Part shown: positions 1 through 64,000 of the stretch, one piece after another | Position numbering within the stretch: position 1 is the first letter of the stretch | Layout: the number at the start of each line of letters is the position of its first letter | DNA from: Amycolatopsis granulosa | GTDB lineage: Bacteria > Actinomycetota > Actinomycetes > Mycobacteriales > Pseudonocardiaceae | Assembly: GCF_011758745.1 (NCBI RefSeq) | Contig: NZ_JAANOV010000001.1 | Coordinates: 620,001-684,000, forward strand | Reading direction: 5' to 3' | Length of the DNA stretch: 64,000 nucleotides | Program-made: the position numbers and the translations under genes | The notes under the pieces: generated by a model | Database searches by the model: none | The model's input: the letters and a program-made list of their open reading frames with translations, nothing else | What the model was told of the DNA's origin: nothing

Positions 1-270
1 CCGGCCGGCGATCTGCTCGCAGAAGGCCGCGTAGTCGCGGGTGTGCAGGAGGAAGGTGTGCCAGCCGATGTCCACCAGCTCGCTGGGCGCGAGCGCGGCA
101 CCGGTGTTGCGGGCGCACGCTGCCAGGAAGGCCAGCGCCTGGTCCATGATGCGTTCGGCCAGCCCCCGCTCGATGTCGTGCTCGGCGACGATCCCGTCCA
201 CCAAGCGCTCGAACAGAGCGGGCTCGACCAGGGACTGACCGGTCATCGAGGTGCTCAGTACTGCGGTCAA
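1..270 (-). CDS. Conserved actinobacterial hypothetical protein, 3' end outside window
   Basis: A reading frame runs from a TTG at 270 off the left edge, giving the first 90 residues. The start is chosen because a clear AGGAGG sits five bases upstream; an ATG 24 bases further in is the alternative. The protein has a Cys-rich helical N-terminus followed by a stretch with DIGWHTF and TREYAEFC-like residues (here TRDYAAFC), which I recall from small actinobacterial proteins annotated as glycine-rich-domain-like. These are often encoded next to an XRE regulator and an HD hydrolase, exactly as here, so the three probably work together, but the function is unknown. Divergent from the XRE gene across about 130 bases. 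Confidence 0.6.
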   Translation of the reverse strand, partial: MTAVLSTSMTGQSLVEPALFERLVDGIVAEHDIERGLAERIMDQALAFLAACARNTGAALAPSELVDIGWHTFLLHTRDYAAFCEQIAGR

Positions 271-404
271 CGTGTCCTCCTTCGGAGTGTGCGATCACTC
301 GCCGTAATCGCTTGGGAACACGTTACGATCGGGGCGGCCACGGCAGAACGGACTGCCAGTGCGGGTTGCCTGGCAGCGGCGAGGCTCGACCTGGGGGCGA
401 ACGC

Positions 405-1520
405 ATGGCGAGGACGTCACGAACACCGACCGGCAGTCAGGGATCACGCTGCCTGGGCGTCGTGGCGGGGTTCGTGCTCAAGCTCGCCCGCCAATCCGTG
501 GGGGCGACGCAGGACCGGTTCGCCGAGGCCGCGGGGGTCGACGTCACGACGGTGCAGGGGTGGGAATCGGGACGGCGGCCCCTCGCCGCGATGCAGACCC
601 GGGACTTCCTCCGGCTCCGGACCACCCTGACCCGGCTCGGCGCGCCGGCCTCGATCGGCCGGCACCTGCACGAGGCCGTCGAAGCCGACGTGGTCCTCGC
701 CGCGGCGGTCGACGCCGGCCCGGCCTGGCTAGCCCCGGCGCAGCACCCGCTGGCGGCCAACGTGCATCGCCGGTCGCTGACGAACCTGATCACCTGGCCG
801 ATCACCGGGATCCTGCCCGAGCAACTCCGCCCGCTGGCAGCGCCCACTCGCCGACGTGGCCCATCGGCCTCGCGACCAGAGCTGTATCCCGACGAGCGAA
901 CGCGCTTCTTCGACCACCTGCTCACCCTCGCCGACCGCGCCGCAGGGCCCGACCACGCCCTGCTCCGTCGCCAGGCGGTCTACCTGCTCAGCTTCGACCA
1001 GCGGCCCGCGAGCGTCGACTGGCTCCGCGGCGAGTGGGCACGCGCCAGCCGCCAGTCCATCAGAGCCGACGACGTGAACCGGCTGCTCGAAACGCGCTCC
1101 GCCTCGGTCGCACTGGCCGGCCGCGGCGACGGCGACGTGCTGCGCGATTTCACCGCCGCCATGTCGGAGACCCCGGATGTGGCGAACCTGAACTACTGGG
1201 CCTACTGGATCGGTGAACTGCGCGAGGACCACGTCGACGACGCCTTCATGCTGCACGCCGACCCCCGATCCTGGGGCGGGATGCACCTGCTGGAGCACCT
1301 CACCCGCCGCGTCGCGCCGTCCTCGCCGCACCTACCGCTGAACCTGCACACCCTGTTCACGTTGATAGCCTCACGCCCGTCACTGCTGACCGACTGGCCC
1401 AACCTGCGCCCACCGCTCGCCGAGGCCGTCGAGGTGGGCCTGTCCACCGACGAACTCACCCGCACCGAGCGGGACCAGTTCGCCGGCCTGCACTACGCCC
1501 TCCGCATCGCCGACCGATAG
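405..1520 (+). CDS. XRE-family helix-turn-helix regulator with long C-terminal region
   Basis: 371 residues from the ATG at 405, preceded by a GGGGG-type ribosome site; frames upstream of it lack coding character. The N-terminus (about residues 25-75) is a Cro/CI-type helix-turn-helix: a run with ATQDRFAEAAGVDVTTVQGWESG is followed by RRPLAA, the classic recognition-helix pattern. The rest is a long helical region typical of actinobacterial XRE proteins that bind an unknown ligand or partner. The HD hydrolase starts 12 bases downstream, so both are probably one transcript, and the regulator may control itself and the divergent gene at 1-270. Target unknown. Confidence 0.85.
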   Translation: MARTSRTPTGSQGSRCLGVVAGFVLKLARQSVGATQDRFAEAAGVDVTTVQGWESGRRPLAAMQTRDFLRLRTTLTRLGAPASIGRHLHEAVEADVVLAAAVDAGPAWLAPAQHPLAANVHRRSLTNLITWPITGILPEQLRPLAAPTRRRGPSASRPELYPDERTRFFDHLLTLADRAAGPDHALLRRQAVYLLSFDQRPASVDWLRGEWARASRQSIRADDVNRLLETRSASVALAGRGDGDVLRDFTAAMSETPDVANLNYWAYWIGELREDHVDDAFMLHADPRSWGGMHLLEHLTRRVAPSSPHLPLNLHTLFTLIASRPSLLTDWPNLRPPLAEAVEVGLSTDELTRTERDQFAGLHYALRIADR

Positions 1521-1532
1521 GAGAAACCGAAC

Positions 1533-2090
1533 GTGTCAGACGCCAGCGCCATCGCCAGCTTCGGCTACGAACTCGGCATCCTTAAACGGATCCGGCGCTC
1601 GGGCTGGTGGCACGCCGGCGTCCGCGACCCCGAATCCGTGGCCGAGCACTCCTTGCGCGTCGCCCAGCTCGCCGGGCTGCTCGCCGCCGAGGAAGGCGCC
1701 GACCCCGCCCGCGCCGCCTACCTCGCGCTCTGGCACGACACCCAGGAAACCCGCACCGGCGACCTCCCCCACACCGTCAAGCCCTACCTCACCAAGCCCG
1801 ACCCCAGGCGCATCACCGCGGACCAGACCGCCGGGCTTCCCGAAGCCGCGGGCGCTTCGGTCCGGGACGCCGTCGACGAGTACGAGACAGCCGAGAGCGC
1901 GGAAGCCCGCTGCGCCCGCGACGCGGACAAGCTCGAGATGCTCCTCCAAGCTATCGAGTACCGCGAGATTGGCGTCCAGCGCGTCCGGGGCTGGATCGAC
2001 AGCGCCCTCAAGGGCCTCACCACCGCAACCGCCCAACGCGTCGCCGAAGCAGCCACCTCGCTCTCACCCCTCGCCTGGCGCGACCGATGA
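1533..2090 (+). CDS. HD-domain hydrolase (YfbR-like nucleotidase family)
   Basis: 185 residues from a GTG at 1533 with a GGAG site spanning the stop of the XRE gene. An HD phosphohydrolase core is visible: AEHSLRVAQLA supplies the first metal-binding His near residue 36, ALWHDTQETRTGD supplies the His-Asp pair near residue 67, and a later RDADKLEMLLQA supplies the distal Asp. This arrangement matches YfbR/HDDC2-type 5'-deoxynucleotidases, which strip phosphate from dNMPs in the cytosol. Substrate here is inferred only from the family. Cotranscribed with the XRE regulator. Confidence 0.85.
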   Translation: MSDASAIASFGYELGILKRIRRSGWWHAGVRDPESVAEHSLRVAQLAGLLAAEEGADPARAAYLALWHDTQETRTGDLPHTVKPYLTKPDPRRITADQTAGLPEAAGASVRDAVDEYETAESAEARCARDADKLEMLLQAIEYREIGVQRVRGWIDSALKGLTTATAQRVAEAATSLSPLAWRDR

Positions 2091-2192
2091 GCCCGGGCGA
2101 ACCGCGTTAATCGCGAATCGGAATTGGCGAGCCTGGTGGAATAAAGCCGCGGGATTTCGCCGAAAAGCCGTTAGCTGATTATTCCAAATTGC

Positions 2193-2828
2193 CTAGGGCG
2201 CGAGGCCGCACAGGATTGCCAACCACGCACCAAGAACAAGGTAGGGCCCCAAAGGCATCGGGGCATCACGAGCTACCTGCCCCGCGGCACGTAAGACCGC
2301 GCGTGCAATTCCAGCGAGCAGCCACCCCAGTACGGTGCCGGCCAGGACGGCGCCCCAGCTCTGCCAACCCAGCGCGAGCCCAAGGAGCCCGGCGAGCTTG
2401 ACGTCCCCGGCGCCAAGGCCCCCGAGTGCGAGAGCGAGCACGAGATAGCAAGCGCCCAGAACAAACATCCCGGTCACGGCCCGGAACAAGTCGGCGTAAC
2501 CCGCCACAAGCACAGACCCAAGGACGAAACTCGTCCCCACCGCGAGGACGCCCACGAGGATCAGCACACCGGGCAGGCGTTGCCCAACGACATCGATCAA
2601 CGCCAAGACCACCGACACCGCCGCGAACGAGCTGTAGGCCACCAGGTCGATCCCCCAGCCGAAACGCCAGGCCGCGGCTGCGAACGCCACGGCCGTCACG
2701 CCGGCTGACACCGCCCGCTCCCCCACGCTGAGCAGTCTCGTCCGCACCAACGCTCGCGAGCCCATCGCCACCGCCGCACCGACGCCGGCGCCGACGGCAG
2801 CCCAGCCGGTCAAGGCAAGCGGATTCAT
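2193..2828 (-). CDS. Prepilin peptidase, A24 family (TadV/CpaA-like)
   Basis: 211 residues of almost continuous membrane segments (six or more). The two catalytic aspartates of the A24 aspartic proteases are visible: one in LALIDVVGQRLP near residue 78 and one in the GxGD motif GLGAGDVKLAG near residue 140. Such enzymes cut the short leader from Flp-type prepilins at the inner membrane. It is compact, lacking the N-terminal methylase domain of PilD, as usual for Tad systems. It faces away from the pilus operon that begins at 3061, with about 230 bases between; its likely substrates are the Flp pilin (7935-8123) and TadE-like proteins downstream. Confidence 0.9.
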   Translation of the reverse strand: MNPLALTGWAAVGAGVGAAVAMGSRALVRTRLLSVGERAVSAGVTAVAFAAAAWRFGWGIDLVAYSSFAAVSVVLALIDVVGQRLPGVLILVGVLAVGTSFVLGSVLVAGYADLFRAVTGMFVLGACYLVLALALGGLGAGDVKLAGLLGLALGWQSWGAVLAGTVLGWLLAGIARAVLRAAGQVARDAPMPLGPYLVLGAWLAILCGLAP

Positions 2829-3060
2829 CGAAACTCCAGTGACCGATGCGTGCGAAACTGTCGCGATTCCTAGCCGCCATGAATACCGGACGCAAGCCTC
2901 GAATGTTCATGTCGCGCGTCCAAAAGGGTGAATCTTTCATGGTTGAAGCCATGCCGACCTCAAAGTCAGTGCGAGATGACCGTTGCGACCACAGGGGGAC
3001 CGTGGTGTAGAAAGTTTGATCTGGGTGAACAGCGATCAAGCGGTGGTGGGGGGTACCACG

Positions 3061-3648
3061 GTGCAGGGGAGAACACGTCGCTCCTCGAGCGGATGGGCGG
3101 TCACGGGGGTGACCAGCCTCGTCTTGTTCGCGGCATGCACTCCCGACGATCCGACGGATCTCGCGTCTGGGCCGTCGACTGCCGCCCCGGCTCCCTCAGC
3201 TGCCGTGAGCACCAGTCCTTCCCCGACGGGCGAGGACCAGGCGAGGCAGGACGCGCTGACGGCATACCGGGCGATGTGGGAGGACTTCGTCCAGGCCGGG
3301 ACCACATCGGACTGGCAGTCTCCGGAGCTTGGGGATCATGCGACCGGCCTCGCGCTGACCAACTTGTCCCGCGGTCTCTACGCAGACCACTACAACGGCC
3401 TAGTGACCAAGGGACAGCCGATCCTGAACCCGACGGTGTCCTCGGTCGAACCGGCAGGCGACCCCGTGAAGATCATCGTGTCCGACTGCGGCGACTCCAC
3501 GAACTGGCTCAAGTACCGGGCTGACAACGGTCAGCTCGCGGACGACGAGCCCGGAGGCCGGCACGCGATCAACGCGATCGTCGAGAAGCAGGCCGATGGC
3601 TCGTGGAAGGTCACCGACTACGGCGTTCACGACGCGGGGACGTGCTGA
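3061..3648 (+). CDS. Putative lipoprotein opening the Tad locus
   Basis: 195 residues from a GTG at 3061 preceded by a GGGGGG run. A positively charged start (RTRRSSS) is followed by a hydrophobic stretch and a lipobox LFAAC near residue 25, then a Thr/Ser/Pro/Ala-rich linker, so the protein should be lipid-anchored outside the membrane. The mature part (LTAYRAMWEDFVQAG..., NPTVSSVEPAGDPVKIIVSDCGDSTNW) resembles small actinobacterial proteins of the NTF2-like lipoprotein type found beside Tad genes. It is two bases from the next reading frame, so probably the first gene of the pilus operon. Role unknown. Confidence 0.75.
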   Translation: MQGRTRRSSSGWAVTGVTSLVLFAACTPDDPTDLASGPSTAAPAPSAAVSTSPSPTGEDQARQDALTAYRAMWEDFVQAGTTSDWQSPELGDHATGLALTNLSRGLYADHYNGLVTKGQPILNPTVSSVEPAGDPVKIIVSDCGDSTNWLKYRADNGQLADDEPGGRHAINAIVEKQADGSWKVTDYGVHDAGTC

Positions 3649-3650
3649 CC

Positions 3651-4703
3651 ATGCGCCGCACCGCTGTCGTCGCCGGAGCCTTCACCGTGGCCGTCCTCGG
3701 TCTCGCGACTCCTGCCGTTGCCGGCGGCGGCTGGGGCAGCACCACCTGCAGCCAAACGCCCACGCCCGCGTGTGAACTCGGCGCGGGCACCAACGGCACC
3801 CCGGGGAAGGCTCCAGGAGCCGGGGCCCCCAACTCCGGGCGTCCTGGCGGCGGAACCAAGCCAGGCAACGGAAAACCCACGAATCCCGGCGACACGATCA
3901 CGGGCGGCGATGCCGACATGGCGAGCTGCTCGTACGTGAAGAGCGACTACCAGCCTCCCAGCGGCGGCGCGTTCCCCGTGGCGCACAAGCCTCGACCAAG
4001 CAGTGGAGGCGTCGTGCCGGTGGCATTGCCGCGCCCTGCTCCCGCCCAAGCCGGGCAGGGACCGGGCGCCTGGTACGTCTGGAAGTGCTCGGGAGAAGGC
4101 TCGGCCGACACGTTGTACCGGCCTCCCGTGTGGATCCCCGATGGGGAACAGCCCGGAGCAGCGCAGCTGCCATCACCTGAAGAGCTGGCGCAGATGGCGC
4201 GCCGCCAGCTGCGGCTGCCCTCGCCAACGAAGTGGATCCTGGCTCGCCCGGCCTGCCGATCGCCCGCTCCTCCAACGCGATCGTTCTCCTGTCACGTGCT
4301 CATGCCGACGACCTCGCGCACCTTCCACGACGACTACCCACCGTGGCCCGATGGAGCCCGAACCCCCGTTTTGTTGCTGGTCGGCCCGGGCTATTCCGAA
4401 GCAGAGGTCGCCCGCGAACTCGGGGTGCCGCCGCTGGGGCGGGTGCCTCACGATCCACGTGGTGCCGCCGTTCTCTGCGGCCGGCCGGCAACATCGCGAT
4501 GGGGACCTTCCCGTTCGGCGCTCGGGCGTTTCGCAGAGAAGGTTGCCGGCGAACTCGCCAGCCGTGGACACCTGGCCACACCCGAACCGCCCCCATTGCA
4601 CACGCCCGTCCCGGCTTTGCACGTGGTCCCCGGTGTCCCGCCCGCCGCTGTCTCGCCCAACGGTGTCCGCCCGGCACCCTCCGCCGGAGGGCAGGCATTG
4701 TGA
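3651..4703 (+). pseudogene. Chimeric frame: secreted Tad-locus protein joined to a ParA/CpaE-like ATPase remnant
   Basis: The ATG at 3651 begins a clear signal peptide (cleavage near PAVAGG) and a secreted Gly/Pro-rich protein with paired cysteines, running to about 4225 (LRLPSP). There the frame jumps to unrelated sequence. Just after, in another frame, lies the C-terminal half of a MinD/CpaE-like ATPase: GLPIARSSNAIVLLSRAHADD..., followed after a one-base slip near 4365 by VLLLVGPGYSEAEVARELG and CGRPATSRWGPSRSALGRFAEKVA to the stop. The Walker A half of the ATPase is absent. A deletion fusing two adjacent genes plus a frameshift explains it. The stop overlaps the GTG of tadA (GTGA), so translation through it may still couple to tadA. 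Confidence 0.65.
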
Positions 4704-6124
4704 CGCCGTCAACCGCGCCTCAGCAGCCGGTCAACGGCGCGACCCCGAGGAGGTCGCCGACAAGTTGGCCTACCGATGGCCGCCCGGCCGAGCCGCCAGA
4801 CGCAGTGAGCCGGTTACGCCAGTACCTCCGTGAGCGGCTGAACGCCGATTTGCCTCAGCGCGTCGCCGACCAGCAGGACCGCACCGGGACGACCGCCACG
4901 CGCGAGGCGCGCCGTGAGCTGGCCCGCGGAATCATCGACGACGCCCTGCGCAGGCATACGGAGAACGAACTGGCCGCGGGCCGGCAGTTGCTTCCGCGCG
5001 AGGTCGAGCAGCGGGTGGTGACCGAGGTCGTCAACGAGCTGTTCGGCATGGCGGGGTTGCAGCCGCTGCTGGACGACCCGGCGGTGGAGACCATCAACGC
5101 CAACCGTTACGACCGGGTTTTCGTGCAGTACAACGACGGCCGCCGCGCCCGGGTGGGCCCGATCGCGTCGTCCAATGAGGAGCTGACCGATCTCGTGCGG
5201 CTGCTGGCCGCGCGGGCGAGCAGTCAGGAACGGCGGTTCGACCAGGGCTCCCCAGCAGTCAACCTCCAACTGCCAGGCGGGGAGCGGTTGTTCGCGGTGA
5301 TGGGGCTGACTGCCGGCGGCATGACCGCTCTGTCGATCAGACGCCACGGCTACCTCACCGTCACCCTGCGGGACCTCCGGCTGCGCGGCAGTCTCGATCC
5401 CGGCCTTGAGCAGTTCCTGCGCGCGCTGGTCAAGGCACGCAAGAACATCCTGATCACCGGCGGCACTGGTGCCGGCAAGACCACGCTGCTGAGGGCGCTG
5501 GCCTCCGAAATGGATCCGATGGAACGGATCGTCACCATCGAGGACGCGTTCGAACTCGGCCTGGACCACGATCCCGACATCCACGCCGACGTGACCGCCT
5601 TCCAAGCGCGTGAGCCCAACGTCGAAGGCGAGGGAGCCATCTCCCAAGCCGAACTCGTCCGCTGGGGTCTGCGGATGAGCCCGGATCGGGTCATCGTCGG
5701 GGAGATCCGCAGGCCGGAGGTCATCCCGATGTGCAACGCGATGTCGCAGGGCAACGACGGGTCGATGGCGACCCTGCACGCGTCCAGCTCGCGAATCGCG
5801 TTCACCCGCCTCGCCTCCTACGCCGCTCAAGGCGCGGAACGGCTACCGCTGGAGGCAACGAACCTGCTCGTCGCCTCGGCGGTGCACTTCGTCGTGCACC
5901 TGGCGCGCGCCGACGACCGACGAACCCGCGTGGTGTCCTCGATCCGCGAAGTAGTCGGCGCCGACGGACCGCAGATCATCTCCAACGAGATCTACCGGCC
6001 CGGTCCGGATCGCCGCGCTCGCCCCGTTGCCGGCGCCCTGCGCGGTGACACGCTCGACGATCTGGTCGACGCCGGATTCGACCCCGGTGTGCTCGAGAAC
6101 CCCGAGGGCTGGTGGGCGCCGTGA
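4700..6124 (+). CDS. tadA: Tad pilus secretion ATPase TadA/CpaF
   Basis: 474 residues from a GTG at 4700 with GGAGG nine bases upstream; the stop of the preceding chimeric frame overlaps this start. It is the cytoplasmic type II/IV secretion-superfamily ATPase that powers Flp pilus assembly. An N-terminal helical region leads to the central PAS-like part (GMAGLQPLLDDPAVETINANRYDRVFV), Walker A GGTGAGKTT near residue 253, the Asp-box/Walker B region VTIEDAFEL, RMSPDRVIVGEIR, and the His box MATLHASS near 357. Length matches the family. It is followed with a GTGA overlap by tadB, so a translationally coupled operon. Confidence 0.95.
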   Translation: MTPSTAPQQPVNGATPRRSPTSWPTDGRPAEPPDAVSRLRQYLRERLNADLPQRVADQQDRTGTTATREARRELARGIIDDALRRHTENELAAGRQLLPREVEQRVVTEVVNELFGMAGLQPLLDDPAVETINANRYDRVFVQYNDGRRARVGPIASSNEELTDLVRLLAARASSQERRFDQGSPAVNLQLPGGERLFAVMGLTAGGMTALSIRRHGYLTVTLRDLRLRGSLDPGLEQFLRALVKARKNILITGGTGAGKTTLLRALASEMDPMERIVTIEDAFELGLDHDPDIHADVTAFQAREPNVEGEGAISQAELVRWGLRMSPDRVIVGEIRRPEVIPMCNAMSQGNDGSMATLHASSSRIAFTRLASYAAQGAERLPLEATNLLVASAVHFVVHLARADDRRTRVVSSIREVVGADGPQIISNEIYRPGPDRRARPVAGALRGDTLDDLVDAGFDPGVLENPEGWWAP

Positions 6125-7011
6125 CCGTCGCTCTCACCGCGACCACCGGCCTCGCCGCGCTGCTCGGCGCCGGCGCCGGGTTCGGGTTGTTGCTGGTCGT
6201 CCTCGGCTTTCGGGGAACCGCCACTCACCTCCCTCGGCGCATCCGCCGTCCCGAGTATCCAGCCGACCCGCGTCGCTCGCTCCGGCTTGGTATCGCGGTC
6301 GCGGCCGGGCTGGCAGCCGGTCTGCTGACTGGCTGGGTGGTTGGCGGCGTCCTCGCCGGGCTCGCCTGCTGGGCGTTGCCCCGCGTCCTGGGCAGGGACC
6401 CGGAGCACACCCGTCGAATCGCTCGCATCGAAGCGATCGCGACCTGGACGGAGATGCTGCGCGACACGCTGTCGGCCGCCGCAGGGCTCGAACAAGCCGT
6501 CCTCGCCACCGCGCCCCTGGCCCCACCGGCCATCCGGACCGAGGTGCGTGAGCTGGCGGCGGGAATCGAAAACGGCGAGCGTCTGGCTCCGGCGTTGCGA
6601 CGACTTGGCAAGCGGTTGGACGATCCGGTCGGAGACCTGGTGATCGCCGCCTTGCTGCTGGCCGCCGAGCACCAGACCCGGCAGCTGGCCGACCTCCTCG
6701 GGTCGCTGGCCGAGGCGGCCCGCGGCCAGGCGTCAATGCGGATGCGTGTGGAGGCCGGGCGAGCCCGCACCCGCACGTCGGTCCGGGTCATCGTGGGCAC
6801 CACCGTGGCCTTCGCGGTGGCCGTGGTGCTGCTCAACCGCAGCTACATGGGCGCTTATGACAGCGCCGCCGGCCAGATCGTGCTGCTGGGGATCGGCGGT
6901 CTGTTCGCGGTGGGGTTCACCTGGCTGAGCCGGATCGCCCGTATCTCGCAGCCCGATCGGTTCCTCGCCACAGCCGATGACGCACGAGTAGCCATTGGGA
7001 GGCAGGAATGA
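6121..7011 (+). CDS. tadB: TadB-like pilus assembly membrane protein (T2SSF domain)
   Basis: About 297 residues. The start is taken as the GTG at 6121 overlapping the tadA stop (GTGA); a GTG at 6112 is also possible. Two N-terminal membrane segments, a cytoplasmic T2SF-type helical domain (WTEMLRDTLSAAAGLEQAV, LADLLGSLAEAARGQ), then two C-terminal membrane segments. This is the GspF-like platform protein that contacts the TadA ATPase in the membrane. The stop overlaps the tadC ATG (ATGA). Confidence 0.9.
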   Translation: MTVALTATTGLAALLGAGAGFGLLLVVLGFRGTATHLPRRIRRPEYPADPRRSLRLGIAVAAGLAAGLLTGWVVGGVLAGLACWALPRVLGRDPEHTRRIARIEAIATWTEMLRDTLSAAAGLEQAVLATAPLAPPAIRTEVRELAAGIENGERLAPALRRLGKRLDDPVGDLVIAALLLAAEHQTRQLADLLGSLAEAARGQASMRMRVEAGRARTRTSVRVIVGTTVAFAVAVVLLNRSYMGAYDSAAGQIVLLGIGGLFAVGFTWLSRIARISQPDRFLATADDARVAIGRQE

Positions 7012-7910
7012 GCCCCCTGATCATCTCCCTCGCACTTGGCACGGGCGTGGGCATCGGGCTGTGGGCGCTGGCGGTCTACTTGTTCCCGCCGCGTCCCGCA
7101 CTGGGCGTCGTCCTGACCCGCGCCACCGCGCCGCCCAGTTCCGAGCCGATCCTGACCACTGGGGACGCCGGCTGGGCCGCACGACTCGGCCGGCCGGCCG
7201 TCGCGCCTCTGCGCGCCCTCAACCTGCCCGGCCCCCGTTTGGCGCGCGACCTCGCGGTGATCGGCCGCTCGAGTTCGACCCACCTGGCGGAAAAGGCCAC
7301 CCTCGCCGTCGCCGGCCTCGTCCTGCCGGCGCTGTTGAGCGCTCTCCTCACGATCGCCGGATTCGGCCTTGGTGTCGAGTTCCCGATTATCGCCGGTCTG
7401 GTGCTCGCAGCAGCCGGGTTCGTCCTCCCCGACCTGCAGGTTCGCACCGAAGCAGCGAAACTCCGCTCCGGGTTCCGGCACGCGCTGTCGGCCTACCTGG
7501 ACCTGGTGTGGATCGCGCTGGCCGGTGGCGCCGGCGTCGACAGTGCGCTGGGCGACTCCGTCGCCATCGGCCGCGGATGGGCCTTCGCACAGATCCGCCG
7601 CGCGCTGGACACCGCCCGCCTGACCCGCACGACCCCATGGGCGACACTGCGCCGGCTCGGCGAAGAACTCGACGTGACCGAACTCGCCGAGCTCGCCGCC
7701 TCGGTCAGCCTCGCCGGCACCGAGGGCGCCAAGGTCCGCACATCCCTCGCGGCCAAGGCACAGGCCCTGCGCACCCACCAGATGACCGAAGCCGAGGGCG
7801 ATGCCCAAGCGGCAACCGAACGGATGTCGCTACCGGTGATGGCCTTGTTCCTCGGATTCCTCGCCTTCATCGCCTACCCCGCTCTAGTCCAGGTCCTCAA
7901 TGGACTCTGA
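7008..7910 (+). CDS. tadC: TadC-like pilus assembly membrane protein (T2SSF domain)
   Basis: 300 residues, ATG overlapping the tadB stop. Topology mirrors TadB: an N-terminal membrane helix, a central pair of helices near residues 90-140, a cytoplasmic T2SF domain (GFRHALSAYLDLVWIALAGGAGVDSAL, LAELAASVSLAGTEGAKVRTSLAAKAQAL) and a C-terminal hydrophobic tail with a PVMALFLGFLAFIAYP stretch. Forms the second half of the pilus platform with TadB. Spacing and overlap indicate one transcript with tadA-tadB and the pilin that follows 24 bases later. Confidence 0.9.
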   Translation: MSPLIISLALGTGVGIGLWALAVYLFPPRPALGVVLTRATAPPSSEPILTTGDAGWAARLGRPAVAPLRALNLPGPRLARDLAVIGRSSSTHLAEKATLAVAGLVLPALLSALLTIAGFGLGVEFPIIAGLVLAAAGFVLPDLQVRTEAAKLRSGFRHALSAYLDLVWIALAGGAGVDSALGDSVAIGRGWAFAQIRRALDTARLTRTTPWATLRRLGEELDVTELAELAASVSLAGTEGAKVRTSLAAKAQALRTHQMTEAEGDAQAATERMSLPVMALFLGFLAFIAYPALVQVLNGL

Positions 7911-7934
7911 ACCGGCGTACGAGAGGAGAATCTG

Positions 7935-8123
7935 ATGCCCTCACAATGGGACACCTTGTGGACCATCATCCGGGCTCGGGTGGATATGCTGCGGCGTGAA
8001 CCCGAGGCCGGGTACTCGACCGAAACGGTGCTCGTGACAGCGCTGCTGGTCGTCGCGGCCATCGCGGTGCTCGCGATCATCGTCGCCAAGGTCACGTCCA
8101 AGGCCAACAGCATCGACATGTGA
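7935..8123 (+). CDS. Flp-type pilin (major pilin candidate)
   Basis: 62 residues from ATG 7935, with a GAGAGGAG site upstream. A charged leader ending in EPEAG is followed by YSTETVLVTALLVVAAIAV, i.e. a class III prepilin pattern with Gly at -1 and Glu at +5, then a single hydrophobic helix and a very short tail. The prepilin peptidase at 2193-2828 should cut after that glycine. Small size and position right after tadC are as expected for the Flp subunit that polymerises into the pilus. The tail lacks the usual Tyr beside Glu5. Confidence 0.85.
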   Translation: MPSQWDTLWTIIRARVDMLRREPEAGYSTETVLVTALLVVAAIAVLAIIVAKVTSKANSIDM

Positions 8124-8127
8124 AGCT

Positions 8128-8619
8128 ATGAACCGCAGGCAGATCCTCTGCGCGAGACCCGCCTCGTGGCGAGTCCGGCTCCGCAAGTCGTTGATGGGCG
8201 ATCGCGGCTCAGTGAGCGCGGAGCTGGTGATCGCCACTCCCCTGCTGGTGCTGCTGGCCATCGTGCAGTTCGCGCTGTGGTCGCACGCCACGCACGTCGC
8301 GCAGGCCGCCGCCTCACAGGGCCTGGCGACGGCGCGCTCGCAGAACGGGACCGCTGCGGCGGGCACGGCCAGCGCGCAACAGCTCCTCGGCCAGCTCGCC
8401 GGTGGCCCGCTGCGCGGCGCCGCCGTGTCGACTGACCGGGGCCCAGCTGCAGCCGAAGTCCGGATCTCCGGGACGGCCACGTCGGTGGTTCCGTTCCTGA
8501 CGTTGCCCGTGCACGCCGAGGCCGCCGGTCCTGTCGAACGCTTCGTTCCGAACCTTTACGGGTTCACGAAGTCTGAAGCGGCCTCCGGCGGGAACCCGAG
8601 TGCTGGAGGCGCCGGATGA
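8128..8619 (+). CDS. tadE: TadE-family pilus protein
   Basis: 163 residues; starts four bases after the pilin stop. After a basic leader the sequence DRGSVSAELVIATPLLVLLAIVQFAL gives the TadE signature: a short prepilin-like cut site with a Glu in the hydrophobic helix. The remainder is extracytoplasmic, Ala/Gly-rich, with no cysteines of note. TadE proteins are minor pseudopilins needed for Flp pilus assembly. The stop overlaps an ATG at 8616 that opens a frame destroyed after a few dozen codons by the inserted segment 8625-10303, suggesting a further tad gene was lost there. Confidence 0.9.
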   Translation: MNRRQILCARPASWRVRLRKSLMGDRGSVSAELVIATPLLVLLAIVQFALWSHATHVAQAAASQGLATARSQNGTAAAGTASAQQLLGQLAGGPLRGAAVSTDRGPAAAEVRISGTATSVVPFLTLPVHAEAAGPVERFVPNLYGFTKSEAASGGNPSAGGAG

Positions 8620-8624
8620 CAGTA

Positions 8625-9461
8625 TCAGGGAGCTTCGGTTCGGCGCGGCAGACAGCGATTGCCTCGGCCTGCGCGTCGCGCGGTGGCCAATTGAGTCATG
8701 TATCGCTTGGTTATCCGTCCACCGTAGCCGGTGTCGATCAGGTTCGCGATGCAGTTAAGCAGGCCGCGTTGACTGGTTGGTGGCATGGCTCGGTGTCCCG
8801 AGTAGGTCAAGAGCAGATCTATGTACTCCTGCGTGCTGTACGTGTGCTCCCACTCGTAGCGGCGGAACTGGACGGGACCGAAGCGTCGCGAGTCATCGAT
8901 CTCAGTCGAATCGGTCGGCACGTTGGTGGATGCCTGAAGGCGCAAGCCTGGCGGTGTGGTGGGGTCGAAGCGTTCGTAACATTCCTGGACCTCGGCGAAG
9001 AACGGCTCTGTGCCCCCGGCGATGTGGTGCGTAGATATCACCGCCAAGGTGCCGCCGGAGCGCAGGGCGTCAGCGGCTTTGCTCGTCCGGATCTGGGGAT
9101 CGATCCAGTGGAAGGCCGTCGCGGACAGCACGAGGTCGAATCCGGCGGCGGGCAACGGCCAGTCCTCGAAGGTCGACACCACAACCTGCGTTCCGGAAAA
9201 CGCGGCGAGATGCTGCCGTGCGATGGCGGCCATGTCAGGGCTCAACTCCACGGCGACGATCGCGCATCCGCGCTGGGCCAAGGGGAGCGTCGCCTGGCCG
9301 GTGCCGCAGCCGATCTCCAACACCCGGGACTGAGGGGCGATGCCGGCCAGGATGGCGAGGTCGTCGAACATCTCGGCGGGATAGCCCGGTCGGCAACGGT
9401 CGTAGCGTTCGGCGTCTTCGCCGAACGTCGTTCGCAGCTTTTCCCGATCAGTCTCAGTCAC
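8625..9461 (-). CDS. Class I SAM-dependent methyltransferase inserted in the tad operon
   Basis: 278 residues from a GTG at 9461. Motif I VLEIGCGTGQATLPLA near residue 46, an acidic end of strand 2 (VAVELS), and FDLVLSATAFHWID identify a Methyltransf_11/25-type enzyme resembling small-molecule methylases that begin TFGEDAERYDRCRPGYP. The core ends around TKRYMTQLATARR; the last roughly 17 residues look like read-through into unrelated DNA, so the 3' end may be cut off. It runs against the tad operon, with a decayed recombinase directly upstream, which suggests both arrived together. Substrate unknown. Confidence 0.85.
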   Translation of the reverse strand: MTETDREKLRTTFGEDAERYDRCRPGYPAEMFDDLAILAGIAPQSRVLEIGCGTGQATLPLAQRGCAIVAVELSPDMAAIARQHLAAFSGTQVVVSTFEDWPLPAAGFDLVLSATAFHWIDPQIRTSKAADALRSGGTLAVISTHHIAGGTEPFFAEVQECYERFDPTTPPGLRLQASTNVPTDSTEIDDSRRFGPVQFRRYEWEHTYSTQEYIDLLLTYSGHRAMPPTSQRGLLNCIANLIDTGYGGRITKRYMTQLATARRAGRGNRCLPRRTEAP

Positions 9462-9470
9462 GAGCCCAGA

Positions 9471-10303
9471 CTACTGGGGTGTGGTGATGGGCTCGGGCGG
9501 ATCGAGCACGGCGGTATAGCGGCTGGCGGCTTTGACGCTGACTCCGAACAGGTCGCAGAGGCACCGGACGTCGCCATCAGTGGCGCTGACTTCGTCGAGG
9601 ATGCGGTCAGTGCGGATGTCGCGAGCGGCGGTGCCCAGCACGAGTCCGGGCCAGCGGGTGCCGACGGGTTTGGTGCCCAGCGCTGTGCGGTAGTGGATGA
9701 ACAGGTGCGGGTTGGCCGTGTGCGGCCAACGGTGGTTGCGATAGTCCAGGTAAGCGGTCAGCCGGACGCGGACGGCCTCGGCGAGCAGGATGGTACGGCT
9801 GTCGAGGTGCAGACGGCCGTCTCGGATGTCGGTGAGGTGCAGGGCGCGCAGCTGCCCGGCGACCAGGCCGTGGAAGGCCGGCAGTGCGGTCATCGCCGCG
9901 CGGGTGGGGTTCGGGGAGGTCAGTCCTTCCTTGATCAGGGCCAGGTCGGCGGGCAGCGCTTGGCAACTCTCGGGTGCGCCGAGGCGCAGCCTGACGGAGG
10001 GGTCGACGGAGAGGACCTTGCGTGCCTTGAGGACTTTGAAAAATCGATTGCAGTCCGGCGCCGAGGGTGTAGCGGCCGTTGCCGCTTGCGGGCAGGACCG
10101 CGAGCACGTCGTCTCGGCCAATCTGGCGCAGCGAGTGGACTCCGTGATCGGCCCAGTCCTGAAGGACAGGCAGCGCCCGCGCAGTTTGATCTGCACGGTC
10201 GTGCGAACTCGGGGACGGCTGCTCGGCACGGCGGTGTTGCCGTCACGCAGCACCGTCCACCACACGCGCAACTTGTCGACCATGCGTCAACACATTCTTG
10301 CAA
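9471..10303 (-). pseudogene. Decayed tyrosine recombinase / integrase-like gene
   Basis: The C-terminal two-thirds is readable: FFKVLKARKVLSVDP, then LVAGQLRALHLTDIRDGRLHL, a LDYRNHRWPHTANPHLFI region and DGDVRCLCDLFGVSVKAA near the end, a pattern I know from actinobacterial site-specific integrase relatives. The N-terminal part needs two compensating frameshifts: LPVLQDWADHGVHSLRQIG...LAVLPASGNGRY is in another frame (about 10040-10170) from the flanking stretches. Two indels make it a pseudogene. Its tail abuts the methyltransferase, marking a mobile segment that broke the tad operon. Confidence 0.7.
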
Positions 10304-10396
10304 TCGCGCGAAGCCACGGCTACCTGCACAAAGGCGTGACCAGGGCTTCTTCAGCCTGGACGAACTCGTAAGTGTTCTGACAGACGAGACGAGTGG

Positions 10397-10891
10397 ATGA
10401 CCTCGATGACCAAAACCTCACCTCGTCGCGGGCTACGCGGCCAGGAGGAGCGGATCGCCTGGTGGTGGGCCGACGACGGATCGGTGGCCTCCGAAATCAC
10501 GCTCGTCGCCCCGTTGCTGATCATGCTCCTGGTGTTCGTGGGCGTCGTGATCCACCGCGGGGTGGACGCTCGGATCCGCATCGACGATGCCGCACACCAA
10601 GCCGCCCGCGCCGCGAGCATCGAGCGCACCGCTGCTGCCGCGATCCGTGCCGCCCAGTCCACGGCCGCCGCAGCCCTGGCCGACGCGGGTGTGGCCTGCC
10701 GGTCGTTCTCCGCGACCACCTCGACCGGAGGCCTGCGCCCGGGCGGCACCGTGGCGGTCACCGTCGTCTGCGATGTCGACTTCGGCGACGCCCTCATCCT
10801 CGGCGTACCCGGTGGCAAGCGGCTGACGGCCACGGCTGCCGAGCCGGTGGACCAGTGGCGGTCGACGGCGAACACCGGGACATCGTCGTGA
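10397..10891 (+). CDS. TadE-like pilus protein, second copy
   Basis: 164 residues. The segment DDGSVASEITLVAPLLIMLLVFVGVVIHRG gives the TadE-type processing site and single helix with its glutamate; the remainder is a secreted domain with two cysteines (VACRSFSA and VTVVCDVDFGD) that could pair. It resumes the tad operon after the inserted block 8625-10303. The start used is the ATG at 10397; a second ATG follows at residue 4. Its stop overlaps a GTG at 10888. Confidence 0.85.
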   Translation: MTSMTKTSPRRGLRGQEERIAWWWADDGSVASEITLVAPLLIMLLVFVGVVIHRGVDARIRIDDAAHQAARAASIERTAAAAIRAAQSTAAAALADAGVACRSFSATTSTGGLRPGGTVAVTVVCDVDFGDALILGVPGGKRLTATAAEPVDQWRSTANTGTSS

Positions 10892-10943
10892 GGCACCGAA
10901 GCACGAGCACGCGATCGTCTGGTGGCGTGCCGACGAGGGTCGC

Positions 10944-11333
10944 GTGTCCGCCTTCGTCGTCGTGCTCATCTCGGCAATCCTGGCCCTGGCCGGGCTGTCC
11001 CTCGACGGTGGGCTCGCCTTGGCCGCCAAGGTCCGGGCGAACGGGCAAGCCGAATCCGCCGCTCGCGCCGGCGCACAAGCCATCGACCTCACCGCGTACC
11101 GCAACAACGGAACCCTCCGCTTGGTGCCCGCGCAAGCCATCGCCAGGGCCCAAGCCCATCTGGCCGCTGAGGGCGCCGCGGGCACGGTCACGATCTCCGG
11201 CGACACCGTCACGGTCACCGTCACAGGCTCCCAGCCCACCCAGCTACTCGGGCTGATCGGAATCAGCTCCCTGTCCGTACACGGCCAGGGAAGTGCGCAC
11301 CCTCAACGCGGAATCACCACCGTCGAGCCATGA
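10944..11333 (+). CDS. TadG/pilus-assembly TadE-G-like protein, probable N-terminal frameshift
   Basis: 129 residues from GTG 10944 (VSAFVVVLISAILALAGLSLDGGLALAAKVRANGQAE in outline): a single N-terminal membrane helix then a small secreted domain, typical of the short TadG-like proteins that end actinobacterial tad operons. Normally a charged stretch with D-x-G precedes the helix. Here IVWWRADEGR lies in frame just upstream of the GTG without any start codon, while a GTG overlapping the previous stop (10888) is one frame off. A one-base slip near 10900 would restore the expected protein; real mutation or sequencing error cannot be told apart. Confidence 0.7.
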   Translation: MSAFVVVLISAILALAGLSLDGGLALAAKVRANGQAESAARAGAQAIDLTAYRNNGTLRLVPAQAIARAQAHLAAEGAAGTVTISGDTVTVTVTGSQPTQLLGLIGISSLSVHGQGSAHPQRGITTVEP

Positions 11334-11350
11334 CGAAAGGAGAAGAGATC

Positions 11351-11746
11351 ATGCCCACCGACGAAGAGGTCCAACACCGCATCGAAGACGTTGACGCCCC
11401 GCGTACTTCGAGGCGCAAAGCCGCCGCCCAGCAGGTGAATCAGCTGGCCCAGCGCCGTGCCGCGATCGTCGCCCAGCTGGAGGACATCGAGGGGCAACTC
11501 GGCGAGATTGTCGCCGACGCCGAGGACGTCATCAGCATCGAGGAACTCGCGCGGTTCACCGACCTGAAGGCCTCGGACCTCACGGAGTGGGTCACCGGTC
11601 GCAAGACCTCCCGAGCCAAGCGGAAGAAGCCAGCCGGGAGCAAGCTCGGTACTCGTTCCCGCAGCTCGTCCCAGACGAACGGACAATCGGGTGATCCTGC
11701 GCCCGCGCCGCCCGCACGTGATCTCAAGGTCGCTCAGCTCACGTGA
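11351..11746 (+). CDS. Small coiled-coil hypothetical protein in the tad operon
   Basis: 131 residues from ATG 11351, chosen over the ATG at 11330 because AAAGGAG sits eight bases before it. The middle (AAAQQVNQLAQRRAAIVAQLEDIEGQLGEIVADAEDV) is a strongly predicted coiled coil followed by a helix-turn-helix-like stretch SIEELARFTDLKASDLTEWV and a basic, low-complexity tail. No family recognised. It sits seven bases before the LysM-BTAD gene and so shares its transcript; the HTH-like part suggests DNA binding but this is a guess. Confidence 0.65.
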   Translation: MPTDEEVQHRIEDVDAPRTSRRKAAAQQVNQLAQRRAAIVAQLEDIEGQLGEIVADAEDVISIEELARFTDLKASDLTEWVTGRKTSRAKRKKPAGSKLGTRSRSSSQTNGQSGDPAPAPPARDLKVAQLT

Positions 11747-11753
11747 GCGTCCG

Positions 11754-14420
11754 ATGACTGGAAGTTCGATGCGTAGGGCCGGCCATGGTGTCGTCGTCGC
11801 AGCCAGGCTGCTTCGCGGGTTGCTCGCCACGGTGATCCTTGTTTCGCTGCTCGGCGGCGTTCCCTGGGCGCTCATCCGGTTCATCGGGTGGCCCCTGCCC
11901 GACCACCTGCCGACCTTGGCGGAGATCGAGGGCGTGCTGCTCGGCCCGATGACCGCAAACTTCCTGCTCAGCTCCCTCGCCTGCCTCAGCTGGGTGGTCT
12001 GGGCACTGTTCGCGGTTGACGTGGCCCGCTGCGCCATCGAGGTTGCGCGCGACATGCGCGTCCCTGGCGTGATAGCTGCCGGCCCCCTCCGCCACGTCAC
12101 GGCGGCTCTCATCGGCGCGATCCTGATCGCGATCGTGGGTCACCGCGTTGACCACAGCCTTACCGCCGGGACGAGCTTGAGCGCCGAAGTCGTCACTACG
12201 TCCGATGTGAGGCTCGTGGCCCACGAGCACAACAGCGCCGAGGGGATCGCCGCGGCGAGGTCCGTGGTCGCCCTGGCGCCGGACCCGGAAACCGGCGTGC
12301 ACGACTCGCTGTGGCGCATCGCCCAGCGCACTCTCGGAGACGGCAATCGGTGGCCGGAAATCTTCGACCTCAACAAAGGCAAACCGCAGCCCAACGGAGG
12401 CCTGTTCAACCGGCCAAACTTGATCTTCCCGGGCGAGGAGTTCAGGTTGCCGGCCGACGCAGCCACATCCCCGAAGACCGGACCTCCGTCCACGGCGGCT
12501 CCCGCCGAACAGCCGGCACCCGCGACACTGGAACCGCCGGCCGAGGACACGCCACCGCCGAACCCCGGCGCTTCCGGGGAGGCCGGGTTTCGCTGGGGTG
12601 AGGAGCTGTTCGTCGGACTCGGACTCGCCTCCACGGTCAGCGCGGCCTTGCTCATCGCGCGACGCCGGCACCGTCGTCGCTACCGTCCTGGCAGCGGCGA
12701 CCGCACAGACCTGCCCGTCGCGCCAGTGGTGTACCAGCTACGACTGGCCCACTTGCGAGCCGCCGACGACGAGCCCGACACCACCGACCGCGAGCCACCA
12801 ATGGCCTCCGAACCGCCGCTCGCGCAGGACAGCACCCTGCCCGTCGGTGTCCGCGACGGCCGGGAGGTTGCGTTGGACCTCGCCTCGGTCCATGGAATCG
12901 GCCTCATCGGCGAGGGTGCGCCAGCCGCGGCACGAGCACTACTGGTCGCCGCCGCCACGGCCACGCACTCCGGGGCACGGGTAATATGTCCAGCCGAAGA
13001 CGCGGGCGCGCTGCTTGGACACAGGACGGACCAGACGAAGCTGCCGGCAGGTGTGCAGCTGGTCGCCAATGTCGAGGCGGCCCTGGACGCACTCGAAGCC
13101 GAGACACTGGCACGCGCACGACTTACGCCAAACGCGCAAGCCGAGCCGTGGCCTCCCGTCCTGCTGGTGGCACGCGCACCGGAACGGCATCGGCAGCGGC
13201 TGCAGGCCGTCCTGGACAACGGGTCGAGCTTCGGTATTACCGGGCTGCTGCTGGGCCAGTGGCCCGCCGGCGTCACCGCCTACGTCCGAGCCGACGGCAC
13301 CGTCTCCGCAACCAACCCCGGCGCGGGCGAACGCCTGCGCGATATGCGGATGTTCGGCCTCGGTGACGACCACCTCGCCGATCTGCTCTCCCTGCTACGC
13401 CAGACCGAATCGCCGGACGAGAGCGACCGGCAGAACACCCCTGACGAGCCGAAACCCGGCCTCGAACTCCTGGCCGGAAAGAGCGCCCGCGACCAGTCTC
13501 ACCCCGGCCTGGAAATTCTCAGCGGCACTGCCGACCTCGCTGATCCGCCCGTCCCGATTCCACCTCAGCAGCGGACGAGCGCAACCGGGAACCAACAGGA
13601 CGCGCTCGCACCGCTGCGGGTCACGGTCCTGGGCCCGGTGCGCGTGTGGTGGCGGCCCCGGCCTGCTCAAGCAGCTGAGAGTGTCGAGAACGAGGTCACG
13701 TCGGCATTCCAACCCCGGGTACGCGAACTGCTGGTGTTCTTGAGCCTGCACCCGGACGGCGTCAGCCGCGAGGCACTCATCGCAGCCCTGTGGCCGGCGA
13801 GCCCTCCCGAGAAAACGACCAACGCGCTGAACACCAGCCTCAGCCGCCTCCGTCGCGCAGTCAGTGCCGCAACCGACGGTGCGCTCTCCGACGTGGTGGT
13901 GACCGGCGAGGGTCGCTACCACCTCCATCCGGGCTTGGTCGAGGTCGATTACCACCGCTTCGCCGCTGCCGTAGCAGCGCGGCGCGCCGCTACGAACCAG
14001 CAGGACCGGATCGACGCCAACCGCAGCGCGGTCGAGAGCTACGCCGGTCCCCTGGCCGACGGCATGAGTACGGAATGGCTTGAAACCGCCCGGGAATCCA
14101 TTCGCCGAGATGCCATCGACGCCGTCGCCGCGCTTGCGCGAGCCCTGGTCGACCAGGACCCGCAGCAGACCCTTGATCTCCTTGAGATCGCCCGCGCTTT
14201 CGATCCGCACAACGAGCTGATCTACCGCGACATCATGCGGCTGCAGGGACGCCTCGGGCAGCTCGACGCCATCCCGCGGACCCTCACGCTGCTCACCACA
14301 CGCCTCGCCGAGGTCGACGACCAACCGAGCCCGCAAACCATCGGCCTGTGCGAGCGGCTGCAACGCCGCCACGACCTACAGACAGATGCTGCCGGCCACG
14401 GTTACAGCAAAGCCGGGTGA
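11754..14420 (+). CDS. Membrane-anchored LysM protein with C-terminal winged-helix/BTAD regulator domain
   Basis: 888 residues. N-terminus: about three membrane segments (GLLATVILVSLLGG; FLLSSLACLSWVVWALFAV; HVTAALIGAILIAIVG). Then a LysM-like domain (DSLWRIAQRTLGDGNRWPEIFDLN ... LIFPGEEFRLP, about residues 180-235), a Pro-rich linker, another membrane helix near 285, and a cytoplasmic part ending in a SARP-type winged helix (LRVTVLGPVRVWW ... ALWPASPPEKTTNALNTSLSRLRRAV, from about 620) plus the bacterial transcriptional activation domain to the end. This composite is known beside actinobacterial tad loci; it may sense the wall and signal to transcription. Starts a few bases after 11351-11746. 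Confidence 0.85.
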   Translation: MTGSSMRRAGHGVVVAARLLRGLLATVILVSLLGGVPWALIRFIGWPLPDHLPTLAEIEGVLLGPMTANFLLSSLACLSWVVWALFAVDVARCAIEVARDMRVPGVIAAGPLRHVTAALIGAILIAIVGHRVDHSLTAGTSLSAEVVTTSDVRLVAHEHNSAEGIAAARSVVALAPDPETGVHDSLWRIAQRTLGDGNRWPEIFDLNKGKPQPNGGLFNRPNLIFPGEEFRLPADAATSPKTGPPSTAAPAEQPAPATLEPPAEDTPPPNPGASGEAGFRWGEELFVGLGLASTVSAALLIARRRHRRRYRPGSGDRTDLPVAPVVYQLRLAHLRAADDEPDTTDREPPMASEPPLAQDSTLPVGVRDGREVALDLASVHGIGLIGEGAPAAARALLVAAATATHSGARVICPAEDAGALLGHRTDQTKLPAGVQLVANVEAALDALEAETLARARLTPNAQAEPWPPVLLVARAPERHRQRLQAVLDNGSSFGITGLLLGQWPAGVTAYVRADGTVSATNPGAGERLRDMRMFGLGDDHLADLLSLLRQTESPDESDRQNTPDEPKPGLELLAGKSARDQSHPGLEILSGTADLADPPVPIPPQQRTSATGNQQDALAPLRVTVLGPVRVWWRPRPAQAAESVENEVTSAFQPRVRELLVFLSLHPDGVSREALIAALWPASPPEKTTNALNTSLSRLRRAVSAATDGALSDVVVTGEGRYHLHPGLVEVDYHRFAAAVAARRAATNQQDRIDANRSAVESYAGPLADGMSTEWLETARESIRRDAIDAVAALARALVDQDPQQTLDLLEIARAFDPHNELIYRDIMRLQGRLGQLDAIPRTLTLLTTRLAEVDDQPSPQTIGLCERLQRRHDLQTDAAGHGYSKAG

Positions 14421-14452
14421 CCGCCCTCGGTGCACGACGCGGTCGTCGTGGT

Positions 14453-15157
14453 TCAGGCCGGCCGCGGCGGAAAATCGTCATCACCCTCGTCCCCGGACGA
14501 CCCGCCGTGCTGGCCATGCTTGCGGCTGTATTCCTGAGCCTGCGCAAGCAAGTCAGGGTGTGCGCGAGTCCAGGCGATGAGCGGCTCCGCAGCCCGAAGC
14601 GCGTCGGCGACCGCCGGATTCAACGCGTATTCGACTTCCGGCGGAAAAGACTTCGTACTGCGCTCCCGGAAGACCAACCCCTGCATACGCATCTTTTTCA
14701 GCGTGCGCGCCAGAATGCTATCGTGCAGGACGGGTTGTTTATCCGTCCAGTTCTCGTCGATGAAATAAGAGTTGACCGTGGAAAGAACTTCTATCCGCCG
14801 CAACGGGCCAGCCCGAAGTGCCACCACGATCGCTGGCACCCACTTGTCCCCGAACAGGCTTCTCAAGTCGTACAGGCCCCTCAGAAGCCTGTCGTGCTGA
14901 AACCGGTCGACCACACCCCAGGTCCACAACTCGCGCAGCCGCATCCGACCGGACCGGAAGCTGGGAAAAGCAAGTGCGGTGAGCTGGTGCGAGGTGAGAA
15001 CCCGGTGCTCCCACAGCATGCGGATGATCCATTTGTCGCGCGGAGTCAGCCGCCACGCGAGCATGGCTTGGTGTTCGGCGGTGTTGGCCGCGCGCGGGCT
15101 CGGGCGGCTTGCCTTGTGGCCGCGCAGGGAACGCTGCCTGGTGGGATTGGTGATCAC
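14453..15157 (-). CDS. Replication-relaxation-type HTH fused to an HxlR-like winged helix
   Basis: 234 residues from a GTG at 15157 with GGAGG ten bases upstream; the frame continues open upstream but has no coding character. Residues about 30-85 (LTPRDKWIIRMLWEHRVLTSHQLTALAF..RLRELWTWGVVDRF) match the N-terminal winged helix of replication-relaxation proteins. Directly after it comes an HxlR-like domain (LFGDKWVPAIVVALRAGPLRRIEVL ... LARTLKKMRMQGLVFRE ... PPEVEYALNPAVADALRAAEPLIAW). The usual C-terminal nuclease-like half of replication-relaxation proteins is missing. Likely a DNA-binding regulator or relaxosome accessory; it lies 50 bases downstream of the VirD4-like gene. Confidence 0.75.
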   Translation of the reverse strand: MITNPTRQRSLRGHKASRPSPRAANTAEHQAMLAWRLTPRDKWIIRMLWEHRVLTSHQLTALAFPSFRSGRMRLRELWTWGVVDRFQHDRLLRGLYDLRSLFGDKWVPAIVVALRAGPLRRIEVLSTVNSYFIDENWTDKQPVLHDSILARTLKKMRMQGLVFRERSTKSFPPEVEYALNPAVADALRAAEPLIAWTRAHPDLLAQAQEYSRKHGQHGGSSGDEGDDDFPPRPA

Positions 15158-15207
15158 GGCGGAGAAACCTCCTACTTTGAGAAAGGACGACGGGCGAATT
15201 GGGGTTC

Positions 15208-17718
15208 TCATTCGCTTCGGCGGGGGTCCGCGCTCCGAGGACCCGACACCCGGTCGTGGCGAGGCGCGGTCGGTGCTGAATCGATTGCTCGCGCGCTCGC
15301 CTTGCGGCGCGCCGCCGCACGGATCTCTCGTGCGCGCCCCGGAATAGCCGGCGGGAGTGGTCGCGTGCGGAGGGTGAACGGCTGGGCCTCTCCGCCGTTT
15401 AGGACGAGCCGGGCGGCGGCTTGGTAGGCGCCGAGGTGGGCCAGGTCGTGGTCGGACAGTCGTGGCGCGGTGTGGCGGGACAGCTCGCGCGCGTCTTCCG
15501 GGGAGGCGTTGAAGAAGATCTTGCTGCGTGCGTTGGTCGAGATGCCTTCGCGGAGTTCGCGGGGAAGCTGACCCAGGTGCTGGTGCGCCAGCGTCATCGA
15601 GGTTCGGAAACCGCGGGCCTCGGCCAGCATGTCCTCGATCGGGTATGGCAGGTTGAGGAAGTTGTGACACTCGTCGATGACGAGGCTCGCGTCCCTGCGA
15701 CGGCGCTGTGGGATGCGGGCGCGGCCGGTGATGGCTTGCCAGGTGCGCGCGACGACCAGCGACCCGACCAGCCGGGTCGTCTCCTCCCCCAATGAGCCCT
15801 TCGGGATGCGCACCAGGCAGATGCCACCGTCAAGCACCTCCCTGAGGTCTACTGTAGAGCGTCCTCCCGCGATCGCGGCCCGGACGAAGGGGCGCAGGAG
15901 GAAGGCCCGGAGCTTGTTCATCAACGGGCTGATGACCTGCGAGCGGGCCGAGTCGGTCAGCTCCTCGTACCAGGACCAGAAGCCGCGCAGGACGGGGTCG
16001 GTGATGCCGGCGGTGACACGGCTGCGAAAAGCTTCGTCGGCCAGCAGCTTGGGCAGGTCCGCGAGGGTGGCGACGCCTTCCTGGGTGCGGAGGGTGAGGC
16101 AGGCCGCGCGCATCACGTCGTCCGTGCGCGGGCCCCAGAACGCCGAGTAGACCCGGCGGAACACGGACACGAGGTTGTCCACCATCAGGTCCGTTTCGCC
16201 GCCGTCCAGCGGGTTCAGGCAAGGTGGGCGCGCCTTGCTGTCGGCGTCGAAGAGCACGACCCGGTCGGCCGCAGAGCGAGGCAACCGAGACAGGACGTCG
16301 GTGACGAGATCGCCCTTGGGATCGATCAGGACGGTTCCGCGGCCGGCCTCGGCGTCGGCCAGGACCATGGTGGCCAGCAAGGTCGACTTGCCGGTTCCGG
16401 TCGCGCCCAGAACGTGGAGGTGGTGCCGGGCGTCGGGCACCCGTAGCGCGACGGGCCGCTCGTGGCCGGCATCGGTGACGCCGATGGGTTTCGCGTCGGG
16501 ACCTTGGACAGCGATGCCGGGCGGGGGTGCGATGGCGCGGGCTCCGGCGCGCTGCAGCCCGGGGATGGCCTCGTCGGTTGGGAGGTGGGCGATTGCGGCC
16601 AGCTCGGGCACCGAGAGCAGGTCGCCCCGTGTCAGGAGCCTGGAGTCGATCACCTGGCCGGGGTGGCGGAGGCTGCGCCGGGTGTAGTAGTTGTGCTCGG
16701 TGTAGGAGGCGAAGGAGGCTGCGAGGGCGTGGGCCCGGCCGCGGGCGACCTGTCGAGCCGAGCGGACCTCCTCGGCGGCGGCGTCGGCGGGGAGAAGTGT
16801 GGCGACGGCGTAGCGGACGACGGTCTCGAACTGGCTGCCGCGCTGCTTGGCGACGATCGCCCGGTTCTGCGCACCGTACTCCAGCGAGGTCTGCGGATCG
16901 CTGTGCAGAGTTTTCGTCCGGGTCGCGGCTGATCGCCGGGTCCGTGGGGCGCCTGGCGTGATCGTGTCCAGCATGCGGCCGACCAGGCGCGCCGAGCCGC
17001 CGGTGTGGACCTGCCGGGCGACGCGGCGGGCACGCTGAACCCGGCGCCCGGCGACCGGCCGGGCCAGGATCTGCACGCAGGCGTGCTCGTTGCCACCGAG
17101 CCCGACCGGCGCGCCGATCAACGCGCGGACCGGGTCGGCCTCGAAGTCCGTGCGGATCGGCAGCGCCTCCGGCCGGGCGAGCCGCAGCTCGCCGCCGACC
17201 ACGAGCCTCCGCTCGCCCTCGCGTGGAGCGGGTAGCGGCGGCTCAGCAGGCCGTACCCGCGTGTGGGCGCCGGGCCAGGCGGCCTCGATGGCGCGCTCGA
17301 CGAGGCCGGGTGGGATGACGCCGGGCACCCACAGCCGGATCGCGACGCCGGCCTCGGAGAACACGTACTCGCAGGCGACGTGCGGCTGTCCGGTGAGCGC
17401 TCGTCGCCAGCCAGGCCGCAGCAGCCCCACGAGGTTGGACCACAACGCGGCACCGCCGGCGGGATCGACACTGGGTGGCGCGAGGACGGTGACCTGACGC
17501 GCGTTGTCGACGAGGCGCTCATGGCACCGTCGCACCCACCACCGCCGCCCGGCCAGCACTACCGTGGTCAGGACGGCAAGCACCGGCAGGGCGACTGGGC
17601 CATCATCCGCAGCGAGGTCGCGAAGCCGGTTCAGCAGTGCGATCAGCGCGCCGCCAGGGTCGCGCAGGTAGTTCTCAAGCCAATCTGTAGCGGCGAGATG
17701 CGTAGCCGGTATCCACAT
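15208..17718 (-). CDS. VirD4/TraG-like type IV secretion coupling ATPase
   Basis: 836 residues. An N-terminal membrane helix (LPVLAVLTTVVLAG) is followed by a long domain typical of actinobacterial coupling proteins, then HVLGATGTGKSTLLATMVLADAEAGRGTVLIDPKGD (Walker A near 440, with the strand carrying DPKGD), VNLVSVFRRVYSAFWGPR-type TraM-recognition features and Walker B SLVIDECHNFLNLPY near 683, then LAHQHLGQLPRELREGI, the TraG sensor region. It should dock DNA-protein substrates at a conjugation channel. Encoded 19 bases after the VirB4-like gene on the same strand, so part of one operon read right to left from about 24.25 kb. Confidence 0.9.
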   Translation of the reverse strand: MWIPATHLAATDWLENYLRDPGGALIALLNRLRDLAADDGPVALPVLAVLTTVVLAGRRWWVRRCHERLVDNARQVTVLAPPSVDPAGGAALWSNLVGLLRPGWRRALTGQPHVACEYVFSEAGVAIRLWVPGVIPPGLVERAIEAAWPGAHTRVRPAEPPLPAPREGERRLVVGGELRLARPEALPIRTDFEADPVRALIGAPVGLGGNEHACVQILARPVAGRRVQRARRVARQVHTGGSARLVGRMLDTITPGAPRTRRSAATRTKTLHSDPQTSLEYGAQNRAIVAKQRGSQFETVVRYAVATLLPADAAAEEVRSARQVARGRAHALAASFASYTEHNYYTRRSLRHPGQVIDSRLLTRGDLLSVPELAAIAHLPTDEAIPGLQRAGARAIAPPPGIAVQGPDAKPIGVTDAGHERPVALRVPDARHHLHVLGATGTGKSTLLATMVLADAEAGRGTVLIDPKGDLVTDVLSRLPRSAADRVVLFDADSKARPPCLNPLDGGETDLMVDNLVSVFRRVYSAFWGPRTDDVMRAACLTLRTQEGVATLADLPKLLADEAFRSRVTAGITDPVLRGFWSWYEELTDSARSQVISPLMNKLRAFLLRPFVRAAIAGGRSTVDLREVLDGGICLVRIPKGSLGEETTRLVGSLVVARTWQAITGRARIPQRRRRDASLVIDECHNFLNLPYPIEDMLAEARGFRTSMTLAHQHLGQLPRELREGISTNARSKIFFNASPEDARELSRHTAPRLSDHDLAHLGAYQAAARLVLNGGEAQPFTLRTRPLPPAIPGRAREIRAAARRKASARAIDSAPTAPRHDRVSGPRSADPRRSE

Positions 17719-17737
17719 GGGACTGGTCCTCGGAGAG

Positions 17738-19600
17738 TCAAGCGGCGTCGAGGCTGATCTCGTCGCCTTCGAGGGGCTGAGGCCCCAGGTCGACGAACGC
17801 CGCAGCCTGGTCGTCGTCCTGCTCGGCGAGTTCGGCCGGGTTGCTGGTGATCAGGTAGTGCTCGGTTGGCGAGGCCACGCTTTGGAAGGCGACGCGCTGG
17901 GTTCCGGTGGACAGCAGTCCCTGGCCGCGGTCGGCTGCGAGCAGGAACTGGCGTTCTCCGGCGGAAAGGGTGAAGGTGCGGGCGATCTCGTCGATGGCCT
18001 GCGGGGCTTGCCGGAGCAGGATCTGGGTGGCCGCGTTGGCCACGACGGCTTTGCCGAGATCGGTGCCGAGGACGTCGTCGACGTCCTGGGTCGCCACCGT
18101 CAAACCGGCCCAGTACTTGCGGAAGGCTTTCGCCGAACGGAACAGGAACTCGGCGCCTGCCTTGTCCTGCAACAGCAGCCATGCCTCGTCCACCGCGACC
18201 ATGCGCGGTCGGCGGTTCGCCGGGTTCGACACTCGCCGCCAGACGACGTCGAGCGTGAGCAGCGTGCCGATCGCTTTCAGCTCGTCGGGCAGATCGCGGA
18301 GGCTGAAGACCACGAGGTGTCCCTCGGGGTGAACGGTGCTGGGCCCGTCGAAGAGCTGTTTGAACGCGCCCTCGACGAATGGATGCAGTCTCGCCGCGAG
18401 CTCGCGGCCGGCCCCGTCCCCTGAGCTCGCGAGCTGATCTCGCAAAGTGCGGAGCTCGGGCGACGGGCGGGTCCAGGTGCGGGGGTCGGCGGTGATGCCC
18501 ACGCTCTGGTAGGTGGCCGCGATCGCGCGGTCCAGCGCAGCGCGCTCGGCAGCCGACGGTTCGCCGCCGAGGAGAACGTCGATCACGGTGTGCAGGAACA
18601 GGCTTCGCCGGACGAGCGCGTCGTTGGGGGCGCTGCGTCGTCCGTCGGGACGCGTGTGGATGGGCAGGTCGAACGGGTTGAGCCGCACGCCTGGTGTGCC
18701 GAGGTGGACGTGGGTGCCGCCGACGGCGGCCGCGAGCCGGGCGTACTCGTCTTCCGGATCGACGACGGCGACCTCGATGCCCCGGTACAGCGAGCGCAGC
18801 AGCTCCAGCTTGACCAGATAGGACTTGCCGGCGCCGGAGCGGCCGAGGATGACCGAGTTGTGGTTGTGCATGCCCTCGCCGAAGCGGTCCCAGTGCACCA
18901 GCCCCTGCGAGCCGATGTTCTAGCCGTAGAGCACCCCCGCCGGTGCCGCGACCGAGGTCGGATCGGGCGCGGGCAGGTCCGGGCTGGTGAACGGGAACGC
19001 CGCCGACAACGCCGCGGTGTCGAAGGTGCGGCGCATGCCGATCAGGTCCAGCCCCAGTGGCAAGGTCGACACCCACCCCTGGAGGCTGCGGTAGGTGGTG
19101 TGCTTGGCGTCCAGCAGCAGGCTGGCGCACAGCGACCGCAGCGCGGCAACTTCCTCGGCGAGAGCGCTCTGGGAGGTGGCGTGAATGGTCAGGTACAGCC
19201 CGACGCGGAACAGCTTGCCGTCGCCACGCGCGACGCGGGAGGACAGGTCGTAGGCGTCCTCGGTGGCGGCCTCGACATGCGGGTCGAACAGCCGGCCGTG
19301 CTCGGCCGTGTGGCGGCGGCCGGCCTCGAGCTTGGCGAGCTGCTTCTTCAGCCGGGCGGCGGCGGTGGCCGGGTCGATCGGCTCGACGTGCAGAGAGACG
19401 TCCACGCGGCCGGGGTAGGTCAACAGCGGGGCGAGCCAGCCGGGGTGCACCTCGCGTGGGTAGCCGATGACGGCGAAGCTGGCGACCCATTCGCCGCCGA
19501 CCTCCAGGTGCCGGGCGCCGACCGACAGCGCGTCCGGTGTGAAGGCGGCAGCTGCCGGAGAGGCCGGTGGGCGGGGCCGGTGGTGGTTGCGATGGCTCAT
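17738..19600 (-). pseudogene. VirB4-like secretion ATPase interrupted by an in-frame amber stop
   Basis: The ATG at 19600 shares one base with the stop of the PrgI gene and has GGGGAG upstream. One frame then runs to 17738 except for a single TAG at 18920-18922, around codon 227: ...APAGVLYG-stop-NIGSQGLVHWDRF... Family relatives read straight through this region, with a conserved Gly-x-Asn near it. Upstream lies the N-terminal VirB4 domain; downstream are Walker A GRSGAGKSYLVKLE and Walker B MVAVDEAWLLLQDKAGAEF. A GTG 24 bases beyond the stop could restart translation and yield the ATPase half alone (386 residues). Either a nonsense mutation (CAG or similar to TAG), a read error, or two-part expression. 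Confidence 0.75.
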
Positions 19601-20766
19601 CAGAACCGCTCCCCTCGCTCGTCCTCGTAGTCCCAGTCGTCGTCCTCGTCCCACGCGGGCTCGTCCTCTGCACGTGCATCCGCACGCCACCGGCCGGGGT
19701 CCTCATCGGCCACCTCCGAGGCGGTGGTGATGACCTCGTCCGCGCCGGCCAGTCCAGCTGATGGGGGCAGCAGGCTGTCGGGGTTGCACGCCGAGGCCAG
19801 CACCGCGGTGGCCTCTCCCGCGTCGAGCGGGTTCACTGTGATCCCTGCCGGGGACAGCAACTCCACAGCTTCGGTGAGGCGACGCACCAGCCGTGACTCG
19901 GCCGCTCGCCGTGTGGCGGCATCCACCTGTCCGGTGGTTCGGTCGCGGCGCGTACGCAGCGCAGCCAGCGGACCGGGTCCGCCGAGCCCGTCCGGCGGGC
20001 CGGCTACGGCGAGCGGTTCGCGCAGCACGAGCAGCACCTGCCGCCGCAGCAAATCAGACTCCTGCCCGAGCTGGACCAGGTAGTCGGCGTGCTCGACCGC
20101 TGCAGCTTCCAGCGCCGGGTGCGGCAGCCCGCCCGCGCGCTCGCGCAGCTCGGCGACCTGCGCCGAGAGGTCCAGGCGTTCGGTGCGCACCAGGACCTGC
20201 ACCGGAGCGGTCAGCGAGTGCAGGTAGCGCCCGAACGCGGCGACCAGCGCCTCCTGCTCGGCCGGTGTCCGGAGCGCGAAATTCACCGTGCTCGCGACCG
20301 CCACGACCGCCAACCCGTCCGGGCCGAGGTCCACCACGCCGGTCTCCGTGACGGCCTCAGCGGGCAGGCGCAGCGCGGACGGGGAGACCGGTTCGGCCTC
20401 GGATGTCGGCCTGCGGAGGCCGGCTCCCTGGTCCGCGTTCGCGGTGAGCCACGCGGGCGCGGGACGCACGCCTTCCGGCGCGGCAACGCGGTAGCGGGGA
20501 GCGAGTCGCTGGCGGATCGCGGCGATCAGCAACTTGTCCAGGGGGACACCGTCGCGCTTGCCCAGAGCGAGCATCACCGACGCCGCGCCGACCGGAACCG
20601 CAAACGCGGCGAATAGCGGGATCGGCACGAACGCGCGCGTGGCGAGCCACACCAGGTACAGCGCCGCTCCCGCGGCGGCGAGGATGCCCAGTTGGCGTGC
20701 GGTGAGCGGGCCGAGCACACGGTCGTGCATGTCGACGTCGGCGGGAATGCGAACGGGTTCGGTCAT
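19600..20766 (-). CDS. PrgI-family type IV secretion membrane protein
   Basis: 388 residues. The beginning (EPVRIPADVDMHDRVLGPLTARQLGILAAAGAALYLVW) and the following hydrophobic helix (IPLFAAFAVPVGAASVMLALG) match the PrgI/VirB3-like family, whose small members anchor the VirB4 ATPase to the membrane. This actinobacterial type carries a long cytoplasmic extension (GPDGLAVVAVASTVNFALRTPAEQEALVAAFGRYLHSL..., with a VRTERLDLSA stretch) and a very acidic tail. The ATG overlaps the stop of the TrbL-like gene; the stop overlaps the VirB4 start, so the three are translationally coupled. Confidence 0.9.
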   Translation of the reverse strand: MTEPVRIPADVDMHDRVLGPLTARQLGILAAAGAALYLVWLATRAFVPIPLFAAFAVPVGAASVMLALGKRDGVPLDKLLIAAIRQRLAPRYRVAAPEGVRPAPAWLTANADQGAGLRRPTSEAEPVSPSALRLPAEAVTETGVVDLGPDGLAVVAVASTVNFALRTPAEQEALVAAFGRYLHSLTAPVQVLVRTERLDLSAQVAELRERAGGLPHPALEAAAVEHADYLVQLGQESDLLRRQVLLVLREPLAVAGPPDGLGGPGPLAALRTRRDRTTGQVDAATRRAAESRLVRRLTEAVELLSPAGITVNPLDAGEATAVLASACNPDSLLPPSAGLAGADEVITTASEVADEDPGRWRADARAEDEPAWDEDDDWDYEDERGERF

Positions 20767-22886
20767 GACGTGCTACCTCCTGGCTTGCGCCGTCGTGCGG
20801 CTGTCGGCGGTGGCGGGGTCACCCGCGGACGCGGCGTCTTGGCGGGCTTGGGCAGGTCCAGCGGGAGTCGCAGCTGCCGTCCGGCCGGCGGGGCACCTGG
20901 CTTCGGCGGTGGTGGCGGTGCGGGTTTGGACGGCACGCGTTTCAGCCCGTCGAGGGGCAGCGGGTACTGGCCGGAGCGGGTCGGTCGGCTGGCCTGGTAG
21001 GGGTCGAAGGGCAGTGGCGGTTGGACCACGCGCCGACCCGCTCCGCGACGAGCCGGAGGCGCTGGCGGGTTCGCCGGCCGAGCCACCTTGCGCAGGCCGT
21101 CCAGCGGCAGCGGGTACTGACCGGACCGGAGCGGCCGGTTGCCCTGGTAGGGGTCGAACGGCAGCTCGAGTTGTTTCCCGGTGCGCCCGCGGGGCGAGCG
21201 CCAACCACGCGTTCCCGCGGCGCCCGTTGAGGCGGCAGGTGGCGCCGCGCGCGGAACGTCGAAGGGCAGACGGTACTGCCCGTCGGGGCCGAGAACCGGC
21301 TTGTTCTCCGGCCAGTCATTGCCCAGCGGCAGCGCCAGCTGACGACCCGATTTCCGCGACGGCTTCGGTTCGGGTGCGGGCCCAGGCTTCGGCTTGGGGC
21401 GGGTCCGGCGAAGGCCGGGGAGCGGCAGCACGTACTGCCCGCTTGCGGTGGTCCTCGGCTCGGCTGAACGTGTGGACGAGCCGCCACGTCTGCTGCCACC
21501 GGTAGCTCGGGGCGTCGGGGGCTTTCCGCCGCCTCCGCCCAGGAGCCCGAACGTCTTGTAGGCGAGGAAGCCCCGGACGAGAGAGCCGATCAGGCTGCGC
21601 CCACCTCCGCCGCGGATCGAGCCCAGGATCCAGACCGGGATTTTGAGCAGGATGTACATCAGCGCGAGGGCGACCAGCAGGTTGATCAGCCCGGAGGCGG
21701 TCGGCCCGAACAGGGTGAACCCGCCAGGGGTGAAGAACACCTTCAGCGCGGTGATCAGGGTCAGGCTCTGTCCGAGCTGGATCGCGAGGCAGCCGCCGTA
21801 GGCCTTCCACCACCAGTAGGCGATGCCCTCGGTCTGGGGCAGGGCATGGAACATCAGCGCCAGCGGTGCGGCGACGATGAGAATGATCGTCAACGCGACC
21901 CGCACGACGTAGGTCACCAGCAGCGCGACGAGCAAACCGGCCAGGACGAGTCCGATGAAGACGATCCACATGCCACCCCTGAGCGAGCCCATCACGAGGT
22001 CGCGCAAGGCCGCGCCGGCGGCACTCGCGTCGAGCCCGCCGCCCATGATGGCGGCGACGAGGGCGTTGGCGATTTGGATGCCCTTGGTGGCCACCCACAG
22101 ACTCAGGGCGCCGGCCAGGAACCCCACTGCCAGGCGCGGCGCGATCTCCAACGCAGAGTGCCGGGTCTGAATGGTCTGGTAGCTCATCACGATGACGCCG
22201 GCGATGAGAACCAGCAGTCCGTAGGAAGCGAGCAGGATCTGCCAGGAGTTGTCCCACAGTTCGCCCACGCGCGGCAGCGAGTCCGGCGTCGGTGTGGTCA
22301 GCAGTGTCTTGGACAGCAGGTCGAGCAGCGGGTTGAGCGCGCTCTCGACGATGCCGCGGAAGAACCCATCGATGACCTCGGTGATGCAGGCGCCGATGTT
22401 CGTGAGGCCGCAGTCGCCACCGTTCTCCGCGCCCGGGTCGGGCTGCTCACCGCCTGGTGCGGTGGGCAGCGTGGTCGTGCCGGGTTGCGGGATGCAGCCC
22501 TCACCGGTGCACGGCGGAGCGGGCGCGGTCGACGAGGACGGAACACACCCGCCCTGCAGCGAACCCGGGAAGCACGTCACCGACGTCGGCGCCTCGGTGG
22601 GAAGCGGCAGCGGCACCTCAGGCAGCGACGGTGCAGTGGTCGGCGCGGGCAGGGAGCACAGCGGAGAGCCGGGTTCGCACGGCTCGACGGTCGGGAGCGG
22701 CAGTGGTTGCGCGGCGGCCGGCGGCGCCATCGACGAACCGGGGTTGAGCGCTGCGACGGCGACCGTGCCGCCGAACAGTACGACGATGCTTACCGCCAGC
22801 CCCAGCAGCGCGCGGCCACGAGTCAGCTTGGGTAACCGCGCCTTCCGGCGTGATGGTGGGGCACCCGGTGTGTTCGAGGTGCGCAT
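20763..22886 (-). CDS. VirB6/TrbL-like channel protein with a repeated Q-x-x-LP-L tail
   Basis: 707 residues from ATG 22886. One N-terminal signal-anchor, a Pro/Thr/Cys-rich extracellular stretch (about 35-170), then six or so membrane helices (for example ILLASYGLLVLIAGVIVM, WIVFIGLVLAGLLVALLVTYV, INLLVALALMYILLKIPVW) as in polytopic VirB6/TrbL proteins that line the type IV channel. The roughly 230-residue tail (from about 475) repeats a short motif at least eight times: QYVLPL, QLALPL, QYRLPF, QLELPF, QYPLPL, QPPLPF, QYPLPL, QLRLPL, two of them inside longer duplicated units with PFDPYQ. Its stop overlaps the PrgI start. Confidence 0.85.
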   Translation of the reverse strand: MRTSNTPGAPPSRRKARLPKLTRGRALLGLAVSIVVLFGGTVAVAALNPGSSMAPPAAAQPLPLPTVEPCEPGSPLCSLPAPTTAPSLPEVPLPLPTEAPTSVTCFPGSLQGGCVPSSSTAPAPPCTGEGCIPQPGTTTLPTAPGGEQPDPGAENGGDCGLTNIGACITEVIDGFFRGIVESALNPLLDLLSKTLLTTPTPDSLPRVGELWDNSWQILLASYGLLVLIAGVIVMSYQTIQTRHSALEIAPRLAVGFLAGALSLWVATKGIQIANALVAAIMGGGLDASAAGAALRDLVMGSLRGGMWIVFIGLVLAGLLVALLVTYVVRVALTIILIVAAPLALMFHALPQTEGIAYWWWKAYGGCLAIQLGQSLTLITALKVFFTPGGFTLFGPTASGLINLLVALALMYILLKIPVWILGSIRGGGGRSLIGSLVRGFLAYKTFGLLGGGGGKPPTPRATGGSRRGGSSTRSAEPRTTASGQYVLPLPGLRRTRPKPKPGPAPEPKPSRKSGRQLALPLGNDWPENKPVLGPDGQYRLPFDVPRAAPPAASTGAAGTRGWRSPRGRTGKQLELPFDPYQGNRPLRSGQYPLPLDGLRKVARPANPPAPPARRGAGRRVVQPPLPFDPYQASRPTRSGQYPLPLDGLKRVPSKPAPPPPPKPGAPPAGRQLRLPLDLPKPAKTPRPRVTPPPPTAARRRKPGGSTS

Positions 22887-22890
22887 CGCC

Positions 22891-23253
22891 TCACGCCCCC
22901 ACGATGCCTTTGAGCACCTCGACGACCAGCGGGGCGAGCGCGGCCAGAACGTAGCCGATGCCGGCGGCCTTGAACGCCTCCTTGGCCTTCTCCTGCTCAC
23001 CCGGGTCGCCGCCGCCGAACACGCGCCGGACACCGCCGATGGTGAGGAACACCGTCGCCAGCCCGGCAAGGATCCCCATCAGCCAGTTGCGGATGTTGTT
23101 GAGGACTTCCTCGACGCTGGCCGCGAGCGCGAGCACCACCGTGTCGGCGTGCGCGTACACCCTGGAGGTCAGGAGGGTGAGCACGACGAGTTCGGCCAGC
23201 AGCAGCGTCCGCCGACGGCGATAGCGCGGGCGAGGAGTTCGAGTCAGGCGCAT
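22891..23253 (-). CDS. VirB2/TrbC-like pilin or channel subunit
   Basis: 120 residues from ATG 23253 with GGGAG seven bases upstream; the longer frame upstream is shared with the 3' end of the preceding gene. A very basic N-terminus (RPRYRRRRT) precedes a signal-type helix ending VYAHAD, then two hydrophobic helices (LMGILAGLATVFLTIGGVRRVFGGG and AGIGYVLAALAPLVVEVLKGIVG) separated by a charged loop, the VirB2/TrbC layout. Located four bases before the TrbL-like gene. It would form the conjugative pilus or a membrane ring. Confidence 0.8.
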   Translation of the reverse strand: MRLTRTPRPRYRRRRTLLLAELVVLTLLTSRVYAHADTVVLALAASVEEVLNNIRNWLMGILAGLATVFLTIGGVRRVFGGGDPGEQEKAKEAFKAAGIGYVLAALAPLVVEVLKGIVGA

Positions 23254-24254
23254 CGCTGCTCTCCCGGAGTCGAGCCCGGCCGCCACTGCGGCTGCTCGGG
23301 CGAGGGGGTGGTGTGCGCGCGGGAGGCTGGTTTCGTCCCGCACCCCTGAACTCCGGAAGACGCCGCCTTCGGGGACACACGGGCGCTCGAATTCCTGCCC
23401 TCACGACTACTCAGATCGGTTACGCCCCGTGACGATCTGGGCTGGACGATGGCAATCGTGTCGGCCACCTGAGTCGCCACATCGGACTCGCTCTGACCGG
23501 CATCGGCCTCACGGCGCATGTCCTCGAGGAGGTACGCAACGAGACGTCGCTCAGCCCTCTGCCGGGCCTTCTTCGCGGCTTGGTACGACACGTCGCGCTC
23601 GGCTGCGGCGTCCGCCAACGGCACACCCTCCAGACGGGTGGCGCCGATCAGCTCGGCCTCGGTAGCGGTGATCGCACCGTCCGCCACGGCGCGGGCGAGA
23701 ACGAAGTCGGGGTGTCCCCACGGCGGCGGTGGCAGCGTCGAACGGAAGCCGTGTCCCGATGGCACGGGAGCGTCCAGCGCCTCCCGGACGCACGCGTGGC
23801 CGGCGCGGTAGGCCGCCCATCGAAGCCGGAGCATGATGCGCGGCTTGCGCAGGTCGATCGTCCCCAGCTCGGCGACGAATCCGGCGAGCACCGCCGCGTG
23901 AATGTCGCTCGGATCGCCCGCGAACTTCGCGGACAGGGTGGCGGCGATCGAGGTCAGTGCGGGCAGCGCGACACCGACCGCGGCAACCGTCCAGGTGCCG
24001 CCTTCGGTCCGAGCCCGCAACACCAGGTGCGCCCACACCGCATCGCGCAAAGTCTGCGGACACCGGCGCCGGAGCAGCCGGTCACGTAGCTCGTTCAGCG
24101 GCACTCGCCGCCGCGGCAAACCGGCGAACAACCGGCCATCGACCGTCACCGGATGCTCCCCGGCGACCAGCCACTCGAAGGCTGCCCGGGCGGCGTCCAA
24201 CGGCATCGCGGCGCGCCCGAAACCCGAGCGCGGAACGGCATCACGCGGATTCAT
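23244..24254 (-). CDS. Sigma-region-4-like DNA-binding protein heading the type IV secretion operon
   Basis: 336 residues from ATG 24254 with GGGAG seven bases upstream. The first 220 residues form a helical domain conserved in actinobacterial type IV secretion loci (LRDAVWAHLVLRARTEGG, LAGFVAELGTIDLRKPRIMLRLRWAAYRAGH). Then ITATEAELIGATRLEGVPLADAAAERDVSYQAAKKARQRAERRLVAYL looks like a sigma-70 region 4 helix-turn-helix. The last 80 residues are Ser/Thr/Arg-rich and low complexity. It overlaps the VirB2-like start by ten bases, so is first in the operon and likely regulates it. Confidence 0.7.
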   Translation of the reverse strand: MNPRDAVPRSGFGRAAMPLDAARAAFEWLVAGEHPVTVDGRLFAGLPRRRVPLNELRDRLLRRRCPQTLRDAVWAHLVLRARTEGGTWTVAAVGVALPALTSIAATLSAKFAGDPSDIHAAVLAGFVAELGTIDLRKPRIMLRLRWAAYRAGHACVREALDAPVPSGHGFRSTLPPPPWGHPDFVLARAVADGAITATEAELIGATRLEGVPLADAAAERDVSYQAAKKARQRAERRLVAYLLEDMRREADAGQSESDVATQVADTIAIVQPRSSRGVTDLSSREGRNSSARVSPKAASSGVQGCGTKPASRAHTTPSPEQPQWRPGSTPGEQRCA

Positions 24255-24706
24255 GAGTTGACTCCCGAAACGAGTCGGAACAATGACTCGCCCAGGACGC
24301 CACACCAGGTATTACCAACCACTGACCTAACCGGCACTGAACTAGTACCGAAGCCAAACCGACGATCGCACGCCGACCAGTTCAAGATCGACTTCCGCCG
24401 TCGCCCGGAGCATTCTCAAGATCGACGGCACCGACCTGGTAATACCGGTCTAGCTGCACCTTTGCCGTCGCGGTACCAGCTCGGTACCAGTTCGGTCAGA
24501 CCCCGCTGAGGCGCCGCTCGACCGGTGGTTCAACGACCTCCAAAAGCAGACGGAGAACCCCGGGGGCGAAAGACTTCGCGAAGGACGCATCCGGTCGCCG
24601 AAAAGGAGCACAGCACGTGTCCCCGAAGGGCGTGTACGTCGGAGTTCAGGGGTGTCATCAGCGCCACGCACAGGCGGACGCGCTCGCCTTCTCAGAGGGG
24701 ATACTC
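24255..24706. promoter_or_regulatory. Divergent control region with inverted and direct repeats
   Basis: This gene-free stretch separates the leftward type IV secretion operon from the rightward gene at 24707. It holds GGTATTACCA at 24308-24317 and its exact inverse TGGTAATACC at 24437-24446; a tandem pair of GGTACCAG(C/T)TCGGT at 24472-24496; a matching inverted form ACTGAACTAGTACC at 24336-24349; and a direct repeat TCAAGATCGAC near 24383 and 24415. The symmetric spacing suggests binding sites for a regulator or relaxase-type protein. The operon's own HTH proteins (23244-24254, 14453-15157) are candidate binders. Inference only; no promoter hexamers are obvious. Confidence 0.5.
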
Positions 24707-25723
24707 GTGACCACGCCCGACCGTCCCGGACGCCGCATACCTCGTAAGCGATCCAGCTCAACTCGCCCGCCATCAACCCGCACACGCGGGCGCCGCACCG
24801 GTGACCGCAGGCCGTGGCCGACCGCACCGACCACCACCCGGCCCAGCCCCGGCAAGCCCGCCAGCACCGCCCGTCGATCGCGGTCGAATGGTCTCCCATC
24901 GGCACCGACACCGTCCACCGTGTGGCCGGCAGGCCCATCCCCGATCGACCTCCACGCGGCCTGGCCGGCGGCCCTCATCGACCGGGTCGTAACCGCGTTC
25001 AGCGCACCCGGCGCGCGGGTCGTGCTACTCCCCTGGCCGTCGCCACACGGCCCGCGCCGGACGCTCACGCCCATCGATCCGGACGGCGTCGTCGAACGCA
25101 CTCCCGACACAAATCCGGACCCCGAACTCACCGACGCCCTGCACACCGTCGAACGCCTCGGCCGCACCGCCCGCGTTCCGCACCCGACAGCGAGCGACAC
25201 CCCCGCGTCAGCACCCTTCTGGGCGGACCTGATCGAAGGCACCGGTCCGGTGGTGACAACCTCTGCTGTCTCTGCGGACGACGCCATAGCGGACGAGGAA
25301 ACGCAGAGCAGCAGCAGCGAAGATCTGATCATTTCCAGCCTGAGTCCCGGGCTCACCGGCGACCAAACCGCCGACCTTGTCGCACTGTTCGCCGCCCGCC
25401 GACTCCGCGTGGGCGGCATCCTCGTGGTGCTCACGCACTGTGACTGGACATCCGGCCAACTCACCGATCCGACCGGCGCCATCGTCGCGGCCGGACAGAA
25501 CGCCGACCTGCTCTACCTCCAGCACATCGTCGCGGTCCACACGCCCATCCGTGACGGCCGATTCCACCACCCCGACGAGCACTCGGACAGCGCCGACGAC
25601 AGCGCTCGCGGCCGGCACCGGGCGAGGGTGCGCGGGCTGCCGCTCCCGCATCGACGCATCCACTCCGACGTCCTCGTCTTCACGCAGCCCCACGACCAGC
25701 AGCCGCAGACCGACCACACCTGA
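24707..25723 (+). CDS. Unknown protein paired with the DNA methyltransferase
   Basis: 338 residues from GTG 24707 with a GAGGGG site upstream; an earlier in-frame start at 24617 has poorer support. The first 90 residues are basic and disordered. The rest has an alternating strand-helix look (DRVVTAFSAPGARVVLLPWPSPHG; EDLIISSLSPGLTGDQTADLVALFAARRLRVGGILVVLTHCDW; QNADLLYLQHIVAVHTPI), reminiscent of a Rossmann methyltransferase missing its clear SAM motif: the second stretch resembles the region after motif IV and GGILVVLTH resembles a late strand. The DNA methyltransferase starts 51 bases later. I do not recognise a named family. Confidence 0.65.
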   Translation: MTTPDRPGRRIPRKRSSSTRPPSTRTRGRRTGDRRPWPTAPTTTRPSPGKPASTARRSRSNGLPSAPTPSTVWPAGPSPIDLHAAWPAALIDRVVTAFSAPGARVVLLPWPSPHGPRRTLTPIDPDGVVERTPDTNPDPELTDALHTVERLGRTARVPHPTASDTPASAPFWADLIEGTGPVVTTSAVSADDAIADEETQSSSSEDLIISSLSPGLTGDQTADLVALFAARRLRVGGILVVLTHCDWTSGQLTDPTGAIVAAGQNADLLYLQHIVAVHTPIRDGRFHHPDEHSDSADDSARGRHRARVRGLPLPHRRIHSDVLVFTQPHDQQPQTDHT

Positions 25724-25774
25724 CGTGCACGCCGGAACTCGCCCTCGATCCTCATCACCAGGAAGGCATGCCCC

Positions 25775-26800
25775 GTGACAGACGAACGCCGCACACCGGT
25801 TCCCGCCGCCCCCGCCGACGAGCCGACGCAACCCATCCCCCGCACGCTCATCGATGCGCTCGACCACGCCGACGAAGACCAGGCCGACCTCTCGGTGTGG
25901 ACCACCGCGCAGGTCTCCCCCGCAACGCAGCGCCGAGGCAAGTACACGCCCGAGTCGACCGCGCACCCGGCCAAGATGCTGCCCGACGTCGCCCGCCACG
26001 CGATCGAGCACTACACCAAGCCGGGCGAGCTGGTGCTCGACCCGATGTGCGGCATCGGCACCACGCTCGTCGAAGCCGTCCACCTCGGTCGGCGCGCCCT
26101 CGGCGTCGAATACGAACCCCACTGGGTCGCGGTCGCCCGATCGAATCTCCAGCTGGCCCGCGAACAGGGCATCGACCACGACGCGCACGTCATTCAGGGC
26201 GACGCCCGCCAGCTCGTCACGCTGCTTCCGCGGCAGTACGTGGGCCAGGCCGCGCTCGTAGTGACCTCCCCGCCCTACGGGCCGTCGACCCACGGACGTG
26301 TGGCCGTTGCGCCCAGCGAAGGCATCCAGAAGTACTGGCACCGCTACGGCAGCGCCCTCGACCGCGGCAACCTGGCCAACATCGGTCACCACCGGCTGCT
26401 GGCCGGGTTCACTCGGATCCTCGCCGGCCTCCGCACCTTTCTCCGGCCCGGCGGGCACGTCGTCGTCACCATCCGCCCCTGGCGTGAGCACTCCGAGCTC
26501 ATCGACCTGCCCGCTCAGATCCTCGCCTGCGGCCGCGCCGCCGGGCTCATCCCCGCCGAACGCATCGTCGCGCTGCTCGCCCGGGCCGCCGAGACCGACC
26601 TCGTCGCCCGCGGCAGCTTCTTCCAACGCGACTTCATCCGCAAACAACGCGAAGCCGGACTGCCGCTGCACCTCATCGCCCACGAGGACGTGGTCGTCTT
26701 CCGAACACCCCTGCACCAGTCGATCTCAGCTTCGGCAGCTTGCAGGACCCACGTTCATCCACTTCATTGCCGTCCTCAAAACCGACGCCGGGCTGCATGA
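25775..26800 (+). CDS. DNA methyltransferase (N4/N6 amino-methylase type)
   Basis: 341 residues from GTG 25775 with AGGAAGG upstream. It shows the order of a beta-class enzyme in compressed form: KMLPDVARHAIEHYTKPGELVLDPMCGIGTTLVEAVHLGRRALGVEYE (motifs X and I-II) then ALVVTSPPYG (catalytic motif IV, TSPPYG, near residue 167) and GGHVVVTIRPWR. Such enzymes add a methyl group to adenine N6 or cytosine N4. No restriction endonuclease is visible nearby, so it may be an orphan methylase protecting transferred DNA or a regulator. The final 25 residues look unlike the core and may be extra. Confidence 0.85.
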   Translation: MTDERRTPVPAAPADEPTQPIPRTLIDALDHADEDQADLSVWTTAQVSPATQRRGKYTPESTAHPAKMLPDVARHAIEHYTKPGELVLDPMCGIGTTLVEAVHLGRRALGVEYEPHWVAVARSNLQLAREQGIDHDAHVIQGDARQLVTLLPRQYVGQAALVVTSPPYGPSTHGRVAVAPSEGIQKYWHRYGSALDRGNLANIGHHRLLAGFTRILAGLRTFLRPGGHVVVTIRPWREHSELIDLPAQILACGRAAGLIPAERIVALLARAAETDLVARGSFFQRDFIRKQREAGLPLHLIAHEDVVVFRTPLHQSISASAACRTHVHPLHCRPQNRRRAA

Positions 26801-26871
26801 CCCCTGGCAGGGAACTAGATGTACGCCGAACCGGGTCAAATCATGACCGCCGCGACGGTGACTGAGGACTG

Positions 26872-27076
26872 GCCAACCAGTCCTCGATCCCACACACGAG
26901 CCCGGACACCCCGTCTACCGAGGTGATTGAGCGAATTAAGGAGCTGGCGCGCGAGCACAAGTGGTCGGCACAGCGGATCATCCACCAGCTATCTGGGCTC
27001 GGCTAAGTGATCAATCATCGCACGTGATCAGGCACCTGGCCCGGCTTAGGGTCGAGCAGCGCCGGTCCCTCCGGAA
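26872..27076 (+). pseudogene. IS481-type transposase remnant
   Basis: Conceptual translation from about 26872 gives SSIPHTSPDTPSTEVIERIK then ELAREHKWSAQRIIHQLSG, a stop (TAA near 27004) and, after a one-base shift, VIRHLARLRVEQRRSLRN. This is the N-terminal helix-turn-helix region of IS481-family transposases, with at least two stops or shifts. The catalytic DDE part is absent. It lies between the methyltransferase and the CRISPR locus and marks an old insertion at the boundary. Confidence 0.65.
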
Positions 27077-27114
27077 TACACTCTGCAGAAGAGGTCCTCG
27101 ACACCGTTCACCAG

Positions 27115-27405
27115 CTAGAGCGAACGCGCAGCCGCATCCACTACAGAATGTCCACTTGCCTGATAGACCGGCTTTGACAAGACCTGCGCCCCTACCCCGA
27201 CAGCACGATTGCCGTTGACCAACCCCGTAAGCTGCGGTCGAACGAAAGCCGAGCCGCAGATCAGCACCGGCGTCTCACCTTCAACGGTCACCTGCAACGT
27301 GCTCGCGGCCGCCCAACACGCACCAGCGACACAGATCGTCGCCATCAATCCCATCAGCCGTGACCACACAGTGGCTACCGTATTCAGCCCTCGTCTATGC
27401 ATCCG
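27115..27405 (-). CDS. Possible small membrane protein
   Basis: A frame on the minus strand encodes about 96 residues with one hydrophobic segment (RLMGLMATICVAGACWAAA) and an extracytoplasmic tail containing TVEGETPVLICGSAFVRP. The layout (anchor, short domain starting with a V-x-x-CGS pattern) resembles small hypothetical actinobacterial membrane proteins. Start is uncertain: no clear ribosome site before the ATG at 27405 or the longer start at 27453. Alternatives: a decayed gene fragment. The rest of 27077-27529 shows nothing I can name. Confidence 0.35.
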   Translation of the reverse strand, partial: RMHRRGLNTVATVWSRLMGLMATICVAGACWAAASTLQVTVEGETPVLICGSAFVRPQLTGLVNGNRAVGVGAQVLSKPVYQASGHSVVDAAARSL

Positions 27406-27529
27406 GGCAAATCGACTGGAATCACACGTCAGGGTGCCTGGCCGATCGGACAATCACCGCCCTTATGAGGTACTTGTCCAGAAGGAGTGGTGAGAGCCCG
27501 ACGAATGCCCCGCTGCACGACGTAACCGC

Positions 27530-28837
27530 GGGACCATCCCAGCCGCGCGGGCAAGACCACGCGGTCGTCCGCGAACTGCTGGGCGATCGGGAACCATCCC
27601 CGCTCGCGCGGGAAAGACCGGAACCGGGCTTTTGCCCAATGGTATTCACCGGGACTCTCCGCTCGCGCGGGGAAGATGGCGGCCTCTGAACCATGTGGGA
27701 GGCGACCTGGGACCATCCCCGCTCGCGGGGAAGACCACGCCGAATACGACTGGGATACCGACAGGTGGGGACCATCCTCGCTCGCGCGGGGAAGACTGAT
27801 GGCTGTTCACCCCGGCCGCAGCTCAGCAGGGACCATCCCCGCTCGCGCGGGGAAGACGGAACCGTCTGCTTCCGCGAGGCCCAGCGCCGGGGACCATCCC
27901 CGCTCACGCGGGGAAGACCGGACACCGGCCGGAAGATTGGAGACGACTTGGGGACCATCCCCGCTCGCGCGGGGAAGACAACTGGCCCGGCTGCTCGACG
28001 AGGCGACCGAGGGGACCATCCCCGCTCGCGCGGGGAAGACTACAGCTCAACCGACCCGAAGCCTGGCATCCTGGGATCATCCCCGCTCGCGCGGGGAAGA
28101 CGCGGTGAACGCGACCGACGCCTACGCCGCCCAGGGACCATCCCCGCTCGCGCGGGGAAGACATGCGGATGAAGTCGGCTGACGCGATGGCCACGGGACC
28201 ATCCCCGCTCCCGCGGGGAAGACCAGCAGCCCGAAGACCAGCAGCCCGAACTGGTTGGGACCATCCCCGCTCGCGCGGGGAAGACGAACCACTCCGGAAA
28301 CTGTTCCGCAGCATCGCGGGACCATCCCCGCTTGCGCGGGGAAGACGCGATCGCCACGTTGGTTGACCGCGGCGTGTTGGGACCATCCCCGCTTGCGCGG
28401 GGAAGACCACCTGGTCACCTCGATTTCGAGCCAGAGCCGTCGGGACCATCCCCGCTTGCGCGGGGAAGACTTGCCGAGGAACGCGTCGGTGAGCTGGTCG
28501 AGGGGACCATCCCCGCTTGCGCGGGGAAGACGCCCGCCCCGGCGGTGGGGGTGCCACCGTTGCCGGGACCATCCCCGCTTGCGCGGGGAAGACATCAAGT
28601 CCGGGGAGTTCGCCATCCACCCCGCGGGACCATCCCCGCTTGCGCGGGGAAGACCTGCTCGGCGACTTTTTCCCACGAGTAGGTGTGGGACCATCCCCGC
28701 TTGCGCGGGGAAGACTCCCGCGCCTCCACCCATCGGATCACCGCGAGGGGACCATCCCCGCTTGCGCGGGGAAGACAGAGCGCCCGCCTGTTAAGTGGGT
28801 GGTTCCAGGGGACCATCCCCGCTTGCGCGGGGAAGAC
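27530..28837 (-). CRISPR. Type I-E CRISPR array 1: 22 repeats, 21 spacers
   Basis: 29-base repeats with 61-base periodicity and mostly 32-base spacers. In crRNA sense (minus strand) the repeat reads GTCTTCCCCGCGCAAGCGGG then GATGGTCCC, with a CCCCGC/GCGGGG stem. Repeat starts on the plus strand: 27530, 27589, 27651, 27709, 27768, 27829, 27890, 27951, 28012, 28073, 28134, 28195, 28257, 28318, 28379, 28442, 28503, 28565, 28626, 28687, 28748, 28809. The four leftmost are shortened or mutated, so the trailer is on the left and the leader is beside cas2 on the right. Repeats from 28318 rightward carry T instead of C in the loop. Confidence 0.98.
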
Positions 28838-28888
28838 ACTTGGTGACCAGCGTAAACGCGGATCAAAACGGTGTTTCTTTGGCTTTGA
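28838..28888 (-). promoter_or_regulatory. Leader of CRISPR array 1
   Basis: Only 51 bases separate the stop of cas2 from the first intact repeat. The stretch is visibly richer in A and T than its surroundings and contains an imperfect inverted repeat (GATCAAAA near 28861 and TTTGATC near 28884). Position next to the intact, uniform repeats and the cas2 end marks it as the leader; the promoter may extend back into cas2. Confidence 0.65.
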
Positions 28889-29245
28889 TCACCGATTGCC
28901 GTAGCGTCGGCGGCGGCTGGCTTTGCTCCAGCCCACTGATTTGACTGGCGGCTCGTGGTTGGGTCCGAGTGTGGTGTTGGGCCTGAGGATGAGGTGGATG
29001 CCTTCGTGCTCGATGGGTTGCCAGTCGTGCTGGTGGACTTCGAAAGCGAGGCCTTGTTCGTTGGGTGCGTGGTACACCATGATCGCCCGGCCAGTTTTGA
29101 CCATGTCGATGACCCGCGCCCACATGAGTGCACGGATACGCTGGTTGATGGTGCCGACAAAGACGCCGGGTGAGATCTCCAACATCCATCGGGTGAGGTG
29201 GCCTCGGAGACCTACCGGACAAGCGGCGACCACAATGACTGTCAC
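28889..29245 (-). CDS. cas2: CRISPR-associated endoribonuclease-like Cas2e
   Basis: 118 residues, GTG overlapping the cas1 stop (GTGA). The Cas2e layout is clear: MTVIVVAACPVGLRGHLTRWMLEISPGVFVG, then IRALMWARVIDMVKTGRAIMVYHAPNEQGLAFEVH, then a basic tail RRRRYGNR. With Cas1 it forms the integrase complex that adds spacers; Cas2 dimers bridge two Cas1 dimers. Last gene of the cas operon, directly before the leader of array 1. Confidence 0.97.
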   Translation of the reverse strand: MTVIVVAACPVGLRGHLTRWMLEISPGVFVGTINQRIRALMWARVIDMVKTGRAIMVYHAPNEQGLAFEVHQHDWQPIEHEGIHLILRPNTTLGPNHEPPVKSVGWSKASRRRRYGNR

Positions 29246-30189
29246 AGCTCGTCCTCGTAGGATGTTCCGCTGGGCAGAGGAGTTCCATCGTAGTCCCAGA
29301 GTTGCACGATATCGGCAGTGATGTCAGTGTCCTCGGTGCCTGCATCTTCGGGATTGAGGAGGTTCCTGATGTCGCGGACGCAGCGATCCATGAAGTTGTT
29401 GCCGCGGAGCCGGTCGCGGAACGCGCGGCGCGTTTCGGCGCCGATGTCGGCGTAGCCGGCTGCCGCGATGTCGAAGGCTACGGGAATGGTGAGTTCGGCC
29501 TTGTACAGGTCAGCGATATCGAAAACGAAGGATCGAATGTGTCCGGTGTGGACAAATCCGAGTCCGGGGGCGCAACCGAGCGCGACGATGGCAGCGTGTG
29601 CCGCACCGTAAAGGCAGGTGTTCGCGGCGGACAGCGCTTGGTTCACCAGGGTTCCACCAGCGAAGTCGTCGGGGCTGTAGTCGCGGCGTTTCCACGCGAC
29701 ACCGGTTCTTTCGGCGTTCTCGCGGTAGAGGCGTCGCACGCGGGCGCCTTCCCGGCCGCGCAGCTGCTGCATGGATAGCCCGCTAGTGTCTTCGCCGGGG
29801 AAGCGCATCGCGTACATGTGCCGGGCCACTCGCAGGCGGCTGGAGTCGGTGGACACGAGCACGGCTTGGACTTCCAGCAGCCGGGAGGAGCGTGTGAGGG
29901 TGCGGCCGTGCGCATAGTAGCGGACGCCGTGTTCTCCGACCCACACGGCGGTGGCCCCGCTCTCGGCGAGCAGCACGATGGCCTGTTGCGAGACCGTGGT
30001 GCCGGGCCCTAGCAGCAGGGTGCTGATGGTGGCGGCTGGGATGTGGACGGTGCCGCGCTGGTCCTGGGCGGTGATGGCGTTAGCGTCACGGTGGATCACG
30101 CAGTGCTCGAGGTAGAGGAAGCTGATCCGGTCTTGAGCACGCGTGAGGTGCGAGAGAGGGACCGGTGGTGCGCCTGGGATGTCGGCCAT
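29242..30189 (-). CDS. cas1: CRISPR adaptation integrase Cas1e
   Basis: 315 residues, normal for Cas1e. Metal-binding residues expected from the E. coli enzyme are all visible: Glu147 in GREGARVRRLY, His214 in GLGFVHTGH and Asp224/Asp227 in SFVFDIADLYK. With Cas2 it integrates new spacers at the leader end. It starts at ATG 30189, three bases after the cas6e stop, and its stop overlaps cas2. Confidence 0.98.
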   Translation of the reverse strand: MADIPGAPPVPLSHLTRAQDRISFLYLEHCVIHRDANAITAQDQRGTVHIPAATISTLLLGPGTTVSQQAIVLLAESGATAVWVGEHGVRYYAHGRTLTRSSRLLEVQAVLVSTDSSRLRVARHMYAMRFPGEDTSGLSMQQLRGREGARVRRLYRENAERTGVAWKRRDYSPDDFAGGTLVNQALSAANTCLYGAAHAAIVALGCAPGLGFVHTGHIRSFVFDIADLYKAELTIPVAFDIAAAGYADIGAETRRAFRDRLRGNNFMDRCVRDIRNLLNPEDAGTEDTDITADIVQLWDYDGTPLPSGTSYEDEL

Positions 30190-30192
30190 CGG

Positions 30193-30861
30193 TCACGTCG
30201 CCGGGGCGAGAGTGAGGAGTCCGCAACCGTAGCCCTTTGCTGGACCGATCCCGCGGGTGAGGGCGGCGCAGAGTGCGTCGGGGTCGGTGACCTCGAGGGT
30301 GCCGCCGTAGGTGGCGGTGGCCAGGGTGACGGTGCGGCCGTGGCGGGTGAACTTGTGGACGGTACGGCTGAGGATGGTCGCGTCGGGTTCCTTTTCGCCG
30401 TCGGCTGCCACTGGGGGGATGGTGAACCCGTGGCGCTCGGTGCGGGCAAGGAACCAGCCGAGTTGCTGGTTGACGGTGACGTGACCGAGCCTTTTGCCGC
30501 GACCTTCCGGTTGGGCGCGGGAGAAGGTGGGGTTGGCGGTGAGCCGGAACGCGTAGGTGTCTGTGGCGGCGAGCCGGCCGAGGAGGGGGGTGTAGTCGCG
30601 GGTGTCCCAGGTGTGGGTTGTGGGCCAGCCGGCCTCTTCGACGAGGTGGGTCAGATCGGGCTGCGCAGGGCTGACGATGTAAAGCAGTGCGCGGTGGGCT
30701 GGGTGGTCGAGACGCCATAGCACCCGCCCGCCGTCCTTGGTGACAGGTGAGTGTTCGCCGGGGAAGGCGGCGAGGACGGCGGCGTGGAGGCGGTGTGGTG
30801 AGGCGAGCAGGTGTTTGGCACCGCGTCGGGCAGGGTTGAACTCGAATCGGGTGAAGAACAT
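30193..30861 (-). CDS. cas6e: crRNA-processing endoribonuclease Cas6e (CasE/Cse3)
   Basis: 222 residues from ATG 30861, overlapping the cas5 stop (TGATG); a longer frame upstream is only shadow of cas5. Two ferredoxin-like folds expected; the RNA-binding glycine-rich loop GIGPAKGYGCGLLTLAP is present near the C-terminus, and candidate catalytic His23/His26 lie in ASPHRLHAAV near the start. It cuts the repeat hairpin of the precursor and stays bound to the 3' end of the guide in Cascade. Confidence 0.96.
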   Translation of the reverse strand: MFFTRFEFNPARRGAKHLLASPHRLHAAVLAAFPGEHSPVTKDGGRVLWRLDHPAHRALLYIVSPAQPDLTHLVEEAGWPTTHTWDTRDYTPLLGRLAATDTYAFRLTANPTFSRAQPEGRGKRLGHVTVNQQLGWFLARTERHGFTIPPVAADGEKEPDATILSRTVHKFTRHGRTVTLATATYGGTLEVTDPDALCAALTRGIGPAKGYGCGLLTLAPAT

Positions 30862-31580
30862 CAGGAGGCTCCGAACAGCGCCATGGGGTCGTGGTCGCCC
30901 ACTGCGGATGTGGGCATGTAGTCGGGGTTGGGCAAAGTCACCTGGCCAGCGATGACGGTGCGCCACGCGTGCTGGCGGTGCTCGGGAGCGAACGTGACGG
31001 GTTCGTCCTGCACCAGATAGCTCACGTCCTGGGCCTGCTCCCCGAGCGGCGCGTCCACGGCAGTGTCCAGGGTGACAGTCGCCGCACGGTGTTTCTGCTG
31101 AATTCGGGGCGAGGCTTGCCACGGCGTCCCGGCTAGCGCGTCCTCGAGGGTCTGGTTGCGGACGCCGAGGGTGAGTGGGCCGGAGGGCGGGCAGGAACGG
31201 CGGCCGAGGTAGAGCGGGAACACCGGTCGCCGCAACGCCTCGTGCAGTGTGGTCAGGAACTGTTCCTCGCCTTCGACGACGGCGAGGAACACCGCGTCGG
31301 CGAGGTAGAAGCGATACGACAGCGGCAGCGGCGCGGAGCCGTCGATGGGCCGGGCGGTGTGGAAGTCGCGTTCGACGTGTCCGGGTTGGTCGAGGCGAAC
31401 CCCGAACCGCAGCGTGGCGAGGTCCTCGATCGAGTCGGTGCGCCGCCGACCTGCTGCGGCCGCCAACAGGCCGATGATGCCGCTCTTGCTGGGAGCGCGG
31501 TCGGTAGTGCGGCGGGTGAAGCGACTGCTGGTACCCCACGATTGCAGTGGGGCCGCGAGCCGGAGCAGCAGCACGCTCAT
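30861..31580 (-). CDS. cas5e: Cascade subunit Cas5e (CasD)
   Basis: 239 residues; ATG overlaps the cas7 stop (ATGA). Begins SVLLLRLAAPLQSWGTSSRF, the characteristic Cas5e opening, followed by RTTDRAPSKSGIIGLLAAAAGR. It caps the 5' handle of the guide RNA in Cascade. Interestingly the two arrays here end in slightly different 5' handles (ATGGTCCC versus GTGGTCCC), both of which this single Cas5 would have to hold. Confidence 0.96.
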   Translation of the reverse strand: MSVLLLRLAAPLQSWGTSSRFTRRTTDRAPSKSGIIGLLAAAAGRRRTDSIEDLATLRFGVRLDQPGHVERDFHTARPIDGSAPLPLSYRFYLADAVFLAVVEGEEQFLTTLHEALRRPVFPLYLGRRSCPPSGPLTLGVRNQTLEDALAGTPWQASPRIQQKHRAATVTLDTAVDAPLGEQAQDVSYLVQDEPVTFAPEHRQHAWRTVIAGQVTLPNPDYMPTSAVGDHDPMALFGAS

Positions 31581-32722
31581 AACGTGGCCTGTACCCGGTC
31601 GGCGACGGTGTCACCGAGGCTGGTGATGAGGGTGTCGAGGGTGGTGCGCTGGCCGAGTTCGCCCAGTTCGGCGGTCCGTTCGCCGACGCCGACGCTCCAT
31701 CCGGCGACGGGCTGTTCGTCGTAGGCCTCGTGCACCTCGCGACCGTGGTCGGCCAGGCGGCCGACGGCGGCGGTGATGCGGCTGCCGTTGTCGCGGTCGG
31801 TGATGGCGTCCTCGAAAGCGCCGATGAGGTTGATCGACTGGGTTTCGCGCACCAGGACCAGGACCGCGTCGGGCAGCGTGCGGTTGGCGAAGGTGTTCTG
31901 TTTGCCGGTGGGCATGCTGGTCACGAACGCCCGGACGAACGTCTCTACCGCCTCGCGGGTGGCGGCCGGATCGCCGAGGTTGTCGTTGAGCCGGTCGACG
32001 TCGACGGTGGCGTAGCGGTACAGGGTGGATGAGGTGAACTCGACGGTGCCGATCATGCCGGCGCCGGCGTCTTCCTCGGGATCGTCGCGTTTGTGGTCGT
32101 CGACGGCGGTGTAGTAGTCGTACTCGGTGGCGGCCTCGTGCACGCTCAGCGCGTGGGCTACCTGCGCGGCGGCGTCGACGTTGAGATCGGTGTTGTCGGC
32201 GACCATCCGCCCAAACAACGCGATGTCAATCGAGTGCGCCTGGTCGGCGCGTGCCTTTGCTTCCTTTTTGTCCACCACGACCGCGGCGTCGCCAGCCTCC
32301 TTGGCGGCGGTGATCGCAAGCGCGGCCAACGACACGAGCTGGGCACGGGAGAGAAACAGCAGGTATGCGGACTCCTCCAACGGGGGTTCGCCGTTCTTTT
32401 TCCGCGGTTCCTTTAACTTGATGCCCGCGGCTTCCAATGTCGTCTTCGCCAGCACCGCGGATCGTTCCGCGTGCGCGGGAGACCGGGTGGCGATGGTTTC
32501 GGCAAGCAGCTCGACCACACGCTTGGTGCGCACGCCAAGTTTCGCGGTCTCCACCATGGCAGTAAAGGCGTCGCGAGTGGCCCGCTTCCACGCTTGGCTG
32601 GATACCCGGGCCCGCCGGGTGCCGCCGTAGGTGGCGGTTTTAGGGCTGCCGGTGTCGTCGCGATTGATATTGCTCGGCGGCACAGTCTGCAGCACGTGGA
32701 TGTCAACGATGGTTCGCGTCAA
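31577..32722 (-). CDS. cas7e: Cascade backbone subunit Cas7e (CasC/Cse4)
   Basis: 381 residues from a TTG at 32722 overlapping the cse2 stop, with GAGG seven bases upstream. Family landmarks: IVDIHVLQTVPPSNINRDDTGSPKTATYGGTRRARVSSQAWKRATRD at the start and the SMPTGKQNTFANRTLPDAVLV segment later. Six copies normally form the Cascade backbone along the spacer part of the guide. Confidence 0.97.
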   Translation of the reverse strand: MTRTIVDIHVLQTVPPSNINRDDTGSPKTATYGGTRRARVSSQAWKRATRDAFTAMVETAKLGVRTKRVVELLAETIATRSPAHAERSAVLAKTTLEAAGIKLKEPRKKNGEPPLEESAYLLFLSRAQLVSLAALAITAAKEAGDAAVVVDKKEAKARADQAHSIDIALFGRMVADNTDLNVDAAAQVAHALSVHEAATEYDYYTAVDDHKRDDPEEDAGAGMIGTVEFTSSTLYRYATVDVDRLNDNLGDPAATREAVETFVRAFVTSMPTGKQNTFANRTLPDAVLVLVRETQSINLIGAFEDAITDRDNGSRITAAVGRLADHGREVHEAYDEQPVAGWSVGVGERTAELGELGQRTTLDTLITSLGDTVADRVQATL

Positions 32723-33390
32723 TACTTGTCCTCGGTAGGAAGCGGATCAGGGGATGAAGCACTGGCCGTCTCGATCGTGTCGGGCTTGGGCGCGCGGACG
32801 AAGTAGTCGCGACCCCATGCCAGGCGTACCTGCTCAACGCGGTGAGGGTACTGCCAGCGCAACAGGTCTTGCGCGAGCAGCCCGTAGTCCAGCGGCACCC
32901 GGGCGCCACGCAACTGCTGGATCAGGCTCCGGCTGTGATGAGTCAGCTCGGTGAAGCTGGTCGAGGTCAGCAGCGCCTGAAACCGGCGCACCGCCGGATG
33001 CGGGGGCGTGGTCAGCTCCCCCGGGGCCAGTCGCCGAGCCGACTTGCCCAGTCGGAACTCTCGCCCCTCGCGGTGCATCCCTGCGGGCACGGCTTGCTGA
33101 TGCAGCGCGTAGAAGGTCAATGCGAGGTGCGCGGCGTGCTCGGCCGGGGTCGTCTCGTCACCGCACCCCGGTGGCGCGAATTCCGGATCGAGGGTGTACT
33201 GCAGGACATCCGGCACTGCACCCGGGGGCTTGCCGGCAGCTCGGCGCAACCGCGCCAGTGCGGCGACCGACGCTGACTCGTTGGCCAGGGCGCCCCTTTG
33301 CAGGTTGCGTACCTTGCGGGCGACGATGTCGCCGACTCTGGTTGTGAAGCTGTGTTCCTGCTCGACAGGCACGATGGAGGTGTCAGACAC
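32719..33390 (-). CDS. casB: Cascade small subunit Cse2 (CasB)
   Basis: 223 residues from GTG 33390, preceded by AGGAG that overlaps the cse1 stop; the longer frame upstream lies inside cse1. All-helical composition with family features ALANESASVAALARLRRAAGKPPGAVPDVLQ and a basic C-terminal half (PHRVEQVRLAWGRDYF). Two copies normally line Cascade and stabilise the displaced DNA strand. Confidence 0.94.
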   Translation of the reverse strand: MSDTSIVPVEQEHSFTTRVGDIVARKVRNLQRGALANESASVAALARLRRAAGKPPGAVPDVLQYTLDPEFAPPGCGDETTPAEHAAHLALTFYALHQQAVPAGMHREGREFRLGKSARRLAPGELTTPPHPAVRRFQALLTSTSFTELTHHSRSLIQQLRGARVPLDYGLLAQDLLRWQYPHRVEQVRLAWGRDYFVRAPKPDTIETASASSPDPLPTEDKY

Positions 33391-33398
33391 TCGGGCTC

Positions 33399-35045
33399 CT
33401 AGGGTGCAGAGCGGGTGTGGACAAGTGACTGCGCGTAGGGCAAAGCGTCGGCAAGGTCCCGGCGGAACCACTCGACGGCGTGCGCCACGGTGATCATTCG
33501 GTTGCCGACCTGGTGACCGGACCAGCCGGCGGCTGGGGTCTGCCGCACCAAATCGTCACCGAGGTCGCTCACGAGGCGATACGCTCGTTGATGCCAGGCC
33601 TGCTGCGCCTCCATCGAGTCAGTGTCGTCGTTCAGGGCGGCCAGCCACCGTCGAAATGGCTGGTCCAGCTCCGCGTACGCGGTCTCCGTCGCACGGGTGC
33701 GCTGCGCTACATCCTCCGGTGCTGGTATCCCGCCGCCGTTCGGTGGTGCCTTACCCGCGGCCTGCGCCAGCGTCAACGCTAGTTTCCCCACCGCTCGAAC
33801 GGCTGCGTCGGTCGCTTCGACGCAGCTGACCGCGACACCGGCCAATAACGCTGCATCCTGCCGCAACAGCGTCGCGTGCAGCGCCAGCACGTCGTCGACG
33901 ACCTCGTCGGTGACCGAGTTGTTGCTGCCGTACACCATGCCGATCGTGCGCAGCTGTAGTGGAAAGTCCGGCTCGACGACTTCGGCGTCGATGAGCTCGG
34001 CAAGCCACTCCAGCATCGTGCCCGGCCACCGCGCCGTGGCTTCCCGGCCTTGCCCAGCACCGGCGGTGGAGGCGAGCATGGACTGCAACCCCCGCCAGAC
34101 GACCCGCTCCGGGTTGTGCTCCAACGGCATGTACACCACTGCTTCGCGGCGCTTCTTCTCCTGCGCCGGACTGCGCCGCCACCGCGAATGCGGCTCCAGG
34201 TGATGCTTGTTCTGCGGCTCCAGCGGATCGCCGTTGCAGACCAGCACGCTGCGCACAACACCGTCCTGCGGCACCAAACGTATCCGTCGGCTCTGCCAAG
34301 TGAACAGATCCACCGGGCCGCTCGGCGTGGACGATGCCCGGACAGCAGAGGTCAGCGGCTCACGTTCCCACGCGGGAAGATCGTCCCCCACCTTCTCGTG
34401 CCGAACCAAGTTGAGCAACAACGTCTCCCGCAGTGTGCGGCCCTCGGCGAGAACTCCACCGAGATTCCCGCTCCATCCCAGACCGATCGGGTATCCACGG
34501 CCGCCACGCACACGGTCGTCACCCACCGCACCGGACTTGATCCCCGAGGGGTCGAAAGCCTGGCAATGCACCAGCCAGCGCGCCGCCTCCGCAAACGACA
34601 ACGTCACGTGCTTGCCCGGGCGGCTCGCGAAAAACGGCCGCCCGTTGGGGACATCCGCAATCAACCGGTTGAGCTCGAACGTCTCATCCCGCGCCGTCCG
34701 CAAGGACGCGACCTGGAAGAACGGAGCCTCAGCATCAAACAATTCAAAATGCGACTTGTGTTGCTCCAGATAGGCGTTGATCGCCTCATCAGGAAGGCGA
34801 GCGGCCTTCCACAGACCCTCCCACTGCTCCACATCTCGAGGCCCGTTCACAGCTCGGTGCAAGATCGCCACGAGCAACCGCACCAGAGCAAACGTCTGAG
34901 TTCCCAGATCGCCCTGCACGGCACGCAACTCGTGCGCACGGCCTAGAACGCTCCGCACGGAGAGAATTTCACGTTCCCCGCCGAGCGTGATCACGGGCAG
35001 CCAAGGCTCGGACACCAGGTTGAACCGTGGTGCACGTTCGTTCAC
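33399..35045 (-). CDS. casA: Cascade large subunit Cse1 (CasA), PAM recognition
   Basis: 548 residues from GTG 35045, chosen because the mature-type opening RFNLVSEPWLPV begins a few residues later and the frame upstream lacks coding character. Typical Cse1 segments: LGTQTFALVRLLVAILHRAV, FFQVASLRTARDETFELNRLIADVPNG, a Zn-less body, and the four-helix C-terminal bundle (MITVAHAVEWFRRDLADAL). It recognises the PAM and recruits Cas3. Cas3 is not adjacent: about 700 bases with a small membrane-protein gene intervene. Confidence 0.95.
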   Translation of the reverse strand: MNERAPRFNLVSEPWLPVITLGGEREILSVRSVLGRAHELRAVQGDLGTQTFALVRLLVAILHRAVNGPRDVEQWEGLWKAARLPDEAINAYLEQHKSHFELFDAEAPFFQVASLRTARDETFELNRLIADVPNGRPFFASRPGKHVTLSFAEAARWLVHCQAFDPSGIKSGAVGDDRVRGGRGYPIGLGWSGNLGGVLAEGRTLRETLLLNLVRHEKVGDDLPAWEREPLTSAVRASSTPSGPVDLFTWQSRRIRLVPQDGVVRSVLVCNGDPLEPQNKHHLEPHSRWRRSPAQEKKRREAVVYMPLEHNPERVVWRGLQSMLASTAGAGQGREATARWPGTMLEWLAELIDAEVVEPDFPLQLRTIGMVYGSNNSVTDEVVDDVLALHATLLRQDAALLAGVAVSCVEATDAAVRAVGKLALTLAQAAGKAPPNGGGIPAPEDVAQRTRATETAYAELDQPFRRWLAALNDDTDSMEAQQAWHQRAYRLVSDLGDDLVRQTPAAGWSGHQVGNRMITVAHAVEWFRRDLADALPYAQSLVHTRSAP

Positions 35046-35169
35046 AGGAAGCCCCCAGCTTCGCCTTGGATCCGTGTCACTAAGGATCTTGTCCGAATGA
35101 GCAACCGTTACATCGTGAGCCCGAATTAGCCCGTTTGGAGCAACGCGCTTGCCTTGGCGAGTTCCCAGT

Positions 35170-35439
35170 TCACGGTCGACGGAGCCGCCGAAACCGACGC
35201 GCACTGGCGAGACCGCCGTTCACACCCGCGCTGATCGCCAGCGCACCACACGTGCTCAGCGTGGCCGCGCTTGGCGGGCGGTCCAAAATCAGGAAGATGA
35301 AATGACCGACGCCGTAAGCGGTCGTCAGCCCGAGGGCGGTCGACGGCATCGAAACGAACAGGAAGTGGTGCATTCTCTCGACCCGGTTCGCCCAATCTCG
35401 TCCGTCGGGCCCACTGTGCCCGCTCTTCGAGCTTGCCAT
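35170..35439 (-). CDS. Small membrane protein between cas3 and cse1
   Basis: 89 residues from ATG 35439 with GGGAG seven bases upstream, a good ribosome site. A short charged N-terminus (SSKSGHSGPDGRDWANRVER) is followed by two hydrophobic stretches (HHFLFVSMPSTALGLTTAYGVGHFIFLIL and AATLSTCGALAISAGVNGGLA) and a basic RRFRRLRRP end. No family recognised. It sits inside the cas operon on the same strand, so its product could be expressed with Cascade. Could be an accessory protein or a passenger; the residues look natural but codon evidence is modest. Confidence 0.5.
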   Translation of the reverse strand: MASSKSGHSGPDGRDWANRVERMHHFLFVSMPSTALGLTTAYGVGHFIFLILDRPPSAATLSTCGALAISAGVNGGLASARRFRRLRRP

Positions 35440-35480
35440 GCTGCACTCCCAGAACTTGCAGGGTATGTCTCGGTCGAGCT

Positions 35481-35519
35481 GGCCTGGTGCCGGCGTGCGC
35501 AGAACGCCGGCACCAGGCC
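35481..35519 (-). terminator. Strong hairpin downstream of cas3
   Basis: A perfect 16-base-pair stem: 35481-35496 pairs with 35504-35519 around a seven-base loop GCGCAGA. No U-tract follows, as is common in actinomycete terminators. It lies 220 bases after the cas3 stop and just before the small membrane gene, so it could end the cas3 transcript and uncouple it from the Cascade genes. Confidence 0.65.
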
Positions 35520-35742
35520 CTAACGCCCCGCCTCCGCGCGGGGACTACCTGTACACGGTCAGCGCAGCAACGGACCATCCACGACGAGCGTGGATCAACG
35601 CGAGTACTTCCCGCGCAGCGATCAAGGTAGCGGTTGAGGGACAACGTAGCAAGTTCAACCAGAAGGCGGGTAGTGGCGTACCTCCCGACCAAGCGGAGGA
35701 TGCACGCGTCAGCACCTCGGCTTATCTGATGAGGATCGCTTA

Positions 35743-38562
35743 TTAGATCCTTTTCGCGCTGAGTCCGCGTCGTGGCTGGTAGGCGAGGTCGAACTGCACG
35801 TTCCCTGCTCGCACCAGCGCGCGCCGGGTCTGGTCCAGGACCAGCACGAGCTGGCCGGCCAGCAGCGGCGACCGGTCGAAGCTGGTGAAACGATGTGCTT
35901 CGAGGTCGGTGATCACGGCGTCGGCGACCCCGGGGTGCGACATGGCCAGTGGGAGTCGCAGGCTGCATCCGGCGATGATTCTCGCCAGCCAGGATGGAAC
36001 CCGGTCGTCAAGCGGTACTTGGCATGATGCCCCGGTGGCGATCCAGTCCGGGGTGAGCAGGCCGCCGTGTTCGTCGCGCTGCACGACCAGAACCTCGATC
36101 GACTCGGCTCCGTCGCGGACTTGTGCTGCTCCTCGTGGGCCGTCCGCGTCGCCGACACCCGCCTGCAGCCACCCGACCAAGGTCCCGGGGCCTGTCGTCG
36201 AGCCCAAGAGGAAGACTTCCGCTTTCGCTGCTCGTCGCTCTGCGTCTTGCTCGGCCCGTTTGGCGGCTGCGTCGATGGCGTCCTGCCAGGATGCGGGTCC
36301 AAGGTTGTCGCTTCCGTAGGCGTGCTGGACGAGCGGATCGATGTCGGTGGGCAGTTCGACGGCCTGGAGGTCGTGCAGCAGTGCCGCGGCCCGCAGAAGC
36401 GGGTGCTCCGCATAGACGCGCCGTGCGCCGGCTACTGCCCGCACGGGCGCGCTGGTCCAGTCCTCGACGCCAGTGAGCGCGCAGCGCGGCGCTACCAGGG
36501 GGGCGGGGCGCGTGCGCTGGTGGCGGTGCAGTCGGCCCAGGCGTTGCAGGACAAGGTCAACTGGGGCGAGGTCGGTGACCAGCAGGTCGAAGTCGACGTC
36601 CAGCGATTGCTCCAGTACCTGCGAGGCCACGACCACGTGCCGGTGGGGGCGCTGGGCGCCGTCTCGGCCGAACCGGCGCACGAGGCCCTCATCGAGTTCG
36701 GCCCGGTCACAGCCCAAGAAGTGTGCATGGTTCACCGTGATCGCATCTTCGCCGAACTCGGCCACGAGCCGGTCAGCGGTCTCCTGTACCCGGGCCACGG
36801 TGTTGCGGATGACCGCCGCGCACCCGCCGTCGGCTAAGTGCCGCCTCAGATACGTCGCCAGTGCGTCCAGGTCGTCCGGCAGGCGATCCAGGGCGACCCT
36901 AACCGGGGATTCGGACGAGGGCACCACCACGGCCGGGCTCTGCGCGGAGGAAACCATCGGGTACCCCACCTCCGCGGGAACTGATGCATCCTCATCGCGG
37001 CCGGTACGGCCGTGGTGATAGGCGTTGAGCAAATCCCGGCGCCGCTCGGCCGGCAACGTCGCGGACAGCAACACCACCGGCACTTGATATGCTCCCAGCC
37101 ACTGCAACACCCGGCGCAGATACACCGACATGTACACGTCATAGGCGTGTACCTCGTCAATCACGACGACCTTGCCCGCCAAGGCCAGATGCCGCAGCAT
37201 CACGTGCCGGCACTTCAGCGCCGCCACCAAGATCTGATCGATCGTGCCGACCACGAACGGCGCCAGCGGCCCCTTCTTACTGCCGCGCATCCACTGATGC
37301 ACGGCCACCGCGTCGTCCTCGTCCGCCCCAACACACGCGAAGTCGCCTCGGGAGAGCAGGCCCGTGTACTCGTCGTTCAACGCGGCCTTGCCGTGCGCCA
37401 AGTGCACCGCCGCACCGCCCACGCTGCCCGGCAGTGCCTGCAACCAATCCAGCACGCGGGAGAACATCGCGTTGGTGGTGGCCTGGGTCGGTAGCGCCAC
37501 AAAGACCCCGTCCGCCCCAGACCCGCGAGCGAGAACCTCTGCCGCGATCAGTGCGGCTTCGGTCTTACCGACACCCATCGGCGCCTCTGCCACCACGATG
37601 CCCCCGCCCGCCTGCGCGCGGGCCATCTCCACGACCGCGGCCTGCGCCGGTCGTGCCACATCGATATGCGGGAACCGAGACGCGAACTCCGCGTCCAGAT
37701 CAGGACCGACCGCAGAAGGCGTCCAGCGGGGCGGCAACGCCAATTCAGCCCACGCGTGCGCCACACGAGCCTCCAGCATCTCCTCCGGCCAAACGGGCCC
37801 AGGCGCATTCGCGGTGTCCATTGGCCACAACGGGAACAACTCGGCGTTCGAAGCGATCCAATCGGCCATGATCACGATCCCGGTCAGAAGTACCATCGCC
37901 GGCCGCCCTAAACGCACTCCCGCCAGTGACGCCAGCCGCTCGTGCCCGCCGACACGACCGGTCACGAACTCCAACAGCTGTGTGCGCGCCACGTCCCACA
38001 CACCCGTGCCGGTCAAATGCGGGACCTGTCGTAGCGCGGCGACCTGCGACTGCTCCGGAGCGACACCATGATGACTAGCCACCACGGAAGCCAACTGCGC
38101 TGCCAACCCCGCCCGCTCAAACCCCGCCTCGCGACTAAGCCAAGTACGAACCGCACCGAAACCAACCAACGAATGAGTCGTGCGAGATCGCTGCGGATCA
38201 GCTTTCAACAGCGGAGATGCCGATAGGCCCGCATCCTGCATCCTGTCCGCGAGGAAATCGACCTGTACCGCGAATGCTGGTGACAACTTGCCAATATCAT
38301 GGACGCCCGCCAGCCAGCACGCCAGAAAGCGAACATCAGCACTTCCTCCCGGCAGGTCCTTTCCGATCAGATCCAAAGCTTGACGAGAAACCCACCGGTC
38401 AACCAATAACCCGGCGACCGTCGCGCTGTCCATCAAATGCAGCCATAACGGCAGCCAACCCGTCAGCTCGCCACGATCATTGGTAACCGACTTTGCCCAA
38501 GAGGACAGCCATGCCGCCTTACCGATTGCATCGGCAGTTAAACCTCGCACCACATGGGCCAT
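35743..38562 (-). CDS. cas3: CRISPR nuclease-helicase Cas3
   Basis: 939 residues if started at ATG 38562; an ATG at 38622 is in frame but that 20-residue extension looks non-coding. The HD nuclease comes first: GVHDIGKLSPAF near residue 86, THSLVG, VASHHG and ADWIASN. Then a superfamily 2 helicase: Walker A APMGVGKTEAAL near 329, DEVH box VVIDEVHAYD near 468, motif III LLSATLP, and motifs V-VI ASQVLEQSLDVDFDLLVTD...QRLGRLHRH. It unwinds and shreds target DNA after recruitment by Cascade. First cas gene on the strand; its upstream region borders array 2. Confidence 0.96.
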   Translation of the reverse strand: MAHVVRGLTADAIGKAAWLSSWAKSVTNDRGELTGWLPLWLHLMDSATVAGLLVDRWVSRQALDLIGKDLPGGSADVRFLACWLAGVHDIGKLSPAFAVQVDFLADRMQDAGLSASPLLKADPQRSRTTHSLVGFGAVRTWLSREAGFERAGLAAQLASVVASHHGVAPEQSQVAALRQVPHLTGTGVWDVARTQLLEFVTGRVGGHERLASLAGVRLGRPAMVLLTGIVIMADWIASNAELFPLWPMDTANAPGPVWPEEMLEARVAHAWAELALPPRWTPSAVGPDLDAEFASRFPHIDVARPAQAAVVEMARAQAGGGIVVAEAPMGVGKTEAALIAAEVLARGSGADGVFVALPTQATTNAMFSRVLDWLQALPGSVGGAAVHLAHGKAALNDEYTGLLSRGDFACVGADEDDAVAVHQWMRGSKKGPLAPFVVGTIDQILVAALKCRHVMLRHLALAGKVVVIDEVHAYDVYMSVYLRRVLQWLGAYQVPVVLLSATLPAERRRDLLNAYHHGRTGRDEDASVPAEVGYPMVSSAQSPAVVVPSSESPVRVALDRLPDDLDALATYLRRHLADGGCAAVIRNTVARVQETADRLVAEFGEDAITVNHAHFLGCDRAELDEGLVRRFGRDGAQRPHRHVVVASQVLEQSLDVDFDLLVTDLAPVDLVLQRLGRLHRHQRTRPAPLVAPRCALTGVEDWTSAPVRAVAGARRVYAEHPLLRAAALLHDLQAVELPTDIDPLVQHAYGSDNLGPASWQDAIDAAAKRAEQDAERRAAKAEVFLLGSTTGPGTLVGWLQAGVGDADGPRGAAQVRDGAESIEVLVVQRDEHGGLLTPDWIATGASCQVPLDDRVPSWLARIIAGCSLRLPLAMSHPGVADAVITDLEAHRFTSFDRSPLLAGQLVLVLDQTRRALVRAGNVQFDLAYQPRRGLSAKRI

Positions 38563-38810
38563 GATCGCGGATACCGCGCAAACCGTTACTCCGCGCCCGG
38601 GCGGGATCTCCTTTATCGACACTACGAACGAACTCCGCTATGCCTGCGAGTACCGGCGACCCTAGAACACCAAGCGCAACAGCCGCCCTACGAGGTCCAC
38701 CTGCTCGCTAGAAGAGGACAGGCGCCGCAACCGTCCTGATCAGCTCACCCGGACGACGGCGAATGCCACAGTAACGCCGTTTCAGTTGATGAGTATGCTG
38801 GTCAGGTAGG
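38563..38810. promoter_or_regulatory. Region between cas3 and array 2: leader of array 2 and cas3 promoter region
   Basis: About 250 bases lie between the cas3 start and the first repeat of array 2. The part next to the array (about 38740-38810, with GTTTCAGTTGATGAGTATGC) is less GC-rich than the surroundings and borders the intact repeats, as a leader should. Cas3 is read leftward and the array rightward, so this region probably holds divergent promoters for both. No hexamers can be assigned confidently. Confidence 0.5.
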
Positions 38811-39509
38811 GTGATCCCCGCGCGAGCGGGGGTGGTCCCGGGTGGAACGGGCATGTCGAAGACGAAGCTCTGTGATCCCCGCGCGAGCGGGGGTGGTCCC
38901 AGGTCAACCCTCACCTTGTAGCCAAGATCGCGGTGATCCCCGCGCGAGCGGGGGTGGTCCCACCTGCCGGATCGCGGGCAGCAGCTGCTGGAAGTGATCC
39001 CCGCGCGAGCGGGGGTGGTCCCGTGCCGCCCCCCTTGAGCACGATGCCGATCGTGTGATCCCCGCGCGAGCGGGGGTGGTCCCCGGCTGCCCAGTCGTTC
39101 ACGTCTCGGCCCTTTGTGATCCCCGCGCGAGCGGGGGTGGTCCCAGCAGGCCGGGCTTCGGGTCGGTTGAGCTGTAGTGATCCCCGCGCGAGCGGGGGTG
39201 GTCCCGGGATCGGCAACTTCGCCGGCGCGATCCGGGAGTGATCCCCGCGCGAGCGGGGGTGGTCCCCCGCCGACGATGCTGGCGTCAGCCCGCTGGGTGT
39301 GATCCCGCGCGAGCGGGGGTGGTCCCGGGCTCATCGTGCAACTCGCTGTGTCGAGGCTGTGATCCCCGCGCGAGCGGGGGTGGTCCCTCGTAGAGGTCAG
39401 GCGGGATCGCGAGGCCGAGGTGATCCCCGGGCGAGCGGGGGTGGTGTCGTACGATTTCGGAAGGTCGTTCGATATTCGCCGTGATCCCCGCCCGAGCGGG
39501 GATCATTCC
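38811..39509 (+). CRISPR. Type I-E CRISPR array 2: 12 repeats, 11 spacers
   Basis: 29-base repeats in the plus direction: GTGATCCCCGCGCGAGCGGG then GGTGGTCCC, period 61, spacers 32 bases. Repeat starts: 38811, 38872, 38933, 38994, 39055, 39116, 39177, 39238, 39299 (one C short), 39359, 39420, 39481. The last two are mutated, so the leader is on the left beside cas3 and the trailer on the right. The repeat differs from array 1 at the 5' end (GTGAT versus GTCTT), in the loop and in the 5' handle, though the stem CCCCGC/GCGGGG is the same. The spacer at 39145-39176 nearly matches one in array 1. Confidence 0.97.
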
Positions 39510-39541
39510 AACGTTCGGCGCGACTCAGCTCACAGTCGCAG

Positions 39542-39627
39542 GTGTCCCCTTGTAGGCGGGATAGTCCGACGCGAGCCAGAAACCTGTCCGGCACCTCGTC
39601 GTGCTCCCATCGAGCGGGGAGAGTTTC
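39542..39627 (+). repeat. Two decayed repeats trailing array 2
   Basis: At the expected 61-base step after the last accepted repeat, 39542-39568 reads GTGTCCCC then TTGTAGGCGGGATAGTCC, and at 39601-39627 GTGCTCCCATCGAGCGGGG then AGAGTTTC. Both keep the GTG-x-TCCC start and the GCGGG stem half but have lost the rest, so they are the oldest units of the array. Spacers between them are no longer bounded by functional repeats. Confidence 0.6.
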
Positions 39628-40033
39628 TGCGTAATACGTTCCCCGTATTTCCGCTTCCGGTGCTGCCTGCGCGAACAGAAGTGATGTCTTAAGCAATTGA
39701 CCTAGGGCTTTTTCGTTCTCCATTCAAAGAATCGCGAAGAAGAGGTCCAGCGACCTGCCGGCAACGAGCCGGTGTCGGCTAACCCTAACCAACAAACACT
39801 CCATTTTCCGGTAGTTGTCCACGGTAGCAGCCAGTCCGCCAGGCCACGCGAGCGACGACTTCTCATTCCGCAAACCCTTCCGACACTCCATCCCCATCGG
39901 CGCCCGTACCTCAAGGACAAGCGACAGCTCAGCCCCAGGTTCCCGCGCGATTCCGCCTCAGCACGCCACCAGTTCGGCACGACCCGTATCCATTCGGACG
40001 GGGCCGCGCAGGATACTTGGTCTCCATGAAGCC
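39628..40033. other. Gene-free stretch between array 2 and the recombinase
   Basis: About 400 bases with no frame that has convincing codon usage. It contains ordinary GC-rich sequence with no repeats or hairpins I can support. The short minus-strand frame starting near 39723 crosses the decayed CRISPR repeats and is judged non-coding. Confidence 0.4.
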
Positions 40034-41653
40034 CTATGCTCTATGGCAACTCAAACTGTTTCCGCTGGTAGAGCGCGTGTGCGTAGTGGCCGTTACGCCC
40101 CTCGGACACGTTCCATAACCCCAACCGTGCGGGTCGAGATTCGTCTCGACCCGCACAGTTCGTTTACCGGGGTGGTAGACCATCTGCAGGCCGAGCTGCT
40201 GGTAGACCGCTGCCTTGTCTTCGGGAGCGGCGTGGATCAGGGTGCGCCGGATGTCACCCAGCCCGTCGATCAAGCACTGGATCTCGTCCTTGCTCAGCCG
40301 CTGCGGCCGAGCAGCCGGCCGCGCCTTGGCGAGCGCTTCGGCGCGGCGGGCTTGGGTCTCGGCCATCCACCGAGTGACCAGTTGGGGGTCGGCCCCCGCT
40401 TCCAACGCGGCTCGGTGACGCCGGAGCGCCTGGTCGCACTCCTCGACGACCCGCATAGCCGCCACAGCGGCGGGTTCGCCATCGTCCTCGGCCTGGGCTT
40501 CGTACAACGTGTCGACCGTGTCTTTGAGCCGGTGCGGCGCGAAGGACTTCGCGAGCCACGCGTCCAGTGGCCGGAGGAGGTCACGCTCGGCGAGATAGAC
40601 GTTGCGCGGATGCTCCACCTTGTTCGCCAAACCGTACTCCGCGGGAAACCGGCACCGGTAGAACAACACTTCCCAGCTTTGCTGCCCCTGCATCCGCCGA
40701 CCGCATAGACCACAGCGAACCAACCCGCGCAACACATACCGGTGGCGGGTGCGTTGCCGCTCCCGCGTCGTTCGACCCGCTCCCCTGGCCCCCAGAACCT
40801 GCTGCGCCCGCTCGAACGTCTCCCCATCGATCAGCGCCTCATGCACAAGGTCATCCGACAAGATCCACTTGTCCCTCGCGTTCCACCGCATCCGCGTCTC
40901 ATGACCCAACGCAACGTCCTCGACATCGATCAAGACCTCGTCCTTGCGCTGCTTGTTCCACACCTGACGACCGGTATAGCGCGGATTCGACAGAATCACC
41001 CGCACCGCACCCTTCGACCACGCGATGCCAGACCGATGCCGATTGCGTGCGGGGTCGTGGGCCGACGGCGAAGGCACATCGTCGCGCGTCAAGCCCTCCG
41101 CGATCGCGAACATCCCCCGCCCACCGAGGTACTCGCGATAGATCCGCTGCACCACCGGAGCCGTTACCGGGTCCGGCTCCAGTCGGCGCAGCCGCTTACC
41201 CTCAGCGGCCTTCGCTGGGTTTGGGTGCGGCCCGGCGTCCGCCAACCGGTACCCGTATGGCGGGCGGCCCCCCAGGAAACGGCCTTCGACGCTGGCCTGC
41301 GCTGCCATCGCCGACCGCACCCGAATCTTGATGCGGTTGCGCTCCCCCTTGCTCATCCCACCGAACACCGACATCACGAGATCGTGCGCCTCGGATTCGG
41401 GATCAACGGCGCCGCCGACCTCCGGCACCCACAGCTCGACGCCGTAGTGAACTAAGACCGGGAAGGTTAGTCCGTACTGGTTGCCATAGAACGCGCGTTG
41501 CGGCTCGCCGATCACCACCGCATCGAAATCCCGGCCCGGATCGCGCATAGCCACCAGCAGGCGTGCCGCCTCAGGCCGGCGCTTCCACGGAATCGACCGC
41601 GACTGCCCGATATCGAAGAACTCCACCACAAGCTTCCCGTGCCGGTCGATCAA
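40034..41653 (-). pseudogene. Large serine recombinase lacking its catalytic start
   Basis: 539 codons remain. The frame opens abruptly at ALIDRHGKLVVEFFDIGQSRSIPWKRRPEAARLL: the usual first 30 or so residues with the YVRVST catalytic serine motif are missing. The rest is intact: GEPQRAFYGNQYGLTFPV, GGMSKGERNRIKIRVRSAMAAQ, GRFLGGRPPYGYRLADAGPHPNP, the recombinase domain (GIAWSKGAVRVILSNPRYTGRQVWNKQRKDEVL) and a zinc ribbon (LVRCGLCGRR...FYRCRF). Without the serine it cannot cut DNA. The truncation point coincides with the 3' end of the small gene 41650-41949, so that boundary is a recombination joint. Confidence 0.85.
40098..40955. repeat. Direct repeat, left copy (recombinase 3' half)
   Basis: An 858-base stretch nearly identical to 52258-53114, covering the C-terminal half of the recombinase gene. 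Left border: CTCGGACACGTTCCATAACC shared by both copies, with different sequence to the left. Right border: both share CCTTGCGCTGCTTG and then diverge. Both copies lie in the same orientation, so recombination between them would loop out the toxin island (about 12.2 kb). Confidence 0.9.
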
Positions 41654-41949
41654 CGCCTGCGCAGAGCCCGCTTCTCCTCCGCGAATTCGTGTGGATTGTC
41701 CTGCGATATGTCGTACAGGGCGGTGTCGATGTCATAGATGGCGCGCCTGCCGGCCAGTGGATCGCGCGCCTCGAACGCCAACCCGAGCCAGCTCCGGGGC
41801 TCGACGACCACGGTGGCCTGCGACGTCGATCCCCCGAGCTGCCACTTCGACCAGCTGTCGGCCTCTTCGGTGACCACCACCGTCCACGTGGTCGTCACCT
41901 GGAGCTCGCGGAGGAGCTCAAGGAGCCGATCGCCCACTCCGCATGTCAC
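41650..41949 (-). CDS. Small protein, possible orphan immunity gene
   Basis: 99 residues from GTG 41949 with AAGGGGG eight bases upstream; the ribosome site overlaps the 3' end of the previous gene. Sequence: VGDRLLELLRELQVTTTWTVV, then EADSWSKWQLGGSTSQATVVV, PRSWLGLAFEARDPLAGRRAIYDIDTALYDISQ and an acidic-basic tail. It is an acidic, mixed alpha-beta protein like many immunity proteins, but I recognise no family. Its last codons overlap the truncated recombinase (TGA at 41650 next to TTGA). Confidence 0.6.
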   Translation of the reverse strand: MTCGVGDRLLELLRELQVTTTWTVVVTEEADSWSKWQLGGSTSQATVVVEPRSWLGLAFEARDPLAGRRAIYDIDTALYDISQDNPHEFAEEKRALRRR

Positions 41950-41953
41950 GTAC

Positions 41954-42265
41954 TCACCCCCTTGTAATAGCCATCCGGATCGGATAGCCAAAAAAGGATA
42001 ATCGAAATCCGTGACAGGCGAATGAAATCGCTGACTCGAACCGGAACATCCCCGGAAACCCATCGGTACACACCGTCGCGATGACGCCGCTCCCTCGCAG
42101 CAGGACAAGGTGCCAGAGCATAGGCATGGGTCTAGATTTGTTCGACACGAAGCGGGCAGCCACCACGTGAGCCTGGTTCCTCAGGTCGAGGTTACCGGCA
42201 TCATCAAAATCGAAGTCGATGTGGCCTGGTCTGCACTCAAGTTCTGCGAGCCCAGTGAACTTCAC
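41954..42265 (-). CDS. Small protein, possible orphan immunity gene
   Basis: 103 residues; start taken as the GTG at 42265 because AGGAG lies eight bases before it (a GTG at 42271 is too close). Acidic N-terminus (GLAELECRPGHIDFDFDDAGNLDLRNQ) then a hydrophobic core (MLWHLVLLRGSGVIATVCTD). No known family. The base composition is clearly poorer in G and C than the neighbourhood, like the toxin tip and immunity gene to the right. Its stop lies four bases before the GTG of 41650-41949, so the two are one unit downstream of the RHS toxin. Confidence 0.6.
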   Translation of the reverse strand: MKFTGLAELECRPGHIDFDFDDAGNLDLRNQAHVVAARFVSNKSRPMPMLWHLVLLRGSGVIATVCTDGFPGMFRFESAISFACHGFRLSFFGYPIRMAITRG

Positions 42266-42484
42266 TACCACAACTCCTACCGCCTCCGCAGATGACCGTA
42301 CACCCTGGCAATATCCCTCCAGCCTATGCTCGATACTGGCCCGTTACTCCCTCTACCGCCATTCGGATTCCTCGGATTTTTGCCCTGAGTATATTTATGC
42401 GGGGTCGGAATACGACGGCCAGTGGTTTTCTCATGGTGAGCCTCACGATGCCCAAAAGGGCCCCCGCCAGGTTGGCAAAAACAT

Positions 42485-42952
42485 TCACTGCGATTCGACA
42501 ACCCAACCGAGCGCGAACCCGATTTCCTGAATTGCGGGCTGAACGCGAAAGGCAAGCATATCCCGTGAGGCAGCAATGTGCAAGAACGAGCCATCACTTC
42601 CAGGCATCCAGGCCATCTTCAACTGGTCCGCCGAGAAGAATAGCAAGACAACATCTCCCAGCCACCAATCCAGATCGTCAACCGCTCCAACGAAATCAGC
42701 TGAACCTTCCTTGACCACACTTCTTCCTCGCTTCCCCGCAGTCAGCGTTTGATGGGTGCAATTTGGCGCTGCCGCCGTCATTATAAACTGCATCACCCGC
42801 CGCTTTTCATCGGGATTTGCAGCCTTCGGCCACTGCAATGTAATTGAATCGAATACGGTTGCTCGAAGTGTTTCCTTAGCAAAGGGTGGCACAAGCCCGG
42901 CGAATTCGCCAGGATTGTCGCGGAAGATAATCAGCAACATCTCACCGCTCAT
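42485..42952 (-). CDS. Probable immunity protein for the RHS toxin
   Basis: 155 residues. The start ATG 42952 overlaps the stop of the RHS gene (ATGA) and has TTTGGAG six bases upstream, inside the toxin coding sequence. The protein has LLIIFRDNPGEFAGLVPPFAKETL, a Trp-rich middle (VDDLDWWLGDVVLLFFSADQLKMAW) and no signal peptide, so it is cytoplasmic. Low GC and placement directly after the toxin tip are the usual signs of a cognate immunity gene, which neutralises the toxin in sibling cells. I recognise no named family. Confidence 0.75.
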   Translation of the reverse strand: MSGEMLLIIFRDNPGEFAGLVPPFAKETLRATVFDSITLQWPKAANPDEKRRVMQFIMTAAAPNCTHQTLTAGKRGRSVVKEGSADFVGAVDDLDWWLGDVVLLFFSADQLKMAWMPGSDGSFLHIAASRDMLAFRVQPAIQEIGFALGWVVESQ

Positions 42953-45900
42953 ATCTTTCTCCAAACCCGGAAGACGCGTCTGGCTGTTCGACTAGACCCA
43001 GTGTGTATATGCCACCGTCCAGCGTGGTCATCTGCGTTCTTAGCGTACCGCTTCGTCAGATTGTGCGGAGCATTCAGGCTAAAAATGTGCCGGTTCCTGA
43101 ATGTGATACCCTTCCCACCCAGTCTAACCTTTCTCAGCAACCTGTTCGCACGATTGGCAGCATCTTGCGACCGGGTTGTGGCAGTGACCCAGCGCCCTGC
43201 CTTCGATGCGACCCTACCGATGGCTTTCACCGCGGTAACGGCTCGTCCGACCCATCGGGTCACGCCGCCGGTGATGGCGGATGCGGCGAACTGGGCCGCT
43301 GCTGCCCAGTTGCCTTGGATGGCGTTGCCGGCGGCAGCGACGCCACTCGCGACAGCACCGATGGGCCCGGGAATGTTCGACACGACCTCGGCGACCGCGG
43401 TGACCGCCTTGACCAGGCTGCTGAACCAGCCGTGTCCGTCGAGGTCGAGGGTGTTGATGGGGTCGCCGGCGACGTAGTCGTAGTCGTTGGCGGAGCCGCC
43501 CTCTTCCGGGTCGACAGACAGGAACCTGCCCAGCAGCGGGCTGTAGGGCCGTGCGCCCATCTGGACCAGCGACAGCGCACCGGTGTGCTCATAGGGTCGC
43601 TGGTATTGGCCGAGCCAGCCGTAGTCCATGGAGCCGGGTGAGTTGTCGGGCACGTTCTGCGGATCAACCGCCCCGGCCTCGGTGAGGGGCTGGCCGTAGG
43701 GGTCGAAGGTGCGCAGCGCGCCGACCTGGTGACCGGCTGCGTCGGTGGTCAGGACCAGGTCGCCGCGGATTGAGGGGTGGTCGTAGCCGGGGGTGAAGGC
43801 GCCGTCGGTGCCGACTTTGCTGGTGTAGAGCACCCCGCCCGGCAGGGCCAGGGAGATCGAGGTGAGGCGGTTGTCTCCGTTGAGGGTGAGGTCAGGGGTG
43901 TCGCCGTCGCCGGTGAACCCGTACCGCACCACGGTGTTGTTGTCGCAATTCAGCGGGTCGCGGCGGATGATGCGGTTGGTCGCGTCGCGGGTATAGGTGA
44001 CATTGGCGTTCAATGCCGGGTCGGCGCTGGTGGTGATCGCGCTGATGTTGCGGTCGGACCCGTCCCAGCCCAGTGTGGTGACGGTGCCGTCGGCGGCGGT
44101 CCAGCTGGTGGTGTTGCCGTCGGTGTCGTAGGTGAACCCGGTGAGCGCGGTGGCGCCTTCGGTCGCGAGCAGCCGGTCGGCGGCGTCGTAGCAGTAGCGG
44201 GTCTCCGCTGTACCGGGTGCGGTTTGGTCGAGCAGCCGCATCCGGTTGCCGTTCAAGCCGGCGTTGGTCTGGGTGCCGGTCGGGCAGGTGGCCGAGGCCG
44301 CGGACGTGTAGTCGTAGGTGTAGTGGTGCCCGCTGACGTAAGCCTCGGTCAACCGCCCCACACCGTCGTAGAGGTAGTTGGGAGCACCAGGGCGAGCATC
44401 GACCCCGGCGAGGGACTCGTCGATGATCGTGCCGGCCGCGGTGCGCCCGACCTGGCTCACGATGTGCTGGTTGTCGCTGGTCTTCCAGTCCAGGCTCAGC
44501 AGCCGGGCCGCGTTGTCCTTCGACACCGCGGCGAGGGAAGTGCCGTTGCCGTAGGTGACGGTGGCGAGTTCACCGGCGTTGTCGTAGGTGACGGTGGCGA
44601 CGGTGGTGTTGTCCAGTTTCTGCGTCAGCACGCGGCCGGCGTCGTCGTAGGTGAACGACAGCACCCGCGCCGCGTCCGCCGCGTTGGGCGGGGTCACCGT
44701 GCTGGAGGTGACTCGTCCGACCTGGTCGTAGGCGGTGGTGGTGCGGACGCCGTTGGCGTCGGTGTAGGCGACGTCGCGGCCGAGCAGGTCGACGGTGGTG
44801 GTGATGGTGCCCTTGTCGTCGGCCACCGTGCTGGTGAGCGGGTCACCGCCGACTGCGTAGGTGTGGGTCACGGTGCGGGCGGGCACGGCGCCGTTGGCGG
44901 GGACCTGTTCCTGCAGCGGCCGGTCCCGGGTGTCGTAGGTGGTGCACGTCCACGCCCCGCCAGTGGCTTCGGCGACCACCCGGCCGGAGGCGTCGTAGAC
45001 CTGCTCGTCCACCCGGCCCGGACCGGTAGCCGGGCTGGTGGAGGTGGTCAGCTTGGGTAGTCCGCCCTGGTTGACCGCGGGGCTGCCGGGCACGCAGGGG
45101 TTGGCGCGGGTTTCGGCGTCGCCGTAGTAGGCGTAGGTGGTGGCAGCGCCCGTGGCCATGGTCTTGGTGGTCTTGCGCAGGTAGCCCACACCAGGGGACT
45201 CGTAGGCGACGGAGCCTGCGATGTTGAGCCCGGTGGGGTTGGCCCGGCCGGAGGACGCGAGTCCGTAGACGGGGTCGAGGCCGTTTTCATCGAAGCGGGT
45301 GGTGCCGACCTTGTCTGCGACGCCGTCGGATTCCGAGGCGGTGGTGGACGTGGTCAGCCCGTATCGCGGTTTCAGCTGGACGCCGGGCACCGCTTCCTGC
45401 ACACCTGCCGGAGTCGTCCAGTGCAACTCGAGCTGCGCGGTCAGGTCGAACTCGTAGTACTCGACCCGGATGCGTTTCGCCGCACCGGCGATGTCGTTGT
45501 GAAAGACACCGGTGCGCCACGCGGCAGTGGTGTTTCGCCAGTCGTCGATGACGACCTTGTCATCGACCCACACCCGGACGCCGTCGTCGGCCAGGACTCG
45601 CAAGGTGTAGTCACCGGCGGCGGGGAAGACGATGTCGCCGATGGCGCGGAGCGAGAAGTGGTCGGCGGGGACACCGGGAGTGGGGGCGGCGGTCCCCCAA
45701 TTGTTCACCAGCTGCCCACCGGAACCGCCGATCCCGGTGGCGTAGACCTTGGGGGCGCCGGTGAGGCTGTCGTTGTCGTAGTAGGCGACCGACAGGCCGT
45801 TGATGTTCTCGTCGTAGGCGGTGTGCCCGTGCGAGACCTGCGGGCAGGTGCCGTTGGGCAGCTGTCCGGTGAAGCACGATGCCGGTGCGGGCCCGTAGGA

Positions 45901-48900
45901 GTCGGTGGCCCGGTCCGCGTAGTCGTAGACCGTGGTGGACTTGCGGCCCGCGGGGTCGGTGGTGGACAAGGGCTGGTCCTTGACGTTCCACTCCTGCGTG
46001 GAGGTTTTGCCCGCGGCGTCGGTGGTGGTGAGGGTGCGGTCGGCGTCGTCGTAGGTGACCCGGCTCGTGAACCCGATCGCGGGGTCGAGCCCGGCGGCGT
46101 AGGTGTAGGTCTGGCGGTGGTCAGGGTCGTAGCGGTAGCTCGTGGCCGGCCGCGGTTGTCCCGGCATCGGCGCGGGTTCGGTGACCTTGGTGGCCTTGGT
46201 GCGCCCGCTCAGCGTCGCGTAGTCGATCTTGGTGACGATGTCGGTGTAACCGGAGCGGGCCGCGGCATCGGCGGCAATCCAGTCCGTGACCAGCGGAGAT
46301 CGCTGCGAGGTGAGCAGCCCGGCTGCGTTGTAGCCGTAGTCGGTGTTCTCCGAACCCGGGTCCTGGATGCGTGCCAGGCGCCCGCCCGTGTACCAGAGCA
46401 GGGTTTCGGTGCCGTCCCAGTAGGCGACGCGGCACAGCATTTGCGCGGGTGGGGCCGCGTCGGCACCCGGTGGCGGGGTCAGGCCGTGGTAACAGTCGTC
46501 GCCGGCCCGGTTGTAGTACAGGGTGTGTGCCCGCCCGGACACGGGATCCTTGATCTGGGTGAGCCGGGACGGTGTGCCGGTGTAGATGTTCTGCAGGGCG
46601 GCGGGTTTGCGGGAGTCCACCGCAGAGGCTTGGGTGTCGAGTTTGCCGTCGGAGCGGAACGTGTAGACGTCGCCGTCGTCGGTGAGGGTCACCTGACCCG
46701 CTGGGTTGAGGGCGAGGACGCCGTCTTCGCCGGTGGGCGGGGTGTAGCCGCCGGTGGATTTCTTGGTCCAGGTGTGTTTGGCGCCGGTGGCGTCGGTGAG
46801 CACGATGTTCTGGTCGGTCACCTTCGCGTCGGTGTAACTGGTGCCGTCCCCGTCCGCGTCGGCCGACAGTGACCAGCCCTGCGGCAGCGCCGGAAGGTCC
46901 GACGTGGACAGCCAGTCGGCGGGCACGATTTGCGGCGGAACGGTGGTTCCGTTGTCGGTGCGCGTGAACAACCGCATGCGCGCCAGGCCGACGCGTTCGG
47001 CGAGCTCGACCTTGATCGGCAGTCGTTGCCCCGCGGTCATCGGCACGCCCGTGGACTCGGTCCAGTTGACATCGCTGACGCCGCCCACGTCGTAGACCTT
47101 GGCGCCGTTGATCCAGATCACCGCTCCGTCGTCGTGCAAACCGGCGAACTGGTAGGTGCCGGTGGCCGGCGCTTGGAAGTAGCCTTCCCAGCGCACCACG
47201 AACCAGTCCGGCGCCAGCGCGGGCGCGAACGGGGACTGGTCGCCCCAGTCCACGTTGACCTGCGGTTCGGTGCGCACGAGCGCGGGCTGTTGCGCGTCGT
47301 TGATCAACCCGTTGTGCGACAGGTCGGCGTAGTACGAGGCACGCAGGCCCTTGGATTCGATTTGCTGGGAGTTGTAGGTCAGGGTGAGCCCGGCGTTGCC
47401 GCCCACGGTGTTGAAAGTGGGGGTTTGCTCCGACGTCGTGATGTTGCCGTTGGCGAGGTTCACCGTCACCGGTCCGGCGTCGTCGCTGGGTGACGGGCCA
47501 CGGTCGCCGATGCGCTGGTCGGCCTTGAGGTGCCCTACCCAGGGTGGGGTGGTCGTGGTGATCCCGGAGTAGGTCATCGCCTGCCAGGTGTAGGCCACGC
47601 CGTCCTGCAACACGCCCGGCGGCACAGTCCACTGCGGACTCGGCTGACATCCGGAGTCCACCACGACACCGGACTTCGCGTCCGGGCCGGTGGCGATGCG
47701 GAAGCAATAGGACACCGGGTCCCCATCCGGGTCGGTCACGGGGTTCACCGCCAGCGTCGGGGTCAACACCGTCGACACGCTGTTGTCCGCGGGACCGACA
47801 AGTACCGCGGCGGGCGGGGCGGACCCGGTGTCCACGGTCAAGGTGGCGTCGAGGTTCTTGTAGGTCCAGGTGCCGGCGATCTCGCTGCCGGCCAGCATGA
47901 AGTACGCGCTCGCGTCGCGGTTGTTGACCACGGTGCGCAGGTAGTCCGCCAGGCGGGAATCGGTGAACGACCCCACGTCACCGGTCAACGCCGAACCCAG
48001 GTACTCACCGACGGCGTTGAAGTTGAACGCAGTCGCGTGATAAAGATCCGAGTTCCAGGTCTTGAGCGAACCCACCACGCTGGTGTTGCGGACGACATCC
48101 ATCTTCGCGCCCACTACCGTCTTGCCGAACAGCGGCGAGTAGTCGAAGTGGAAAACCGACCGGTTGTAGGTGTCCCCCGCCGCCTGGCTGTTGCCGATCC
48201 GCAGACCGCATCCACTGCACTCCGTCCCGTCGCTGCGGTAGGCGTGCGGATCGACGACACCGAACGAGAACGTCGGATCGACCGTCACCGGATACACCCG
48301 CTTCGGGTCCTGCAGCCAGCTCTGGTCCACCGACACGGTCAACCACCACGACTTGCCTGCCTGATCCAGCCGGTACTGGCCACCGGTCACGGCGGGCGCG
48401 GTCTGCCCGCCGCCGGCCGAGTCCCAGGTCTCCACGGGCGGCATCACGATCTTCACCGCACCCGCCGGATCCACCAGCTCCACCGCCCCTGCACTCGTCA
48501 AGCGCGGGGTCACACCGGTGGTGTCCAACCGGAAGCGCCACGACGACCGACCCGCTGGCGGCGGCTTCTTCAGCGTGATGCTCTCCTTCACCGCACCCGG
48601 TGTCACCTCGTAACCCAGATCGGTGTCCTTGCTCACCTCCGCATACGAGACCCGGTCACCGCGCACCGCGCCCGGCACCGGCAGCGCCTGATCGAACCCC
48701 AGGCTGGCCGTTGCGTCGCCGGTCTGCACCCGCAGCACCGCCGGGTCGTTCGCGGTGCCCGCCAACGACGGGTGCAGCGGATGTGCCGGCGCGTCGGCAC
48801 GCCGGCTGCCCTGATCGACGCCCAACATCGTGTCCACCGGACGCCACCGGCCCGAAGCTTCCTGCACGTTCAGCGGCTGCGTGGACTGCCGCACGGTGCG

Positions 48901-49236
48901 TGAGCCATCCGGGTTCGCGTACTCCTCGGCGAACATCGAGCGGGACACCACGGTCGAACGCTGCGGGTCGAAATGACTGCCACCCGATCCATCCGCCCGG
49001 GACAACGGTTCGAACCCGCCGCGCGCCGGAGGCGTCGGCGGTGGTGGCACCGGTGCCGGGCTCGGGAGCAGGGGCACATCCCGGGGATCGATGGGCGACG
49101 GCGCGGCTGCGGCCTGCGCCGAAGGCACTGCCTCTGCCAGGGACGCCACCAAAACCACGACGAGCACCGCGGCCAGCGCACGCAGAACCGACCACAACCG
49201 CGCACGCAGACGTGCCCCAGGCTGACGAGGAAACAC
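42949..49236 (-). CDS. Secreted RHS/YD-repeat polymorphic toxin with two PA14 domains
   Basis: 2095 residues from GTG 49236 with GGAGG five bases upstream; the frame extends further but without support. Signal peptide (ALAAVLVVVLVASLAEA then AQAAAA), a Pro-rich linker, a beta-rich region, PA14 domain 1 (about 629-760: GLRASYYADLSHNGLI...DWFVVRWEGYFQAPATGTYQF), PA14 domain 2 (about 1145-1275: GLSVAYYDNDSL...DYTLRVLADDGVRVWVDD), many YD repeats (YDADGNTTSW-like units), the RHS core end (LGRFLSVDPEEGGSANDYDYVAGDPINTLDLDG) and a 161-residue tip. The tip begins with a hydrophobic Ala/Gly region and ends in a basic His/Arg-rich toxin of unknown type. Confidence 0.92.
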   Translation of the reverse strand: MFPRQPGARLRARLWSVLRALAAVLVVVLVASLAEAVPSAQAAAAPSPIDPRDVPLLPSPAPVPPPPTPPARGGFEPLSRADGSGGSHFDPQRSTVVSRSMFAEEYANPDGSRTVRQSTQPLNVQEASGRWRPVDTMLGVDQGSRRADAPAHPLHPSLAGTANDPAVLRVQTGDATASLGFDQALPVPGAVRGDRVSYAEVSKDTDLGYEVTPGAVKESITLKKPPPAGRSSWRFRLDTTGVTPRLTSAGAVELVDPAGAVKIVMPPVETWDSAGGGQTAPAVTGGQYRLDQAGKSWWLTVSVDQSWLQDPKRVYPVTVDPTFSFGVVDPHAYRSDGTECSGCGLRIGNSQAAGDTYNRSVFHFDYSPLFGKTVVGAKMDVVRNTSVVGSLKTWNSDLYHATAFNFNAVGEYLGSALTGDVGSFTDSRLADYLRTVVNNRDASAYFMLAGSEIAGTWTYKNLDATLTVDTGSAPPAAVLVGPADNSVSTVLTPTLAVNPVTDPDGDPVSYCFRIATGPDAKSGVVVDSGCQPSPQWTVPPGVLQDGVAYTWQAMTYSGITTTTPPWVGHLKADQRIGDRGPSPSDDAGPVTVNLANGNITTSEQTPTFNTVGGNAGLTLTYNSQQIESKGLRASYYADLSHNGLINDAQQPALVRTEPQVNVDWGDQSPFAPALAPDWFVVRWEGYFQAPATGTYQFAGLHDDGAVIWINGAKVYDVGGVSDVNWTESTGVPMTAGQRLPIKVELAERVGLARMRLFTRTDNGTTVPPQIVPADWLSTSDLPALPQGWSLSADADGDGTSYTDAKVTDQNIVLTDATGAKHTWTKKSTGGYTPPTGEDGVLALNPAGQVTLTDDGDVYTFRSDGKLDTQASAVDSRKPAALQNIYTGTPSRLTQIKDPVSGRAHTLYYNRAGDDCYHGLTPPPGADAAPPAQMLCRVAYWDGTETLLWYTGGRLARIQDPGSENTDYGYNAAGLLTSQRSPLVTDWIAADAAARSGYTDIVTKIDYATLSGRTKATKVTEPAPMPGQPRPATSYRYDPDHRQTYTYAAGLDPAIGFTSRVTYDDADRTLTTTDAAGKTSTQEWNVKDQPLSTTDPAGRKSTTVYDYADRATDSYGPAPASCFTGQLPNGTCPQVSHGHTAYDENINGLSVAYYDNDSLTGAPKVYATGIGGSGGQLVNNWGTAAPTPGVPADHFSLRAIGDIVFPAAGDYTLRVLADDGVRVWVDDKVVIDDWRNTTAAWRTGVFHNDIAGAAKRIRVEYYEFDLTAQLELHWTTPAGVQEAVPGVQLKPRYGLTTSTTASESDGVADKVGTTRFDENGLDPVYGLASSGRANPTGLNIAGSVAYESPGVGYLRKTTKTMATGAATTYAYYGDAETRANPCVPGSPAVNQGGLPKLTTSTSPATGPGRVDEQVYDASGRVVAEATGGAWTCTTYDTRDRPLQEQVPANGAVPARTVTHTYAVGGDPLTSTVADDKGTITTTVDLLGRDVAYTDANGVRTTTAYDQVGRVTSSTVTPPNAADAARVLSFTYDDAGRVLTQKLDNTTVATVTYDNAGELATVTYGNGTSLAAVSKDNAARLLSLDWKTSDNQHIVSQVGRTAAGTIIDESLAGVDARPGAPNYLYDGVGRLTEAYVSGHHYTYDYTSAASATCPTGTQTNAGLNGNRMRLLDQTAPGTAETRYCYDAADRLLATEGATALTGFTYDTDGNTTSWTAADGTVTTLGWDGSDRNISAITTSADPALNANVTYTRDATNRIIRRDPLNCDNNTVVRYGFTGDGDTPDLTLNGDNRLTSISLALPGGVLYTSKVGTDGAFTPGYDHPSIRGDLVLTTDAAGHQVGALRTFDPYGQPLTEAGAVDPQNVPDNSPGSMDYGWLGQYQRPYEHTGALSLVQMGARPYSPLLGRFLSVDPEEGGSANDYDYVAGDPINTLDLDGHGWFSSLVKAVTAVAEVVSNIPGPIGAVASGVAAAGNAIQGNWAAAAQFAASAITGGVTRWVGRAVTAVKAIGRVASKAGRWVTATTRSQDAANRANRLLRKVRLGGKGITFRNRHIFSLNAPHNLTKRYAKNADDHAGRWHIHTGSSRTARRVFRVWRKI

Positions 49237-49614
49237 TGAGCCTCCAGAATTCAGGCGCCCCAGAACCCGCGCCCCCAATGACGGCCTTCGAAGTATCAGG
49301 ACACCGTTCAAACGCGGCAATACGCCAAATGTCCCAACCTTGGTGCGTAACCCCCGAACAGCCCAGACCGCACCACTCTTGGTACTCCTTATCGACGACG
49401 AGCTCCTCCGGTCGTCACCCGAATCGCCGTCAACCCCGGCTCTGGAAGTCAGTTATGCACCACACTTCCAGGCACTACCGCGTGACTCTTCTGATCGTGG
49501 TGACCCTTGTCACGCAAGGGTTCCTGCTTGGCCGTGGCCGGAACAGGGGTTAGAGTCTCGATGCCGGGCCGATCGGCCCCGCCATTTTCTGGGGGTTCTT
49601 TCACGGAGGTTCTC
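49237..49614. promoter_or_regulatory. Divergent upstream region between RHS toxin and lysozyme
   Basis: About 380 bases separate the two divergent starts and should hold both promoters. Near-perfect ribosome sites lie at each end (GGAGG before 49236 on the minus strand, CGGAGG before 49615). No convincing promoter hexamers or operator repeats were recognised. Confidence 0.45.
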
Positions 49615-51609
49615 GTGGTATTTCGGCGTGCGCGCGTACTCGCGCTGGCACCCCTGCTCCTCGCCGGAGTGATGCTCGGAACCGGGCCGGCAGAGGCGGC
49701 ACCCAAGGCGAGCCCGCCCGCTCATCCGGAGCTGGATTTCCTGGGTTCTACCATCCGAGCCCGGGAAATTCCGGCGAAACGAACACGGACACTGTCCACG
49801 CTCACTGCGTCGTCCAACGCGCAGGGGCTGGACGTGAGCCACTATCAAGGCGCGGTGGACTGGAGTTCAGCCGCCAGCGCGGGCGCGAGCTTCGCGTACA
49901 TGAAGGCCACCGAAGGCACCACCTACGTCGACCCGCAGTTCGCCACCAACTACGCCGGATCGGCGAACGCGGGCCTCGCACGGGGTGCCTACCACTTCGC
50001 GTTGCCCGATGTCTCCACCGGTGCTGCGCAAGCCACCTTCTTCCTCGACAACGGCGGCGGCTGGGTCGGTGACGGCCACACCGCGCCGCCGGTGCTCGAC
50101 ATCGAGTACAACCCCTACGGCAGCGCCGACTGGCCCGGCTGGTGCTATAACAAGACCCCCGCCCAGATGACCGCCTGGATCAGCGACTTCACCACCACCA
50201 TCCACGACCGCACCAACCAGTGGCCCGTGATCTATACGACCAACGGGTGGTGGACTAACTGCACCGGCGGCAACACCACCATCCCCGCCAACAGTCCACT
50301 ATGGATCTCCCGCATCGGCGACGACCCCGGCGCCATCCCCAGCGGCTGGAGCAACTACACCATCTGGCAGTACGACACCGCCGGCACCTTCCCCGGCGAC
50401 CAGGACCTCTTCAACGGCACCGTCGACCAGGTCCGAGCCTTCGCCCAAGGCAGCGTCCCCGACCAGATCGTCACCCACTACACCGCCCTCGGCGGCGCCG
50501 GCTCCTCCCTCGGCAACCCCGTCGGCGGCGAATACCCCATCGCCAAGGGCTGGGCGCAGAATTACCAAAACGGCACCATTTACTACGCGCCCAACACCGG
50601 CGCGTGGGCCGTCACCGGCCCGATCCTCACCCGCTACCAGCAACTCGGCGGCCCCGGCGGCAGCCTCGGCTTTCCCACCAGCGACACCACCGGCACCGGC
50701 GACGGCACAGGCCAATACACCACCTTCGGCGGCGCCTCCCTCTACTACTCACCCAACACCGGAACCCACACCGTCCAGGGCCAGATCCGCACCAAATGGC
50801 TCGCCCTCGGCGGACTCCAAACGCTCGGCTACCCGACTACCGACGAGGCCGTGACCCCGGACGGAACCGGGCGGTACAACCACTTCAGCCTCGCCGCCGG
50901 TGCATCCGTCTACTGGACCCCCAGCACCGGCGCCCATGCCGTGCAAGGCGCCATCCGCGACAAGTGGGCCGCCCTCGGGTGGGAAACCGGCCTCGGCTAC
51001 CCCACTACGGACGAAACCGTCACCTCCGACGGGGCCGGCCGCTACAACGACTTCAGCCTCACCGCCGGCGCCTCGATCTACTGGTCCCCGAAAACCGCCG
51101 CGCACTCCGTCCTCGGACAGATCCGGGACAAGTGGGCAGCCCTGGGCCGTGAACGGGGCATCGGCTATCCCACCACCGACGAGGCAGTGACACCGGACGG
51201 GATCGGGCGCTACAACCACTTCAGCCTCGACGTCGGGGCATCGATCTACTGGTCCCCGAACTCCGGGGCCCACTCGATCCAAGGCGCGATCCGCGACAAG
51301 TGGGCCGCCTTCGGTTGGGAAAAGGGATTCGGCTACCCCACCACCGACGAATCGGTGACGCCGAACGGCACCGGCCGCTACAACCACTTCACCAACAACG
51401 CCTCCGTCTACTGGACATCCAGCACCGGAGCCTGGTCCGTCGTCGGCGCCATCCGTGACAAGTGGGCCTCCCTCGGCTGGGAAACCAGCGCGCTGGGCTA
51501 CCCCACCAGCGACGAATACGGCGTCACCGGCGGCCGCCGCAACAACTTCCAACACGGCTACATCACCTGGTTCAGCGCCAACGGCACCACCCAAGTCACC
51601 TACAGCTGA
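49615..51609 (+). CDS. Secreted GH25 lysozyme with C-terminal LGFP repeats
   Basis: 664 residues from GTG 49615 with GGAGG five bases before it. Signal peptide ends at PAEAA. A GH25 (Cellosyl-type) muramidase domain spans about residues 72-280: active-site [28 protein letters not shown], and the DxE pair in [11 protein letters not shown]. It cuts the MurNAc-GlcNAc backbone of peptidoglycan. The rest is about seven LGFP-type repeats (GYPTTDE...GRYNHFS...[24 protein letters not shown]), known to bind the actinobacterial cell envelope. Encoded divergently from the RHS toxin; it may help deliver that toxin through the wall or act alone. Confidence 0.95.
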
Positions 51610-51622
51610 ACACCGGCATTAC

Positions 51623-51658
51623 GTGGTGGTGCCTTCCACAACCGGGAGGCACCACCAC
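51623..51658 (+). terminator. Hairpin terminator of the lysozyme gene
   Basis: Twelve perfect base pairs: GTGGTGGTGCCT at 51623-51634 with AGGCACCACCAC at 51647-51658, loop of 12 bases. It begins 14 bases after the lysozyme stop. No U-run follows, normal for GC-rich actinomycetes. Confidence 0.8.
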
Positions 51659-52202
51659 CGCCATGCGGCCCCGCCTGCAGAGAGCCGTGTGCGCCTTGGA
51701 GTCCGGAACACGGCGTCGGCTACGCATTCGACCTGGCGAATGACAATGCGCCGAATTCGCGCGACGTCCTCGAACATTCTGTCGGCCGCGGCGCCCGATC
51801 GGTGGGCAGATCCGTCGAATGAGCATCAGCACCGGTATCCGCAATGGCAACCTCGGCCCAGGGTATTCGTCATCGCCGACGCCGCACGTAAGACACGCGG
51901 CGCGCCGTCGACACCAACGATGACCCCTTGCCGAACTGAGCGTCCTGGTCGGCATCGGCGGTCTGGCCGGCGAGGCCACCCGAGTCGGTACCCGCTGCGG
52001 CGACCCGACCAACATCCGCAGTGCTGGGCGCAAGGTCACCGCGATCACGACCGCCCGCGCAAGACTGTCTTCCGCTGATCGCCGGAATTGCCTCGCCGGC
52101 GACGATCACCATATGGCCCTCCACGCCCAACCAGATGCTGGCGGTAGCCGTCACCTTCGCCACATCCGCGCGAGCATCATGTCTCCCGGCACGACCGCCC
52201 AT
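51659..52202. other. Stretch without a recognisable gene
   Basis: About 540 bases between the terminator and the second recombinase copy. Frames on both strands are short, overlapping and of doubtful codon usage. I see no named family, repeat or RNA gene. Confidence 0.4.
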
Positions 52203-53119
52203 CTAAAGTAGCTGCAGGTCGGCGGCGTACATCAACCTGGGGTTTTGGGTCAGCTCCCCCCTCGGACACGTTCCATAACCCCAACTGTGCGGGTCGAGAT
52301 TCGTCTCGACCCGCACAGTTCGTTTACCGGAGTGGTAGATCATCTTCAGGCCGAGCTGCTGGTAGACGGCTGCCTTGTCTTCGGGCGCGGCGAGGATCAG
52401 GGTGCGCCGGGGTCGCCCAGCCTGTCGATCAGGCCCTGGATCTCGTCCTTGCTCAGCCGCTGCGGCCGAGCAGCCGGCCGCGCCTTGGCGAGCGCTTCGG
52501 CGCGGCGTGCTTGAGTCTCGGCCATCCACCGAGTGACCAGTTGGGGGTCGGCCCCCGCTTCCAGCGCGGCTCGGTGACGCCGGAGCGCCTGGTCGCACTC
52601 CTCGACGACCCGCATAGCCGCCACAGCGGCGGGTTCGCCATCGTCCTCGGCCTGGGCTTCGTACAACGTGTCGACCGTGTCTTTGAGCCGGTGCGGCGCG
52701 AAGGACTTCGCGAGCCACGCGTCCAGTGGCCGGAGGAGGTCACGCTCGGCGAGATAGACGTTGCGCGGATGCTCCACCTTGTTCGCCAAACCGTACTCCG
52801 CGGGAAACCGGCACCGGTAGAACAACACTTCCCAGCTTTGCTGCCCCTGCATCCGCCGACCGCATAGACCACACCGCACCAACCCGCGCAACACATACCG
52901 GTGGCGGGTGCGTTGCCGCTCCCGCGTCGTTCGACCCGCTCCCCTGGCCCCCAGAACCTGCTGCGCCCGCTCGAACGTCTCCCCATCGATCAGCGCCTCA
53001 TGCACAAGGTCATCCGACAAGATCCACTTGTCCCTCGCGTTCCACCGCATCCGCGTCTCGTCACCCAACGCGACGTCCTCGACATCGATCAAGACCTCGT
53101 CCTTGCGCTGCTTGGTCGT
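52203..53119 (-). pseudogene. Truncated second copy of the serine recombinase
   Basis: The C-terminal half of the recombinase is present again, from the QRKDEVLIDVEDVALG region to YGTCPRG, nearly identical to 40098-40955. The N-terminal catalytic and DNA-binding parts are absent; at 53115 the homology ends in unrelated rightward-coding sequence. A one-base deletion near 52412 (GCGCCGGGGTCGCC versus GCGCCGGATGTCACC in the left copy) also shifts the frame. The direct-repeat segment proper is 52258-53114. Non-functional, but a substrate for homologous recombination with the left copy. Confidence 0.85.
52258..53114. repeat. Direct repeat, right copy (recombinase 3' half)
   Basis: 857 bases matching 40098-40955 with only scattered substitutions and one base deleted. 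Same orientation as the left copy. The two mark the edges of the RHS-lysozyme island and could be the scars of an integration or duplication. Confidence 0.9.
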
Positions 53120-53426
53120 CGTCGTGATCGGCGTGGTCAGCGTCCTCTATGGAGCGTCCGTGGCGCTGGCGCAGCGGGACTTCAAGCGGATGATCGCCTA
53201 CACCTCGGTCAACCACATGGGCTACATCATCCTCGCGGTCGGCGCCGCCGGGCTGGTCGCCGATTCGGCAGCCGAAGCCTCGCTCTGGCTCGACGATGCG
53301 GAGAAGGAGGCCCTCTACGACGACTTCGTCTCGGCAATCCGGAAGCGGCTCGACCACAGCCCGTCGCCCGGCCGCAGGCGGCATCTCCTGGCCACGATCA
53401 TGTTCCCGACTGAGGTCACGGCATGA
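53115..53426 (+). pseudogene. Mosaic of a NuoM/MrpD piece and an ArsR-type C-terminus
   Basis: Directly at the edge of the recombinase repeat the plus strand reads VVVIGVVSVLYGASVALAQ then RDFKRMIAYTSVNHMGYI and ILAVGAAG, which is a membrane segment of a proton-pumping NADH dehydrogenase subunit M or Mrp antiporter D. Without break it continues LWLDDAEKEALYDDFVSAIRK and RRRHLLATIMFPTE, the C-terminal part of an actinobacterial ArsR-like helix-turn-helix protein. No start codon precedes it. Two unrelated gene pieces are fused, so this is recombination debris. Confidence 0.7.
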
Positions 53427-53445
53427 CCCGGGACAGGGCTGTCGT

Positions 53446-53568
53446 CTACTGCCCGGCCCTCCCGCATTCGCCGTTGAGCTTGTAGCACAGGTAGCTGCCG
53501 TCCAGGCCGATCTTGAGCAACGCGCCGCCGAGCAGGAGCAGCAGGATGTTCTGGGTCTCGCGGCGCAC
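53446..53568 (-). pseudogene. Truncated TIGR03943-type membrane protein
   Basis: Only about 40 codons remain: GTG-started RRETQNILLLLLGGALLKIGLDGSYL and a short odd tail. The opening matches the first membrane helix of the TIGR03943 putative permease subunit family, usually some 200 residues, often encoded with a permease partner and metal genes. It follows the ArsR regulator at 53585 as expected of that arrangement, but the rest of the gene is gone. Confidence 0.55.
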
Positions 53569-53584
53569 GTGCGGAGGTGGCCCT

Positions 53585-53947
53585 TCATCCGACCGAGTGG
53601 CCGGTGTCCTCATCGGTGGTGATGCGGTGCGGGTGGTGCGGGATGCCGCGCACCGCATGGCCGACCAGGTCAGCCCGGTGGTCGCTGGTCAGGTGGTAGA
53701 GCATCCGGCGTCCGTCCCGCCGCGCCTGCACGAGGCCGGCGAGCCGCAACCGGCCCAGGTGCTGCGACACCGACGACCGCGACGCCGCCACCTGCGTGGT
53801 CAGGCTGGTGACGTCCTGCTCGGTGGACAGCAACCGCAGCAGGTGCAGGCGCGTCGGGTCGGCGACGTGTCCGAGCACCTCGGCCGCCACCGCGAGCCGT
53901 TCGGCTTCGGACGCACCTGCCCCCGAGGCGTTGTTACGCGCGCGCAT
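53585..53947 (-). CDS. ArsR/SmtB-family metal-responsive repressor
   Basis: 120 residues. Winged-helix core: AEVLGHVADPTRLHLLRLLSTEQDVTSLTTQVAASRSSVSQHLGRLRLAGLVQARRDGRRMLYHL. The tail HHPHRITTDEDTGH supplies His and Asp residues in the C-terminal helix region, the alpha-5-type site of zinc/cobalt sensors. It sits divergently from the His-rich CDF transporter remnant (54015) and before a truncated permease, the classic zinc-efflux arrangement. Its regulated partners here are broken, so it may now be an orphan. Confidence 0.85.
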   Translation of the reverse strand: MRARNNASGAGASEAERLAVAAEVLGHVADPTRLHLLRLLSTEQDVTSLTTQVAASRSSVSQHLGRLRLAGLVQARRDGRRMLYHLTSDHRADLVGHAVRGIPHHPHRITTDEDTGHSVG

Positions 53948-54014
53948 GCCTGCCTAATGAGTGCCGTCAGGGGTACCTGGCAAGGGAACAGCCGCGAAAA
54001 AGAGACAGACGCCG

Positions 54015-54465
54015 ATGGGCATGTCGAACGAGCACACCAGCCAGCACGGCCATGGACACGGACACGGCCATGCGCACGGCCACGGCCACGGTCACGCACA
54101 TGGTCACGGCCGGCGCCCCGGCACCTGGGCCGGGCGGGTCTGGGCGTAGCTGCGGCACGTGGTCACCCCGCACAGCCACGACAGCGCCGACCGGTTCGAC
54201 AGCGCGCTGGAGACCAGCAAGCGCGGGATGCGCACCCTGGTGTGGTCGTTCCTGGCGCTGTTCGTGACCGCAATCGCGCAACTGGTGATCGTGCGTTCAC
54301 CGGCTCGGTCGCCCTGCTGGGCGACACGATCCACAACTTCGCCGACGCCCTGACGGCGCTGCCGGTCGGCATCGCCTTCGCACTCGGCCGCCGCGCCGCG
54401 ACCCGCCGGTTCACCTACGGCCTGGGCCGCGCCGAAGACCTCGCCGGCGTCGCGGCCACGGCAGG
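54015..54465 (+). pseudogene. Broken cation diffusion facilitator (CDF) metal exporter
   Basis: Starts with MGMSNEHTSQHGHGHGHGHA and more His-Gly repeats, typical of zinc/cobalt CDF proteins. The frame is closed by TAG at 54147 after RVWA, resumes as LRHVVTPHSHDSADRFDSALETSKRGMRTL, slips one base near 54292 into FTGSVALLGDTIHNFADALTALPVGIAFALGRRA, and ends near 54465 in foreign sequence. About two-thirds of a normal CDF gene is missing, including the C-terminal domain. Divergent from the ArsR repressor. Confidence 0.75.
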
Positions 54466-54599
54466 GTGTGCGGACGAGACAGTCGGCAGTCGGCGGCGTC
54501 CCGCGGTGGCCGGGCAGGCAGCTCGCGATACCCGTCGTCAACGCGCGGGAGGGTGGACCGACGACGAGGACGGCCACCCGACCTGGTTGACGGTGCGGA

Positions 54600-54759
54600 C
54601 CGGCATGTGAGGTGGAGGAACAGCAGCTCTACCGGCACCCTGCACGAGGAACGGCCCGTGGTGGCCACCGAAGCCGTGCCCGTGGAACGGGTCCGGCTGG
54701 CCAAGGACCAGATGCACGTGAACCACCTGTTCACCGCGGAACCCGGCGGCCACCGATGA
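54600..54759 (+). pseudogene. DUF2382 (YsnF-like stress protein) fragment
   Basis: A frame here reads VRWRNSSSTGTLHEERPVVA then TEAVPVERVRLAKDQMHVNHLFT, matching the repeated HEERPVV-x-x-E-x-VPVERVRL core of DUF2382 domains. No start, no PRC-barrel partner domain; it is a piece of a larger gene. Sequence between 54466 and 54895 otherwise shows nothing assignable. Confidence 0.55.
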
Positions 54760-54895
54760 TGGTGCCGAGGCCCTGGGGCGGGAACCCTGGCGAACCCGAA
54801 GTCGACGACCGCCGCGACCAACCGCTCCGGGCTCGGGTGTGCGCGGCCCAGCCCCGCGGGTGAGCGGGTCCCCCGGAAGCCCCGGCCCGCAAGAG

Positions 54896-56488
54896 TCAGC
54901 GCGAGCGGCGGGAACCAGCGCGCGCACCGGCCGAGAAGGCGGCGGCACCGCCGGTTCGGGCAGGAACGCCACCGGAGGAGTCGCGACCGGATCCGGACGT
55001 TGCGTCGCCGGAACGGCGTGGACGGGACTCGGCGGCACCACGACGAGCCTGGCCGAACTTCCCGGCGCCCTCGCGACGTCCGGCGGGGTCGGCCGAGCGG
55101 CGGCCCTGACCAGCGGACGGGCCGCCATCGTGGTCTTCACCGGCCCGGGACCGCGCCGGCCGTCCGGCTGCGGCACCACGCCGCGCGTCACGGGCACTCC
55201 CGGACCCGCCACGGCCCAGCCCGGACGAGCGGTCCTCGGCACCCGACCGCGCCGCGCCAATCTTCGCGGACACCTTCTTCGGCCGCGTGTCCGCGGCCGG
55301 CCGCGACGGCGGTGTGGTGAACGACCGCTCACCCGGCGCCAGCTCGGACAGCAGCGGATGACCGGGACCAATCCGCGTCGTGGTGGGCTTGATCCCTGCC
55401 TTGCGGGTCAGGTCACGGACGTCGGCGACCTGCTCGTCGGTCATCAGCGTGACCACCGTGCCAGCCGCCCCGGCCCGCGCCGTGCGGCCGGACCGGTGCA
55501 GGTACGCCTTGTGCTCGACCGGCGGATCCGCGTGGATGACCAGCGTGACGTCGTCGACGTGAATTCCGCGGGCCGCGATGTCGGTCGCTACCAGCGTTCT
55601 CGCCGCTCCGGACGAGAAAGCCTCCAGATTGCGCGTCCGCGCCCCCTGCCCGAGGTTGCCGTGCAGTTCGACCGCCGGGACGCCGGAGGCGAGCAGTTTG
55701 CGCGTCAACTGCTTCGCACGGTGCTTCGTCCGGGTGAACACCAGCGTCCGGCCTGCCGCCGCGGTGAGATCGACCAGCACCGGCAGCCGGTGGCTCTCCT
55801 CCAGGTGCAGCACGTGGTGCGTCATGGTCGACACCGGCGACCGCGCCGAGTCCACGCTGTGCGTAACTGGATTGTTCATGAACCGCTTGACCAGCACATC
55901 GACCCCAGTGTCGAGGGTCGCGGAGAACAGCAGCCGCTGCCCGCGCGCGGGAGTGGCCGCCATGATGCGACGGACTTCGGGCAGGAAACCGAGGTCAGCC
56001 ATGTGGTCGGCCTCGTCGAGCACGGTGATCTCGACGGCGTCGAGCCCGATGGCGCCCGAACGCATGTGGTCGGCCAGCCGGCCCGGGCACGCGACGACGA
56101 TGTCAACGCCCTCACGCAGGCGGGAGATCTGCGGGTTGGCGCTGACGCCGCCGAAGATCGTGGTGACCTTGAGGCCGAGCGGCCCGGCCAGCGGCAGGAT
56201 CGAGCCTTCGATCTGGGTGGCCAGCTCGCGGGTCGGCGCGAGGATCAGGGCCCGCGGGCGGCCGGGTCGGCGCCGCACCGGGGCGGCGGCGAGCCGGGCC
56301 AGCACAGGCAGCACGAAACCGTAGGTCTTGCCGGAACCCGTGCGGCCGCGACCCAGGACGTCCCGGCCCGCGAGCGAATGCGGCAGCGTGGCGGCCTGAA
56401 TGGGGAAGGGGCTGGTGACGCCTTGCCCGGCCAGCGCGTCGACGAGGGTCGTGGACAGACCGAGTTCGGTGAAGGTAGGTGTGCTCAT
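54896..56488 (-). CDS. DEAD-box RNA helicase
   Basis: 530 residues from ATG 56488. All helicase motifs are present: Q motif (FTELGLSTTLVDALAGQG...PFPIQAATLP), I GRGRTGSGKT, Ia APTRELATQ, Ib CPGRL, II VLDEADHMADLG, III FSATLD, IV LVFTRTKHRAKQL, V ATDIAARGIHVDD, VI HRSGRTARAG. The last 130 residues are a basic, Arg/Gly/Ser-rich tail as in RhlE-type proteins that bind structured RNA. It unwinds RNA in ribosome assembly or mRNA turnover, often under cold or stress. Intact in a neighbourhood of broken genes. Confidence 0.95.
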   Translation of the reverse strand: MSTPTFTELGLSTTLVDALAGQGVTSPFPIQAATLPHSLAGRDVLGRGRTGSGKTYGFVLPVLARLAAAPVRRRPGRPRALILAPTRELATQIEGSILPLAGPLGLKVTTIFGGVSANPQISRLREGVDIVVACPGRLADHMRSGAIGLDAVEITVLDEADHMADLGFLPEVRRIMAATPARGQRLLFSATLDTGVDVLVKRFMNNPVTHSVDSARSPVSTMTHHVLHLEESHRLPVLVDLTAAAGRTLVFTRTKHRAKQLTRKLLASGVPAVELHGNLGQGARTRNLEAFSSGAARTLVATDIAARGIHVDDVTLVIHADPPVEHKAYLHRSGRTARAGAAGTVVTLMTDEQVADVRDLTRKAGIKPTTTRIGPGHPLLSELAPGERSFTTPPSRPAADTRPKKVSAKIGAARSGAEDRSSGLGRGGSGSARDARRGAAAGRPARSRAGEDHDGGPSAGQGRRSADPAGRREGAGKFGQARRGAAESRPRRSGDATSGSGRDSSGGVPARTGGAAAFSAGARAGSRRSR

Positions 56489-56725
56489 AAGCAGTTGTGG
56501 ACGCGGGCGCCCTGGATCTCCATCAGTAGAGGGTTGTCCTGCCCGGCGCGGACCTGGTGACCGCGGCGCGTGGGAGTCGACAACGGAACGCGGCCCGAGG
56601 CAGAACTGAGCGGGCCGCGTGATCAGTGTACCCGACGCACGCGCGAGTCCCGTGGCTTCCGGTCTGAGCGCGGTGGTAACGGGTACCGACCGGGGCGAGG
56701 CGAAGAACCGACGACAGGAGTTCCC

Positions 56726-57560
56726 GTGTCCCAGCCTCCGCAGCAGCACACCCCGCCAGGCACCACCGGCGACATGGATCCCGCGCCCGACCACGGGGAG
56801 CACAGCTACCGCGGCTCCGGGCGGCTGGCGCGGAAAGCGGCCTTCATCACCGGGGCCGACAGCGGCATCGGCCGTGCCGTGGCGATCGCGTTCGCCCTCG
56901 AGGGCGCGGACGTGCTCATCTCCTACCTCGACGAGCACGAGGACGCGCGGGAGACCCAGCGGTGGGTCGAGGAGGCCGGACGCAAGGTTGTGCTGCTGCC
57001 CGGCGACCTGGCCAGACCCGCGCACTGCCGGTCGGTGATCGCCACCGCGGTGGCCGAGTTCGGCCGGATCGACGTGCCGGTCAGCAACGCGGCGTTCCAG
57101 ATGACGCATGAGTGGATCGAAGACATCCCCGACGAGGATGGGACCACACGCTGGCCATCAACCTCAGCGCGTTCTTCCACCTGACGAAGGCGGCGGTGCC
57201 CATATAGCGCCGGGCTCCTCCATCATCGCCAGCAGCTCGGTCAACTCCGACAACCCGCCGCCCCAGCCGCTGCCCTATGACGTGACCAAGGCGGGGATCA
57301 CCAACATGACCGCGGCGCTGGCCCAGATGCTCGGTCGAAGGGAATCCGGGCGAACAGCGTGGCCCCGGGGCGGATCTGGACGCCGCTGATTCCCTCGACC
57401 ATGCCCGAGGAACAGGTGAAGAGCTTCGGTGCCCAGGGGCCCTTGGGCGGCGCCGGCCAGCTGGCCGAGCTCGCCCGGTGTACGTGCTGCTCGCCTCCGA
57501 CGAGGCCAGCTACGTTTCCGGAGCGCGAATCGCGGTCACCGGCGCACGCCGGTCCTGTGA
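56726..57560 (+). pseudogene. SDR oxidoreductase broken by several frameshifts
   Basis: A GTG at 56726 with AGGAG starts an N-extended short-chain dehydrogenase: GRLARKAAFITGADSGIGRAVAIAF (TGxxxGIG), GRIDVPVSNAAFQ, then after a slip near 57139 DHTLAINLSAFFHLTKAAV, a slip near 57199, IIASSSVNS...PYDVTKAGITNM (YxxxK), a slip near 57336 GIRANSVAPGRIWTPLIPS, and a slip near 57477 VYVLLASDEASYVSGARIAVTG. At least four indels, all restoring to the same protein, so either recent decay or poor sequence. Relatives are the YhdF/general stress SDRs. Confidence 0.8.
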
Positions 57561-57797
57561 CCCGCGGCCGCGTCCGGTGCGGTGGTGCCCGGCGGGGTGT
57601 GCCGCAGCACAACCAGGGCAGCTCGCTCCTCCCCCACCGCATGGGCCGGAAGAACGTCCGTAATCGTCCACAGTGGGCGGATAGCCGAATTCGGCACCGG
57701 TGCCCGCGCCGGCCAGGGCGTGTCCCTTCCGCTTCCTCCCGTGACCCGAAGGCGAGCGCCACAGGCCAGGTCCTGGCCGTTCGGCCGCCGGGAGGGA

Positions 57798-58373
57798 TCA
57801 CTGGCCCCCGCGCCGCAGCATCCTCCTGATGGCCGCGAAGACCAGCCCGCCCACCAGGACCCACGGCCCGGCGACGATGACCGGGTCCAGCATCTGGTGC
57901 TTGACGTCCGCGCGCTTCTTCCCGAACCGCGAGGACACGCCGTGACGGGAGAACTCGCTGAGCACCCCGGTCTGCGTGATCGGGTTGTCGGGACGCAGAG
58001 TCAGCAGCGAACGGATGTGGCTCTCCCACGCGTCCACCCGGTCCGCGGCCAGCAGGAGCAGCCAGTGCGCCGCCCGGCCCTCGCTGTACTTCCGGTAGGA
58101 CAGTTTCCGCAGCATCCCCGAAAAACCCGCCGGTGGGCACGAAGTGCCAAAGACCGGGGTTAGAAACTCATGCTCGATCGACCGTTCCCGGGGCCACTTC
58201 TCCGGCTGCCGCTCCGGGAACTCCCAGTGCGCGCCGGTGCGGTCCTCCTGCCACTGCAGCTTGGGCACCGACGGGCGATCCTTCGGATCGAGGTCGGCGC
58301 CCCAGCCCGGAATCCGGGCGCGCAGCTGCTCACTCGTCTCGGGCAGCGGCGGTCGTTCCGAGGTGTAGGTCAT
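57798..58373 (-). CDS. Conserved hypothetical protein with C-terminal membrane anchor
   Basis: 191 residues from ATG 58373 with GGAAAGG upstream, 16 bases after the alcohol dehydrogenase gene, so cotranscribed. The body is soluble (LRARIPGWGADLDPKDRPSVPKL, EKWPRERSIEHEFLTPVFGTSCPP, a RKLSYRKYSEGRAAHWLLLLAADRVDAWE stretch) and ends with one membrane helix (PVIVAGPWVLVGGLVFAAIR). Proteins like this accompany Zn-dependent dehydrogenases in actinobacteria; function unknown. Confidence 0.75.
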   Translation of the reverse strand: MTYTSERPPLPETSEQLRARIPGWGADLDPKDRPSVPKLQWQEDRTGAHWEFPERQPEKWPRERSIEHEFLTPVFGTSCPPAGFSGMLRKLSYRKYSEGRAAHWLLLLAADRVDAWESHIRSLLTLRPDNPITQTGVLSEFSRHGVSSRFGKKRADVKHQMLDPVIVAGPWVLVGGLVFAAIRRMLRRGGQ

Positions 58374-58389
58374 GGCACCTTTCCTTCCT

Positions 58390-59535
58390 TCAGCTGCCCG
58401 CCACGATGAGGGGCTTGATGCAGCCGTCCAGCTTCGCCGAGAACATGTGGTAGCCCTCGGCGATGTGCTCGAGCGGGATGCGGTGGGTGACGATGTCGCT
58501 CGGTTTCAGGTAACCGTTGCGGATGTGCTCGAACAGCCGCGGCCATTGCCGCTTCACGGGACACTGGTTCATCCGCAGCGTCAGGCCCTTGTTGAGGGCG
58601 TCCCCGAACTTCACGGCGCTGAACATCGGCCCGTAGGCGCCCATCACCGAGATGGTGCCGCCCTTGCGCACCGAGTCGATCGCCCAGTTGAGGGCCACCG
58701 GTGAACCGCCCTGGAGCTTCAGCTTCGCCGACGTCACGTGCTGCACGAAGTTGCCGTCGGCCTCGGCGCCCGCGGCGTCGATCGCGACATCGGCGCCGAG
58801 GTAGCCGGTGATCTTCTTCAGGTGCACGACGATGTCGTCGTACTCGCTGAAGTTGTACGTCTCGGCGTGGGCGAACGTGCGGGCCTTCGCCAGCCGGTAC
58901 TCCAGGTGATCGATGACGATCACCCGGCCCGCCCCCATCAACCAGGCGGACTTCGCGGCGTACAGGCCCACCGGCCCGGCCCCGAAGACCACCACCACGT
59001 CACCCTCCACGATGTCGCCGAGCTGCGCACCGAAGTACCCGGTCGCGAGCGCGTCGGTGAGCAGGACCGCGTCCTCGTCGTCCATCCAGCCGGGAATGAC
59101 GGCGGGCCCCACGTCGGCGAACGGCACCCGCACGTACTCGGCCTGCCCTCCGTCGTACCCACCGCAGGTGTGCGAGTAGCCGTAGATGCCGCCGACAGCC
59201 GTGGCGTTTGGGTTGACGTTGTGGCAGTTGGAATAAAGACCACGAGCGCAGTACCAGCACGTCCCGCAGAAGATGTTGAACGGCACCATCACGCGGTCCC
59301 CCCTTGCGAGGTTCCGCACGCTGGAGCCCACCTCCTCGACCACGCCGACGAACTCGTGCCCGAAGGTCATGCCGACCCGCGTGTCCGGCATCATCCCGTG
59401 GTACAGGTGCAGGTCGGAGCCGCAGATCGCGGCCCGGGTGACGCGGACGACGGCGTCGTTCGGGTGCTCGATGGCCGGAACGTCCTTCTCCTCGACACGG
59501 ACCTTGTACGGCCCGCGATAGACCATCGCACGCAC
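58390..59535 (-). CDS. Zinc-dependent alcohol dehydrogenase (formaldehyde-dehydrogenase-like)
   Basis: 381 residues from GTG 59535 with GGAGGAG upstream, starting RAMVYRGPYKV. Catalytic zinc ligands AICGSDLHLYHG and FGHEFVGVVEEVG; structural zinc site NIFCGTCWYCARGLYSNCHN; nucleotide fold VVVVFGAGPVGLYAAKSAWLMGAGRVIVID. This is the medium-chain family close to glutathione-independent formaldehyde and threonine-type dehydrogenases; substrate is not determined from sequence. First gene of a two-gene operon with 57798-58373. Confidence 0.92.
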   Translation of the reverse strand: MRAMVYRGPYKVRVEEKDVPAIEHPNDAVVRVTRAAICGSDLHLYHGMMPDTRVGMTFGHEFVGVVEEVGSSVRNLARGDRVMVPFNIFCGTCWYCARGLYSNCHNVNPNATAVGGIYGYSHTCGGYDGGQAEYVRVPFADVGPAVIPGWMDDEDAVLLTDALATGYFGAQLGDIVEGDVVVVFGAGPVGLYAAKSAWLMGAGRVIVIDHLEYRLAKARTFAHAETYNFSEYDDIVVHLKKITGYLGADVAIDAAGAEADGNFVQHVTSAKLKLQGGSPVALNWAIDSVRKGGTISVMGAYGPMFSAVKFGDALNKGLTLRMNQCPVKRQWPRLFEHIRNGYLKPSDIVTHRIPLEHIAEGYHMFSAKLDGCIKPLIVAGS

Positions 59536-59658
59536 GGCTTCTCCTCCGCCCTGTCGTCGAACGGCCTCTCGGGCCCCTCCCGGCACATACCCGTCCCGTG
59601 TCCGCGTAATCCTCCCGGGTGTTCCTCCGATGACGCTCGGCCGATCGGGCGGCCCGGG

Positions 59659-60513
59659 TCAGGTCGCTTGGCGGCCGGTTCCTCCACGGGACTCCTGCTG
59701 GGCCTCCTCGACGCGGTGGGACACCCGGAGCAGCCGGATCGAGGTGACCAGGCCGATGCCGCCGACTATGTTGCCCAGCGAGGACCAGGCCAGCGCGAGC
59801 GCCCAGTCGGCCCACGAGTAGTGCGCCATGCCTCCGAGCAGGCCGGCGAACATGAGGATCGAGTCGAGTACCGAATGGAACAGCTGCCCCCCGACGAGCA
59901 GGAACGGCATCGCCACCGCCGCGACGAGCTTGACTCCCATGTCGTTGGTCGCGTGCTGCATCCTGGTCATGAGAGTGATCACCGCGCCCGCGAGCACGGC
60001 CAGGAACAGCGAGGCCCAGGACACGCCCAGCGTCGCGTAGTGGTCGCCGGTCGTGGCGGCGGTGTCCCGAAGGCCGGGCAGCGCGACCACGATCATGCCG
60101 GCCATCACGAAACCCCCGGCGAGGTTCGCGGCGAGAGTGACCAGCCACAACCGGAGCAACCGTGGCCAGGAACCACTTCCGGACGCCAAAGCGGTCACCG
60201 GCACCAGGAAGTTTTCGGTGAACAGCTCGCTGCGCGCGAGAAGCAGCGCGATGAACCCGATCGTGAACGCGGCGGCGGCCAGCAGCGGCTGGCCGGTCTC
60301 GTGCTTGACGACCAGGTAGGCCAGCACTCCCACGGCGACGTCGACACCGCCGAGCACGCCGGTCGCCATCAACGGCAGCAACGGACGTCCCAGCCGGTCC
60401 CGCCCTTCGGCGATGATCCGGTCGAACGCCTCCTCCAGTTCCGGCTCGTCCCGGCTGCCGGCCTGGGACCGCAGGGGCAGAGTTGCGTGTTCGTCGTTCG
60501 AATCGTCTGACAT
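59659..60513 (-). CDS. Formate/nitrite transporter family channel
   Basis: 284 residues from ATG 60513 with TTGGAG six bases upstream. A charged N-terminus (ELEEAFDRIIAEGRDRL) leads into six hydrophobic segments of the FNT fold (for example GVDVAVGVLAYLVVKHETG, FTIGFIALLLARSELFTENFLVP, LVTLAANLAGGFVMAGMIVV, WADWALALAWSSLGNIVGGIG). Family members pass formate, nitrite or hydrosulfide across the membrane. Unlinked in function to its neighbours as far as can be seen. Confidence 0.88.
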   Translation of the reverse strand: MSDDSNDEHATLPLRSQAGSRDEPELEEAFDRIIAEGRDRLGRPLLPLMATGVLGGVDVAVGVLAYLVVKHETGQPLLAAAAFTIGFIALLLARSELFTENFLVPVTALASGSGSWPRLLRLWLVTLAANLAGGFVMAGMIVVALPGLRDTAATTGDHYATLGVSWASLFLAVLAGAVITLMTRMQHATNDMGVKLVAAVAMPFLLVGGQLFHSVLDSILMFAGLLGGMAHYSWADWALALAWSSLGNIVGGIGLVTSIRLLRVSHRVEEAQQESRGGTGRQAT

Positions 60514-61389
60514 CGTGTCTCCAACCGTGGCGGAACCCGGCGACCGGCCGCATACCCGGACGGGAGCGGACCTATTCGCCAGCCAGGCGCCGCGGCGGGG
60601 GTGCCACCACGCCACGGCTGATCAGCCCGTTGGAGGACAACAATTTCTTCAGTGGGAGGCGAAGCACGGGAGCTGGATTCGGAACGGGCGGAAGGCCTGC
60701 TTCCGCTAAGCGAAGGCTTGGGGGGACCTGCGAGTGGAAGCGGGGGATCAAGGCCGGTACGGGGTCGCCTCTCGGCGAGTGACGCCACACGGCTCCGGTG
60801 TTACCGGTATTCCGTGAGGGTGGAGGGTGAGGCCCGGGGACTCGGCCGTACCGACACCTGTTATAATGCGACCGCCGCCGGATAGTTCCCGCTCCCAGGC
60901 GTGATGTGCGTCGCCGCCGGCAGGGCAGCCGGCGGTGGATAAGTTGGTCACCAAAAGCGCGGGAGAACGCGGGGTCGGCGTGGCACGCGGGGAATCTGCC
61001 CGATCCGCTCGTCCTTATGCCGAAATCGCGCGGCAAGTTTTGCGACGGCTGTCATCTAGTCGAACCGAGTCGAACGGCGCGCAACCGCTTCAGAAGAAGC
61101 TATTGCGGGCTAACGTGCAGGAAAGTCACAGATGACGACGTTTGACCCGGCGCTAAAAACGCCCCACCTTTGGGCAATGACCAGCCAGTTCGGGTCGTCC
61201 GGACGCGGTCGCCCCGCCGGAAGAGCTCGCCGATGTACATATTGAGTGCAGCCACCACGTCACCTTCCACATCAAAGCTTCCATGCATCGGCTGACGTCA
61301 CAGCCGAAGCCGTGTGGTTGGTGTGCAACTCCCCCTCGGACACAGTTTCGTGGCAGATCTGCCACATCTGACGTGCTGGAGCTGGACAT
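60514..61389. other. Long gene-poor stretch
   Basis: Nearly 900 bases without a convincing gene. Short overlapping frames exist on both strands, including a 66-residue plus-strand frame at 60935 that begins MDKLVTKSAGERGV, but none has a ribosome site with clear coding character. The right part merges into the decayed peptidase below. Confidence 0.4.
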
Positions 61390-61580
61390 TCATGGACAAC
61401 CAGGCGACCAGCTGCGCGCGGTCGTTCTCGACCTTGATGCATCACCAAGTGTCCGAGTTCGTGCGCCGCGTCGAAGCGCTGTCGTTCTGCTGTCTTGCCG
61501 GTGTCGATGAAGATGAACGGCTCGTTCTCGATGTACAGCGAGAAGGCGTCGAGAGAACATCTCCGCTTGCTAACTAGCGA
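61390..61580 (-). pseudogene. ImmA/IrrE-type metallopeptidase fragment
   Basis: A frame on the minus strand contains LDAFSLYIENEPFIFIDTGK, then AERQRFDAAHELGHLVMHQG: the central part of ImmA/IrrE-family zinc peptidases, with the HELGH metal motif and the preceding AERxRFDAAHELGH signature. Sequence on both sides does not continue the family and includes shifts, so it is a remnant of a phage- or TA-like XRE-peptidase gene. Confidence 0.65.
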
Positions 61581-61786
61581 GCCCTGACCACGCGTCACCG
61601 ACAAACAGCGAGAGAGCAGCCCGGGGCATCTCGATGCGCAGTGCCCAGTGGACTGGAGTCGAGCTCCTACTGGCACGTTGCGGCACACGGTGCTGTCCAG
61701 CGCGGAGAAAAGTTCCTGATCGACGAGCGTGGCGGCCGCCGTCTGCACCTGAGCCAGACAACGGCCGCCGCTGCTCCCACGTGTGC

Positions 61787-61999
61787 CTATTTCCTACCGC
61801 GTAGCCGATCCCACATCTTGACCACCAGCCCGAGGCCAAGCAGCACTGCGCACCCGATGGTCGCACAGATCACAGCGAAGATCGGATCGTGAAACACGAA
61901 GGGGAGCGCTACCCCGAAGGGCACGAGCCAGCAGGTCGCGACGACGAGGACGATGTCGCGAAGGTGGTGGCGGCTAATCCGTTTCAGCGGATCACCCAA
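61787..61999 (-). CDS. Possible small membrane protein
   Basis: 70 residues from a TTG at 61999: basic start (LKRISRHHLRD), two hydrophobic helices (IVLVVATCWLVPFGVALPFVF and AVICATIGCAVLLGLGLVV) and a basic end KMWDRLRGRK. Helix and flank pattern look natural but there is no ribosome site and the start codon is weak, so confidence is limited. No family recognised. Confidence 0.4.
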   Translation of the reverse strand: MGDPLKRISRHHLRDIVLVVATCWLVPFGVALPFVFHDPIFAVICATIGCAVLLGLGLVVKMWDRLRGRK

Positions 62000-62146
62000 T
62001 GGTGTCGTGTGCGCAAGAGGGCTCGGGAAACGCGGATATGGCGTGCGACTGCTCGCATGTTCCCTCTAGAGCGCACGAACCGCTTCCCTGGTGCCCCGAA
62101 TGGGACCTGGCTTCATCGTCCATGACGATGGGGTCGAGTTTTGCCT

Positions 62147-63649
62147 TCACCGCGCGCTCGGCGGTATTGCGGGGCGTTCAGCTGGGGTGGTGTCGATGAA
62201 GACAGGGGTCGACGAAACGGGGATTCGAAGTTCTCCGTCGTGGGTTTCCGTGGGCACGCTGACGCAGAGGGCGTCCACCGCGTGCGCGCTGGGGTATGGC
62301 CATTCCCAGGTGAGTTCGATCGAGGGCAGGTCCTCCCGGTCCGCACCATCGTGTCGTTGCCAGGCGATCAGCAGTGGTGTGCGGTTGGTTCGCTGGATCT
62401 CGAACAAGTACAGGTCCGGGTGGTTGGGCACTGTGATCCGGTCGACTCGTTCGACCTTGTCGAGGTGACGTGTCAACAGTTCGAACGTGTCGGCGGCCGG
62501 GTATCGGTGGCTGATGGTGTCGTCGCTGTAGTCCATCAGTTTGAGTTTGTCGAACATCAGTATCGGGGTGATGCGGAGGGCACGGTCCAGTTTCCACTCG
62601 GGTCCCATCGCGTAGTAGAGGTTGCGCCGCACGCCCGCCGACAAGGCCAGTACGGTTCGGACGACCAGATCTCGGCAGGCGATCCGATGACGCTTGTCGT
62701 CGAGTTCGGTCGGACATCCGGCCATGAACATCTGCAGGGTCGGCGGCAGCTCGTCCATGCGTTCGTAGAGGGCTATCACCGCGGGGGCTTCGGCGGCCTG
62801 CATGTCCTCGATCGTGTCGGGCATGGGCACCTCACCGAGGAACTGCTTCTGGTGCGCTGCGAGGACCGCGGCCAGGTACGGATGGTTGTCGGGGAAGTCT
62901 GTCGGCAGGGGGCCGCTGTGTTCGCTGGCGACGACGGGTTGCCGGCACCCGTGCGCGGCCAGCTGAGTGTGGCATGTCTGCACCAGAGCCGGGACCTGGT
63001 AGGCGTCACCGTAGGGGTGGATGTCGAAGATGTCGAAATACTCGGACCCGTCGCGCAACACCTGGCCGAAGAAACTCGCCCACGTCTGCGCTCCAGCCGG
63101 GCCGTCGCCGAGCATCGCTCCTGGCACCGCCGCACCGAGCACCACCAGGGCGGCGGGGTCGGCGGCCTTGACCGCGGCATGGAACACACGCAGGTGAGCC
63201 AGATACTCCTCAGCCGTGCCCGCCCAGAACAGCGGCAGGCATGGCTCGATCTCGGACTGCCAGAACCGGATCGATCCGGGCCGGCGGCCCACCAGTTCGG
63301 TGACGAATCGGTGGTACCGGTCGATATCGACCGCCGGTGATGCCGGTAGCCATCGAGTCGCGCGGCGCGTCGCCCACGGCGAGCTAGCACAGACCGTCAC
63401 CCATGCCTCGTCACCGTCGTCGAGTTGATCCAGCAGCGCGTCCACGGCGCCCCACTCGAAAACCCCGGGCTCGGGCTCCACCTGCGACCAGTAGATGTTC
63501 ACCCGCACGATGCCCGCCCCCAGCGCGTGCGCCTGCGGCATGAACTGCTCCGGCGGACCGAACAACCCGTAGGTCGTGGCACGCACCACGCCGACTCGGA
63601 TGCCGGGCAGCAGATCCTCTGCCTGTGCGGTGTACGTCATCGCTACCAT
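62147..63649 (-). CDS. Glycoside-hydrolase-like TIM-barrel protein
   Basis: 500 residues (start 63649, or a second ATG three codons in). The first half looks like a clan A glycosidase barrel: ALGAGIVRVNIYWSQVEPEPGVFEWGAVDALLDQLDD, then IRFWQSEIEPCLPLFWAGTAEEYLAHLRVFHAAVKAADP carries the acid/base region (usually N-E-P; here S-E-I-E-P), and FFDIFDIHPYGDAYQ with VASEHSG may hold the nucleophile glutamate. A C-terminal beta region follows. No signal peptide, so a cytoplasmic enzyme acting on a glycoside of unknown identity. Divergent from a TetR gene whose operators lie in the gap, so probably repressed by it. Confidence 0.75.
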   Translation of the reverse strand: MVAMTYTAQAEDLLPGIRVGVVRATTYGLFGPPEQFMPQAHALGAGIVRVNIYWSQVEPEPGVFEWGAVDALLDQLDDGDEAWVTVCASSPWATRRATRWLPASPAVDIDRYHRFVTELVGRRPGSIRFWQSEIEPCLPLFWAGTAEEYLAHLRVFHAAVKAADPAALVVLGAAVPGAMLGDGPAGAQTWASFFGQVLRDGSEYFDIFDIHPYGDAYQVPALVQTCHTQLAAHGCRQPVVASEHSGPLPTDFPDNHPYLAAVLAAHQKQFLGEVPMPDTIEDMQAAEAPAVIALYERMDELPPTLQMFMAGCPTELDDKRHRIACRDLVVRTVLALSAGVRRNLYYAMGPEWKLDRALRITPILMFDKLKLMDYSDDTISHRYPAADTFELLTRHLDKVERVDRITVPNHPDLYLFEIQRTNRTPLLIAWQRHDGADREDLPSIELTWEWPYPSAHAVDALCVSVPTETHDGELRIPVSSTPVFIDTTPAERPAIPPSAR

Positions 63650-63667
63650 CTCTCCCTGAACACCCGT

Positions 63668-63690
63668 TAGAGGACGAACCGTCCCCTATA
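63668..63690. promoter_or_regulatory. Operator-like palindrome, copy 1
   Basis: TAGAGGAC-GAACC-GTCCCCTA: two half-sites GAGGAC and GTCCCC around a five-base spacer. A second copy lies 56 bases to the right with a different spacer (63724-63745). It sits just upstream of the glycosidase-like gene. A TetR dimer is the expected binder. Confidence 0.7.
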
Positions 63691-63723
63691 TTGACGAGCT
63701 ACAGTAACAGGACACGACAACGA

Positions 63724-63745
63724 TAGAGGACCATCAGTCCCCTAC
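63724..63745. promoter_or_regulatory. Operator-like palindrome, copy 2
   Basis: TAGAGGAC-CATCA-GTCCCCTA, same half-sites as copy 1 with a different five-base spacer. It lies immediately before the TetR start at 63750, so the regulator would also control itself. Confidence 0.7.
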
Positions 63746-63749
63746 TGTG

Positions 63750-64000
63750 ATGGGAGTGACAGTGTCGACGAGATCCGACCGCGACCCCCGCGGGAGGCCA
63801 CGGCGGCGCGGCACGGTACTGGAGCAGGCGATCCTGCAAGCCGCGCTGGACGAGCTGACCGAGGTCGGCTACACCGGCCTGACCATTGACCGAGTCGCCG
63901 CCCGCGCCCGCACCAACAAAACCGCGATCTATCGCCGCTGGCCCAGCCGCGCCGCACTGGCTGTCGCCGCGCATCGCCACGCCACGACGGCCGAGGATCC
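63750..64000 (+). CDS. TetR-family transcriptional repressor, 3' end outside window
   Basis: The first 83 residues of a TetR protein from ATG 63750: RGRPRRRGTVLEQAILQAALDELTEVGYTGLTIDRVAARARTNKTAIYRRWPSRAALAVAA contains the N-terminal helix-turn-helix with its TxxxIYRRWPSR signature. The ligand-binding part is beyond the window. Twin palindromes between it and the glycosidase-like gene are its probable operators. Confidence 0.93.
   Translation, partial: MGVTVSTRSDRDPRGRPRRRGTVLEQAILQAALDELTEVGYTGLTIDRVAARARTNKTAIYRRWPSRAALAVAAHRHATTAED

Follow-up and report, generated by a model that had tools for sequence, protein, structure and literature searches.

Near-identical spacers in the two arrays of a type I-E CRISPR locus of Amycolatopsis granulosa: probable separate records of two alleles of one invader site

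The type I-E CRISPR-Cas locus of Amycolatopsis granulosa comprises two arrays that hold nearly the same spacer, which raises the question whether the pair is one record that was copied within the genome or whether it consists of two records taken from related invaders. An earlier sequence-only reading favoured the latter, proposing two independent acquisitions from the same gene of related invaders, the second of which was thought to cover a variant able to escape the first. The window considered here, i.e., the whole stretch of 64,000 nucleotides that was analysed, corresponds to positions 620001-684000 of a genome assembled as a single 5.62-Mb contig with a completeness of 99.62. It contains a complete type I-E operon on the minus strand (28.9-38.6 kb of the window), which is flanked by one array at each end (Table 1). 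All eight Cas proteins match the expected Pfam families, and both arrays feature 29-nt repeats, spacers of about 32 nt and a period of 61 nt, as is characteristic of type I-E.

Table 1. Coordinates within the window of the cas genes, the two arrays and the spacer pair
Feature	Position	Strand	Remarks
cas3 (HD nuclease-helicase)	35743..38622	-	PF18019, PF22590, PF18395
cse1 / cas8e	33399..35204	-	PF09481, 5e-118
cse2 / cas11	32719..33471	-	PF09485
cas7e	31577..32722	-	PF09344
cas5e	30861..31580	-	PF09704
cas6e (translated stretch, not from a fixed start codon)	30193..30900	-	PF08798
cas1	29242..30189	-	PF01867
cas2	28889..29245	-	PF09707
CRISPR array 1	27590..28837	-	21 repeats, 20 spacers parsed (oldest-unit boundaries approximate); leader side = high coordinate
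Array 1 spacer 13	28041..28072	-	crRNA sense AGGATGCCAGGCTTCGGGTCGGTTGAGCTGTA
CRISPR array 2	38811..39509	+	12 repeats, 11 spacers parsed; leader side = low coordinate
Array 2 spacer 6	39145..39176	+	crRNA sense AGCAGGCCGGGCTTCGGGTCGGTTGAGCTGTA

The repeats differ between the arrays, reading GTCTTCCCCGCGC[A/G]AGCGGGGATGGTCCC in array 1 and GTGATCCCCGCGCGAGCGGGGGTGGTCCC in array 2. Since both arrays decay at the operon-distal end, new units enter beside the cas genes; likewise, the crRNA sense of both arrays follows from the decayed ends pointing away from the cas genes and also leans on the resemblance of the repeat to that of E. coli. This polarity fits the distribution of repeat variants in array 1, where the leader-proximal repeats 1-9 (28318-28837) contain CGCAAG while repeat 10 and most of the older ones (27590-28285) contain CGCGAG, a single switch implying that a mutation of the leader-proximal repeat was seemingly copied into all later units. 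By eye, a further degenerate repeat near 27530 adds a 21st spacer to array 1, and two strongly decayed repeat-like units may follow array 2 in 61-nt steps (39542 and 39603, within 39510-39630). A third array with the same repeat was not found, as all 28 genome-wide matches to the repeat core with at most one mismatch fall in arrays 1 and 2. Spacer 10 of array 1 (28224-28256) contains TTCGGGCTGCTG twice. Near the decayed end of array 2 lies a recombinase gene (40034-41653; PF07508, PF13408), so that the CRISPR locus may border on a mobile element, and at higher coordinates an open reading frame of 2123 amino acids (42949-49320) displays YD/RHS-like repeats by eye.

Parsing of the arrays bears out the near-identity that had been described: spacer 13 of array 1 and spacer 6 of array 2 agree at 29 of 32 positions, differ at positions 3, 5 and 9, and are identical over the last 23. 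Both lie in the same register relative to the repeat and in the same crRNA sense. The runner-up among the 465 pairs formed by the 31 parsed spacers (20 from array 1, 11 from array 2) reaches 18 matches, and the best pair per shuffle averaged 18.2 and never exceeded 21 in 300 trials, as opposed to the 29 observed; chance similarity of spacers from unrelated sources is therefore negligibly probable. A 20-mer common to both spacers occurs at only these two sites in the genome. The pair thus combines near-identity beyond chance with a shared register and sense, as would be expected of one site recorded in two allelic forms. In type I-E systems the PAM fixes the 5' end of the spacer, which would explain why both spacers start at the same base. 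The seed encompasses positions 1-5, 7 and 8 (definition as cited in the accessible text of PMC5071653), and two of the three changes, at positions 3 and 5, indeed fall within it. The probability that three random differences all come to lie in the first nine of 32 positions is 0.017, or 0.034 if either end is allowed, and the bunching of the differences towards the seed stands out less than the overall match does.

Duplication and independent acquisition are treated as distinct array events in the portion of PMC10457644 consulted, and the repeats of the two arrays serve as a clock to tell them apart, on the premise that a copied spacer should age at the rate of nearby repeats. Repeats 10-17 of array 1 carry three changes in 232 nt, from which 0.41 changes are expected per 32-nt spacer of like age (P of at least three, 0.009); with repeat 18 added, four changes in 261 nt yield 0.49 expected changes and P = 0.014, a clock which rests on three or four repeat changes, excludes the more decayed repeats 19-21 and draws on repeats that are maybe under selection. 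Repeats 1-8 of array 2 show no change in 232 nt. A within-genome duplicate would be identical or would have diverged at the rate of the array, whereas the pair differs at three of 32 positions versus 0.41 to 0.49 expected. Moreover, the repeats on either side of each spacer copy match the rest of the array in which it sits, which indicates that no repeat-spacer unit was moved whole. Sequencing or assembly error, by which an exact duplicate would have received three false differences, deserves consideration because the arrays are repetitive and the sequence was judged from the assembly instead of the reads. Three substitutions would then have accumulated within 9 nt alongside eight unchanged array 2 repeats, in a single-contig genome of the completeness given above, and an artefact of this kind is very improbable.

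The best explanation of the pair is that one invader site was sampled twice, in separate acquisitions and from different alleles, to which we assign a probability of about 0.8 (0.82). Accordingly worded, two related invaders would have been recorded at the same site, one spacer per array, and the three differences would be allelic differences of the invader, not mutations that arose in the arrays. The source would presumably be a mobile element, met on two separate occasions. A coding argument for such an allelic origin would be a weak one: in the frame that is most conservative among the six, YSSTDPKPG(I/L) on the minus strand, the differences amount to one synonymous change and one exchange of Ile for Leu, and coding constraint is not significant (null fraction of 0.12 for the best of six frames, 0.89 with the changed positions fixed).

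How often such pairs arise was surveyed in the taxonomic family of the window, where the cse1 family was matched in 104 of 386 genomes (102 above the cut-off). For the sample, 100 segments no longer than 20 kb were taken around cse1 matches, some genomes giving two, and the window was added, which makes 101 loci. Arrays were detected in 80 of these loci, and at least two arrays in 59, totalling 161 arrays and 2507 spacers, as counted by a detector that requires four or more units, accepts only spacers of 24-40 nt and repeats of 22-36 nt, and is blind to arrays beyond the segment; in the window it recovered 28 of the 31 parsed spacers, most of those from array 1 a base short. Of the 30480 pairs within one array, 67 reached a match of 80% or more and were spread over 27 of the 80 loci; 61 of the 67 were identical over their overlap. 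Conversely, only four of 28038 cross-array pairs reached this level, three of which were non-identical, and they stem from three of the 80 loci, namely the window, L070 (two pairs) and L120. Fisher's test for identity in same-array versus cross-array pairs gave 0.005 when the window was included and 0.033 when it was left out, values which overstate the strength of the contrast given that pairs within a locus are not independent and that there are only four cross-array pairs, one of them identical. Because same-array pairs are mostly identical and cross-array pairs mostly are not, the former look like products of copying and the latter mostly like separate records.

Like the window, L070 and L120 hold a same-sense spacer pair common to two arrays of one I-E locus. 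The pair of L120 (31/32) departs from that of the window in having a single difference, at position 13, outside the seed. The first pair of L070 (28/32) has four differences, at positions 8, 9, 10 and 25 (7, 8, 9 and 24 if the first base is assigned to the repeat), one or two of which fall in the seed depending on that assignment, while the second (31/31) is identical. The base at the repeat-spacer border of L070 varies in both arrays (C 31, G 20, T 3, A 2 in one; C 26, G 16, T 6, A 3 in the other) and could be the final base of the repeat, derived from the PAM; in the arrays of the window, unlike in those of L070, almost every repeat ends in C. Identical spacers recur within arrays, singly or in blocks, in L078, L094, L098, L105 and L113, one spacer being present four times in L078 and likewise in L098. 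Between genomes, nine spacer matches of at least 26 bases were found, and such matches suggest that invaders were shared. Some are diverged as the window pair is (L091 with L103, 28/31; L091 with L112, 26/31), while others are identical or shifted by a few bases; further matches link L070 with L072, L090 with L092 and L130 with L152.

These data bear on within-genome copying, according to which a spacer was duplicated or moved between the arrays and then drifted by point mutation. The abundance of same-array duplicates speaks for this process, as do the identical cross-array pair of L070 and the duplicated first spacer described for the I-E system of Streptomyces avermitilis in the accessible part of PMC4762764. 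Nevertheless, with flanking repeats that belong to each copy's own array and a divergence in excess of the repeat clock, copying is an unlikely origin of the window pair. The independent acquisition from related invaders that had been proposed at the outset hence gains support from the distinct repeats, the common register, the divergence beyond the local repeat clock and the survey contrast.

The target itself did not come to light. For either spacer, searches of phage and plasmid sequences, the check proposed along with the sequence-only reading, returned no protospacer above chance. In the phage collection, no place covering 80% of the query was found for either spacer (best E 0.9 and 0.3). 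Among plasmids, the array 1 spacer had no match at an E limit of 1; the array 2 spacer, at an E limit of 10, met at least five records with at least 80% coverage and about 88% identity among the matches listed (20 of 89 records), with a best E of 0.7 among these and no hit above chance. In IMG/VR, an exact 21-mer gave no match, and three degenerate coding patterns matched 0, 0 and 2 loci, none of which was taken as the target; the two loci share the same local sequence, antisense to a subtilisin-like reading frame by eye. Two patterns had no match each in GTDB contigs. Since the IMG/VR and GTDB scans used exact patterns, they may have passed over a target that carries other changes. With up to three mismatches, only the window's own genome matched within the genus (1 of 19 genomes) and the family (1 of 390). 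Eleven hits to the 5' part of the spacers agree with them at no more than 23 of 32 bases. Five of the 29 other spacers (1, 5 and 7 of array 2; 12 and 14 of array 1) were compared with phages at an E limit of 0.5: two had no match, and three had weak ones (E 0.08-0.3) to Gordonia phages, Streptomyces phage ZL12 and two unassigned faecal phage records. The lack of a protospacer for either spacer, which leaves source and PAM unseen, counts against the two-allele explanation, and the attribution to the same gene finds no backing in the collections searched.

One candidate emerged from an 18-mer of the shared part, which matched two IMG/VR contigs (L005 and L006), in L005 within a major capsid gene (phrog_10; PF05065) and in the most conservative frame of the spacers; the reversed 18-mer, which gave no match, speaks in favour of this lead. 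It was rejected, as only 22 of 32 bases match, and L005, like aligned homologues by eye, is at this point one residue longer than the spacer peptide needs. In addition, the predicted motif DPKPG.L.P turned up in 17 IMG/VR loci, several of which repeat the same sequence and not one of which reads as a capsid start by eye, and about 1.4 matches are expected for an 18-mer at the implied collection size, a rough figure. The own genome lacks a match to PF05065.

As regards the consequences of the three differences, crRNA 1 on the array 2 allele is computed to meet rG-dG at position 3, rU-dC at 5 and rA-dC at 9, and crRNA 2 on the array 1 allele rC-dC at 3, rG-dA at 5 and rG-dT at 9. In the part of PMC12871591 available, which reports an E. 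coli I-E library, rG-dG and rC-dC are the mismatch classes with the largest defects; it singles out positions 1, 2 and 4, and with two of its four spacers priming tolerated rG-dG at position 3. By analogy, each crRNA would be less effective on the target of the other than on its own, and priming by the mismatched crRNA would be possible, not assured.

This leads to escape and re-acquisition, a special case of the two-allele explanation, in which an invader lineage with seed changes would have escaped the first spacer and the mismatched crRNA would have primed uptake into the other array. Two of the three differences do lie in the seed, in E. coli I-E priming still led to the loss of many targets with two seed mismatches (PMC12871591, as far as accessible), and spacers of the Legionella type I-C system discussed below provide a direct precedent. 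On the other hand, neither a target nor a PAM was found in the collections searched, and many two-mismatch sequences remained stable without priming in the wild type according to the same part of PMC12871591. The order of acquisition cannot be read across two arrays, and repeat decay would make the array 1 copy the older one (3/232 versus 0/232), but the difference is not significant (P = 0.25). Furthermore, clustering in the seed is not general among the non-identical cross-array pairs, as L070 and L120 illustrate. Escape and re-acquisition is hence a possible history, with the odds against it, and its directed form, in which the seed-mismatched crRNA of array 1 would have primed same-site acquisition from the escape lineage into array 2 so that the arrays jointly cover both alleles, is a little more doubtful still. 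The suggestion that the second spacer covers an escape variant accordingly goes beyond the evidence, as the collections searched gave neither protospacer nor PAM and the place of a spacer in one array says nothing of its age relative to a spacer in the other. In the most conservative frame, moreover, one codon change takes two substitutions (ATC to CTG), which two diverged relatives, if this frame is right, explain no worse than an escape mutant that arose in one step.

Spacer pairs taken from two alleles of the same site document, in nature, how a host met a diverging invader more than once. Given the sequence of the invader, the present pair could be used to test whether the second acquisition followed from seed escape or from ordinary divergence. 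What is modestly new is the base rate, cross-array pairs occurring in 3 of 80 and same-array pairs in 27 of 80 cse1 neighbourhoods of the window's taxonomic family.

Among known systems, the literature yielded one clear precedent, PMC5071653, beside which the pair is genuine but modest, one more instance of a type of event already on record. According to the accessible text of that study, spacer pairs of the type I-C system of Legionella pneumophila ST222 hit overlapping LME-1 sites, the older spacer with a mismatch in seed or PAM and the newer one perfectly, a pattern interpreted in that study as escape with subsequent primed acquisition; it also mentions a plasmid protospacer against which two spacers had been acquired independently. 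Legionella ST222 thus has two spacers of one strain against overlapping sites of one mobile element, as the window pair would likewise imply, but in Legionella the target has been established and the relative age of the spacers could be told, whereas the window pair belongs to type I-E, spans two arrays and is known from its spacers alone. PAMs of further systems, located 5' of the protospacer, as given in the parts of the respective sources at hand, are AAC in Bifidobacterium and AC in Corynebacterium (PMC8482600) and 5'-AAG for the I-E system of S. avermitilis (PMC4762764). The latter resembles the present locus in its two arrays and a duplicated spacer, with active acquisition there, but differs in that its PAM has been mapped and that, in the portion of PMC4762764 concerned, the duplicate is a copy of the first spacer instead of a diverged pair.
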